Shown here piece after piece: positions 1-42,553 of a stretch of 42,553 nt of DNA. A program made the position numbers and the translations under genes. This DNA is from Verrucomicrobia subdivision 6 bacterium (lineage in GTDB: Bacteria; Verrucomicrobiota; Verrucomicrobiia; Methylacidiphilales; Verrucolacustridaceae). Location: positions 1 through 42,553 of the forward strand of contig CANIEM010000010.1 in the NCBI GenBank assembly GCA_947466515.1, given 5' to 3'. The notes under the pieces are model-generated. The model was not told where the DNA came from, made no database searches, and was given only the letters and a program-made list of their open reading frames with translations. Every line of letters begins with the position of its first letter. The first letter of the stretch is position 1.

Positions 1-73
1 AATCAATTTATCTCGTTCTCCTAGAGCAATTATTTTACGAAGCCCCTTGCATGAAATACCTATTTATTCGAAT

Positions 74-119
74 TAAAGGCCATTAAATAGGCATTAAAGA
101 CCCATTTAATAGGCCTTTA
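74..119. repeat. Imperfect inverted repeat in the left leader
   Basis: The arms 74-88 and 104-119 are reverse complements apart from a single extra base and are separated by 15 bases. The arms share TAAAGGCC and ATTAAAT. A related string, TAAATAGGCC, occurs at 17700-17709 near the other end of the island. The function is not known; it could be a protein-binding dyad or an element end. Confidence 0.6.
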
Positions 120-126
120 TTTAAAT

Positions 127-200
127 TTCCCGGTCAATTCCCGGTCGGGTTCCCGGTCAATTCTCGGTAAAATCACGGTCGGAGTCTCGGTCTGGAATGA
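127..200. repeat. CGGTC-iterated direct repeats
   Basis: CGGTC recurs roughly every 10-17 bases, mostly as (C/T)CCGGTCAA or TCTCGGT. The first 50 bases match, in reverse complement and with an 11-base gap, the segment at about 18184-18221. Clusters of this kind bind a repeat-reading protein in plasmid or phage origins and operators. No such role is shown here. Confidence 0.55.
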
Positions 201-381
201 TTTATTCTAGCCCGAATCAGCGCTTCTACCCTTGAAACAGTGCCTACAACCCCTCTGGAAAGGGTCTCAGGGGCTGATATTTGCGTGCGAAAGGGCAAAC
301 AGAGGCCAGAAAAGGGTTTTCGGTTCGTGGCAAGCTGCCGAGAACAAAGAATGGGGGGGCAGGACGCCTAGTCGAAGCGTG

Positions 382-394
382 GTAATTGTCCTAG
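382..394 (+). promoter_or_regulatory. 13-base motif upstream of the helicase gene (copy 1 of 3)
   Basis: GTAATTGTCCTAG lies 38 bases before the helicase start codon. The same 13-mer, with at most one mismatch, occurs at 4018-4030 and 4936-4948, each time just upstream of a gene of the same cluster. It contains the half-palindrome CCTAG. It may be an operator or part of a promoter; this is inferred from recurrence and position only. Confidence 0.5.
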
Positions 395-432
395 AGACTC
401 AGAGAAGATTTGGCATGATTGCATAAGGACTT

Positions 433-3400
433 ATGGATTTAGCCGCTTACCTTAAATACTGCCTCGGCTATGTAAAAATGAGTCGTGGGGCAGGAATGCT
501 GGGGAACGACAAGAAAGCCCAAGAGTTAGACAAAACCCGACTCAATCTTGTGGCACTCCTTAATCTTGATCAGGACGGCTTTAGCCCTGAACCGATTCAA
601 TTGCCCTTGTTCGAATCCTTGAATCCCAAGGACGTTACCGAGGAGCAAAAGAGTGCCTACAAAGAGGAACGTGATATTGCCCGGAATCTCGAAGATCTAA
701 GTGCGGACGCACGAAATAATCCATTTACCAAGCAACTAAGCCTTCGCTTCGGATATTTCAAAATCTCTCTCCCCAAGAATCCTGAGACCAATGATTCCGA
801 AGAGACCATCGATACCGCCCCTGAGCCTCTCGTAGAAGGGAAAGAAGGGGAGCTACCGCTCTTTTCGAAATCGAAACCTCGCAGCAGAAGTGCGGATAAC
901 GCTGAGATGAGCGAAATGGAGTTTCCTCTTTTCTCAGTTCAGATCCAAGTAGAGCGCACAAAATCTAAATTTGAGGTCACGGTTACGGATCCATCGATTG
1001 AAGTCCATCTCGGGGAACTTGAGCAGGTCCTGGAACCCAACAGCTACAGCGCTCTAGCTCAAAAGATGGGGGAGTACGAAACTGCTGGATCTTTTTCTCT
1101 CCCCCAGCCCGATATGGGGCAACTGCTCTCCTTTTGGGGTGAGGTGCGCTCTGTCTTGTCTCTTTCCCGCGCTCAATTCGACTCTGACTCCTTTCAACTC
1201 GAACGAATTAAACTAAGCCTCAATCCGCGCTCGAACTACTTTCTTTCAGACGACCTTCGCAAGCTGACCCTTTTAGATTCCTCTCAACTTGAAGGCACGG
1301 CCCTCAGCGCATGGACCTCCGACGAAGAGATGTTGATCCCCACAGAAGAGCCCTCTGAGCCCGAACTGTTTTTCCCTTTTCCATACGACAAGTATCAGGC
1401 GCGCATCCTTCGGCTCCTCGCTAATCGTGCGGGCGTCGTCCAAGGGCCCCCAGGCACAGGAAAATCGCAGAGTATCTGTAATATTATCTGTCACTTAGCC
1501 TCCCAAGGAAAAACTGTTCTTTTCGTGAGTCAAAAACCTCAAGCACTGAAAGTCGTCAAAGATCGATTGAAGTCACTGGGCATAAAAAATCTCTTTGGGT
1601 ATATCCCTAATCCTTCTTCGGAAATTCTGACGGAGGAAGATGAGTTGGATGGGGCAGGACCAGCCCTTGCCCGAGTTGCCACAGCGGCCTCCGTCATGGA
1701 GCAAACGGCGGGCCGAGATATCGATCCTGCCGCGGTGGTCAACGAAAGGGACGAGGCGAGAAAATTCCTGCAGGCTGATTTAGATAGAGAGCGGGAATAC
1801 TGCGTTCTCTTGGCCGAATTTGAGGGACTTGCGGCACAGAAGATGGAGATAGAAGATCCTGCTCTCTTTCTCTCAGCTTCCGTGGAATCGGTCGAAGCGG
1901 TGCGCGAAGCACGAAAACGGGCTGCCACGCTATCCAGTAAGGCCATCACGCTCGCGACTTGTGAAAACTACTCCTCATTCGATCCATCCTTTCGTGGTCT
2001 ATCGTGGCCGCCCGATCAGGCAAGTAGTGCCTTGGAGGCAATTCGAGCAGACTGGATGGCCTCTGGCCCCAAAGGGCAGAACCCAGGGAAAATGGCCCTT
2101 TGGTGGAACGATCGTCAGTGTCGCCGACGACAATCATCCTCTTGGTCCAAACTTCCCGCTGAGCTTGTCGCCTATCTGGAAACTCTGCTCACAAGATCGG
2201 AACCCAGAACCGTTGTAGCCGGATACCTCTTATCATTGCGGGACTACGCCATTGCCAAAGAGTGCCAACGCGAGGCTGCGGATGCAGAAGGCCAGGCCAT
2301 TGGATTGCTTCGTGCTCTTGGACTTTCTGAGGAGTCTTTTCTAGGAATGGAATCTCGTGTTAAGGAGGGGCAGAAGACCGAGGAGATTATTTCTTCCAAT
2401 CAGCGGCTACTGCAGTTGGAAAGCACTATCGCAGATAATTTGACGTCCAAAATCGATGCCGGTCCGGCTCGTGAAGTGTTGAAGACTTGCTCCGAGAAAC
2501 GGGCCGTGGCCATTTCGACCTGCCTAGGCAATCGTTTGAACGAACGCATCGTGCAAGCTCTACGCGGGGGTAGGCAAGTACGCGCGATTATCGCCCAGTT
2601 CGGCAAGGCTTTTGGGAAATCCAAACGAGCCTTTCGTACCTTCGACCGTCTACGCCGAGAGGTAGAGCAGTATAAGGTTATGCTCAACCTTCTCCCCGTT
2701 TGGATTATGGAGTTAGAGGATGCCAGCCGACTCCTCCCCCTCGAGCCCCACCTTTTCGACTACGTGATTTTAGATGAGGCCAGCCAATGCAATGTCGCCT
2801 ACGCGATGCCCAGCATGTTCCGAGCTGAGAAAGCTCTGTTCTTTGGCGACTCCTTGCAAATGAGGGACAGCACCACCCTTTTCCGCCGGAATCGCTCGTT
2901 TGAAGATTTGGCGAATTTGTTTCAAGTGCCTGATCCTCTAAGAATCAAAGCTTCAGAAGGGGAAATCCAATCTGTCCTTGATATTGCAGAGCAGAGGGGA
3001 CTGCCGATGACCGCCCTACAGTATCACTACCGGTCTCCCGCGGAATTGATTGGTTTTTCGAACGATAACTTTTACAAACCCCGCGGCCGACCACTCTTCC
3101 CGCTACGCCACACCTACACTACTTTTCAGGACACCCGTCGAATTATGCTCGTTCACAAGGTGGAGCAGGGGGGGGAGGATCAAGGGGAAAAATCCCTTAG
3201 GGAAAATGTGGCCGAGGCTCGATTTATTGTAGATCTGGTTAAAACAATTCGGCGGGATCCCAAGCTGGCCCAGCTCTCCATTGGGGTCCTTTCATTCTTT
3301 AATGATCAGGCTCGGTTAATGCGCAAAGCTTTGGAAGATGCAGGAGAAAAGGTGGACGGGCAAAATCTCAAGGTTGCCGTGATTGAAGGGATTCAAGGAG

Positions 3401-4005
3401 ACGAGAAGGACATTATTATTTATTCCTGCGTTATCCGGACACCGCAGGAGAAACGCCAATACCAGCCCTTAACTGGTGAGGGAGGGGATTTGAGAGCAGC
3501 TGCCTCCGCAGGCAGGGTTAATGTGGCCTTCTCCCGCGCTCGTTTGCAGGCGCACTGTGTTACATCTATGGAGCTGTCGGCTTTCCCAGAAGGTATTTGG
3601 TTGGGAAAATATTTGAATTACGCCGACAAGTACGGCCAACCCGCAGCTGTCCGAGAAGGACTCCAGCCCTTCGACTCGATATTTGAGGAGCAGTTCTATG
3701 CTGCCGCGGTGGGCGTGCTTGGACCTGAATTTGTTGTCCGGAATCAAGTGCCTAGCTGCGGGTTTAAGTTGGATTTCGTGATCTCTTCCTTGGCCACGGG
3801 TAGGGCCTTGGCCATCGAGTGCGATGGACCGATGCACTTCCAGGATGAAGGTGAAACCCTCTACGTTGCCAGTGATATGGAGAGGCAAGATGTACTGGAG
3901 CGGGCTGGTTGGGAATTCTACCGTCTACGATATTCAGACTGGCTGGTGCAGCGGGATAATCCACAGGGCATTATGAACGAGATTCGCAACGCTCTTACTA
4001 CCTAG
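433..4005 (+). CDS. UPF1-like SF1 helicase with C-terminal PD-(D/E)XK nuclease
   Basis: A 1190-residue cytoplasmic protein. Residues 338-345 form a Walker A loop (GPPGTGKS), 781-784 a DEAS Walker B box, 864-869 the YHYRSP motif of UPF1/Dna2-type helicases, and 1030-1037 NVAFSRAR motif VI. Together these give a COG1112-like (AAA_11/AAA_12) superfamily 1 helicase. The last 90 residues carry an MTES_1575/DUF559 Vsr-like nuclease: Asp1114, Glu1129-Cys-Asp1131, His1135, then an Arg-rich helix and AGW at 1158-1160. The long insert at about 400-740 is helical and unassigned. Start: ATG 433 with AAGGA three bases upstream; Met16 is an alternative. Such helicase-nuclease fusions are typical of defence islands, and it stands just upstream of a type I restriction locus. 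The substrate (DNA or RNA) and any anti-phage role are inferred. Confidence 0.88.
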   Translation: MDLAAYLKYCLGYVKMSRGAGMLGNDKKAQELDKTRLNLVALLNLDQDGFSPEPIQLPLFESLNPKDVTEEQKSAYKEERDIARNLEDLSADARNNPFTKQLSLRFGYFKISLPKNPETNDSEETIDTAPEPLVEGKEGELPLFSKSKPRSRSADNAEMSEMEFPLFSVQIQVERTKSKFEVTVTDPSIEVHLGELEQVLEPNSYSALAQKMGEYETAGSFSLPQPDMGQLLSFWGEVRSVLSLSRAQFDSDSFQLERIKLSLNPRSNYFLSDDLRKLTLLDSSQLEGTALSAWTSDEEMLIPTEEPSEPELFFPFPYDKYQARILRLLANRAGVVQGPPGTGKSQSICNIICHLASQGKTVLFVSQKPQALKVVKDRLKSLGIKNLFGYIPNPSSEILTEEDELDGAGPALARVATAASVMEQTAGRDIDPAAVVNERDEARKFLQADLDREREYCVLLAEFEGLAAQKMEIEDPALFLSASVESVEAVREARKRAATLSSKAITLATCENYSSFDPSFRGLSWPPDQASSALEAIRADWMASGPKGQNPGKMALWWNDRQCRRRQSSSWSKLPAELVAYLETLLTRSEPRTVVAGYLLSLRDYAIAKECQREAADAEGQAIGLLRALGLSEESFLGMESRVKEGQKTEEIISSNQRLLQLESTIADNLTSKIDAGPAREVLKTCSEKRAVAISTCLGNRLNERIVQALRGGRQVRAIIAQFGKAFGKSKRAFRTFDRLRREVEQYKVMLNLLPVWIMELEDASRLLPLEPHLFDYVILDEASQCNVAYAMPSMFRAEKALFFGDSLQMRDSTTLFRRNRSFEDLANLFQVPDPLRIKASEGEIQSVLDIAEQRGLPMTALQYHYRSPAELIGFSNDNFYKPRGRPLFPLRHTYTTFQDTRRIMLVHKVEQGGEDQGEKSLRENVAEARFIVDLVKTIRRDPKLAQLSIGVLSFFNDQARLMRKALEDAGEKVDGQNLKVAVIEGIQGDEKDIIIYSCVIRTPQEKRQYQPLTGEGGDLRAAASAGRVNVAFSRARLQAHCVTSMELSAFPEGIWLGKYLNYADKYGQPAAVREGLQPFDSIFEEQFYAAAVGVLGPEFVVRNQVPSCGFKLDFVISSLATGRALAIECDGPMHFQDEGETLYVASDMERQDVLERAGWEFYRLRYSDWLVQRDNPQGIMNEIRNALTT

Positions 4006-4017
4006 TTCCCTAGCCCT

Positions 4018-4030
4018 GTATTTGTCCTAG
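4018..4030 (+). promoter_or_regulatory. 13-base motif (copy 2 of 3)
   Basis: GTATTTGTCCTAG differs from the other two copies at one base. It begins 12 bases after the helicase stop codon and ends 26 bases before the zinc-ribbon gene, so it separates two otherwise tightly packed genes. This suggests the downstream pair has its own control signal. Confidence 0.5.
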
Positions 4031-4056
4031 GGGGCGGGTAAGATGTTCGTTAAACG

Positions 4057-4350
4057 ATGGGGTCTGCCTACAGCTACAAATGCACGAATTCCGAGTGTGG
4101 TTACGAAAACACAATCTCGGGAGGGAAGGACTGTGGATTTTGCGGAGTGGTCGAGTCGATGGTGTGCCTGGACTGCAAGGAGTTGATGAATGTGCTGACG
4201 GCGCCTGCACCGGATCTAAAACCCATCAAGCCGAGGTGCGATGAGTGCAAAGGGCAAAACCTGAAGAAATTCTATCCCGGCAGGACTGGTTGTCCCAAGT
4301 GCAGATCGAAAATGAAGCAAGATCCTGATTCTATGGTTATGTGGGACTAA
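4057..4350 (+). CDS. Small multi-zinc-ribbon protein
   Basis: A 97-residue, probably cytoplasmic protein with four cysteine pairs: Cys9/Cys14, Cys26-GF-Cys29, a VCLDC pair near residue 39, and CDEC and CPKC pairs in the C-terminal half. The spacing is that of two zinc ribbons, as in nucleic-acid-binding or adaptor proteins. No catalytic motif is visible. It follows the helicase by 51 bases and is followed by the DUF6232-like gene with a two-base gap, so the latter two are almost certainly co-transcribed. No good ribosome-binding site precedes ATG 4057. A role as an accessory or nucleic-acid-sensing subunit of the neighbouring helicase is a guess from position. Confidence 0.75.
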   Translation: MGSAYSYKCTNSECGYENTISGGKDCGFCGVVESMVCLDCKELMNVLTAPAPDLKPIKPRCDECKGQNLKKFYPGRTGCPKCRSKMKQDPDSMVMWD

Positions 4351-4352
4351 TC

Positions 4353-4910
4353 ATGAGCCAACTCATTAGCCGTTCAGTAGGTGGCTCGGGGGGCAGAACG
4401 CTGCCTCCAGAAGAGCAGGGTGGTGATGAAGGAGGCGACTGGAGCGGAGGGGAGAAGGTTTTCTTTGATGATGGGCAGGTGAGGGTGACGGAGTCGTTGG
4501 TGACGATTGGGCATCCATGGAACAAGGCGTTTGCAGTTCGGGAAATCACCTCAGTGACGTATGGGAAAAATAAGTCGAACGATCTGGGTGCTTCACTTTT
4601 GCGAACAGTGGGTTGGTTAGCGTTGGGATTTGGGCTTCTGATGGGCTTAGGTGGATTTATCCCTGGACTGGTCTTCGGACTTTTTGTGGGAGTAGGCCTG
4701 CTCTTCGGAAGTCGTTTAAAAAATGCGGCCTATAGCGTGACGCTCAGCACCGGCGGCTTTTGGCAGACGGAGTACCTGAGCAGTAAGTCGCTGAAATGGT
4801 GTGAAGCCGTGGCTTTGGCTGTTCAGCAGGCGATTGCTTACAAGCCGGAACCGCCTTCGAACGATGGGGGGCAGTTTATCCCAGCTCCGCAAAGTAGGCT
4901 GAGGAATTAG
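4353..4910 (+). CDS. DUF6232-like two-helix membrane protein
   Basis: About 185 residues. A hydrophilic N-terminus rich in Gly and Glu is followed by a pattern typical of DUF6232 proteins: FFDDGQVRVTESLVTIG, then AVREITSVTYG. Next come two adjoining hydrophobic segments at about 82-125 with glycine-rich turns (LGFGLLMGLGG, LVFGLFVGVG) and a beta-rich C-terminal part. It is probably an inner-membrane protein with both ends in the cytoplasm. ATG 4353 is preferred because GGGA lies eight bases upstream; an in-frame ATG at 4341 would overlap the preceding gene by ten bases. Function is unknown. The domain assignment rests on recalled pattern only. Confidence 0.7.
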   Translation: MSQLISRSVGGSGGRTLPPEEQGGDEGGDWSGGEKVFFDDGQVRVTESLVTIGHPWNKAFAVREITSVTYGKNKSNDLGASLLRTVGWLALGFGLLMGLGGFIPGLVFGLFVGVGLLFGSRLKNAAYSVTLSTGGFWQTEYLSSKSLKWCEAVALAVQQAIAYKPEPPSNDGGQFIPAPQSRLRN

Positions 4911-4935
4911 TGCAAAGAATCTTTGGGGTAACCCC

Positions 4936-4948
4936 GTAATTGTCCTAG
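4936..4948 (+). promoter_or_regulatory. 13-base motif (copy 3 of 3)
   Basis: GTAATTGTCCTAG, identical to the copy at 382-394, ends 10 bases before the start codon of the 62-residue gene. The G-run that follows it may double as that gene's ribosome-binding site. Confidence 0.5.
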
Positions 4949-4958
4949 GGGGGATGGG

Positions 4959-5147
4959 ATGATTTTGCGTATGAATCAAAATAATGAATTCAAAAAGCGT
5001 GCAGGTGGAAGCAGGAACAGTGAGGTGCAGATGAGAAAGGCGCTTCACGACATTATTCGGCTGGTGGAAGGCTGGGTCGATTCGGATGCAAGTAAGGCCG
5101 AGGCCACGATGCTTAAGATTCTGAATACGGCGCTGGAGGTTGTATGA
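4959..5147 (+). CDS. Small helical protein, 62 residues, unknown function
   Basis: It is predicted to be cytoplasmic and mostly alpha-helical, with a basic N-terminus (KKRAGGSRN) and an amphipathic second half (ALHDIIRLVEGWVDSD, then a helix to the end). It is not recognised. ATG 4959 is preceded by a run of six G that can act as a ribosome-binding site; ATG 4971 is an alternative. The upstream 13-base motif shared with the helicase and zinc-ribbon genes is the main reason to accept it as real. It could be a small subunit or regulator of this cluster. Confidence 0.55.
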   Translation: MILRMNQNNEFKKRAGGSRNSEVQMRKALHDIIRLVEGWVDSDASKAEATMLKILNTALEVV

Positions 5148-5157
5148 GGGAGATGAA

Positions 5158-5316
5158 GGGATTAAGGGGTTATGGGATTAAGGGGTTAAGGAAAACGATT
5201 TTGAATGCTGGATTCTTAATTCTTGATTGGAGAGGTGATTGCTCACGCCAAGGACGCCAAGGTCGGAAAGCCCCGACGCGGGTCGGGGCGCAGACGCGGG
5301 GGTTATGGGATTAAGG
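5158..5316. repeat. Short direct repeats between the helicase cluster and hsdM
   Basis: GGGATTAAGGGGTTA is repeated in tandem at 5158-5191, and a third copy (GGGGTTATGGGATTAAGG) lies at 5299-5316. Between them is a GATTCTTAATTCTTGATT stretch that belongs to a dispersed A/T-rich repeat seen elsewhere in the window. The copies look like low-complexity intergenic filler rather than a site with a clear role. Confidence 0.5.
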
Positions 5317-5370
5317 CATGATAGGTTAAGGAATTAGCGGTCTAGCTTCCGAAAGGGAATTTCGGCATAA

Positions 5371-6837
5371 ATGAGTTGTATGTTCGAACAAGCTTTTAAG
5401 AACATTGATGATGTCCTCTGGAAGGATGCTGGCTGTACCAGTGAGCTCGATTACACGGAGCAGACCTCCTGGCTTCTGTTCCTCAAGTATTTGGACGGGC
5501 TTGAGCACGAAAAGTCACTGGCCGCAAAGTTAGCAGGAAAATCCCATTCCCATATTCTCGACAAAGCCTACCGCTGGGAAGTCTGGGCCGCGCCCAAAGG
5601 CGAAGATGGCAAGATCGATCACAACGTCGCGCTGACAGGGGATGACCTGGTCACTTTTGTTAACACCAAGCTCTTCCCCTACCTGCATGGCTTTAAGCAG
5701 AAGGCCACAGGCCCGAACACGATCGAATACAAGATCGGCGAAATATTCGGCGAGATTAGGAACCGTATCCAGAGTGGCTACACCTTGCGCGATGTCGTCG
5801 ACCACGTTGACGAGCTCCGCTTCCAGTCCCAAAACGAGAAGCACGAACTCTCCCACCTTTATGAGACCAAGATCAAAAACATGGGCAACGCCGGGAAGAA
5901 TGGTGGTGAGTATTACACGCCGCGCCCGCTCATCCGTGCCATCGTCGCTGTCACGGCTCCAAAACTCGGTGAGACCATCTGCGACCCCGCCGTAGGCTCT
6001 GCTGGATTCCTCTGCGAAACCTTCGAATACCTTCGGGCCCAGAACCCCAAGCGCACCGTTACCCAGGACCGCACCCTGCAAGAGCGCACTTTCTACGGAA
6101 AGGAAAAGAAGTCCCTCGCCTACGTCATCGCGATCATGAACATGATTTTGCACGGTATCGAGGCGCCAAACATCATCCACACCAATACCCTTACCGAGAA
6201 CCTGGCCGACGTGCAGGAAAAAGACCGCTTCGACATCATCGTCGCCAATCCGCCTTTCGGCGGCAAAGAGCGCAGGGAGGTACAGCAAAACTTCCCCATC
6301 CGCACCGGTGAGACCGCATTCCTCTTCCTTCAGCACTTCATCAAAATCCTCAAGGCCGGTGGCCGTGCTGGCATCGTCATCAAGAACACCTTTCTCTCCA
6401 ACACCGACAACGCCTCCGTCAGTCTGCGCCAGAAACTCATCGGGGAGTGCAACCTCCACACCGTGCTCGACTGCCCCGGCGGCACGTTTATCGGCGCGGG
6501 CGTGAAGACCGTCGTGCTCTTCTTTGAGAAAGGCACGAAGACGCGCAAGGTCTGGTTCTACCAGCTCGACCCCGGTCGCAACATGGGGAAGACCAACCCG
6601 CTTAACGACGCCGACCTCGCCGAGTTCATCGAGCTTCAGAAGACCAAAGCCGACTCGCCCAAAAGCTGGAGCGTGGACGTGGCGGCCATCGACCCGAAGA
6701 CCTTTGATTTGTCCGTGAAGAACCCCAACGGCGGCGAGGAGGTCGCGCACCGAAGCCCGCAGGAAATCATGGACGAAATCGCCACGCTGGACGCCGAGAG
6801 CGCGGAAGTGCTGGGCAACATCAAGGCGCTGCTATGA
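5371..6837 (+). CDS. hsdM: Type I restriction-modification DNA methyltransferase subunit M
   Basis: A 488-residue N6-adenine methyltransferase that, with HsdS, methylates the recognition site using S-adenosylmethionine. The N-terminal helical domain ends near residue 165. YYTPRPL (about 179-185) precedes motif I, DPAVGSAGF at 205-213, a variant of the usual DPACGTGGF. Motif IV, NPPFGG, is at 293-298. Length and sequence resemble EcoAI/EcoEI-type (type IB) HsdM. ATG 5371 is used; ATG 5380 (MFEQAFKNIDD) is the more usual family start. The stop overlaps hsdS by four bases (ATGA). G+C is visibly higher than in the flanking genes, with strong C/G at third positions, which suggests separate ancestry. 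Confidence 0.95.
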   Translation: MSCMFEQAFKNIDDVLWKDAGCTSELDYTEQTSWLLFLKYLDGLEHEKSLAAKLAGKSHSHILDKAYRWEVWAAPKGEDGKIDHNVALTGDDLVTFVNTKLFPYLHGFKQKATGPNTIEYKIGEIFGEIRNRIQSGYTLRDVVDHVDELRFQSQNEKHELSHLYETKIKNMGNAGKNGGEYYTPRPLIRAIVAVTAPKLGETICDPAVGSAGFLCETFEYLRAQNPKRTVTQDRTLQERTFYGKEKKSLAYVIAIMNMILHGIEAPNIIHTNTLTENLADVQEKDRFDIIVANPPFGGKERREVQQNFPIRTGETAFLFLQHFIKILKAGGRAGIVIKNTFLSNTDNASVSLRQKLIGECNLHTVLDCPGGTFIGAGVKTVVLFFEKGTKTRKVWFYQLDPGRNMGKTNPLNDADLAEFIELQKTKADSPKSWSVDVAAIDPKTFDLSVKNPNGGEEVAHRSPQEIMDEIATLDAESAEVLGNIKALL

Positions 6838-7979
6838 AGAAGGGGTGGCCAACTGTGCCTCTTGGCGAGCTTTGCGACGTGCTCGACAACAAGCGTAAGC
6901 CAATCACCAAGCGAGACCGCGAGACCGGAGAATATCCATACTACGGCGCTACTGGGATAAAGGACTATGTGTCAGGATACATTTTCGACGAACCACTGGT
7001 GCTCGTTGGCGAAGATGGCGCAAAGTGGGCTTCTGGTGATCAAACGGCGTTCGCTGTCGAAGGTAAGTGTTGGGTTAATAATCATGCCCATGTTCTAAGG
7101 CCACATCGCACACGGCTCATCGATAACTGGCTTATACATTTCTTTTTCTACTCCGATTTATCGGAGTTCGTTTCAGGCCTGACCGTCCCCAAGCTCAATC
7201 AGGGCAATCTTCGTGAAATCCCAATTCCGCTTCCACCCCTGGCCGAGCAGCAGCGGATCGTCGGACTGCTGGACGAAGCGTTTGATGGCCTCGCCACCGC
7301 CAAAGCCAACGCCGAAAAGAACCTCCAAAACTCCCGCGCCCTCTTCGAAAGCCACCTCCAATCCGTCTTCACCCAGCGCGGACCGGGGTGGGTGGAGACG
7401 ACCATCGGAGAAGTCGCCAACGTATTCGACGGTCCTCATGCAACGCCGAAGACTGTTGATGCAGGTCCGGTATTTCTCGGAATCAGCGCTCTTCAAGATG
7501 GCAAGATCAACCTTGGAGAGACACGCCATGTGACTCCTGAAGATTTCCGGCATTGGACGCGTCGCGTTAAACCGCAGGTTGAAGACGTCGTGTTTTCATA
7601 CGAAACTCGGCTTGGTCAGGCAGCGATTATTCCGCATGGTCTCGAATGTTGTCTTGGCAGGCGCATGGCCCTTGTTCGTCCGAATCGAAAGCGACTCGAC
7701 CCTCGATTCTTCGTCTATCAATACATCTCTCCACCGTTTCGAGCGTTTCTCGATAGCAAGACAGTTCGAGGTGCGACGGTTGATCGAATCGCGCTCAAAG
7801 AATTTCCCTCATTTCCAATCAGCCTTCCGAAGTTGGATGAACAAGAACAGATGGCAGACCAGTTTGAATCCCTCCGCGAAGAAACCCAACGCCTCGCCCG
7901 CCTCTACGAGCGGAAGCAAGCCGCGCTGGAGGCGTTGAAGAAGTCGCTGCTGCACCAAGCCTTCACCGGAGAACTCTAA
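6834..7979 (+). CDS. hsdS: Type I restriction-modification specificity subunit S
   Basis: A 381-residue sequence-recognition subunit of the methylase and restriction complexes. It has two target-recognition domains, about 5-135 and 185-330, each followed by a conserved helix: LAEQQRIVGLLDEAF at 136-150 and LDEQEQMADQFESL at 334-347. The tail runs ERKQAALEALKKSLLHQAFTG. The recognition domains are more A/T-rich than the helices, as expected for parts exchanged by recombination. It overlaps hsdM by ATGA. Its 3' end has two degraded relatives further down the locus (near 8942-9004 and 9893-10003). The target sequence cannot be deduced from the protein by eye. Confidence 0.95.
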   Translation: MKKGWPTVPLGELCDVLDNKRKPITKRDRETGEYPYYGATGIKDYVSGYIFDEPLVLVGEDGAKWASGDQTAFAVEGKCWVNNHAHVLRPHRTRLIDNWLIHFFFYSDLSEFVSGLTVPKLNQGNLREIPIPLPPLAEQQRIVGLLDEAFDGLATAKANAEKNLQNSRALFESHLQSVFTQRGPGWVETTIGEVANVFDGPHATPKTVDAGPVFLGISALQDGKINLGETRHVTPEDFRHWTRRVKPQVEDVVFSYETRLGQAAIIPHGLECCLGRRMALVRPNRKRLDPRFFVYQYISPPFRAFLDSKTVRGATVDRIALKEFPSFPISLPKLDEQEQMADQFESLREETQRLARLYERKQAALEALKKSLLHQAFTGEL

Positions 7980-7982
7980 TTC

Positions 7983-8921
7983 ATGAAGAACTACTATCGT
8001 GTCATGCTAGGGAAAGCTCACTGCTACGCGGAGGAGTGCTTCAACGGTAATTTTATCGGCGTAGGCTTCGGCATTGAGCAAGACCTCACGAACAAGCTGC
8101 CGGACGAGTGGCGGGCGTTCAACAAGGAGTTCATCCCTATCTATCTTGCCCTGCGCCCACAAAAAACCAAGATTGGTGCTGGATTGGCATGTGGTGCGCT
8201 TTGGACGGTGTGCAAAGGGATTCAGAAAGGCGACACGGTGCTGTGTCCAGTCGGCAAGGGCTTCTATCGTGTGGCCGAGGTCGTCGGCGATTACTACTAC
8301 GAACCTGGGACCCACCTTTTTCACAGGCGCAAGGTGCGCTGGTTGGATTCCGTTATTTCTCGCTCTGACATGAGCGGAGGGCTGAAAAGCTCCACTGGGG
8401 TGCCCCTGACCGTGGTGGGACCGACCGCGATTACAAATTACCGGCAGGAGATTGAGAATCTCATCGGCAATGTGCACTCACCCATGCCGGTTCTACTTGA
8501 CGGTGCGGAGGTTGAGGATGTGTCGTCTTTCGCCTTGGAAAAGCATTTGGAGGATTTCTTGGTGGAGAACTGGTCACAAACCGAACTGGGCCGCGACTTC
8601 GAAATCTACAATGAAGACGGCGAACCTTTCGGCAAACAGTATCCGACCGACACTGGTCCGCTAGACATCTTGGCCATAAGCAAAGATAAGAAGCGACTTT
8701 TGGTGGTGGAGTTGAAGAAAGGCCGGGCCAGCGATGCAGTCGTGGGCCAGACGCTCCGATATATGGGCTTCGTGCAGGACGAACTGGCGGAGGAAGGTCA
8801 GACGGTGCAGGGCGTGATCATCGCCCATGAGGATGACCAACGAATTCGCCGTGCGCTGAGTATGACGCAGGGGATCACCTTTTATCTCTACCAAGTGAGC
8901 TTTAAACTAGTGAAAGCGTGA
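7983..8921 (+). CDS. PUA/EVE-like domain plus NucS-like nuclease
   Basis: A 312-residue soluble protein starting three bases after the hsdS stop. Residues 1-155 (MLGKAHCYAEECFNGNFIGV, then GDTVLCPVGKGFYRVAEV and HRRKVRWLD) resemble PUA/EVE-like modified-base-reading modules found in restriction proteins. Residues 185-312 form a NucS/DUF91-type PD-(D/E)XK nuclease: Glu near 187, Asp228 in GPLDILA, Glu243-Leu-Lys245, then a Gln and RYMGFV helix. This architecture suggests a nuclease directed by a modified base or DNA structure, linked to the type I system. Both domain calls are from pattern memory; the catalytic D-ExK set is clear. A degraded hsdS tail follows it directly. Confidence 0.8.
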   Translation: MKNYYRVMLGKAHCYAEECFNGNFIGVGFGIEQDLTNKLPDEWRAFNKEFIPIYLALRPQKTKIGAGLACGALWTVCKGIQKGDTVLCPVGKGFYRVAEVVGDYYYEPGTHLFHRRKVRWLDSVISRSDMSGGLKSSTGVPLTVVGPTAITNYRQEIENLIGNVHSPMPVLLDGAEVEDVSSFALEKHLEDFLVENWSQTELGRDFEIYNEDGEPFGKQYPTDTGPLDILAISKDKKRLLVVELKKGRASDAVVGQTLRYMGFVQDELAEEGQTVQGVIIAHEDDQRIRRALSMTQGITFYLYQVSFKLVKA

Positions 8922-8941
8922 TATGAACGGGCAAGAAACTA

Positions 8942-9004
8942 AACGCCGCGCTGGAGGGGCTGGAGAAGTTGCTCCTCCACCAAGCCTTAACCGGAGCGCG
9001 CTAG
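8942..9004 (+). pseudogene. Remnant of an hsdS 3' end (copy B)
   Basis: In the hsdS reading frame this stretch reads AALEGLEKLLLHQALTG and ends with a stop at 9002-9004. By hand count it matches the end of the intact hsdS at about 49 of 60 bases. No start codon is available: an in-frame TGA lies at 8924-8926. A different frame from ATG 8923 encodes 28 residues and ends in an ATGA overlap with the HNH gene, so the remnant may now serve only translational coupling. Confidence 0.8.
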
Positions 9005-9005
9005 C

Positions 9006-9896
9006 ATGAATCCAAAGGATAAGAAGGAACGACGGTGGTTATTCGAGGTAGCGCTGTCGGTGGCCCACGAGCTACGTGCGCGGCGCGTTGGAACCAGCCT
9101 TCTAATCCGAAGGCCAACAAGACCTTATAGTACAGGGACGGACGGTTGGGGGGTCGTAATCGGCAGCCTCGGTAAAGGCCGCCCCGGGTTGGAAATATGG
9201 TTGGATCGCTTCACTCGTCTTCCAAACCGAAAGTTCTATGCGACCTTTTACAGCAGAAAGGAGCCAGCCATTCGGGCGCTCGCTTTCCGTTCGAAGGCGC
9301 TGTGGCCCGTTCGCAAGTTGACTTTTGACGACCTCGCAGATTCTGCCATCGTAAAGATGAAGAAGAAGCTTCATCCGAAAGAGTTCAACGAACCTGTGTT
9401 GGAGAATTATCGTAAGAATAGGCGTCACTTCTTCGGCTTCTACGATGGCACCACCGGTTTAGCGGAAAAAGCGGCACAGAGATTTTGCCAAAGCGCAGTC
9501 GCATTCTTTCTCGATGTGGCTAACTCACTGCCTGCCTCGAAAGCGAAGATAGCCAAGCGGCAAGTTGACCCTCAAAACGAACCAAAGAAATGGGTAAAGG
9601 CGCATCTTGGGCGTGAGCGTAGCCGGCTTCTCGCCCTTGCTTGCAAACGGCGGGATCATTACAAATGCCAAGTTTGTGATATGACCTTTTCAGCGATCTA
9701 CGGTAAAGATCTTGGCGAAGAGTTTGCCGAGGCCCATCACATTAAGCCGCTGTCTAGGACACCGGTAAACGCTAAAACCAAGTTGGACGACTTGGAGACA
9801 GTGTGTTCCAACTGCCACCGGATGTTACACTGCATGGACAACGACCCCAGCGACGTTAAACGTCTTCGCACCCTCGTCAGAAAGTTTCGCAAATGA
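9006..9896 (+). CDS. HNH endonuclease, restriction-locus accessory
   Basis: A 296-residue protein with a C-terminal HNH/McrA-type nuclease. Cys221-QV-Cys224 and Cys267-SN-Cys270 make the zinc knuckle; Glu242-Ala-His244-His245-Ile-Lys-Pro is the catalytic core; His271 and His275 follow. Residues 1-200 form a basic, unassigned domain with aromatic-rich strands (GWGVVIGSLG, FYATFYSRKEP) that may bind the substrate. It lies between two hsdS-tail remnants inside the hsd locus. It probably cleaves foreign or modified DNA, but the target is unknown. The stop overlaps the next short frame as ATGA. Confidence 0.85.
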   Translation: MNPKDKKERRWLFEVALSVAHELRARRVGTSLLIRRPTRPYSTGTDGWGVVIGSLGKGRPGLEIWLDRFTRLPNRKFYATFYSRKEPAIRALAFRSKALWPVRKLTFDDLADSAIVKMKKKLHPKEFNEPVLENYRKNRRHFFGFYDGTTGLAEKAAQRFCQSAVAFFLDVANSLPASKAKIAKRQVDPQNEPKKWVKAHLGRERSRLLALACKRRDHYKCQVCDMTFSAIYGKDLGEEFAEAHHIKPLSRTPVNAKTKLDDLETVCSNCHRMLHCMDNDPSDVKRLRTLVRKFRK

Positions 9897-10003
9897 ACAC
9901 CACCAAGTCCCAAAGCCTCGCCTGCATTTACGAGCGTGAGCACGCCGTGCTGGAGCCGTTGAAAAATTCGCTGCTGCACCAAGCCTTCGCGGGCAACTCA
10001 TGA
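9893..10003 (+). pseudogene. Remnant of an hsdS 3' end kept as a 36-codon frame (copy C)
   Basis: ATG 9893 overlaps the HNH stop (ATGA), and the TGA at 10001-10003 overlaps the hsdR start (ATGA). The 36 codons end in YEREHAVLEPLKNSLLHQAF, clearly the HsdS C-terminal helix, with about 60 of 78 bases matching the intact gene by hand count. It may be a frozen fragment of a former hsdS that directly preceded hsdR. The open frame and double ATGA overlap may keep translation running into hsdR. A function for the peptide is not shown. Confidence 0.8.
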
Positions 10004-12375
10004 ACGAAGCCGAAACAAGGGCAGAGCATATCGATCCGGCATTAAAAGCTGCTGGTTGGGGTGTTGTTGAGGGAAGTCGCATACGCCGAGAATATCCAAT
10101 TGCCCCTGGTCGCATCGAAGCCCACGGGAAGCGTGGCACGCCGCTTAAGGCCGATTACGTTCTAGAATATCGCAACACGAAGCTCGCAGTGGTTGAAGCT
10201 AAGGCATGGGATGAGGAAGTGTCTGAAGGTGTTGGACAGGCGAAGCAGTACGCTGCGAAAATGTCGATTCGCTACACCTACGCTACTAATGGTCAGGGGA
10301 TCTACGGCATCGACATGGGGACGGGGAAGGAGGGTGACCTAGCTGCTTTTCCTACTCCTAATGAACTTTGGAACCAGACCTACGCCGTTCAAAACGAGTG
10401 GCGTGATCACTTCGCCACGGTGCCCTTTCATGATAAGGGAGGTACTTTAGGCGACCGTTATTTCAGAGATATCGCCATTGAGCGAGTGCTGGAGGCGATC
10501 GCTGTCAAAAAGAAGCGCATACTACTCACCCTAGCGACAGGAACTGGTAAAACCCTGATCGCGTTTCAAATCGCCTGGAAACTATTTCAAAGCCGGTGGA
10601 ACCTGTCCGGTGAGGCGACACGGAGGCCTAGAATCCTTTTTCTAGCTGATAGAAACATTCTGGCTGATCAGGCATACAACGCTTTTTCATCATTCCCCGA
10701 AGATGCTCTCACCCGGATTGATCCGGCCAGCATTCGCAAGAAGGGTGCCGTGCCTAAGAATGCGAATATTTTCTTTACGATCTTCCAGACGTTTATGAGT
10801 GGACCGGACGGTACCCCATACTTCGGAGAATACCCGCCGGACTTCTTTGACTTTATCATCATTGATGAGTGCCATCGCGGTGGCGCGAACGATGAAAGCA
10901 ACTGGCGCGGCATCCTGGACTATTTCGCACCTGCCGTGCAGCTCGGCCTCACTGCCACGCCCAAGCGGAAGGACAACGTGGACACCTATCGTTATTTCGG
11001 CGAGCCGGTCTTCATCTACTCGCTCAAAGAGGGCATCAACGACGGTTTCCTCACGCCGTTCCGCGTGAAGCAGATTCAGACGACGATTGATTACTACGTG
11101 TGGACGTCGGATGACGCCATCGTGGAAGGCGAGATTGAGTCAGGCAAGATTTACGAGGAATCGGACTTCAACCGCAGCATCGAGATCCCCGCACGCGAAA
11201 AAAAGCGGGTGGAAATCTTTCTGTCGCAGATCAACCAGAACGAGAAGACGCTGGTTTTCTGCGCGAACCAAGCACATGCGTTGCTGGTGCGCGATTTCAT
11301 CAATCAGCTCAAGACGAGCAAAGATGTGAACTACTGCCATCGCGTTACGGCGGATGATGGTGCACGCGGCGAACAGTGGTTGCGGGATTTTCAGGACAAC
11401 GAGAAATCGATTCCCACGATTCTTACCACTTCGCAGAAACTCTCCACCGGCGTGGACGCTAGGAATATTCGGAACATTGTTCTCATGAGGCCGGTAAACA
11501 GCATGATTGAGTTCAAGCAGATTATCGGACGCGGCACGCGCCTGTTTGACGGCAAAGATTATTTCACGATTTATGATTTCGTGAAAGCCCACCTGAATTT
11601 CCAAGACCCGGAATGGGATGGGCCGCCGCAGGAAGAAGATCCATGCCCGAAATGTGGCCAGCGTCTGTGTACCTGCGAGGTGAAGCCGCCGAAACCGTGT
11701 GAGGTCTGCGGCCAGTCACCGTGCGCGTGTCCCAAAGAGCCTTGCCCGGTCTGCGGGCAGATCAACTGCATTTGCAGCAAGAAGCGTAAGGTGAAGGTAA
11801 AACTAGCCGACGGTAAGGAACGCATGATCCAGCATATGATGATGACGACGTTCTGGCATACCGATGGTACGCCGATGTCAGGTCAGGAGTTCTTAAGGAG
11901 CCTATATGGTGACCTACCAAAAGATCTCAAGAGTGAGGCGACCTTGAGGAAGATCTGGAGCGTGCCAGAGACACGAAAGAAGCTGTTGGATGGCCTGGCC
12001 GAAAAGGGATATGGGGAACAGCAGATGGCGGAGATGCAGAAGCTGATCGATGCAGAGAAGAGCGACTTATTTGATGTGTTGGCACACGTGGCCTTTGCGA
12101 TGACCCCGATCACAAGAGAGAGACGCGCGGCTCATGCCCAGAGGATGTTGAAGGCGGAGTATGGGGATCCGCAAAGGGCTTTTCTGGATTTTGTTCTGGG
12201 TCAGTACGTGAATGAGGGAGTGCGGGAGTTGGACGAGGAGAAACTGCCTCCGCTGGTGGAGCTGAAATACGGGACATTTATGGATGCGACTAGGGTGTTA
12301 GGTGCAATTGAGGATATCAGGAAGATGTTTTTGGATTTTCAGCCTTACTTATATCAGCAAGCTGTGGCGGCTTAG
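10000..12375 (+). CDS. hsdR: Type I restriction enzyme subunit R (EcoEI-like)
   Basis: A 791-residue ATP-dependent translocase and endonuclease that joins HsdM and HsdS to cut unmodified DNA. Nuclease: Asp52, Glu66-Ala-Lys68 (VVEAKAW). Motor: Walker A ATGTGKT at 179-185, DECH at 289-292, LTATP at 317-321, and a helicase C domain with QIIGRGTRLFDG near 507-518. Residues 549-592 hold three tandem Cys modules, each C-x2-CGQ-x3-C-x-C, likely a zinc-binding insert before the EcoEI-type C-terminal domain. Length agrees with EcoAI/EcoEI HsdR (about 800). The start overlaps the preceding remnant frame by ATGA. Confidence 0.95.
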   Translation: MNEAETRAEHIDPALKAAGWGVVEGSRIRREYPIAPGRIEAHGKRGTPLKADYVLEYRNTKLAVVEAKAWDEEVSEGVGQAKQYAAKMSIRYTYATNGQGIYGIDMGTGKEGDLAAFPTPNELWNQTYAVQNEWRDHFATVPFHDKGGTLGDRYFRDIAIERVLEAIAVKKKRILLTLATGTGKTLIAFQIAWKLFQSRWNLSGEATRRPRILFLADRNILADQAYNAFSSFPEDALTRIDPASIRKKGAVPKNANIFFTIFQTFMSGPDGTPYFGEYPPDFFDFIIIDECHRGGANDESNWRGILDYFAPAVQLGLTATPKRKDNVDTYRYFGEPVFIYSLKEGINDGFLTPFRVKQIQTTIDYYVWTSDDAIVEGEIESGKIYEESDFNRSIEIPAREKKRVEIFLSQINQNEKTLVFCANQAHALLVRDFINQLKTSKDVNYCHRVTADDGARGEQWLRDFQDNEKSIPTILTTSQKLSTGVDARNIRNIVLMRPVNSMIEFKQIIGRGTRLFDGKDYFTIYDFVKAHLNFQDPEWDGPPQEEDPCPKCGQRLCTCEVKPPKPCEVCGQSPCACPKEPCPVCGQINCICSKKRKVKVKLADGKERMIQHMMMTTFWHTDGTPMSGQEFLRSLYGDLPKDLKSEATLRKIWSVPETRKKLLDGLAEKGYGEQQMAEMQKLIDAEKSDLFDVLAHVAFAMTPITRERRAAHAQRMLKAEYGDPQRAFLDFVLGQYVNEGVRELDEEKLPPLVELKYGTFMDATRVLGAIEDIRKMFLDFQPYLYQQAVAA

Positions 12376-12378
12376 GTC

Positions 12379-13356
12379 ATGAATGAAGATCTAAAGGCGA
12401 GGGTAGAGCTGTATAAAAAGCTCGTCCCGCTCCTAGGCAAGGAGATGCCGTATACTTTCTTCCGGGAACCACAAAGCGCTTTAGGGCTGAATCAGAAGAT
12501 CCATCCGTTAGTTGAGGGCATCTATAAGCCAGCGAATTCCAATTATCCAATCTGTATTGCTTCAATGATTACTAGCCCTTATGCCGATCGTCTTTTCTAT
12601 AAGGAGGACGGCTCTTGGTGGATGTATTACAGTAAAAAGAGTGGTCCGATTGAGGGTGCAATCAACCAATCAGTAATTCGTTCTATGGAGGAGAAGGTGC
12701 CCTGTTTAATAATAAAACAGACAGCTAGTCAAGGGGGTTCTAAGTACCGGGTTCTCGGATTTGGAATTATAGAAAGTTACGATTCGGCCCAGGGTCTTTT
12801 TAAAATAAGCGAACTTTTGGATAAAGATATGGGCCCTTTTCTCGGGCTTTCGGAGGAAGACGATCTGATCGAGAGTGAAATTCGCATTTTATCCATCGAT
12901 AAATGGAGCCCATTTGTCCGAGAGGAGCGAGCCCTGTATCGAGTCAGCTCCCAGAAGAGAGCCAGGGCTTTTAGAAACGTAGTGCTTGATAGGTATAGCC
13001 AAACTTGTGCCGTTAGTGGGCAAAGATTTATCTACAATCGTTACGTAGAGGCTGAAGCAGCTCACATTATTGCAAAAGAATCCCTTGGGACGGATGATCC
13101 AAGAAATGGAATTGCTTTATCAAGATCGGCTCATTGGGCATTTGAGCGCGGGATCTTTACAATCTCGGATCAGTACGAGATTGTGGTTCACCCAGAGGCT
13201 GTAAAAATCTCGGAAAATAAGTTTTTTGTGACCGAGTTAAATGGGAAAAGCATATCATTGCCAAGCGACCCTATATTTAACCCACATCCTGATGCGTTGG
13301 CGTGGCACAGGAAGGAAAGATTTGGAGATTTCGCTCGAAAGCAAAATGTTGCTTAG
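12379..13356 (+). CDS. HNH endonuclease (HNH_2 type) with unassigned N-terminal domain
   Basis: A 325-residue protein, three bases after hsdR. The C-terminal part matches the HNH_2 pattern: FRNVVLDRYSQTCAVSG, then EAEAAHI with His229, DDPRNGIAL with Asn243, and SRSAHWAFERGIFTI with His252. The first 180 residues contain a possible reader fold (YPICIASMITSPYADRLFYK and WWMYYSKKSGP) that I cannot assign. G+C is lower than in hsdM, implying a separate acquisition. The context makes it a fourth nuclease-bearing protein of the restriction locus, plausibly acting on modified DNA as an McrA-like enzyme. Confidence 0.85.
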   Translation: MNEDLKARVELYKKLVPLLGKEMPYTFFREPQSALGLNQKIHPLVEGIYKPANSNYPICIASMITSPYADRLFYKEDGSWWMYYSKKSGPIEGAINQSVIRSMEEKVPCLIIKQTASQGGSKYRVLGFGIIESYDSAQGLFKISELLDKDMGPFLGLSEEDDLIESEIRILSIDKWSPFVREERALYRVSSQKRARAFRNVVLDRYSQTCAVSGQRFIYNRYVEAEAAHIIAKESLGTDDPRNGIALSRSAHWAFERGIFTISDQYEIVVHPEAVKISENKFFVTELNGKSISLPSDPIFNPHPDALAWHRKERFGDFARKQNVA

Positions 13357-13459
13357 TCCAAATAGGTAATACGCCCTGCGGCCAGGTATCTAGATCAAAC
13401 TTTCAGTGGCACTTCGAGATCTGCGAGGGAAGAAATATAAGACTTACAAAGAGGAAGGG

Positions 13460-14776
13460 CTAGCGATTGGACATCAAGGGAATAGGGACTATTCCCATCC
13501 TTCTTGCGGCTCGAACGTCTATAACTTTTGGCTCAAAACCGTTTCTTTTCGATTCCTCGAAGACTTGAACACCTTGAGCTAGCCCGGAATTAAAATTACC
13601 CCATGAGGCTGTTTTAGCCCCGAAACCTGCAAACTGAGAATCCCTCATAGCAGTTGTATCAAGAAGGATCCATGGGCCTCCCTTAGGGTCCGAGCGAATG
13701 CCAACAATCGCATGATAACCTGTAGGCCTCAATAAGACGATGGATGACTGCAGTCCGATTCTTTCGCATATAGATGCGAAAAGAACTGCACCATCGATGC
13801 AATTGGCCTGTTGCCGTAGCAGAGAATCTTCCATGAAGCGGATGTACTGAACTCCATAGCCCTGGCCACCATTCATGGATACTGATGCAATGTCGCTGTA
13901 ATGAATTCCTCTTCTTTGAAGAACGTGCCAAATCGAAAAAAGCTGTTTGAAGACGCTTTCCACACGTCCTTCCTGATAGCCAGTGAAACTGCCTACAATC
14001 TTTGAGCTAAGTCCCTCTTGAAGTAGGAAATCAACCAAAGGGGAATCCTCATTTACATAGCCTGTTAATGCGAAATCAAATGGGGTTACTTTTGGGGTTG
14101 GTGTAATTGGACACTCATTTGGCGATCGAATCGTAATCTGCTTTTGGGAGCGACCCAGCGACCGTCCGTCTGGATAGCTAATCTCCGTAACTAAAGTCAC
14201 TGGGCAGGACTGAGGAATATTTCGAAGACTCGAGTAATCCCAGTTTAATGAGGGTTTACACGCTTTAGGTGCGGAAGCCTGCAGGCCCCGCAAAGATAAT
14301 GAGCTCGGCTTAAGATATGGCTCAGCGCTTAAGGTAACAACGATTTCATCAAGAGGGATCTTCGGCTTTATTAAAACCGCGATAAATGAATTAGGATCAC
14401 CGATGAGATCATCAGACTTCCAGGGATTAAGAACTTTAAAGTAAGGGGACGCAGGATCAACTTTTCGCATGGAGAAGATCAAAGAAGTGAATAAATCATC
14501 CGATTTTGGGAAAAAAACTGTTCCCCACTCAAGTTCGGCTGTTGAGGCATCAGCTTTTGAACTACTATTTTGCGTATTGGGAATGGGTTTTGCGTACGGG
14601 TTTTGCGGAGTTTGCTGATTTGGGGTCTGTAGCTTTTTGAGAGAATCGCTGAAAAGCTGAAGTGCTTTTGATGCCTTTTCTAGATCCGATTGGCCAATAG
14701 CAGGATCCACACCGGCAAGTAAAAAAAGCGCTAAACCACCGACAGTAATAAGATGAGTGTTTATGCGGGAAAGCAC
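13460..14776 (-). CDS. Secreted transglutaminase-like protein
   Basis: 438 residues starting at GTG 14776; no ATG is available before the signal peptide, whose hydrophobic core is ITVGGLALFLLAGV (10-23) with cleavage near Ala26-Ile-Gly28. A Pro/Gln/Asn-rich linker follows (about 52-80). The C-terminal part has the Cys-His-Asp triad of the transglutaminase-like fold: Cys326 in ANCIDGAVLF, His355 in GYHAIVGI and Asp373 in ILLDTTAM. It is probably periplasmic or outer-membrane-associated and acts as a cysteine protease or amide-bond enzyme. It converges with the restriction locus and marks its right side. Confidence 0.8.
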   Translation of the reverse strand: MLSRINTHLITVGGLALFLLAGVDPAIGQSDLEKASKALQLFSDSLKKLQTPNQQTPQNPYAKPIPNTQNSSSKADASTAELEWGTVFFPKSDDLFTSLIFSMRKVDPASPYFKVLNPWKSDDLIGDPNSFIAVLIKPKIPLDEIVVTLSAEPYLKPSSLSLRGLQASAPKACKPSLNWDYSSLRNIPQSCPVTLVTEISYPDGRSLGRSQKQITIRSPNECPITPTPKVTPFDFALTGYVNEDSPLVDFLLQEGLSSKIVGSFTGYQEGRVESVFKQLFSIWHVLQRRGIHYSDIASVSMNGGQGYGVQYIRFMEDSLLRQQANCIDGAVLFASICERIGLQSSIVLLRPTGYHAIVGIRSDPKGGPWILLDTTAMRDSQFAGFGAKTASWGNFNSGLAQGVQVFEESKRNGFEPKVIDVRAARRMGIVPIPLMSNR

Positions 14777-14867
14777 TAAGGCAGACTAAGTCTTTAAAGA
14801 CGGCAGAGAAGGTTTAATAAAGAAGATGTAGCCCCAAAACATCGACGTCTTTGATCATTAAGGAAAG

Positions 14868-14956
14868 GTTGGCCCTCCTTCGCTCGGTCTCGGTAAGCCT
14901 CGCTGATCTTTCTCCTTCGCCACGGCTTCGGCGAACGCGTCGAAGGGTTCAAGGAG
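14868..14956. repeat. GC-rich palindromic element beside the DUF4236 gene
   Basis: CCTCCTTCG near 14872 is complementary to the CGAAGGG and AAGGAGG ends near 14940-14957, and an inner CTTCGCC/GGCGAA hairpin lies at about 14912-14935. It falls downstream of the DUF4236 gene on its strand and could act as a transcription terminator or be a REP-like repeat. A similar GC-rich palindrome lies on the other side of the gene. Confidence 0.4.
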
Positions 14957-14957
14957 G

Positions 14958-15269
14958 CTAGCGAGAGACGGTCTTTATAAGGGCGTAGATAAAGATTCCA
15001 GAAAGTAGCAGGATGGATGCGAGGCTAATCAGCTGAACAAGGAGGCCGAGAATGGAAAAGCTAGGAGTGCTCTGTTGCGGAGCAGGGGAATCAATCTTTT
15101 CTGACCAGCTCATTCCTGTCCCAGGAATGCCGACGGTGGCCCGAGTGCCTTTTTTCCCAAAGGTAAGCCAACCGCCACGGCCGCCCACGGATACGGAAGT
15201 GCCGGATTTAGAAAGGTTGAGGCGTAGCCCCTTAAAGAGAGAGATCCGACGGCTAAAGCGAAAGCCCAT
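14958..15269 (-). CDS. DUF4236 domain protein with C-terminal membrane segment
   Basis: 103 residues. The first 55 match DUF4236 closely: MGFRFSRRISLFKGLRLNLS, SKSGTSVSVGGRGGWLTFG, then GTRATVGIPGTGMSWS. A hydrophobic segment at about 73-98 (ILGLLVQLISLASILLLSGIF) anchors it in the membrane. The biochemical role of DUF4236 is not known. It lies between two GC-rich palindromes, which gives it the look of a self-contained small module. Confidence 0.85.
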   Translation of the reverse strand: MGFRFSRRISLFKGLRLNLSKSGTSVSVGGRGGWLTFGKKGTRATVGIPGTGMSWSEKIDSPAPQQSTPSFSILGLLVQLISLASILLLSGIFIYALIKTVSR

Positions 15270-15311
15270 GGTTTTTAGAGATTAGAGCAAGTGGAAGGGG
15301 ATGGGAATGAT

Positions 15312-15342
15312 TGTTAATTTTGGATTTTGAATTTTGAATTTG
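15312..15342. repeat. Dispersed A/T-rich simple repeat (TTTGGATTTTGAATT type)
   Basis: An iteration of TTTTGGA/TTTTGAA units. Related stretches occur at about 5202-5232 and 16962-16997 (non-coding) and inside the coding sequence at 16037-16075 and 16205-16250. This is a local simple-sequence family of unknown role. Confidence 0.5.
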
Positions 15343-15343
15343 G

Positions 15344-15393
15344 GGCCCTACTTCGCTCCGAACCTCGCGGACTCGGGCGGAGCTACGAAGGGT
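15344..15393. repeat. GC-rich palindrome upstream of the DUF4236 gene
   Basis: CTTCGCTCCG at about 15351-15360 faces CGGAGCTACGAAGGG at about 15378-15392. The arms are imperfectly complementary, with a loop rich in CG. It may be a REP-like element or the terminator of the operon ending at 15415. Confidence 0.4.
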
Positions 15394-15414
15394 TTAAGTT
15401 GATTCATGAAAACC

Positions 15415-15522
15415 CTACAGCCTGGACTTGAACCAGATGACGGCAGCGATACCCAATAATATGCCAACGATGTAGGTGAAAAGTTTGTACGCACCGAAGA
15501 TGAGAGAGGCGCCGAGACTCAT
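15415..15522 (-). CDS. 35-residue single-span membrane microprotein
   Basis: ATG at 15522 overlaps the stop codon of the preceding secreted-protein gene as ATGA. The 35 codons read MSLGASLIFGAYKLFTYIVG followed by ILLGIAAVIWFKSRL and a TAG. Residues 6-30 are one hydrophobic span, and the C-terminus is positively charged (FKSR), so the short tail is probably cytoplasmic. Its size explains why it would be missed by usual cut-offs. Translational coupling suggests co-production with the upstream protein. Function is unknown; alternatively it is a chance frame, but the coupling and the coherent transmembrane pattern argue for a real gene. Confidence 0.6.
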   Translation of the reverse strand: MSLGASLIFGAYKLFTYIVGILLGIAAVIWFKSRL

Positions 15523-16325
15523 CGGGTGCGCCAGGTGGAGGTGTTGGGGCTGACGATGAAGCCTGAACTGCCTTCGCTGAAATAGGCGCCACCTGCCTGA
15601 ATCGTTGTTGGGTTGTTTCCAAAAAACAGAGTGCCCGACTGGGTGGTGATGCCGTCGGGTCCCGCAAAGATATTCCCACTCTTGGTATAGATCCCCTTTG
15701 GGGTGACGAAGTTGTTTCCGCTTCGGAAAACATAACCATCGCTAGTAATGGCTGAGCTGTGGCCTGTGGTGGCACCAAACTTAGCTTTGTAAACGCCGCC
15801 CAAAAACTCGGCCATCTCACCCTCCTCGCGATCCATTTTGTTATAGATCTCCTGCTGCTTAGCCATCTGAGCACGGCTCTTTTCCTGTTGCGCCTCCTGT
15901 CTCTCGAAGCTGCGCTGGCTCTCGGCCATCATTTCCCTGGATTCGCGATCGCGGAGAGCGACTGATTCCTGAATCGTGTCAACGTGGAGGGCTCGGACGC
16001 GACTAGCTTCGTACGCTTGCTGGGGTTGGGTGTAGGTGATTTTGGATTCTTTATTTTGGATGTTGGATTGGTGGAAGGGCTTTGAGTCGTTGTCTTCGTC
16101 CGGTTGGGCCAAGCGCTTCGGCCCGCCAAAGTCGATTGCTGAACTTCGATGCGCTGAGTTTTGCTGGTAGGAGTTTTTGTAGCCGTAATCGATGGATGAG
16201 GTGTGGGTGATTCTTGATTCTTGATTTTGGATTCTTGATTGGTGGAAGGGTTTGGAGTCGGTGTCGTCGTCGTCCCAGGCGAAGCACGGGCCGACTAGCA
16301 ACAACGTTAAGATGAAGTATTTCAT
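15519..16325 (-). CDS. Secreted protein with internal repeats, unknown function
   Basis: 268 residues with a signal peptide, MKYFILTLLLVGPCFA, cleaved before WDDDD. Two copies of DSKPFHQS-x-IQN-x-ESKIT lie near residues 22-40 and 80-98; their DNA belongs to the dispersed TTTGGATTCTTGATT repeat. Residues 118-175 form a charged, Gln/Glu-rich likely coiled coil. The C-terminal part alternates short Gly/Ser strands (GYVFRSGNNFVTPKG, then GIYTKSGNIFAGPDG), a small beta-solenoid-like repeat. It is the middle gene of a three-gene run, 5 bases after the upstream gene and overlapping the microprotein. No family is recognised. Confidence 0.7.
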   Translation of the reverse strand: MKYFILTLLLVGPCFAWDDDDTDSKPFHQSRIQNQESRITHTSSIDYGYKNSYQQNSAHRSSAIDFGGPKRLAQPDEDNDSKPFHQSNIQNKESKITYTQPQQAYEASRVRALHVDTIQESVALRDRESREMMAESQRSFERQEAQQEKSRAQMAKQQEIYNKMDREEGEMAEFLGGVYKAKFGATTGHSSAITSDGYVFRSGNNFVTPKGIYTKSGNIFAGPDGITTQSGTLFFGNNPTTIQAGGAYFSEGSSGFIVSPNTSTWRTR

Positions 16326-16330
16326 TTTGG

Positions 16331-16912
16331 TTAGGCAGGTAGATGGAAGTCGTCTTGGGGTTTGATTCGTTCGTAGTGGCGGAGGAGCTTGATTAGTTCG
16401 GGGTAGAGGCGGGTGCAGGTGACGATGAGAGAATTGAAGTAGGGGTGGATGAGGTTTGCTAAGTCTTCTTGGGAGAGGTCGAGCTTAGGGAGCCAGCAGC
16501 GTCCGCTGAGTCGGACTCCGCGTCTCGGTTCGAACTGAATGGAAAGGTCGTTGATATTGAGCGCCTCTTTTTGGAAGAGGCGGCGGATCTTACCTAGTTG
16601 GCCTTTGGGGGGAGTAAAGTGGTAGGCGCAGCCCATGAGGAGGCTGTAACCGCTATCGTCGGGCATGATGACGATGTGGGCTTTGTTCTGTTTATCGAGG
16701 TTGAAGCCTGAAAAGACGCCGTTGGGGTTGGATTTTCGTTCGTAGGACCAACCGATTGTTTTGAAAATCGACTCAACCGAATCGAGAGCTTGGTCAGAGG
16801 TGTTGTTGGCCCTCTCAGACCTGCCCGGCCCATTCTGGTTACTCGCTCCTCGACGGATTGGCTTTTCGCTATCGCGAGGGAATTCATCTGCTGGATCTTC
16901 ATTATTTTTCAT
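16331..16912 (-). CDS. Cytoplasmic protein of YbjN-like or chaperone-like fold, unknown function
   Basis: 193 residues with no signal peptide. The N-terminal 40 residues are polar and probably disordered. Residues 45-165 have the alternation of a YbjN/type III secretion-chaperone-like domain: helix SVESIFKTIGW, strands around FSGFNLD, HIVIMP and YSLLMGC, then a C-terminal helical pair. The family call is only a resemblance. It is the first gene of the run that continues into the secreted protein and the microprotein. Confidence 0.6.
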   Translation of the reverse strand: MKNNEDPADEFPRDSEKPIRRGASNQNGPGRSERANNTSDQALDSVESIFKTIGWSYERKSNPNGVFSGFNLDKQNKAHIVIMPDDSGYSLLMGCAYHFTPPKGQLGKIRRLFQKEALNINDLSIQFEPRRGVRLSGRCWLPKLDLSQEDLANLIHPYFNSLIVTCTRLYPELIKLLRHYERIKPQDDFHLPA

Positions 16913-16961
16913 GAAGGAACCTTATCAAATGGGGTAGGACAATTAGAGGGGTAGGGGGAAG

Positions 16962-16997
16962 AGAAGATTTTGGATGTTTAATGTTTGATTTTGGATT
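16962..16997. repeat. Dispersed A/T-rich simple repeat
   Basis: GATTTTGGATGTTTAATG followed by TTTGATTTTGGATTAA, related to the stretches at 5202-5232 and 15312-15342. It lies in the divergent gap between the YbjN-like gene and the lipoprotein gene. Confidence 0.45.
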
Positions 16998-17162
16998 AAC
17001 AGAAGCGGGTGGGTGGAGAGACCGCCTTACGCTGGAGATCGACAAACACAGGCAAATGCTTCAACTTCAAAGTTGTGTCGAGTCCAACTCCTTGGGGTGA
17101 CTTAAAAAGGGAATTGGAGCGTTGTCTTTCGTACGGCTTTAGAAATTTAAAAGAAATCTTCC

Positions 17163-17633
17163 ATGAGAATACTTAACTTAACATTGATGAGCCTTATGAT
17201 TTGTCTTTTTGGTTGTTCTACCATCACCCCATCAAAATCAGCACAGTGCCTTTTTCTCTCTTCACCACAAAAAAGGGATAGCGGTTTAACGACATTTCAT
17301 TTCCCAGGAGGGGTGTATCGACCTGATTTTGAAAGTGAAACAGGAATTTACTATGTAGCACCCACGAAAATAATTAGTGAAGCGGTTGGTGTAAATCTTC
17401 CTATGCGTGGGGGGATATATATCCCTCACGCAAATAGTGTAGATCAAACCCAAGCGGGATGGGTTGACCATCAAGAGGGTGGTGGCGGATTGGTTGGTTT
17501 CGCGGCCACCTCGAATACAAGGCTATGGCCGTTTACGCCGCCAGTTAATTTCGAATATGTGAAAGAAAAACCTGGAACATTGCCGGAGGGATATATGCAC
17601 TCTGAAGCGCCATCCTCTGTCGCGCCTAAGTAA
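17163..17633 (+). CDS. Predicted lipoprotein, unknown function
   Basis: 156 residues. A signal peptide with lipobox LFGC puts the lipid-attached cysteine at 18, so the mature protein is anchored to a membrane, probably the outer one. The mature part is Gly- and aromatic-rich (HFPGGVYRPDF, GIYYVAPT, RGGIYIPH), suggesting a small beta-barrel or sandwich. No family is recognised. It stands alone between the divergent operon and the repeat zone. No strong ribosome-binding site is seen before ATG 17163. Confidence 0.65.
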   Translation: MRILNLTLMSLMICLFGCSTITPSKSAQCLFLSSPQKRDSGLTTFHFPGGVYRPDFESETGIYYVAPTKIISEAVGVNLPMRGGIYIPHANSVDQTQAGWVDHQEGGGGLVGFAATSNTRLWPFTPPVNFEYVKEKPGTLPEGYMHSEAPSSVAPK

Positions 17634-17769
17634 ATTAGTACTATTGTGGTGGCCCACCATTTTTAGCCACCTAGGCTTGGAAGTTAATTTAAACAGCACT
17701 AAATAGGCCAGGAAGGCTAGGGGAAGATGGCTTTATTGGGGGTGGTTGGGCGGTTTATGCCCTCAAAGG

Positions 17770-17925
17770 GAGAAACAATGCCAAAACAATAACCGCACAA
17801 TAGAAAAACAACGCCAAACAATAAGAAACAACGCCAAACAATGGGAAACAATAGAAAACAACGCCAAACAATGGGAAACAATAGAAAACAACGCTCAAAC
17901 AATGAAAAACAACGCCACAATCTAA
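17770..17925. repeat. Phased AAACAA repeats with a 30-base unit in tandem
   Basis: The core xxAAACAAx recurs every 9-11 bases about a dozen times. One 30-base unit, GCCAAACAATGGGAAACAAT plus ATAGAAAACAAC-like sequence, occurs twice in tandem (roughly 17831-17890). A/T tracts in phase with the helix tend to bend DNA. Confidence 0.65.
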
Positions 17926-18040
17926 CCAGAACGGGGTTTGAAGGGGTGTTTAAGGGTGTGTGTGATCCTAAGGATGCGTATTCCATGGCTCTTAACCACG
18001 TTCAATAAGCCGTCAACACCATGGTCAACGCCATAAGCCA

Positions 18041-18083
18041 CCACAGTCATCCACGGTCAATCCATAGTCAATCCACGGTCAAC
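18041..18083. repeat. Four 10-11-base iteron-like direct repeats
   Basis: Units CCACAGTCAT, CCACGGTCAAT, CCATAGTCAAT and CCACGGTCAAC follow head to tail, one helical turn apart. GGTCAACGCCATAA after the last unit also occurs at 18023-18036. Such spacing is typical of sites read by a multimeric DNA-binding protein. Confidence 0.6.
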
Positions 18084-18183
18084 GCCATAACTTAACCAGA
18101 GAGGGGGTTTTAAGGTGTAAAGGTGGCGGTAGGGCAAAAGGGACCATTCCAGGCCGAGAACCTGACCATGAATTTAACTAGAC

Positions 18184-18221
18184 TTTACCGGTAGGTTGAC
18201 CGGGAACCTGACCGGGAAATG
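18184..18221. repeat. Inverted relative of the left-leader CGGTC repeat
   Basis: In reverse complement this segment reads ATTTCCCGGTCA, GGTTCCCGGTCAA, then CCGGTAAA. Positions 125-172 carry the same order (ATTTCCCGGTCA, GGTTCCCGGTCAA, TCGGTAAA) with one extra 11-base unit. The two lie in inverted orientation about 18 kb apart. Confidence 0.6.
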
Positions 18222-18256
18222 AAATTAAATATCCCAAAAATAACCCGAAAAACCGA

Positions 18257-18835
18257 TTAAATGTCGGCCTTGAGTAGAGCTTTGGCGATAGAGGCTTTGT
18301 AAGCGGGGGCATTGGGGGCGGCGAAGGCTTCTTGCGGCCACTTTTCACCACGTCGCTCTAGTTCGCGTTTGAGAGAGGCGAGGGGCTTGGTGAGATTATA
18401 GTGTTTAACGGTTTTAAGGATGAACTGACGGAACTCGTGCTCCCAGAGGACCCCCTTGTTATCCCGCTGCATCAGAGTGCCGATTATCTCCAAGGCCTTA
18501 ATGCGGTCATTGAGGACGCGTTTAGGGGCATCCTCGTTCTCGTCCTGGCGAACCATCTGCCAGAGAGAGTAGGTTTTGTCGTCGAAGGGTTTTCCTAGGG
18601 TTGATTGGAGCTTCTTCTTGGACCAGGAGAGGGGATCGATCCCGGTGAAGAGGTGGATGGCGTCCTTGGTGCGTTGGGTGAGGGGACGCCGGGACTGTTC
18701 GATCAGTTTGAGGAGGATCGTGGAGATACCGATCTGCTTGGCGAAGTCGGCTTGGGTCAGGCCAGTGATTTGCCTGGCGTAGTGAAGGGGGTGCGGGTTT
18801 TTAGGGAATGTAGTTGCCGACTTTTTCTTTTTCAC
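18257..18835 (-). CDS. XRE-family helix-turn-helix regulator
   Basis: 192 residues, probably starting at GTG 18835 (no ATG nearby and no clear ribosome-binding site). Residues 17-70 have the lambda-repressor-type fold: YARQITGLTQADFAKQIGIS with a second helix STILLKLIEQSRRPLT. The rest is helical with a Lys/Arg-rich part (KRELERRGEKWPQEAF) and no enzymatic motif. It is transcribed toward the repeat zone and divergently from an excisionase-like gene across 39 bases. This arrangement suggests mutual or autogenous control of a mobile-element switch, though no integrase is visible. Confidence 0.8.
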   Translation of the reverse strand: MKKKKSATTFPKNPHPLHYARQITGLTQADFAKQIGISTILLKLIEQSRRPLTQRTKDAIHLFTGIDPLSWSKKKLQSTLGKPFDDKTYSLWQMVRQDENEDAPKRVLNDRIKALEIIGTLMQRDNKGVLWEHEFRQFILKTVKHYNLTKPLASLKRELERRGEKWPQEAFAAPNAPAYKASIAKALLKADI

Positions 18836-18874
18836 TTGACGAGATTACGTGTATCCACCATACTGTCAATCAAG
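18836..18874. promoter_or_regulatory. Compact divergent promoter region
   Basis: Both strands carry a TTGAC box facing outward: TTGACG at 18837 on the + strand and TTGACA on the - strand near 18869. On the + strand, CATACT lies 17 bases after TTGACG as a possible -10 element. The outer ends CTTGAC/GTCAATCAAG are partly palindromic, as expected for an operator shared by both genes. Confidence 0.4.
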
Positions 18875-19117
18875 ATGACCATGCAGGTGAACAGCAATCC
18901 GAAGACCAGCTCCGAAAGTACCAGCCATTCCCAGGATCGGCAGTATATGACTAGGGAGCAGGTGGCGGAGCTGTTTCAGATATCAACCAGGACCGTGAGC
19001 GAACTAACGGCGAGGGGAGTGATCATTGCGGTGAAGTTGGGTGGGGGTAGGAACGCGCCGGTGAGGTACCGGCGGGAAACGCTGGAGGAGACGGCTAAGA
19101 AACTGGAAAGACGCTGA
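18875..19117 (+). CDS. Excisionase/MerR-like helix-turn-helix protein
   Basis: 80 residues. After a polar N-terminus, residues 24-80 match the HTH_17/excisionase pattern: YMTREQVAELFQISTRTVSE, then LTARGVIIAVKLGGG and a wing ending APVRYRRETLEE. Such proteins direct excision or act as small transcription regulators. ATG 18875 is chosen because the regulator on the other strand starts 39 bases upstream; the frame stays open further upstream, but that would lie inside the opposite gene. It is paired with the XRE gene. Confidence 0.75.
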   Translation: MTMQVNSNPKTSSESTSHSQDRQYMTREQVAELFQISTRTVSELTARGVIIAVKLGGGRNAPVRYRRETLEETAKKLERR

Positions 19118-19126
19118 GCGCCTGAA

Positions 19127-19768
19127 CTAGTGGTTCAAGGAGGCTTGGGAAGATTCGTTAGAAAGGGTATCGGCTTTGGCAGTGCTGGTTGCAGAAAACA
19201 GAAAATACATTCCGCAAAGAGCGATGGCGGCGCCGGTGGTTCGTAGGCTTAAAGATCCGATCCGGGTCCGGGTGGCGAGCCAACCGATGGCGACACCGAT
19301 GAGATGGATAGTTGCGGTGCCTAAGATAAATCCTGAAGCGTAGAGGACGGGTTGGGCGTAGCCGGGCATTTCGGTTCCGTGGGCGTGACCGTGAAAGAGA
19401 CCGAAGAGAGCGACGCCAGCCATAGCGAGCATGAGGGGGATTTTTTTGTCGGCCAGGATGCCGATGCCCAGGACGATGACGGAAACTGCGATTCCTGATT
19501 CAACGGAAAAAACACCGACATGATTCATGCCAAGGATTCCGCCAAAGAGGACAAAGAGCACAAAAGTGGCGGGGACGGTCCAGATGGCCCGACCACCGAT
19601 CTGAGCGCTGAGGATGCCAACGCTTAGCATGGCCAAGAGGTGGTCAAAGCCGAAGACAGGGTGGGTGAGGCCGCTGGTGAAGCCGGAGCCGGCTTGAATG
19701 GAGTGGGCGTGGGAGGAGTGAGGGAGAGTGAGGAGGGTGAGTAGGAGGAGGGGGAAGAATTTCTTCAT
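19127..19768 (-). CDS. hupE: HupE/UreJ-family nickel or cobalt permease
   Basis: 213 residues from ATG 19768, chosen because it directly opens a signal-like segment (MKKFFPLLLLTLLTLPHSSH); the frame continues 25 codons upstream without protein character. Family motifs are HPVFGFDH at 36-43 and FHGHAHGTE at 125-133, whose His residues bind the metal. Six or so membrane spans are visible. HupE proteins carry Ni2+ or Co2+ into the cell. No hydrogenase or urease gene is in the window, so the metal and client enzyme are unknown. The C-terminal 20 residues are polar. Confidence 0.88.
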   Translation of the reverse strand: MKKFFPLLLLTLLTLPHSSHAHSIQAGSGFTSGLTHPVFGFDHLLAMLSVGILSAQIGGRAIWTVPATFVLFVLFGGILGMNHVGVFSVESGIAVSVIVLGIGILADKKIPLMLAMAGVALFGLFHGHAHGTEMPGYAQPVLYASGFILGTATIHLIGVAIGWLATRTRIGSLSLRTTGAAIALCGMYFLFSATSTAKADTLSNESSQASLNH

Positions 19769-19818
19769 GAGGGTAGTATGGTTGAGAGGGGGAGGGGTGG
19801 GAAGGGAAAGAAGATAAG

Positions 19819-19903
19819 GTAAAAAACGGGGTGAGGTATCCACTTACCCCTTGGTGGCTCAATATGAAGAGCTTTGCTTCTTCTTACCCCCTCCCGTGAC
19901 AGG
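19819..19903. repeat. 85-base dispersed repeat, copy A
   Basis: It shares with 26163-26262 the order AACGGGGTG, CTTACCCCTT, TGAAGAGCTTTGCTTC, CCCCTCCCGTGACAG and AGGG. GAAGAGCTTTGCTTC can fold into a small hairpin, and GGGGTG and ACCCC face each other. Both copies are on the same strand and bracket a 6.3 kb block. Confidence 0.65.
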
Positions 19904-19935
19904 GTTGGGGGCCAGACCCCTCAGAAAAAACCGAC

Positions 19936-20316
19936 TTACTTCTTTTCGGCGCGGTGCTCCTCGCCTCCATGGCGTTCTTCTCCACCATGCCGACCTTCTT
20001 TCCACTTCCCGCCATCCTCATCTTCATCATCATCTTCGCCCTTCCAGCACTTCATCATTCCCATCTTTCCACTCATCCCGCAACCACCGCCATGGCCCCA
20101 CTCCCCACATTCCCGCCCCCCATGACCCCACCTGTCGTGATGCTCGCCTCCACGGTGATGACGTACACAAACCGTACGAGCCAATGCACATAGCGAAATC
20201 AACGTCAGGCTCAAAGCCACAATCCCCATGAAAATCAGTTTGATTTTACAGCAGCAGTTGCACATCCACTTGCAGCACTCTTTATTGTTTTGGCCGGATT
20301 TATTTTGTTCGTTCAT
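19936..20316 (-). CDS. His/Cys-rich single-span membrane protein, likely metal-binding (paralogue 1)
   Basis: 126 residues. A cytoplasmic N-terminus with clustered cysteines (CCKWMCNCCCK, 14-24) is followed by a transmembrane segment IKLIFMGIVALSLTLISLCA (25-44). A His-, Gly-, Cys- and Met-rich outer part (RHHRGGEHHDRWGHGG, then GMSGKMGMMKC) leads to an acidic then basic tail. Composition suggests binding of Cu, Ni or Zn. The copy at 27526-27840 shares the architecture and MN(E)Q/K start, and each copy lies near one S1/P1 nuclease pair. It is not a recognised family. The neighbouring HupE permease fits a metal-handling role. Confidence 0.7.
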   Translation of the reverse strand: MNEQNKSGQNNKECCKWMCNCCCKIKLIFMGIVALSLTLISLCALARTVCVRHHRGGEHHDRWGHGGRECGEWGHGGGCGMSGKMGMMKCWKGEDDDEDEDGGKWKEGRHGGEERHGGEEHRAEKK

Positions 20317-20526
20317 TTATTCAACATATCACTTTTAGAATGTGTAACAATTTTAAAAGAGTTAAGGAGTAAATTCGTTCACTACAAACTATAAAGCCCA
20401 ATTCGTTATCATCCTTCATGTCCAATGCCATAAGATTGTTTCTAAGCCTAGACACATAGAAACTAGCGATTCCTCCTCGATTTCTTTGTCGCTCGCAATT
20501 CAACTGCAGGCTCCTACTTTGAAAAT

Positions 20527-20949
20527 ATGAAGATTAAAACTGCGTCTCTACTTATTGTTCTTCTCGCACTCTTCTCGTTGGCCTCTTCTTCGATATTCGT
20601 GTCATCACTCCATGCGGAGCAAAAAAACAATCCATCTTCGTCGGATCCGATCACCCCCATCTACACCTCTCAGGAAACCCAATCCTTTAAAGAGCTGACC
20701 CAGGCGACGCTGGACTCCCTGGCCGCAGGCAAAAAAGAGGATATGGTCGCGAAGCTTACTGACCTGGAGACCGCTTGGGACGAGCAGGAGAAAAATCTCC
20801 GACCCAAAAACGAAAAGATCTGGACGATTCTCGATAAAACTCTTGATAAGGCCATCTCTGCGCTCAGGGGCAGTAAATACAATCCTGAAAAAGGGAAGAC
20901 CGCGCTCAACACGCTTCTCCAGGAATTGGGCAAGTCAACGAAAGCCTGA
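20527..20949 (+). CDS. Secreted small helical protein, partner of S1/P1 nuclease (copy 1)
   Basis: 140 residues. Signal peptide MKIKTASLLIVLLALFSLAS continues to a cleavage site near HAEQ (28-31). The mature protein is mostly alpha-helical: residues 48-70, 70-92 and 96-115 form likely helices containing WDEQEKNLRPKNEKIWTILD. No cysteines or catalytic motif are visible. It precedes the nuclease gene by 14 bases, and both genes recur together at 28860-30145, so it may be a partner, inhibitor or chaperone of the nuclease. Residues about 60-121 are identical in the two copies, while the ends differ. Confidence 0.75.
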   Translation: MKIKTASLLIVLLALFSLASSSIFVSSLHAEQKNNPSSSDPITPIYTSQETQSFKELTQATLDSLAAGKKEDMVAKLTDLETAWDEQEKNLRPKNEKIWTILDKTLDKAISALRGSKYNPEKGKTALNTLLQELGKSTKA

Positions 20950-20963
20950 CCCTAGACGTTTTT

Positions 20964-21812
20964 ATGCAATCGTTTCGTTTGATCTTTGCTGTTGTCCTTG
21001 CGACGGCGGTTTCCCCCTGCATGGCTTGGCACGATGAGGGCCATATGGTCGTAGCTGAGATTGCCTACAAGCATTTAAGCGATCCGGTCAAAGTTAGGTG
21101 TGATGCATTGATTGCTGTGCAACTACCCTTGGGGGCTTCCACTAATAATACTTTTATTACCGCATCCTGCTGGCCCGATGATTACAAAACCGAGTTGGGG
21201 ACCCGTAACCAGCACTACATCGACATGCCAATCAGCTTGGACCACACCAAAACGAGTGAACCTAAGCCTGCCTCCTCTGATTTGATTCGGGCCATTCGGG
21301 ATTGCGTCACTACACTCCAATCCACCAATGCCTCCGCAATAGAGCAGGGGACTAGTCTTCGATACCTGATCCACTTTATTGGAGACATTCATCAACCGCT
21401 TCACTGCGCAACCGGAGTCACATCGCTCCTTCCCGACGGAGACCTTGGAGGCAACAAGTTTTCGCTTCTTGGGGAGTGGAAAAACCTTCACATCCTTTGG
21501 GATGCCGGAGGGGGGTTCGTCGCCGATAAACTTATTCGGCCTTTGGATCAGGCCAACCAGGCAATCTTGGATGCAAAAGTCGCTGCCATTGAGCAAGACC
21601 ATCCTTATCAGGCAACCCTTAAGGAGATCCCTGATTTTATGGATTGGGCCAAAGACAGCAACGGCTTGGCCAAGTCGGTATGCTACGAGGGTATTCATAG
21701 AAATACGGCTCCATCTTCCGAATACATCGCGAAAGCAAAAAAACTTTCGGATGAAAGACTCGCCTTAGCTGGGCATCGCCTTACCGATCTTTTGGAGCTG
21801 ATTTGTAAATAG
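20964..21812 (+). CDS. S1/P1-type secreted nuclease (copy 1)
   Basis: 282 residues. The signal peptide ends SPCMA|WHDEGH, so Trp22 becomes the free N-terminal zinc ligand, as in P1 nuclease. Other expected ligands are His27, Asp72, His84, His137-x3-Asp141, His147, and His176-x3-Asp180, with the family's spacings. The enzyme should cut single-stranded DNA or RNA and 3'-phosphate nucleotides in the periplasm or outside the cell, probably for phosphate and nucleoside scavenging. It lies in a run with a helical partner upstream and mgtA 53 bases downstream. It is about 91 percent identical by hand count to the copy at 29297. Confidence 0.92.
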   Translation: MQSFRLIFAVVLATAVSPCMAWHDEGHMVVAEIAYKHLSDPVKVRCDALIAVQLPLGASTNNTFITASCWPDDYKTELGTRNQHYIDMPISLDHTKTSEPKPASSDLIRAIRDCVTTLQSTNASAIEQGTSLRYLIHFIGDIHQPLHCATGVTSLLPDGDLGGNKFSLLGEWKNLHILWDAGGGFVADKLIRPLDQANQAILDAKVAAIEQDHPYQATLKEIPDFMDWAKDSNGLAKSVCYEGIHRNTAPSSEYIAKAKKLSDERLALAGHRLTDLLELICK

Positions 21813-21865
21813 GGGATGTCCTTCTCGGTTCCCTTTGGCTTGGATCAATTGAAGGAGTCCATCAG

Positions 21866-24535
21866 ATGTTCCGCTTTCTCTTGGAAAAGGTAAATCCGGC
21901 CGCCTTCCTGCAGGCGGCCAAGTCGGCTTCGACATCCGTCTCTGCCCACACCCAGAAACTCTTGGATCTGGCCCGACTCGATCCCGAGCAAGTTTTACGC
22001 GACCTAGGGGTGGCCGAGAGTGGCCTAACGTCCTCGCAGGTTGACGAATCAAGGGAGCAGCACGGATCCAATGATTTTGGTCCGAAAAAACACATTGGTT
22101 TTTTCCGTGAAATCTTCGAGCGGTGCCGCAACCCGCTGGTTGTCCAACTCATTGTCATCTGTCTTGTCTCGCTGTTCATGGGGGATGTGCGGGCGGCGGT
22201 GGTGGTGGCCGCCATGCTGGTCTTCAGTGTCGTGCTGGCCTATGTGCAGGAACATCGCTCCAGCAGGGCCGTTGAAAAACTCCAGGCCATGGTTCACGCC
22301 AACTGCCTGGTCGTCCGGGAAGGTAAAGAAAGTGATATTCCCATCTCGCAGGTTGTGCCGGGCGACATCCTGGTTCTTCAGGCCGGATCAATCATTCCAG
22401 CCGATCTTCGGCTAATTGCGTCCAAAGATTTCTTTGTCAGCCAATCCTCCTTGACCGGCGAATCCATGCCGGTGGAAAAGTTCCATGATTCCGTTCCCAT
22501 ACAAGGCGTGGGACTCATCGAACTGCCCAACGCCTGTTTCCAGGGGAGTAATGTCTTAAGCGGATCGGCCCGGGGAGTAGCGGTCAACACGGGGCTTAGA
22601 ACCCACTACGGATCCATTTCTGAAAAACTTTCCGGGGACCGGGTTGAGACAAGTTTTGACCGGGGGATTGCCGGTTTCACGTGGCTGATGGTGCGTTTCA
22701 TGATGGTTATGGTCAGCGCGGTTTTCCTGATCATTGGCCTGCGTAGCGGCAATTGGCTCTCTGCTCTTCAGTTTGCGCTGACCGTCGCCGTCGGACTGAC
22801 TCCGGAAATGCTTCCGATGATCGTCACGGTGAATTTGGCCAAGGGGGCGATGCAGATGGCGAACAAAAAGGTTATCGTTAAAAGACTAAGTGCGATTCAA
22901 AACCTAGGCGCGATTGACATCCTGTGCACTGATAAGACCGGCACACTGACGCAGGACCGCGTCATTTTGGAGAAGCACGTGGACGTAGCCAACCACGAGA
23001 ACGATGACGTCCTGCGGTACGCATACATGAACAGCTACTATCAGACCGGGCTGCGCAATCTTTTGGACTGTTCGATTCTTTCCAACACTGATCTGGACGT
23101 GGAAAAGAACTGCCGGAAGGTTGATGAGATCCCGTTTGATTTTCAGAGGAAACGGATGTCCGTCGTGGTCGATTATGAAGGGGACCACGTGTTGATCTGT
23201 AAAGGGTCAGTCGACGACATCTACAAGGTTTGTACGCACTACCAGATCGATGACGAAATTCATCTTATGATCGATCTGATCAAGACGGATCTTCTTGAAG
23301 AGTACGAAAAACTAAGTCGGGACGGATACCGAGTCCTGGCATTGGCGTACCGGGAGTTTCCAAAAACAAAGAGTGTCTTCAGTTCCGCTGACGAGAGCGA
23401 GTTGATCCTGCTGGGATATCTGGCTTTTCTGGATCCGCCTAAAGATTCGGCTGCCAAGGCCATATCCGTTTTACGGAAGAGCGGGGTTTCAACCAAGATT
23501 CTGACCGGGGACAACCCGCTTGTGACCATGAAAATCTGCCGGGATGTCGGGCTCCAAGTTTCAACCGTTGTCACGGGCGACCAGCTTATGGGCCTTAATG
23601 AAAGTCAGTTGGGTGATCTGGCTGAAAGACAGGATATTTTTGCACATCTTTCTCCCACGCAAAAGGAGTCCATCATCGTTGCCTTGCAGAGGCGTGGTCA
23701 TGTCATCGGGTACATGGGCGACGGGATCAACGATGCCCCCTCGATGCGGGCGGCGGATGTGGGGATCTCGGTGGATTCGGCGGTGGATGTTGCCAAGGAA
23801 TCAGCCGACATCATCTTGCTTGAAAAAAGCCTTCTTGTTCTTGAGGACGGAATCCTTGAGGGGAGGAGGGTGTTTGGAAACATCCTCAAATATATCCGGA
23901 TGGGGGCCAGTTCCAATTTTGGGAACATGCTCAGCGTGGTGGGGGCGAGTCTTTGGTTTGGAAAATACTTTCTCCCGATGGCGCCCTTGCAGGTGTTGGT
24001 CAACAACCTCCTCTACGATGTGTCCCAGATCGCCATACCGTCGGATCGTGTGGAGGAGGATTATCTTCAGACGCCCCGCAGGTGGCATATCGGAAATATT
24101 CGGCGATTCATGCTTATGATCGGTCCGATCAGTTCGCTTTTTGATTATGCGACGTTTTTTCTCATGCTTTATTTCTTTCACTGCCGGTTGTTTTATTCGC
24201 CGGGGACAACAGCGGCTGATCGCAGCTATTATGAGAGTCTTTTCCATACTGGCTGGTTTGTTGAGTCGCTGCTGACCCAGACGTTGATCGTCCACATCAT
24301 TCGCACGCGCCGGATTCCTTTCTTTCAGAGCTGTGCCAGTCCGGCGCTGTTGATGACAACGTTGGCGGTGATGGCGGTGGGGGCGTATCTTCCGTATTCG
24401 GGGGTGGCGGGGTATTTGGGGTTAGTCCCGTTGCCCGTAAAATACTGGATTTGGATTGGCGGGTTTTTGATCGGGTATTCCGTTTTGACCCACAAGGTGA
24501 AGGTCTGGTTCTTTCAGAAATACGGAATAGAGTGA
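21866..24535 (+). CDS. mgtA: Magnesium-translocating P-type ATPase
   Basis: 889 residues in the inner membrane; imports Mg2+ at the cost of ATP. The actuator loop has LTGESMPVEK near 196-205. The phosphorylated Asp356 is in DKTGTLTQD, and the hinge motif GDGINDAPSMRAADVGIS lies near 620. The membrane spans at about 95-140, 270-320 and 690-880 and the overall length fit MgtA/MgtB (P3B). A ribosome-binding site AAGGAG lies 9 bases before ATG. No long leader is present: only 53 bases separate it from the nuclease gene, so the usual Mg-sensing leader RNA is absent and control probably comes from further upstream or from the EIIA-like product that follows. Confidence 0.93.
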   Translation: MFRFLLEKVNPAAFLQAAKSASTSVSAHTQKLLDLARLDPEQVLRDLGVAESGLTSSQVDESREQHGSNDFGPKKHIGFFREIFERCRNPLVVQLIVICLVSLFMGDVRAAVVVAAMLVFSVVLAYVQEHRSSRAVEKLQAMVHANCLVVREGKESDIPISQVVPGDILVLQAGSIIPADLRLIASKDFFVSQSSLTGESMPVEKFHDSVPIQGVGLIELPNACFQGSNVLSGSARGVAVNTGLRTHYGSISEKLSGDRVETSFDRGIAGFTWLMVRFMMVMVSAVFLIIGLRSGNWLSALQFALTVAVGLTPEMLPMIVTVNLAKGAMQMANKKVIVKRLSAIQNLGAIDILCTDKTGTLTQDRVILEKHVDVANHENDDVLRYAYMNSYYQTGLRNLLDCSILSNTDLDVEKNCRKVDEIPFDFQRKRMSVVVDYEGDHVLICKGSVDDIYKVCTHYQIDDEIHLMIDLIKTDLLEEYEKLSRDGYRVLALAYREFPKTKSVFSSADESELILLGYLAFLDPPKDSAAKAISVLRKSGVSTKILTGDNPLVTMKICRDVGLQVSTVVTGDQLMGLNESQLGDLAERQDIFAHLSPTQKESIIVALQRRGHVIGYMGDGINDAPSMRAADVGISVDSAVDVAKESADIILLEKSLLVLEDGILEGRRVFGNILKYIRMGASSNFGNMLSVVGASLWFGKYFLPMAPLQVLVNNLLYDVSQIAIPSDRVEEDYLQTPRRWHIGNIRRFMLMIGPISSLFDYATFFLMLYFFHCRLFYSPGTTAADRSYYESLFHTGWFVESLLTQTLIVHIIRTRRIPFFQSCASPALLMTTLAVMAVGAYLPYSGVAGYLGLVPLPVKYWIWIGGFLIGYSVLTHKVKVWFFQKYGIE

Positions 24536-24543
24536 TTTTCTAG

Positions 24544-25341
24544 ATGAAGAGCATCCTTACGGCACTTCAGGAGGGGCGGCTGATTGAGCTGCCCGACAAC
24601 AACAAAGACAAAGCGCTCGAGTATTTGGCGACCATCATCGAGGCCATTCCGGATTTGGGAGACGTGGTGGGGATTACCGAGGGAGTCCTGGCTCGGGAGT
24701 GTGTCCATAATACTGGTATCGGGAATGGATGGGCGTGTCCGCATGCGCGGACTAAGTCGGATGGGGAACTCCTCTGTGCGATTGGGTGGAGTCCCAAGGG
24801 GATTGCCTATGGGGCCTCGGATGGGGCCCCGGTTCATTTGGTGGTGATGTATTACGTGCCCGACAGCCAAAAGAACGCCTATCTGAAGGAGATTTCATCG
24901 CTGGCGAAAGCCGTGCTGACGGTATCGTCGATGTACCAGCTGTCTTCCTTTGGGGATTTGGGGGAGGTGAGGCATCGGTTGTTAGATGCGATTAGCACCG
25001 CTTTGGAATCTATGGGGCCGGACGCCAGGGCAAGGATGATCCAGTTAGAGGTTAAGCATGCCTCGGTTTCGGGATTAGGTGGAGTAGGTGGGGCGGGATT
25101 GCCGGCCGATTTTGCTTCTAAGGTTGTGCCGATGGAGATTGTGGTGGTGCAGGGGATTTCGCCTGTGGTTTTGGGTCAGGATTTGGAGTTGGTGCAGTTG
25201 GTGGAGGCGCAGCCTGAGTTGGTGAAGGGGTTGAGGGAGGAGGGAAGGGTGGATGGTGGGAAGGTGTTGGTGATGGTGCGGGGGGTGGTGCGGTACCAGC
25301 AGGACCGAGTGGTGTACGAGTGTTTGGCGATGAGGAAGTAA
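24544..25341 (+). CDS. PTS EIIA (type 2)-like protein with extra C-terminal domain
   Basis: 265 residues. Residues 1-155 match the EIIA fructose/mannitol (PtsN-like) fold. His67 in GIGNGWACPHART is the phospho-accepting histidine, followed by VHLVVMYYVPDSQKNAYLKE. Residues 175-265 form an additional domain (VVPMEIVVVQGISPVVLGQD, then KVLVMVRGVVRYQ) that I cannot place. It starts 8 bases after mgtA, so the two are co-translated. No sugar permease is nearby; a role as a phosphorylation-dependent regulator of the ATPase is an inference from this pairing. Confidence 0.8.
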   Translation: MKSILTALQEGRLIELPDNNKDKALEYLATIIEAIPDLGDVVGITEGVLARECVHNTGIGNGWACPHARTKSDGELLCAIGWSPKGIAYGASDGAPVHLVVMYYVPDSQKNAYLKEISSLAKAVLTVSSMYQLSSFGDLGEVRHRLLDAISTALESMGPDARARMIQLEVKHASVSGLGGVGGAGLPADFASKVVPMEIVVVQGISPVVLGQDLELVQLVEAQPELVKGLREEGRVDGGKVLVMVRGVVRYQQDRVVYECLAMRK

Positions 25342-25394
25342 GAAAACTTTTCTCCTTTCTTGAGCTTTTTGGAGGAGAGTCCTAATTTTACAAA

Positions 25395-25598
25395 ATGTTC
25401 GCAATAGGCCTGCCTGAAGGATCGGAGTGGCTTTGGATCATTCTGGCTGTGGTAATTCTTTTTGGGCCTAGGAAGATTCCTGAACTGGCGCGTTCTTTGG
25501 GGCGCAGCATTGGAGAGTTTAAGCGCGCCAAGGAAGAGTTTCGCAGGGAAATGCAGACCGCCATTGAGGAAAAGCCCCCGACTGATTCCAAATCCTGA
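25395..25598 (+). CDS. tatA: Twin-arginine translocase subunit TatA
   Basis: 67 residues. The N-terminal span WLWIILAVVILFG (12-24) with the conserved Phe-Gly hinge is followed by the amphipathic helix PRKIPELARSLGRSIGEFKR and a charged tail, the hallmark of TatA/TatE. It forms the pore for export of folded proteins across the inner membrane. No tatB or tatC is close. GGAGG lies 19 bases before ATG, rather far, and the short CTCC/GGAG complement around it could fold. It is 53 bases after the EIIA-like gene. Confidence 0.92.
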   Translation: MFAIGLPEGSEWLWIILAVVILFGPRKIPELARSLGRSIGEFKRAKEEFRREMQTAIEEKPPTDSKS

Positions 25599-25650
25599 GG
25601 ATCAGGATCCCTGCCGACAAAAAAATTCGGCGCTTGAGAAGCTCTGAGCC

Positions 25651-25995
25651 CTATTTCTTCTTTTTGGCGTGTTTCTTTTTGGCGGTGGATTTTTTCTTCT
25701 GTTCTCCGCCGGACGATTTTTTCCCATGCTTTTTGGAAGCTGCGGCTTTCTTCTTGGGCGCTGGGGTGGAGGGGGTTGTCGTAGTGGGTGCAACCGCAGG
25801 GGCGGGTGCGGGCGAGGGAGTGGGGGTACTTTCCTTGGGCTCCGGAGCGGTAGCGGGTAGGGGGGTAGAGGATTCCTCCTTTGGTGTATTTTCGCGGCTG
25901 AGGGAGATTCGGCCATTGGCGTCACGGGTGAGTCCAGCCATGGAGAAAGAGCAGGTGACGATGGTTAGGAGAGCGATGCTTGGAATTAACTTCAT
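25651..25995 (-). CDS. Secreted protein with Pro/Thr linker and Lys-rich tail
   Basis: 114 residues from ATG 25995, which has AAGGAG about 11 bases upstream; an ATG-less extension of 16 codons is rejected. The signal peptide is MKLIPSIALLTIVTCSFSMA. A short DANGRISLSREN patch is followed by a Thr/Pro/Ala linker (about 35-75), then a tail in which more than half of the residues are Lys (ending KKKHAKKKK). Such tails bind nucleic acids, lipopolysaccharide or other polyanions. It converges with tatA. No family is recognised. Confidence 0.6.
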   Translation of the reverse strand: MKLIPSIALLTIVTCSFSMAGLTRDANGRISLSRENTPKEESSTPLPATAPEPKESTPTPSPAPAPAVAPTTTTPSTPAPKKKAAASKKHGKKSSGGEQKKKSTAKKKHAKKKK

Positions 25996-26162
25996 GACTG
26001 AAGCTCTCTCCTTGAGTGAATAAGTCAAGCAAGCTGGGCGCAATCAGGTCGTGAACGTAATTTTTTACCAATTGAGAATTGCAATGGTCCAGGTAAGTCC
26101 CCGACAAATCTTAGTGGCCTGATTGATATCTGAGTTTAAACCTGAAGGAGTAAGTAAAATGC

Positions 26163-26262
26163 CGGTGAAAGAAACGGGGTGGGGTGCTCTCTTACCCCTT
26201 CCTCCTTCGTATTGAAGAGCTTTGCTTCCTTTTAACCCCTCCCGTGACAGCACCGTGACAGG
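26163..26262. repeat. 100-base dispersed repeat, copy B, with GTGACAG doublet
   Basis: It is the same order of blocks as copy A at 19819-19903, with a second GTGACAG inserted 11 bases after the first (26244-26250 and 26255-26261). It lies in the 290-base gap left of the nucleotidyltransferase gene. Confidence 0.65.
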
Positions 26263-26285
26263 GTTTAGTCCTACTAATCTTAATC

Positions 26286-26897
26286 TTACTCCAAGACTTT
26301 TTTGGCATGCCTGGGAAGATCTAAGCCAGTCAGGATATAGGCCAGTCTCTTTCGAAACGCCGGACTCGTTTTCCATCCAAGCATCCAATCCAAGGCATGA
26401 TCGATTTCCTTGGCTTTGGGTTTCATGGAAACCAGATCCTCCAAGTGACGTCGAAACTTTACAGGATCCATCGAGGCAAAGAGCTTTAAGGCGACTTGGT
26501 CTAATCGATCTAAGAACTGAACAGTCAGGCAGGGGCCATACTGTTTGCGGTGTCGTGCAGATCTGGAAACTACGCCCTTGGGCAGACCTAATCGCAAGAG
26601 TTCCGTAGCCGATGCGTTAAACCAATTGTCATCGAGCCCAAGCGTTGTTGCGGTTCGTTGGATTGCCGTCTGCAGCTCTTTTGGAAAACGGCGAATCTTG
26701 GTCAAGGCGCCGCCTTTCCCAAGAATTGCCAAGGCATCCACATCCATGGTCGAGCGGGATAGGATTTCAAGCATGCAAAGGGCAGAGGCCCCACCACAAA
26801 GGATTCTGACCTCGCTGGAATCGAGGCGAGCGAGTTGTCTGCCTAACTCGGTCAGGGCCCGGTCGATTTCCGTTTTGTTGCCTAGGTCTTTCTTCAT
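26286..26897 (-). CDS. DUF6036-like nucleotidyltransferase-fold protein
   Basis: 203 residues. ILCGGASALCML (32-43) and the metal-binding pair Asp52/Asp54 in STMDVDALAIL give the GG...DxD signature of DNA polymerase beta-type nucleotidyltransferases, close to DUF6036 and AbiEii/MenT-like toxins. A helical second half (QFLDRLDQVALKLFASMDPV) is typical. ATG 26897 overlaps the stop of the upstream gene (ATGA), a layout common for toxin-antitoxin pairs. The target, if it is a toxin, is unknown; housekeeping nucleotidyltransferase function is not excluded. Confidence 0.75.
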   Translation of the reverse strand: MKKDLGNKTEIDRALTELGRQLARLDSSEVRILCGGASALCMLEILSRSTMDVDALAILGKGGALTKIRRFPKELQTAIQRTATTLGLDDNWFNASATELLRLGLPKGVVSRSARHRKQYGPCLTVQFLDRLDQVALKLFASMDPVKFRRHLEDLVSMKPKAKEIDHALDWMLGWKTSPAFRKRLAYILTGLDLPRHAKKVLE

Positions 26898-27253
26898 TGG
26901 GCGAGGATAGATTTTGGGGAAAAGGTACCGCCGGGGGACTGAATATGTTTTTCCGACTTTAATCCGCTGATCCGGCGGCGAGTGGCCGGATAGTTGGCCG
27001 GATCAGGCCATGTCTGAATGCTAACGGTGCGAAATAATCCTGCATGAGAATCCCAAAGGGCAATCGGGGCGGTACGGCCCGATCCTTGGTACCAAGCGCC
27101 ATCCACAAGGGCCTCGACCGGAATGGTTCCGTCTTTATCCCGGGGGTGCCAACGCAGGAGGATGTTCTGCTTGGCCGAGAGGGTTTTTGCTGAGGTACGT
27201 TTCTGGCCACCGATTCGGCCGCTACGAACCGAAGTCTGTCGGATTGAGATCAT
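26894..27253 (-). CDS. Small basic protein translationally coupled to the nucleotidyltransferase
   Basis: 119 residues with ATG 27253. The N-terminal third is very basic (RQTSVRSGRIGGQKRTSAK), the middle is Trp/aromatic-containing (LLRWHPRDKDG, GAWYQGSGR, ALWDSHAGLF) and the C-terminus is basic again. The stop overlaps the next start codon as ATGA. The basic, short first gene fits an antitoxin or DNA-binding partner, but no helix-turn-helix is seen. Not recognised. Confidence 0.6.
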   Translation of the reverse strand: MISIRQTSVRSGRIGGQKRTSAKTLSAKQNILLRWHPRDKDGTIPVEALVDGAWYQGSGRTAPIALWDSHAGLFRTVSIQTWPDPANYPATRRRISGLKSEKHIQSPGGTFSPKSILAQ

Positions 27254-27332
27254 GAAGATATTCTATACCAAGGGCCTTCGTATGCAAATAGGATTTAACC
27301 ATAGTTTTACGGTTGGATCAGTAAGTTTAATC

Positions 27333-27512
27333 TCGAAGGGGCTTGGCAATTTTGGTAGGATTTTGGATTGGAAGTGAGGGAAGTAGATCCCGTGACAGTT
27401 CGTGACAGCAAGGTTACAAGTCGTGGCAATTTCTCACAAAACGGCGCAATATAAGTCCTTGATAGTGTTGATAATCAGGTAGTAGCACATAGTTTCAAAT
27501 CCCACCCCGTCC
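27333..27512 (+). repeat. 180-base repeat, copy 1, ending in a tRNA-like 3' segment
   Basis: Block order: TCGAAGGGGCTTGG, GGTAGGATTTTGGATTGG, CGTGACAGTTCGTGACAG, ACAAGTCGTGGCAATTTC, GCGCAATATAAGTC, TGATAATCAGGTAGTAGC, TAGTTTCAAATCCCAC. The last 20 bases (27493-27512) fit tRNA positions 54-73: TTCAAAT loop, CCCAC, CCCGTCC acceptor strand, G discriminator. It recurs at 30205 and 31982 in the same orientation. Confidence 0.8.
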
Positions 27513-27525
27513 GAGTTTCAAGAGA

Positions 27526-27840
27526 TTAATATTTGGCGGGATGATTCTCCGAACCGTGGCGAGCAGGGATCTCATCCTCGTTCATGTCGTCTTCCATGCC
27601 TTTTGAAATCGAGCAATTCATCATCGTCATATGCTGCTTCATCCTACAGCCACGCCCCCATTCTCCGCATTCGTATCCCCACTTGTGGTGATGTTCTCGA
27701 TGACAGTGACCCACAGTTCGTGCGACGGCGCAGATCGCGATCACAGCGAGACTGAGGGAGACGATCGACATAAAAATGAATTTCACCTTACAGCAATGAC
27801 TACAGGCCAACTTATCGGGGGCTTGGTTTTTCTCGTTCAT
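27526..27840 (-). CDS. His/Cys-rich single-span membrane protein (paralogue 2)
   Basis: 104 residues. Cys-containing N-terminus (ACSHCCKVK, 12-20), transmembrane segment FIFMSIVSLSLAVIAICAVA, then His/Cys/Met-rich part (GHCHREHHHKW, ECGEWGRGCRMKQHMTMMNC) and an acidic tail ending in His-containing ARHGSENHPAKY. The order of parts equals that of the protein at 19936-20316, which is longer. It lies 70 bases downstream of the TauE gene on the same strand, so the two may be co-transcribed. Metal binding is inferred from composition. Confidence 0.7.
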   Translation of the reverse strand: MNEKNQAPDKLACSHCCKVKFIFMSIVSLSLAVIAICAVARTVGHCHREHHHKWGYECGEWGRGCRMKQHMTMMNCSISKGMEDDMNEDEIPARHGSENHPAKY

Positions 27841-27910
27841 GGATAAAGTGTAGCTCTTTGGGGTATCCTATCAAATCGGATTATAAGCCACGCCTCGAAA
27901 GCAGAATTAC

Positions 27911-28630
27911 CTATCTTACGATAAATCTGATTCCAAATCCTAGTACTGTGAGCTCAACGATTAAGATGAAAAACTTTGTAGGAATCCGACTTAAAAGTCT
28001 TTTACCCAAAAATGTTCCGGCAATCATCAACGGTCCAAGCATTAATCCATAGAGCCACATTTTGGGGCTAATGGCGCCAAAACTTTGATAAGCCCCTAGC
28101 CGTACGATATGGGCTATCGTTGCTCCCAATGCCTCCGTGCCGATATATGCGGCTTTGGTCAGCCCATAAGAAAGATAAAAAGGTGCAACAAAAGGCCCTG
28201 CACTCCCGGTGATGGATGAAAAAACGGCAAATACTGCTCCGATTAATGAAAACCATTGGGGCGGGAAAGTGGATCGAAGGGCTGGATGGAGTCGACGGGC
28301 AATAACGGAGGCGATAAGGAATGCTCCAAGAATACGGAGAAGTCCGGAATCCGGAATGCGCGTAAAAAGCCATGCACCCAGCAAGGTGAAAGGAATCGAT
28401 CCAAGTGAATACCAGGCCACAGCCTTTCGATCGATGGACTGCCAGTTCATACAGACCCTGCTGAGATTGCTCACCAAGGCTACTACGGAAAAGATGGGGA
28501 CGGCTTCGCGAACGCCAAACACCCCAACCAAGACGGGAAGCAGGATCACGCTGCCACCGGTTCCCGTTATAGCCGCTACAACTGACGAAACGAAGGCAGC
28601 TGCAGTGATTATGATCCAGTTTTCGCTCAT
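27911..28630 (-). CDS. TauE/SafE-family sulfite or organic-anion exporter
   Basis: 239 residues, about eight hydrophobic spans, with the repeated TauE pattern: ITGTGGSVILLPVLVG near 21-36 in the first half and SSITGSAGPFVAPFYLSYGL near 130-150 in the second. The family moves sulfite, sulfoacetate or related anions across the inner membrane. The substrate is not deducible. It is divergent from the second nuclease pair and upstream of the His/Cys-rich gene on the same strand. Confidence 0.88.
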   Translation of the reverse strand: MSENWIIITAAAFVSSVVAAITGTGGSVILLPVLVGVFGVREAVPIFSVVALVSNLSRVCMNWQSIDRKAVAWYSLGSIPFTLLGAWLFTRIPDSGLLRILGAFLIASVIARRLHPALRSTFPPQWFSLIGAVFAVFSSITGSAGPFVAPFYLSYGLTKAAYIGTEALGATIAHIVRLGAYQSFGAISPKMWLYGLMLGPLMIAGTFLGKRLLSRIPTKFFILIVELTVLGFGIRFIVR

Positions 28631-28859
28631 GAATTCAGATAAAGGCGGACATCTTCATTTTAGGATAGAGCACATCGCACACTAAAGAAATCTTAAGGTG
28701 CGTAAATGGCTCTGGATCCTGTGGTAATGCCGTTCACTCTCCGGGATTGGAGGTGCGCTATGGGCCAATCGTAACCAGGGAGCCTCTAAAACCTTGAAAT
28801 CATTTCGAACGGGGTTGATTGTTTCTCGCAATTCAACTACGCCGACCTACTTTTAAAGT

Positions 28860-29282
28860 ATGAAAGTAAAAACTACACGATTCTTGTCTGTTGTTATCGC
28901 AATCCTCGCATTGTCATTCTCTTCGAGCTTCCCGTTTTCACTTCATGCGGAAGAAAAAAACAATCCTTCCTCCTCGGATTCCCTCACCCCCATTTACACC
29001 TCAAAGGAAACCGAATCCTTTAAAACCCTGGCTCAAGCCACGCTCGACTCCCTAGCCGCAGGCAAAAAAGAGGATATGGTCGCGAAGCTTACTGACCTGG
29101 AGACAGCTTGGGATGAGCAGGAGAAAAATCTCCGCCCAAAAAATGAAAAGATCTGGACGATTCTCGATAAAACTCTTGATAAGGCCATCTCTGCGCTCAG
29201 GGGCAGTAAATACAATCCCGAAAAAGGAAAGTCCGCCCTCAACACGCTTCTGCTGAATTTGGGCAAGGCAACCAAAGCCTGA
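28860..29282 (+). CDS. Secreted small helical protein, partner of S1/P1 nuclease (copy 2)
   Basis: 140 residues, paralogue of the protein at 20527. The signal peptide (MKVKTTRFLSVVIAILALSF) and the C-terminal NLLLNLGKATKA-like end have diverged, but residues about 60-121 are identical to copy 1, and the DNA there is nearly identical too. It starts 14 bases before the nuclease gene, the same spacing as in copy 1, and about 40 upstream bases (CGCAATTCAACT) are also shared. The pair is therefore a duplicated unit. Confidence 0.75.
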   Translation: MKVKTTRFLSVVIAILALSFSSSFPFSLHAEEKNNPSSSDSLTPIYTSKETESFKTLAQATLDSLAAGKKEDMVAKLTDLETAWDEQEKNLRPKNEKIWTILDKTLDKAISALRGSKYNPEKGKSALNTLLLNLGKATKA

Positions 29283-29296
29283 ACCCATAAACTTTT

Positions 29297-30145
29297 ATGC
29301 ATTTGGTTCGCTTGATCCTTGCAGTTCTTCTCGCGCTGGCGGCTTCACCCTGCATGGCCTGGCACGATGAGGGTCATATGGTCGTGGCTCAAATCGCCTA
29401 CAATCATCTAAGCGATCCGGTCAAAGTTAGGTGTGATGCATTGATTGCTGTGCAACTACCCTTGGGGGCTTCCACAAATAATACATTCATTACCTCATCC
29501 TGCTGGGCTGATGACTACAAATCCGAGCTCAACACCAAAAACCAGCATTACATCGACATGCCAATTAGCCTCGACGGCACCAAAACGAGTGAACCGAAGC
29601 CCGCGTCCTCCGATTTGGTTCGCGCCATCCGGGATTGCGTCACCACACTCCAATCGACTAATGCCTCCTCAACGGAGCAAGGGACTAGTCTTCGTTACCT
29701 GATCCACTTTATAGGTGACATTCATCAACCGCTTCACTGCGCAACCGGAGTCACATCGCTCCTTCCGGACGGAGACCTTGGGGGCAACAAGTTTTCGCTT
29801 CTTGGGGAGTGGAAAAATCTTCACATGCTTTGGGATGCCGGAGGGGGGTTCGTCGCTGATAAACTTATTCGGCCTTTGGATCAGGCCAACCAGGCAATCT
29901 TGGATGCAAAAGTCGCTGCCATTGAGCAAGACCATCGTTATCAGGCAACCCTTAAGGAGATCCCTGATTTTATGGAATGGGCCAAAGACAGCAACAGCTT
30001 GGCCAAGTCGGTATGCTACGAGGGTATTCATAGAAATACGGCTCCATCTTCCGAATACATCGCGAAAGCTAAAAAACTTACGGACGAAAGGCTCGCTATA
30101 GCTGGCCACCGCCTAGCGGATCTTTTGGAAATTATTTGCAAATAG
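29297..30145 (+). CDS. S1/P1-type secreted nuclease (copy 2)
   Basis: 282 residues, differing from copy 1 at about 26 positions, none of them a metal ligand: Trp22, His27, Asp72, His84, His137, Asp141, His147, His176 and Asp180 are all kept. The signal peptide is the most diverged part, and substitutions cluster at both ends. It should have the same periplasmic or extracellular nuclease activity. Here the pair is not followed by mgtA; a 180-base repeat begins 60 bases after the stop. Confidence 0.92.
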   Translation: MHLVRLILAVLLALAASPCMAWHDEGHMVVAQIAYNHLSDPVKVRCDALIAVQLPLGASTNNTFITSSCWADDYKSELNTKNQHYIDMPISLDGTKTSEPKPASSDLVRAIRDCVTTLQSTNASSTEQGTSLRYLIHFIGDIHQPLHCATGVTSLLPDGDLGGNKFSLLGEWKNLHMLWDAGGGFVADKLIRPLDQANQAILDAKVAAIEQDHRYQATLKEIPDFMEWAKDSNSLAKSVCYEGIHRNTAPSSEYIAKAKKLTDERLAIAGHRLADLLEIICK

Positions 30146-30573
30146 TTCAAATTCAAAAATCCCTTCAATCAAGCAGCATTATGTTCGAATTTTTCAGTTT
30201 CTTATCGAAGGGGCTTGGTGATTCTGGTAGGATTTTGGATTGGGAATGAGTGAAGTGGTTTCCGTGACAGTTCGTGACAGCATAGTTACAAGTCGTGGCA
30301 ATTTCTTTCAAAACGGCGCAATATAAGTCCTTGATAGTATTGATAATCAGGTAGTAGCGAATAGTTTCAAATCCCACCCCGTCCGCGTTGTAACACAAAA
30401 AGATACGACGAAAAATTTGCGCCGTGACAGTTTCGTGACAGGGATTGATGTTTTTTGAGTGAGATGGGGTCTTAAACAATTGTGAAAAACTGAGCATTTC
30501 CGGATTGCTCCTGCCGTTTATTTTTGTGATCTTTATTTTTCCGTCAACCAATTGCATAAAGGATTTTAATTCC
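30146..30573. other. Intergenic zone with repeat copy 2 and porin promoter
   Basis: It contains repeat copy 2 (30205-30385), then a separate GTGACAG doublet at 30424-30441. The remainder, to the porin start, is A/T-rich. A reverse frame of 169 codons crosses the repeat and is open in copies 2 and 3 but stopped in copy 1, so it is not a gene. Confidence 0.55.
30205..30385 (+). repeat. 180-base repeat, copy 2, ending in a tRNA-like 3' segment
   Basis: It matches copy 1 over its whole length with scattered changes. The terminal 20 bases (30366-30385) are identical to the tRNA-like end of copy 1, while the sequence beyond differs completely, so the repeat boundary is sharp at the discriminator position. 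Confidence 0.8.
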
Positions 30574-31926
30574 ATGAACAAACAAATCAGCGCATTCCTG
30601 TCGGCCACTTTGTTGGCATTCGTCCCAGCTTCAATGGCAGACAGCACTCCTGAAGCATCCGCCCAAGACACCAAGAAGATGGTGCAAAATAACTTCGTCG
30701 AAACTGCTCAGAAGGGGATCAAGCTCTCTGGGTACGTGGATGCCGGATACAGCTACAACTTCACCGGTTCGGGCAACCAATCCAATGTGCAGGGACGTTT
30801 CGGTTCCGACACAGCCCAACGTGGTGATTTCAATCTCTACGCTGTGAAAATAGCTTTGGAAAAAGCTCTGACCTCAGAGAACAAGGCTCAGGCGGGATTC
30901 CGGACTGACGTCATGATCGGTGAAGATGCTGACTACTTCATTAATCGTGCTGCGCGTTCCAATAGCAATACAAACAATAACTCCAACGCTCTTTTCCTGG
31001 AGCAGGCCTATGTTTCGATTCGTGCTCCGGTCGGGAATGGTTGGGACTTCAAGGTTGGAAAGTTTGTTTCCATCCTCGGATACGAAGTGATGGAGCGTCC
31101 TGCCAACATGAACACGACCTACGGGCTATTGTTTAATGTAATGCCCCTCTACTACACGGGTGTTCTTTCTTCCTACAGGTTTGACGACTACCTCGAGGGA
31201 AAGCTCGGTGTGGTCAACGGGTCCAACAGTGACAACAACACTACTACTAACCCAAATGCGGGGGACGGAGTTGCTGTTTTGGCGGCACTGAATGTGACAG
31301 CCCCCGGGGGCAATGCCACTTGGAGCAACAACTTCCAGTACAGCACAGGTTCCGACAACGACACCCGGCAGGGTGCAGATTTAACGACGGTGACTTCTGA
31401 GGCGGCCGCTGGATACACCCACACTGAATCAGCCTACTACATCATTTATAATTCCTGGGGTAACTGGGCTCCAAAATTCGCCGACGATAAGTTGCTCTTG
31501 GCTTTTAACGCTCTTTTGGGAAATGCCGATGGAAGTCTGTCCTATCAGCAAAACAACCCCAACTTCGGACCTGGTAATGTGAATTCCTGTTGGTACGGAG
31601 CCGGTGCATATGCCAAATACCAGTTCAATGACTGGTTTAGCCTAGCGAGTCGTGGGGAATATTTGGGCAGCAATAACTGCTGGGTTTTCGGCAACCAAGG
31701 ATCTGCTGCTTCCATTGGTCTCAATGGTCGTCATGTGACAGGGGACAATCTATGGGAGTACACACTCACTGCAGGCTTTAATGTCATCGATAACCTACTG
31801 ATCCGTGCGGAATACCGCATGGATTGGGGTAGTAATATCTATCGATCCTCCACCGGAGGTCCTGTAGGGGCGCAGTCCGGCGGGCCTGCTTACTACGCCG
31901 GAGCTGAAGTAGTTTACAGCTTCTAA
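30574..31926 (+). CDS. BBP2-type outer-membrane porin
   Basis: 450 residues from ATG 30574 (AAAGGA 11 bases upstream); a signal peptide MNKQISAFLSATLLAFVPASMA is followed by an acidic spacer. The body is a beta-barrel of alternating polar and aromatic strands: GIKLSGYVDAGYSYNF, GWDFKVGKFVSILGYEVMER, ending in AGAEVVYSF with the terminal Phe used for outer-membrane assembly. It resembles the putative beta-barrel porin-2 (OmpL-like) family of PVC-group bacteria. Its solute is unknown. It is a single-gene unit between two repeat copies, closed by a strong terminator. Confidence 0.85.
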   Translation: MNKQISAFLSATLLAFVPASMADSTPEASAQDTKKMVQNNFVETAQKGIKLSGYVDAGYSYNFTGSGNQSNVQGRFGSDTAQRGDFNLYAVKIALEKALTSENKAQAGFRTDVMIGEDADYFINRAARSNSNTNNNSNALFLEQAYVSIRAPVGNGWDFKVGKFVSILGYEVMERPANMNTTYGLLFNVMPLYYTGVLSSYRFDDYLEGKLGVVNGSNSDNNTTTNPNAGDGVAVLAALNVTAPGGNATWSNNFQYSTGSDNDTRQGADLTTVTSEAAAGYTHTESAYYIIYNSWGNWAPKFADDKLLLAFNALLGNADGSLSYQQNNPNFGPGNVNSCWYGAGAYAKYQFNDWFSLASRGEYLGSNNCWVFGNQGSAASIGLNGRHVTGDNLWEYTLTAGFNVIDNLLIRAEYRMDWGSNIYRSSTGGPVGAQSGGPAYYAGAEVVYSF

Positions 31927-31945
31927 AAAAACTAGTTTCAAAGAA

Positions 31946-31981
31946 AACCCTGGGAGGCTTCGGCTTCCCGGGGTTTTTTTA
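31946..31981 (+). terminator. Rho-independent terminator of the porin gene
   Basis: AACCCTGGGAGGC pairs with GCTTCCCGGGGTT across a TTCG tetraloop (13 pairs with two G-T wobbles) and is followed by a run of seven T. It lies 20 bases after the porin stop. Confidence 0.92.
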
Positions 31982-32162
31982 TCGAAGGGGCTTGGCATTT
32001 TTGGTAGGATTTTGGAATGGAAGTGAGGGAAGTAGATCCCGTGACAGTTCGTGACAGCATAGTCACAAGTCGTGGCAATTTCCCGCAAAACTGCGCAATA
32101 TAAGTCATTGATAGTGTTGATAATCAATTAGTAGCACATAGTTTCAAATCCCATTCCGTCCA
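31982..32162 (+). repeat. 180-base repeat, copy 3
   Basis: It begins directly after the porin terminator and matches copy 1 closely (CGTGACAGTTCGTGACAG at 32040-32057). The tRNA-like end is slightly decayed: CCCAT and TCCGTCC with A instead of G. Confidence 0.8.
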
Positions 32163-32177
32163 AGTATCAGGGGCAAT

Positions 32178-32717
32178 TCATTTGGCCCCGTCGTCCGAGG
32201 GAGCGGGTCCAAATCCCCAAAGTGAAAAATCTAAATCGTTCTCCCTTCGCGCCTGAAACTCAGGCGGCTGGCCTTCCATCCAAAGATTTCGGATTTTGGT
32301 CATTCGAGGGGATTGAATCAGCAGGGCAGGCGAGTACTTGCCTTTGCCTATTAACATCTCCTCTCCGTTGGGTCCAAGAAAGATCAAGAGATTTTCTTCT
32401 TCTGTTTTCTTGTTGGGCAGGTCCCCAAACTGTTCCCGCCAGACTGCTTGGGCTTTGGACTCGGTCCACGGACTCTTTCCGCTGAAATATCGGATCTGGA
32501 CGCACTCTCCTGTCAGAAACAGATACTGAGCCTGACGTCCGGCCGTAGATTTGTCCTCTGCCACGGCCAAAACAAAGGTCCGATTGTACAGAAGGGTTTC
32601 CCGTACAACTGTGAGGTTTTTTAAAATTTTAAGATCGGTCAGCGACTTGCCTAATTCGGCCCAGGCTAGACCTGTCCCCAGCATCCAGATACCTACAAAA
32701 ATCAAGGCTCTTTGCAT
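32178..32717 (-). CDS. Secreted protein of unknown function
   Basis: 179 residues from ATG 32717 (a GTG one codon upstream is also possible). Signal peptide MQRALIFVGIWMLGTGLAWA, mature start near ELGKSLTDLK. The mature part alternates strands and helices (LLYNRTFVLAVAEDK, QAQYLFLTGECVQIRYFSG, ENLLIFLGPNGEEMLIGKGK) with a single conserved-looking Cys near 72. No family is recognised. It converges with the porin across repeat copy 3. Confidence 0.65.
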   Translation of the reverse strand: MQRALIFVGIWMLGTGLAWAELGKSLTDLKILKNLTVVRETLLYNRTFVLAVAEDKSTAGRQAQYLFLTGECVQIRYFSGKSPWTESKAQAVWREQFGDLPNKKTEEENLLIFLGPNGEEMLIGKGKYSPALLIQSPRMTKIRNLWMEGQPPEFQARRENDLDFSLWGFGPAPSDDGAK

Positions 32718-32994
32718 CACTCTTATATATTCTGTTTTTTCAGCTTCGTCGACTCACGCATTAGAAAACCGCCTATCCGCTCAATGAGGGGGCAGGTTGG
32801 AGGGGGACCAAAACCCAACTTCGCATTTCGGAAATCCGTGTCTTCGATTACGGGGTAAGGTACAAATCTGTCCGATGCGGCATCTACTTGATCTAGTTAG
32901 GGTATTTGAGCGTGCAGCCTCCAGGCTTGAATAAGGTCAAATTAGATAAACTTATTTTAGGGTTTATCCAAGAGGTTTGCGCTAGGATCGAAAA

Positions 32995-34596
32995 ATGAAG
33001 TTACGAACTCTGTTGGCCCTAGTTTTTGCCTCGGTCGGGGTGCTGATGCTTTTTCTCGTGGCTATTTCCCTGGTGAATCGAAAAAAGGGATATGAACTCG
33101 GGAATGCCGAAGCTCGGAAATATTATTCGTATCAGCTGGCCGACGAGCTTAGGCAAAGCTCGGACGATCTTACGCGGATGGCAAGAACCTACGCAGTCAC
33201 AGGAAATGCTAAATATCAAAAGTTCTTTAACCGCATACTTGCGATTCGAAATGGTGAAGTGCCCCGACCTAAAGACTACGGAGATATCTATTGGGATTTA
33301 GTCGCAGGGGAGGAAGAGCCGGGAAACGTTGAACTAGGAGAAAAGGAATCACTTGAAAGCAGTATGCTTAAAGCTGGATTCACCGTGGATGAATTTGCTC
33401 TTTTGAAGGACTCTCAGAACCGAAGCGACGCCCTTGTAAAACTTGAGAATGTGGCGATGCACGCTCTGAAAGGAGAATTCGATGATGGAACGGGGTCGTT
33501 CCAGATAAAAAAGGAGCCTGATCAGGCGCTCGCTATCAAAATTCTACATAGCCAGCAGTATCATGATGCGAAGGCCAAAATCATGGAGCCTTTACGGAAT
33601 TTTACTCGCACAGTGACTCAAAGAACTTCAACCCTTGTCGAGATTCTAGAACTGGAGATGAGGTATAGGCTTCTCCTTGGTCTTGTCTTGGCCTTGACCC
33701 TCTTAGCGTTGTTGGGGATTGGCTACTTTCTTCTGCTGCGGCTCGTCCTGCGTCCCGTAAGTCTGCTTTCGAAGGCAGTTGAGCAGTTGGAGAAGGGGGA
33801 ATACTTCGAACTGAGAAACGCTGGGGGGGTGGAGGAGTTGAAAAAACTGATCGATGTTTTTAATCATACCTCAGCCACCTTGCGCCAAAGGGAAAAAGAA
33901 AAGGAAGCAGCCATATCAGATCTTGGGGTGAAGGCCCTAGCATTGGAGAAGGAAAAAGGGCGCACAGAAAAGCTTTTGCTGAATGTTTTACCCATTGCAA
34001 TTGCAGACCGTCTTCAAAGAGGGGAGAAAGTTGAGGCGGAAACATTTCCCGAGGTTACTGTTTTGTTTGCAGATGTCGTCGGCTTCACCAAGCTGGCGGC
34101 CGAAATTGGCCCGCGTTCTGTAGCAAATCTTCTAAACGAACTATTCGAAATCTTCGACGATCTAGCGGAGAAACATAATTTGGAGAAAATTAAAACGATC
34201 GGAGATTGTTACATGGCGGTTGCGGGGGTTCCGGACAGAAGTCCAACCCATGCGCAGCAAATGGCAGACTTTGCCATTGAAGCCCTCGAAGTTCTCAAAG
34301 CCCAAAACATACGTTTATCTCGAAACGTGCAAATCCGGATTGGAATGCATTCCGGAACCGTGGCCGCTGGGATTATCGGGAGAAAAAAGTTCGCCTACGA
34401 CCTTTGGGGGGATGTGGTGAACATAACCAGCAGATTGGAGGGGACAGCAGATCCCATGAAAATTCATGTTAGCGAAAGCATCCACTCGCGTTTAGAAGAT
34501 AGTTATCTTTTCGAGGCAAGAGGTGAGGTTGAGTTAAAAAATCGCGGAAAACTCCGAACTTACTTTCTTGTCGGAAAAAAGTCTGAGAAAGAATAG
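32995..34596 (+). CDS. Membrane class III adenylate cyclase with HAMP domain
   Basis: 533 residues. Span 1 at about 5-27, a periplasmic helical sensor region (28-227), span 2 at about 228-250, a HAMP-like segment (LRPVSLLSKAVEQLEKGEYF, 252-271 onward) and a coiled coil (295-325) lead to the catalytic domain. Metal-binding Asp360 (VLFADVVGFT) and Asp404 (IGDCYMA), adenine-selecting Lys398/400 and Asp469 (AYDLWGD), and transition-state Asn476 and Arg480 are all present. So it should make cyclic AMP from ATP in response to a periplasmic signal. No cAMP receptor gene is in the window. Confidence 0.93.
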   Translation: MKLRTLLALVFASVGVLMLFLVAISLVNRKKGYELGNAEARKYYSYQLADELRQSSDDLTRMARTYAVTGNAKYQKFFNRILAIRNGEVPRPKDYGDIYWDLVAGEEEPGNVELGEKESLESSMLKAGFTVDEFALLKDSQNRSDALVKLENVAMHALKGEFDDGTGSFQIKKEPDQALAIKILHSQQYHDAKAKIMEPLRNFTRTVTQRTSTLVEILELEMRYRLLLGLVLALTLLALLGIGYFLLLRLVLRPVSLLSKAVEQLEKGEYFELRNAGGVEELKKLIDVFNHTSATLRQREKEKEAAISDLGVKALALEKEKGRTEKLLLNVLPIAIADRLQRGEKVEAETFPEVTVLFADVVGFTKLAAEIGPRSVANLLNELFEIFDDLAEKHNLEKIKTIGDCYMAVAGVPDRSPTHAQQMADFAIEALEVLKAQNIRLSRNVQIRIGMHSGTVAAGIIGRKKFAYDLWGDVVNITSRLEGTADPMKIHVSESIHSRLEDSYLFEARGEVELKNRGKLRTYFLVGKKSEKE

Positions 34597-34702
34597 GAAA
34601 TTTTTAAAAAAAGCCCCCTTTTGTTAACCATGTAACAGCGGGGTTGCTATTTGCCGAACGTTTAACTCTAAAGCAATAATACCTTTCTGTTTGTTGTAAT
34701 TC

Positions 34703-34765
34703 TCGAAGTGGCTCGGTGATTCTGGTAGGATTTTGAATTGGAAGTATGGGAATTGGATCTTGTGG
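34703..34765 (+). repeat. Partial fourth copy of the 180-base repeat
   Basis: TCGAAGTGGCTCGGTGATTC, then TGGTAGGATTTTGAATTGG, match the first third of the repeat. The GTGACAG doublet is decayed (TGTGGCAGGTTTCTCACAG), and the tRNA-like end is absent. Confidence 0.65.
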
Positions 34766-34847
34766 CAGGTTTCTCACAGTTCAAATTTGGTGAATAGGGT
34801 GCAAATTCCCCATCGTCACTCAATGAAAGATTCTTCATGATCCTCCC

Positions 34848-36425
34848 ATGAAATATTTCTCCTACCCGTTTTTACTAATGGTGGCTTGGTATAATGTATC
34901 CGCTGAAGAAATTCCGTGCTCCTTGGTAGGTAGCGGGCCTGAACTGCACTACGCCACCACAGCAAAAGGAGACCGGATTTGTGATTTCTCCTACGCAGGC
35001 TACCGAGGAGGAGGGGTGGCTTTGCCGGATGTCCCTGAAAAGGCCAAAGTGACCCCGATGGCAGGGGATTGTAGCGACAAGATTCAGGCTGCGATTGATG
35101 CAGTTTCCAGCATGCCGCTGGTCAACGATTTCAGGGGTGCGGTGGTCTTGGCGGCTGGCACATATAAATGCAGTAAGACACTGACTCTTCACACCAGCGG
35201 GGTCGTCTTGCGGGGTTCTGGTTCTAGTCGGGATGGAACGACCATTCAGATGACGGGTGCTCCTCACGCTTGCATTGTCATTGGTTTGAAGAGCGACACG
35301 CAGGAGGTAAAAGGCAAAAAGAAGTCGAAGAAAAAGAAAGATGCTGGAGAGGAGAAAGGCGGCTCTGGTGGTACCACCGAGATTGCAGATGATTATGTTC
35401 CATCTGGGGCTATCTCCTTGAACCTCGCGCTGAGTGATGCTTTTCAAGTTGGCGACCTGGTAAGAATTTCCCGGCCCGCTTCGGTGGAGTGGATTCATTT
35501 CATGGGAATGGACAACCTTATTTCCGACGGCGAAACGGGTCACTGGCTAAAGGAAGGCAAAGCCCTAACGCAGGACCGAGAGATCAAAGCGGTGAATGAA
35601 AAGCAGATCACTTGGGAAATGCCACTTACCGACTGCATTGATGTAAGTAAAATAGGGGCGAACCGTGGCACTGTTCAGAAGATTTCTGCTGATAAAAATC
35701 TATCGGAGTGCGGATTGGAAAACCTTCGGATTGAGGCTGTCGCGCCAAAAGGAGATTTTGTCGATGCTCAGAACAGTGGAGTTACCTTGGAGAGTTGTGA
35801 AGATGCCTGGGTTCGTAATGTTGCTACCTTAAATCAACTGCCCGATGTGGAGGTGGCTGATTCAGCCGAGCGGATTACACTTGAGTCGTTGGTGGCCAAC
35901 CATCCTGCGACGGTTACCAAATCTTCTCGCTCCGCAGGCAAGGCGACCGATTTCCGCTTGGGTGGCAGGCAGACGCTGATGAACAAGTGTAGTTCGTCTG
36001 GTAACGGCTCCTTTTACGTATCCACCGCAGACCCTGAGTCGATGCTCAACGTAGTGTTGAACTGTATCTTTAGTGGTGATGGATCAATCCAACCGCATAT
36101 GCGATGGTCGACAGGGCTCCTTTTGGATGGGTGTAAGCTCAGGGATGGGGAAATCATCCTTCGAAATCGGGGCGGGATGGGAAGTGGACATGGTTGGACG
36201 ATGGGGTGGGGGGTTGTTTGGAACTGCTCAGCAAAGAAGATCACAGTTGAGCAAGCTCCAGGATGCGTGAATTGGTGTATCGGCAGCTCTGGTATTTACG
36301 AAACGGTTAGTGGAAATACCACGGAGTGGCTTTTTTCTAAGGGGTCACCTGTGAAGCCCGAGAGTTTGTATTTAGCCCAACTGAGGGCACGACTTGGGGA
36401 TCAGGCACTCAAAGCGGTCAAGTAA
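34848..36425 (+). CDS. Secreted right-handed beta-helix (pectate-lyase-like) protein
   Basis: 525 residues. Signal peptide MKYFSYPFLLMVAWYNVSA. Residues 40-160 show the N-terminal cap of pectate-lyase-superfamily beta-helix proteins (DFSYAGYRGGGVALPDVPEK, DCSDKIQAAIDAV, GAVVLAAGTYKCSKTLTLHT, GVVLRGSG). Residues 290-480 carry short repeated coils (NLRIEAV, GVTLESCEDAWVRN, ITLESLVAN, GLLLDGCKL). An odd Lys-rich insert (KGKKKSKKKKDAGEEKGG) sits near 155-175. It probably acts on, or binds, a polysaccharide outside the cell; the substrate and catalytic residues are not evident. The next gene starts 5 bases later. Confidence 0.78.
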   Translation: MKYFSYPFLLMVAWYNVSAEEIPCSLVGSGPELHYATTAKGDRICDFSYAGYRGGGVALPDVPEKAKVTPMAGDCSDKIQAAIDAVSSMPLVNDFRGAVVLAAGTYKCSKTLTLHTSGVVLRGSGSSRDGTTIQMTGAPHACIVIGLKSDTQEVKGKKKSKKKKDAGEEKGGSGGTTEIADDYVPSGAISLNLALSDAFQVGDLVRISRPASVEWIHFMGMDNLISDGETGHWLKEGKALTQDREIKAVNEKQITWEMPLTDCIDVSKIGANRGTVQKISADKNLSECGLENLRIEAVAPKGDFVDAQNSGVTLESCEDAWVRNVATLNQLPDVEVADSAERITLESLVANHPATVTKSSRSAGKATDFRLGGRQTLMNKCSSSGNGSFYVSTADPESMLNVVLNCIFSGDGSIQPHMRWSTGLLLDGCKLRDGEIILRNRGGMGSGHGWTMGWGVVWNCSAKKITVEQAPGCVNWCIGSSGIYETVSGNTTEWLFSKGSPVKPESLYLAQLRARLGDQALKAVK

Positions 36426-36430
36426 AGCGA

Positions 36431-36970
36431 ATGAAGGCCGAATATCCGGATGCCTCAAAGTTTACCCAAGAGCAGAAAGAGCAGTTCGACAGGCTGCCGA
36501 TCAATCTCACGCGGATGCTTCTGCACTGTCCTGTTCCGATGGTTCAATCGTTCCTCGATTTCGGTTTGTCGTTCCGAACAGGGAATCTAGATCCAAAGAT
36601 CAGGGAACTGGTGATTCTGAGGATGGGTACCTTGCGGGGCAGTTCCTACGAACTTTTGCATCATCTCCCAGCGGCCAGGTTGGCCGGATTGAGCGAGATG
36701 GAGATTTCTGCCATCACCTCCGCCAAGCCCTCTGGTCTTAATGAGAAATTTTCTCTCATGCTTCAGTTGGCAGATGACTGTTCTCAGCTAGGGAAGGTTT
36801 CCGACTCTACCTCAGAGAAGCTGGCAAAGATATTTTCGGTACCCGAGATTGCGGAAGCGACCCTTCTTGCTGGTTTCTACGAAATGGTGGCCTGTTTTCT
36901 CGAAACTACGGGAGTGAAGCTGGATGAACATGGACTAAATTGGGGCAAGGTAGATAGCGAGTCTGCTTAA
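36431..36970 (+). CDS. Carboxymuconolactone decarboxylase-family protein
   Basis: 179 residues, all-helical. LDPKIRELVILRMGTLRGSS (53-72) and YELLHHLPAARLAGLSEMEI (73-92) match the CMD/AhpD-like fold. The usual redox CxxC is replaced by Gly70-Ser-Ser, so a thiol peroxidase role is unlikely; His77/His78 remain. It starts five bases after the beta-helix gene, so the two are co-transcribed, perhaps for breakdown of an aromatic or sugar-acid product. The reaction is unknown. Confidence 0.82.
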   Translation: MKAEYPDASKFTQEQKEQFDRLPINLTRMLLHCPVPMVQSFLDFGLSFRTGNLDPKIRELVILRMGTLRGSSYELLHHLPAARLAGLSEMEISAITSAKPSGLNEKFSLMLQLADDCSQLGKVSDSTSEKLAKIFSVPEIAEATLLAGFYEMVACFLETTGVKLDEHGLNWGKVDSESA

Positions 36971-37082
36971 TCAAAGTAACAAGTGCTGGGTCAAAATTAG
37001 CGGCTTCCGCTTGTCTTTAAATTGTCACAAACGAATCTTAATAAGCCATTGAATGCTCAGTAAGTGGTGCTTACTTAATCAC

Positions 37083-38207
37083 ATGCGTACGATTTTATCT
37101 TTTCTATTTGTTTTGATGGTTGCTGGATCAGTTAAAAGTTCAGCTCAAATTAGCCAGATATTTCCTGATGGTTACTCGGTGACCGGGGTCCGGGCATCAG
37201 ACGCATCTGGTAATATGATTATCGCGGGTGGTACCGGAACCTCTCCTTTTTTCTATTCTGGGCCGCTTCCTTCTTCAGTGAACCCTGGAAATACCTACAC
37301 CAATAATCTGGTGCCGATAATCAACGGAAGCGCCATCACGGGAACATCGACGTTTTATGGTCCCAATACTCCCTATTACAATTCATCGATCGGGGCGGGT
37401 AATGTGTTGGCGGTTGGTTCGTACAAGGAAACTCTTAGCTCCACCTATCAAAACGGTATGATGTATCTCGGGCCAATCACGGGGAGCGCATCTTCGAGTA
37501 ACTGGACTTCGATTAAGGTTACCGAAAGCGTGGCAGGACAAGCGGTAGGGGACACTATTCCGCACAGCACCATGGGGAATCTGGTGGTGGGTAACTACAA
37601 CACTGCAGTCCCGAGTAGTGGGCAGGGGTTCATTTATAACATTTCCGCACAAAGTTATAAGAAGTTGAGTTTTGGAGATGTCACAAGCGCTTTTGGTATC
37701 TGGCAGAATGGGGGATCGACTAGCTCTCTCTACACCATTGTCGGAGGCTACACTCTTTTGGGTGGCGATTCGCAGATTGGGTCCAAAGGGCAGCTCGGGT
37801 ATATTGTAAATTACAATGCATCAGCGGACGCGTTTAGTAATTTCACCGAGCTCAGCCTGAACAATGATCGGTCTATCTTCACTCATGTCGAGGGCATTGC
37901 CGCCTACCAAGATGGTTTCTCACTTGCGACGATGTCTGTGAAAGACGGTCTGCTTAGTGCCGCCTACGCATTCGTCCCAGTTACTGCGGGTGGATTCGGT
38001 ACAGCTAGTTGGGATGTAATTAACAATAACCTCAGCGGAACTTCAACCACTGGAGACACGGTGATCGATAGGTCCGTAATGGGTCTCTACACCACGACAG
38101 GAGGCGCTTCTGCCTCTTTTGTTTATAGCGTGCCCGAACCCTCCGCTCTCTCACTTCTGGCTGTTGGTATTGGCGGATTGGTGATGATACGTAGGCGTCG
38201 GTCGTAA
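37083..38207 (+). CDS. PEP-CTERM sorting-domain secreted protein
   Basis: 374 residues from ATG 37083, chosen because it opens a signal peptide (MRTILSFLFVLMVAGSVKSSAQ); an ATG ten codons upstream is less apt. The body is rich in Ser, Thr and Gly with regularly spaced strands (NMIIAGGTGTSPFFYSG, TIVGGYTLLGGDS), like an extracellular beta-propeller or adhesin. The C-terminus has the sorting signal VPEPSALSLL, a hydrophobic span and RRRRS, recognised by an exosortase that cleaves and links it to the cell envelope or extracellular matrix. No exosortase gene is in the window. Confidence 0.88.
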   Translation: MRTILSFLFVLMVAGSVKSSAQISQIFPDGYSVTGVRASDASGNMIIAGGTGTSPFFYSGPLPSSVNPGNTYTNNLVPIINGSAITGTSTFYGPNTPYYNSSIGAGNVLAVGSYKETLSSTYQNGMMYLGPITGSASSSNWTSIKVTESVAGQAVGDTIPHSTMGNLVVGNYNTAVPSSGQGFIYNISAQSYKKLSFGDVTSAFGIWQNGGSTSSLYTIVGGYTLLGGDSQIGSKGQLGYIVNYNASADAFSNFTELSLNNDRSIFTHVEGIAAYQDGFSLATMSVKDGLLSAAYAFVPVTAGGFGTASWDVINNNLSGTSTTGDTVIDRSVMGLYTTTGGASASFVYSVPEPSALSLLAVGIGGLVMIRRRRS

Positions 38208-38282
38208 TCTGCAGTCGGCCTCAATTCCTTAAGCATTCAGCAATTACAAACCCCGCTAGCGTGTGGCGGGTATCTACCAGGT

Positions 38283-40490
<2,208 letters not shown>

Positions 40491-40609
40491 TTACTTCATT
40501 CCGGCTGAAAATCTTTGAATTCCAGCCTGAAAAAGCTCTGTAAATGTATAGCCGAGAAGGGGAAAATCAAATTGAAACCGGTAGAAAATAAGGAAAAGAG
40601 GTGGGTGGA

Positions 40610-42220
40610 TTACGAGGGAGGATTTTCGGATAGGGTGACACCAGAGTTATTTTCGAGGAAGAAGTCGATCGACCAGGCGGTTTCAAAAAGGACAACCGTT
40701 CGGTTTCCGGCGTCGGTAGCTTGAATGGCGGTGGAGGGCAGAACGAGGGGCTTTGGGTTGGAACGGGATTCTGTGGGCCAGCGGACGAATTTCCAGCGAG
40801 CAGGCTCGATCCGAGTTTCGGCTCCATATTCGGACTCGAGGCGATGACGGAGGACATCGAACTGCAGGGGACCGACGGCGCCAAGGAGGGGAATGGCGGA
40901 GGTATTTCCTTCGAGCTGATATTTCTGGGCGACTCCTTCCTTGAGGAGTTGATCGAGGCCTGTGCGGAAACGCTTTTGCATGGCGCTGGTGGCGCAGTGG
41001 ACGAAGGCAAAGCACTCCGGTGGAAAGCGTGGGATCTCGTCGAAGAGAGTGCTTGGTTCTTCGGTGAGGGTATCGCCGATTTGCAGATCGTGATTTCCGA
41101 CCAGACCAACAACATCGCCTGGCCAAGCGTCGTCGACAGTTTCGCGTTCACGGGCAAAGAGGCGTTGGGAGTTAGAGAGACGTAGATTCTCCCCGGTACG
41201 GGGATTGAGTGCGACCATATCTCGGCGGAAGTGTCCTGAGACTACTCGGACGAAGGCGACACGATCCCGATGACGTGGATTCATATTGGCTTGGATCTTG
41301 AAAACGAATCCTGAGAAGGATGGAGATTCAGGGAGAATTATTTCCTTGGAAGAGCGGCGAGGGCCAGGGGGCGAGGCGAACTGGAGGAAGCGTTCGAGGA
41401 GGAGGCGGACGCCGAAATTATTTGCGGCACTACCAAAAAAGACGGCGGTGAGTTTGCCTGCACGCAGGTCGTCGAGTTGAAAGTTGGCTCCCGCTCCATC
41501 GAGAAGGGCGAGTTCATCCCGGAATTTCTGATAGGCATCGGGAGAGAGGGATGCACGGACTTTAGGATCGTCGACGCCTCCGACCTGTTCGGGAGCGCGA
41601 AAGGCACCTCCGGGGACTTTTTCGAAGAGGTGGACCTCTTTTTCCTGCCGGTCATAGACCCCACGGAATTCGGGACCACTGCCTAAGGGCCAGACGCAGG
41701 GTGCGGCATGTATACCGAGAACGTTTTCAAGCTCATCCAGAAGATCGAGGGGGTCACGAGCGGGGCGATCGAGCTTGTTCATGAAGGTAAAGATGGGGAC
41801 TCCGCGGCGTCGACAGACTTCGAAGAGTTTTCGGGTTTGGGGTTCGATTCCTTTGGCAGCATCGATGACCATAACTGCGGCATCGACGGCGGTAAGGACT
41901 CGATAAGTATCTTCGGAAAAGTCTCGGTGGCCTGGGGTATCGAGGAGGTTGACGACGTGGTCGCCGTAAGGGAACTGGAGGACGGTAGAGGAGACGGAGA
42001 TTCCGCGTTGCTTCTCGAGCTCCATCCAATCGCTGGTGGTGGCTCTTTGGTTGCGACGAGCGGTGACGCTGCCTGCGAGTTGGACTGCCCCGCCGTAAAG
42101 GAGGAACTTCTCGGTGAGAGTGGTCTTTCCTGCGTCGGGATGAGAGATAATGGCAAACGTGCGGCGCCTCGCGATTTCGCGGGCGGCCAGAGGGTTAGCT
42201 GGGCTAGAGATCGGGGTCAT
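40610..42220 (-). CDS. prfC: Peptide chain release factor 3
   Basis: 536 residues. GTPase that removes RF1/RF2 from ribosomes after termination. G1 SHPDAGKT at 26-33, G2 region RGISVSST at 72-79, G3 DTPGH at 94-98, G4 NKLD at 148-151, and RF3-specific WMELEKQRGISVSS; length is that of typical RF3. Domain II and III follow to the end, with FKIQANMNPRHRDRVAFVR characteristic of RF3. It is a stable housekeeping marker for the right side of the accessory region. Confidence 0.97.
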   Translation of the reverse strand: MTPISSPANPLAAREIARRRTFAIISHPDAGKTTLTEKFLLYGGAVQLAGSVTARRNQRATTSDWMELEKQRGISVSSTVLQFPYGDHVVNLLDTPGHRDFSEDTYRVLTAVDAAVMVIDAAKGIEPQTRKLFEVCRRRGVPIFTFMNKLDRPARDPLDLLDELENVLGIHAAPCVWPLGSGPEFRGVYDRQEKEVHLFEKVPGGAFRAPEQVGGVDDPKVRASLSPDAYQKFRDELALLDGAGANFQLDDLRAGKLTAVFFGSAANNFGVRLLLERFLQFASPPGPRRSSKEIILPESPSFSGFVFKIQANMNPRHRDRVAFVRVVSGHFRRDMVALNPRTGENLRLSNSQRLFARERETVDDAWPGDVVGLVGNHDLQIGDTLTEEPSTLFDEIPRFPPECFAFVHCATSAMQKRFRTGLDQLLKEGVAQKYQLEGNTSAIPLLGAVGPLQFDVLRHRLESEYGAETRIEPARWKFVRWPTESRSNPKPLVLPSTAIQATDAGNRTVVLFETAWSIDFFLENNSGVTLSENPPS

Positions 42221-42413
42221 GCAGTTTGCTTCCTTCTTGTGCCAAGTGACTCGGCAAATCGGTCCACGACAGCGGGTGAATCCCGCGGTTCGGCTGAGAA
42301 GGATTCAAAGGCAATTCTACGGGCGTAGCAACGTAGGAATCTTTCGAGGAGCTGGGGCGTAGGGTGGTGTTTAGTTCTTGTGGGGGTCGGATCAAATCGG
42401 ACAGAGTGGGGGG

Positions 42414-42553
42414 ATGAAAAGAAGCCTCTTTATGATTCTGTTTTTTGCAGCGAATGGGTTTAGCCAGACCGCGGCGGTGACTCCTCCACCTGCGGCACCC
42501 CCCGTGAGGCCTTTTATCAAGTGGGCGGATGCGAATGACCAAGATTATTACGG
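42414..42553 (+). CDS. Start of a secreted protein, cut by the window end
   Basis: 46 codons are visible. ATG 42414 follows GTGGGGGG. A signal peptide (MKRSLFMILFFAANGFSQ) and a Pro/Ala linker (AAVTPPPAAPPVRP) lead into FIKWADANDQDYY. It is divergent from prfC across 193 bases. Too little is present to assign a family. Confidence 0.6.
   Translation, partial: MKRSLFMILFFAANGFSQTAAVTPPPAAPPVRPFIKWADANDQDYY

Follow-up and report, generated by a model that had tools for sequence, protein, structure and literature searches.

The window, i.e., the whole stretch of 42,553 nucleotides analyzed here, opens with a block of island cargo on the + strand (433..13356) that Pfam, PADLOC and NCBIfam assign to a helicase/nuclease defence-like protein (433-4005), a DUF6232 protein (4341-4910), a type I restriction-modification system (HsdM, 5371-6837; HsdS, 6834-7979; HsdR, 10000-12375), a PDC-S02-like nuclease (7983-8921) and HNH nucleases (9006-9896 and 12379-13356). 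Further downstream follow a small HTH_17 protein (18875..19117, + strand; Pfam PF12728, E=1.2e-8), which may be an excisionase/AlpA-like directionality factor, and two overlapping genes for proteins of 203 aa and 119 aa (26286..27253, − strand), the former with a weak match to DUF6036/AbiEii-like nucleotidyltransferases below the Pfam cut-off; the pair is cassette cargo, probably of a toxin–antitoxin-like kind. From there on, the genes lie between copies of a repeat. According to Pfam, the segment between copies 1 and 2 (27526..30145) encodes a 104-aa protein (−), a TauE/SafE permease (−), a 140-aa protein (+) and an S1/P1 nuclease (+), and copies 2 and 3, at a distance of 1777 bp from core to core, enclose a BBP2 family porin as the sole cargo gene (30574..31926, +; PF07642, E=2.5e-49). 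The outermost segment, which would be the oldest (32178..34596), encodes a 180-aa protein (−) and an adenylate/guanylate cyclase (+), and beyond it lies the conserved chromosomal flank (34848..42220) with a 525-aa polysaccharide-lyase-like protein, a CMD protein, a PEP-CTERM protein, KatG and RF3. Among the proteins searched, we recognized neither conjugation or relaxase genes nor the structural phage genes by which a phage or phage satellite would be identified.

The initial annotation had described three repeat copies of about 180 bases in the same orientation and a partial one, and our search of the whole assembly (2.06 Mb; G000 in the following) bears this out: there are four matches and no genome-wide scatter, namely three full direct copies with 91-93% identity to copy 1 and one partial copy, all on the + strand and all within the window. 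Copy 1 spans 27331-27512, copy 2 30203/30205-30384, copy 3 31980/31982-32161, and copy 4 34701-34768, the last comprising repeat bases 1-68 at 81% identity, with the repeat profile extending to 34779. Copies 1 and 2 terminate in TTCAAATCCCACCCCGTCCG (tRNA cores 27494-27512 and 30366-30384; in copy 1 the 20th base is the G at 27513), and these displaced fragments (27494-27513 and 30366-30385) match the 3′ end of the only tRNA-Ser(CGA) gene of the genome at 20 of 20 positions. The tRNA-like end and the absence of the upstream T-stem half from the repeat had thus been read correctly from the window. The 19-mer core occurs exactly three times in the 2.06 Mb (in the tRNA, copy 1 and copy 2; reversed control, 0), and core mismatches rise with distance from the tRNA, from 0 and 0 to 3 of 20 in the decayed core of copy 3, until in copy 4, which consists of the outer P-arm part, the core is lost. 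Copies 1-3 carry tRNA 3′ fragments that delimit cassettes at one tRNA, as in additive flexible islands, and copy 4 is a scar that marks the old edge adjoining the conserved chromosome. As the longest exact match between repeat copies is only 42 bases, a collapsed-repeat misassembly is unlikely.

The tRNA gene, its recombinase and the arm motifs

The tRNA-Ser(CGA) gene is intact and lies on another contig of the assembly (C44:18904-18991; ARAGORN; Rfam RF00005, 60.5 bits). The last 142 bases of C44 are identical to the first 142 bases of the window (1..142; 100% identity, unique in both contigs), an overlap that the assembler left unbridged. Across this join, the tRNA ends 1425 bp before the first base of the window with the recombinase in between, and the join is supported by a congeneric genome in which tRNA, integrase and DUF6232 through to o15519 follow in matching order on a single contig (G002:C87).

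The tyrosine recombinase for which the initial annotation had suggested a search (C44:19058-20257, 400 aa) starts about 65 bp past the tRNA. It matches a PHROG integrase (E=1.6e-21) and XerA-like proteins (E=2e-9) with a conserved R...NxxR...GN...Y pattern, and it keeps R, R and Y with Asn at the usual His positions, likewise in its relatives; in the PDB, a sequence search yielded no more than a weak XerC-like match (E=0.029). Apart from Xer proteins, a Pfam search of the assembly detected no other tyrosine recombinase; the Xer assignment of these is presumptive, based on their being shared across the genus. A scan of GTDB contigs with the integrase returned the G002 record alone, the two integrase sequences being nearly identical, and no phage carrier was found, because the IMG/VR viral contigs contained neither a relative of the integrase nor the P-arm-plus-core pattern.

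Every full repeat copy contains a GTGACAG-TTC-GTGACAG pair with a spacing of 10 that precedes the tRNA core by about 85 bp and that we term the P arm (GTGACAGTTCGTGACAG at 27392-27408 in copy 1; 30264-30280 in copy 2; 32041-32057 in copy 3). A second pair, GTGACAG-TTTC-GTGACAG with a spacing of 11, constitutes the P′ arm just past the core, and it is found at the tRNA/integrase junction (C44:19030-19047) and just past copy 2 (30424-30441, +; P′ profile E=1.3e-25 over 30366-30456). The region 30203-30441 is therefore a complete attP-like junction of the order P-core-P′. Directly downstream of copies 1 and 3 there is no P′ arm, and intact attP-like junctions are therefore not present at all boundaries. 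A further P′ arm (GTGACAGCACCGTGACAG, 26244-26261) follows a degenerate core within 26195..26269 (+; P′ profile E=2e-7), and 49 nt of this region are 94% identical to the P′ arm directly behind tRNA-Ser(CGA) in G004:C192; it is the left edge of the 26.2-27.5 kb cassette that contains the 203-aa/119-aa pair. Such GTGACAG pairs occur at 19 sites in the 21 genomes of the genus, whereas the order beyond the genus has 3 in 41 genomes (for the control, 0 and 1, respectively), and those in the genus lie essentially all at tRNA/core sites or island edges. The repeat is thus a phage-type half attachment site, and the 160 bases ahead of its tRNA-like tail, rather than island filler, form a conserved arm region of the integrase type. 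GTGACAG may be bound by the recombinase next to the tRNA. The earlier proposal of attachment-site halves left by integrases is supported by the tRNA, the recombinase and the unscattered repeats.

The site in relatives and at a second tRNA-Ser gene

Among the 21 congeneric genomes, the same site occurs in different states of filling. It is nearly empty in G011 and G003, where tRNA-Ser(CGA) lies within about 1-1.3 kb of KatG; G001 has only a porin and a scar, the latter matching partial copy 4 and positioned between that porin and the same chromosomal gene (G001:C36); in G012, the insertion is one element of 2.6 kb with a single gene and P-core at its end; and G000 has an array of multiple insertions. 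Members of the chromosomal flank follow just beyond the tRNA in G001, G003, G011 and G012. The succession of integrations at one place that the initial annotation had suspected is supported by these near-empty, single and multiple states at the same tRNA. An intact tRNA with displaced 3′ fragments, a nearby tyrosine recombinase and a variably filled site in relatives together characterize a tRNA-integrated island. Since all comparisons are between species-level draft MAGs, mobility is inferred from them.

Individual cargo recurs as well. A pair 90-95% identical to the 203-aa/119-aa genes lies close behind tRNA-Ser(CGA) in G007:C72, the 119-aa gene has a counterpart in G004:C196, and a counterpart 87% identical to the 180-aa gene lies beside a partial repeat in G002:C83. 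Single-gene cassettes without integrase (porin; Sel1/protease) share the ends of the repeat, and one cassette type is also found at a second gene, tRNA-Ser(GGA), where G004:C137 and G012:C47 harbor porin cassettes built like that of the window. The order in G004:C137 is tRNA-Ser(GGA)-core-P′-porin-P-core-P′-porin, and 348 bp to the right of the second core share 99% identity with G000:C6, so that the edges of the extra cassette map to the core. The idea of regarding the segments between the repeats as island pieces stands, with the refinement that some of them are single-gene cassettes that lack an integrase and have relatives at a second tRNA-Ser gene. A porin tree places the window porin, which lies at the CGA site, together with the porins at the GGA sites of G004 and G000 (support 100) and not with those at the CGA sites of G001 and G002; ancient duplications followed by differential loss could also result in this topology. 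For the porin and Sel1/protease cassettes, we rejected the possibility that they carry their own integrases, as they have one gene each. We disregarded the inverted pair of repeats in G005:C38, since its 593-bp inverted repeat lies at the end of a contig and may be a palindrome introduced by assembly.

Build-up of the island

We consider it highly probable that the window represents a genomic island that arose when a tyrosine recombinase integrated segments site-specifically, one after another, at the 3′ end of tRNA-Ser(CGA), with cassettes that were likely mobilized in trans. Each repeat of about 180 bp would correspond to one part of an attachment site, namely its P arm and its core, and this core would be the final 20 bases of the tRNA. 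Incoming P-core-P′ circles would recombine with the core at the tRNA and thereby restore it, and each newcomer would come to adjoin the tRNA and shift older segments outward, leaving one P-arm-plus-core scar per boundary. The present segments would include integrase-less cassettes of 1-4 genes (porin; nucleotidyltransferase pair; permease and nuclease), for whose movement in trans the tRNA-adjacent integrase or a relative is most likely responsible, and the system may be active to this day.

The strongest competing explanation is classical decay, by which the segments were once full elements that became CIME-like remnants by deletion of their own integrase, with no trans mobilization of minimal cassettes. 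Such a route is described for IMEs/CIMEs (PMC5704250), and it agrees with copies 1 and 3 lacking P′ arms, with the incomplete distal scar, and with the detection of the integrase in only 2 of the 21 genomes; given this distribution, exactly the C44 integrase is no more than a candidate for action in trans. However, several integrase-less elements retain both arms and the core with exactly one gene: the porin cassettes at G004:C137:7911-9616 and at 30366-32161 of the window are, like CIMEs, flanked by att sites without integrase or transfer genes. Furthermore, G004 and G012 have one porin cassette in common (96% DNA identity), and loss would need to have halted repeatedly just short of the arms. 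We therefore grant decay an appreciable but minor chance.

Ordinary duplication or homologous recombination could have spread the repeat without site-specific integration, and such events do occur here, as 20486-21812 and 28819-30145 are duplicates with 88% DNA identity. This duplication excludes the repeat, however. The repeat copies adjoin cargo of unrelated kinds and invariably terminate in the tRNA core, and they occur at two tRNA-Ser genes; between these genes, the core differs at 2 positions, and every repeat agrees with the tRNA at its own site. Ordinary duplication or recombination is therefore very improbable as an explanation. Least credible of all is a dispersed regulatory or structural element (promoter, terminator or small RNA) with an incidental tRNA-like tail, as, although the outer ~70 bp are conserved by themselves in partial copies, Rfam at the gathering threshold matched no family in the window—the repeat is thus not a known RNA—and the four genome copies lie at island boundaries near a recombinase with a tail exactly identical to a tRNA 3′ end.

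Repeated integration at the tRNA may, as a more tentative extension, amount to an integron-like, tRNA-anchored capture with phage-type att sites, for which the odds appear somewhat unfavorable. A tRNA-Ser-docked integrase would take one-gene cassettes (P′-gene-P-core) in trans with the newest by the tRNA, two target-matched subfamilies would serve tRNA-Ser(CGA) and tRNA-Ser(GGA), and tandem ~88-bp extra-core units behind the tRNA in some relatives would be further landing sites.

Comparison with known systems

We found this locus described nowhere in the literature searched. In streamlined aquatic bacteria, additive islands with repeated tRNA ends are a known phenomenon, generally reported with neither the responsible enzyme nor the complete attachment sites assigned; the present locus combines recombinase, both arm motifs, core, filled and near-empty sites, and integrase-less one-gene cassettes. 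The arm signature (GTGACAG pairs with spacings 10 and 11 beside a tRNA-Ser core) makes single-gene trans mobilization directly testable, and GTGACAGTTCGTGACAG-N~85-TTCRAATCCCACCCYGTCC can serve as a search key for cassettes in metagenomes.

The additive flexible genomic islands fGI-2 at tRNA-Lys of Ca. Methylopumilus (PMC10872708) and fGI1 of Ca. Actinomarinales (PMC7771536) are, in the parts of these reports consulted, alike in their growth at a tRNA, in small cassettes, each terminating in a direct repeat of the ~20 bases at the 3′ end of that tRNA, and in cargo that differs between close relatives; they are described there by their tRNA-fragment repeats, whereas here the recombinase, P/P′ motifs, a complete attP-like junction and the sharing of ends between two tRNA-Ser genes are assigned. 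Tycheposons (Prochlorococcus; also reported in Methylophilaceae) are likewise tRNA-anchored with a tyrosine recombinase and non-phage cargo, but they are described as 4-200 kb elements, and the likeness noted here concerns these general features. Integrons share a small-cassette array beside a tyrosine recombinase at a fixed site with the newest cassette nearest to it; in contrast, our locus targets a tRNA and has att sites of the double-stranded P-core-P′ form, its boundaries are phage-type P-core sites, none of them recognizable as attC-type, and the recombinase scored 17.1 bits with the integron integrase model TIGR02249 (cut-off 265). In streptococcal CIME/ICE/IME accretion, tandem elements also have common att sites, and integrase-less members keep attL/attR and are mobilizable by a neighbor (PMC5704250), but the present cassettes carry single metabolic genes, and transfer genes were not seen. 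The Dehalococcoides ssrA islands (PMC3146451) are tandem as well, with 20-bp repeats of the RNA gene 3′ end in between; about half are without integration modules, and cis-mobilization plus accretion has been proposed. At the tmRNA gene they employ a serine recombinase, and their module comprises six genes, whereas here we find one tyrosine recombinase at tRNA-Ser and cassettes whose conserved arms are longer. In conclusion, the locus resembles additive genomic islands, CIMEs and the Dehalococcoides ssrA islands.

The repeats and the tRNA-Ser(CGA) gene

The window contains three direct repeats of approximately 180 bp (27331-27512, 30205-30384 and 31982-32161), which are 91-93% identical, and a partial copy (34701-34768) with 81% identity across the first 68 repeat bases. 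A search of the whole genome (a 2.06-Mb assembly of 84 contigs) found no copies beyond these four. Copies 1 and 2 terminate in TTCAAATCCCACCCCGTCCG. The genome has just three occurrences of their 19-mer core: these two copies and, on another contig (C44), the 3' terminus of an intact tRNA-Ser(CGA) gene. Copy 3 has three mismatches across 20 core bases and the partial copy lacks the core, such that core mismatches rise with distance from the tRNA (0, 0, 3, then lost). The initial annotation had read the repeats as attachment-site halves left by integrases at a tRNA gene. Its description of three full copies and a partial one, with a tRNA 3' end on copies 1 and 2, was exact, as repeat copies, genome search and core/tRNA match all agree; neither the absence of a matching tRNA nor a genome-wide scatter of the repeat, either of which would speak against that reading, was encountered.

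C44 ends in the same 142 bases with which the window begins, a stretch that is single in each, and this overlap would put the end of tRNA-Ser(CGA) 1425 bp before window base 1. Support for this join comes from an independent genome in the genus (G002), where a tRNA-Ser core, an integrase 98% identical to that of C44, the DUF6232 gene and the o15519/o16331 genes follow one another in matching order on one 32.9-kb contig (C87). GenBank titles this contig (JASGCJ010000021.1, locus L121) Candidatus Paceibacterota, a label that is probably wrong, given the outer-membrane porins and PEP-CTERM proteins of the window's genus.

On C44, GTGACAGATTCGTGACAG lies immediately 3' of tRNA-Ser(CGA), and a 400-aa tyrosine recombinase is encoded 65 bp from the tRNA end. 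Its catalytic boxes (box I Arg, N-x-x-R in place of the usual H-x-x-R, G-N, Tyr) align with relatives of about 30% identity found across the order. In most aligned members of this family (the C44 integrase and loci L141-L158), Asn stands where the catalytic His residues usually are (N-x-x-R, G-N), and one relative, L150, overlaps a tRNA-Thr gene end. The Pfam integrase family has just two other strong matches in the assembly, and these are probably Xer proteins, because their types are common to nearly all genus genomes. A different integrase, in a 405-aa frame, adjoins the tRNA-like core TTCGAATCCCACCCCGTCC at locus L097 (G015:C16, 118-1210), with no tRNA predicted there; it probably belongs to another element that uses a comparable tRNA end.

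Structure of the repeats

Aligned with one another, ten full repeats (five genomes) have a common plan, in which an outer region is followed by GTGACAG-TTC-GTGACAG, approximately 85 bp, and the tRNA core; the repeat of G004:C196 has only one of the two GTGACAG motifs. A complementary element lies 3' of the core, where about 40 bp precede GTGACAG-NNNN-GTGACAG. By analogy with phage attP, we named the pairs before and after the core P and P' arms, and we infer that the C44 integrase binds them. As P (30264-30280), core (30366-30384) and P' (30424-30441) are all present at copy 2, its sequence corresponds to a complete attP-like junction, which is expected between two tandem elements. Exact GTGACAG pairs with a spacing of 10 or 11 were found 19 times in 21 genus genomes, compared with only 3 sites in 41 genomes from the rest of the order; one of these three also matches the reversed pattern used as a control, which had no match in the 21 genus genomes. 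The genus sites are located at tRNA-Ser ends, P-core repeats or island edges (window 26244; G004:C196).

An 82-bp repeat that ends in GTGACAG occurs at 19821-19902 and 26169-26250. Its second copy shares bases with the P' arm at 26244, and the first copy, with a single GTGACAG, is possibly an att site of greater age that has decayed. At locus L099 (G005:C38, 3053-3645), two full repeats are inverted in a 593-bp palindrome at the contig end, which is either a real inversion or an assembly artefact.

Occupation of the tRNA-Ser sites in relatives

The tRNA-Ser(CGA) site is near-empty in the genomes G011 and G003, with the tRNA at most about 1-1.3 kb from KatG; a P' arm persists in G003. In G001, a single porin and a degenerate P scar occupy the site, and the chromosomal genes past this scar are those past the window's partial repeat. 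G012 carries one 2.6-kb element with a single 670-aa Sel1-repeat/trypsin-like gene and P-core at its end, the window's own genome (G000) a long array, and in G007 a counterpart of the nucleotidyltransferase-like gene pair (26286-27253) stands close behind the tRNA. Because the relatives' sites are near-empty or differently filled, the comparison identifies the first 34.7 kb or so of the window as an island between tRNA-Ser(CGA) and the conserved chromosome, represented at its far side by a 525-aa lyase-like protein, CMD, KatG and RF3.

The window also contains a 1.33-kb duplication (20486-21812 and 28819-30145, 88% DNA identity). Its cargo is a small stress-protein-like gene plus an S1/P1 nuclease, and each duplicate lies behind a related reverse-strand gene (o19936 and o27526). 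Genes at 433-4005 and 13460-14776 match the C-terminal and N-terminal parts, respectively, of ProA (NF058533, 1903 aa), which is one large anti-phage protein; here they are separate and on opposite strands, and the 10 kb between them include a type I restriction system. A gene-poor stretch holds an array of approximately 10-bp repeats (AAACAACGCC / AAACAATGGG; 17785-17920).

The tRNA-Ser(GGA) core differs from the tRNA-Ser(CGA) core at two positions, and the repeat cores at the GGA sites of G004:C137 and G012:C47 each match the local tRNA. G012:C47 has one porin cassette with P-core at its end, and the order in G004:C137 is tRNA-core-P'-porin-P-core-P'-porin. Contig C6 of the window's genome is without the first porin cassette, and it is 99% identical to G004:C137 over 348 bp to the right of the latter's second core, which places the edges of the extra cassette in the core. 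In a tree, the window porin, from a CGA site, groups with the GGA-site porins of G004 and G000 with a support of 100, and not with the CGA-site porins of G001 and G002. This grouping fits a movement between tRNA-Ser sites, and an ancient duplication followed by loss is a possible alternative explanation for it.

Four core-plus-hairpin units of about 88 bp lie between tRNA and porin on C6. Tandem units of about 77-88 bp, all of them with a hairpin and a core-like AATCCCACC, are located directly 3' of tRNA-Ser on this contig (tRNA-Ser(GGA)) and at loci L102, L086, L103, L096 and L101, and the unit copy after which cassettes begin varies among genomes, as would be the case if the units served as additional attB sites.

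Proposed mechanism and known systems

What we observe is a common tRNA core, an adjoining recombinase, filled and near-empty sites, and core decay with distance; conserved arms are present on cassettes both with and without an integrase. In our model, circles carrying P-core-P' would be integrated at the tRNA core by the C44 integrase or a relative, the newly integrated segment would lie next to the tRNA, and cassettes without an integrase would be moved in trans. A candidate for a directionality factor is the HTH_17 protein encoded at 18875-19117.

Additive flexible genomic islands of this kind are described for freshwater Methylophilaceae, where the last 20 bases of tRNA-Lys are repeated (PMC10872708), and for marine Actinomarinales (PMC7771536). 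The window island is also of the same kind as the tandem ssrA islands of Dehalococcoides, about half of which are without integration genes (PMC3146451), and as the accretion of cis-mobilizable elements (PMC5704250). The island works somewhat similarly to an integron, an identity that is ruled out by its integrase. What sets this island apart is that one-gene cassettes lacking an integrase have complete phage-type ends, and that such ends are used at two tRNA-Ser genes.
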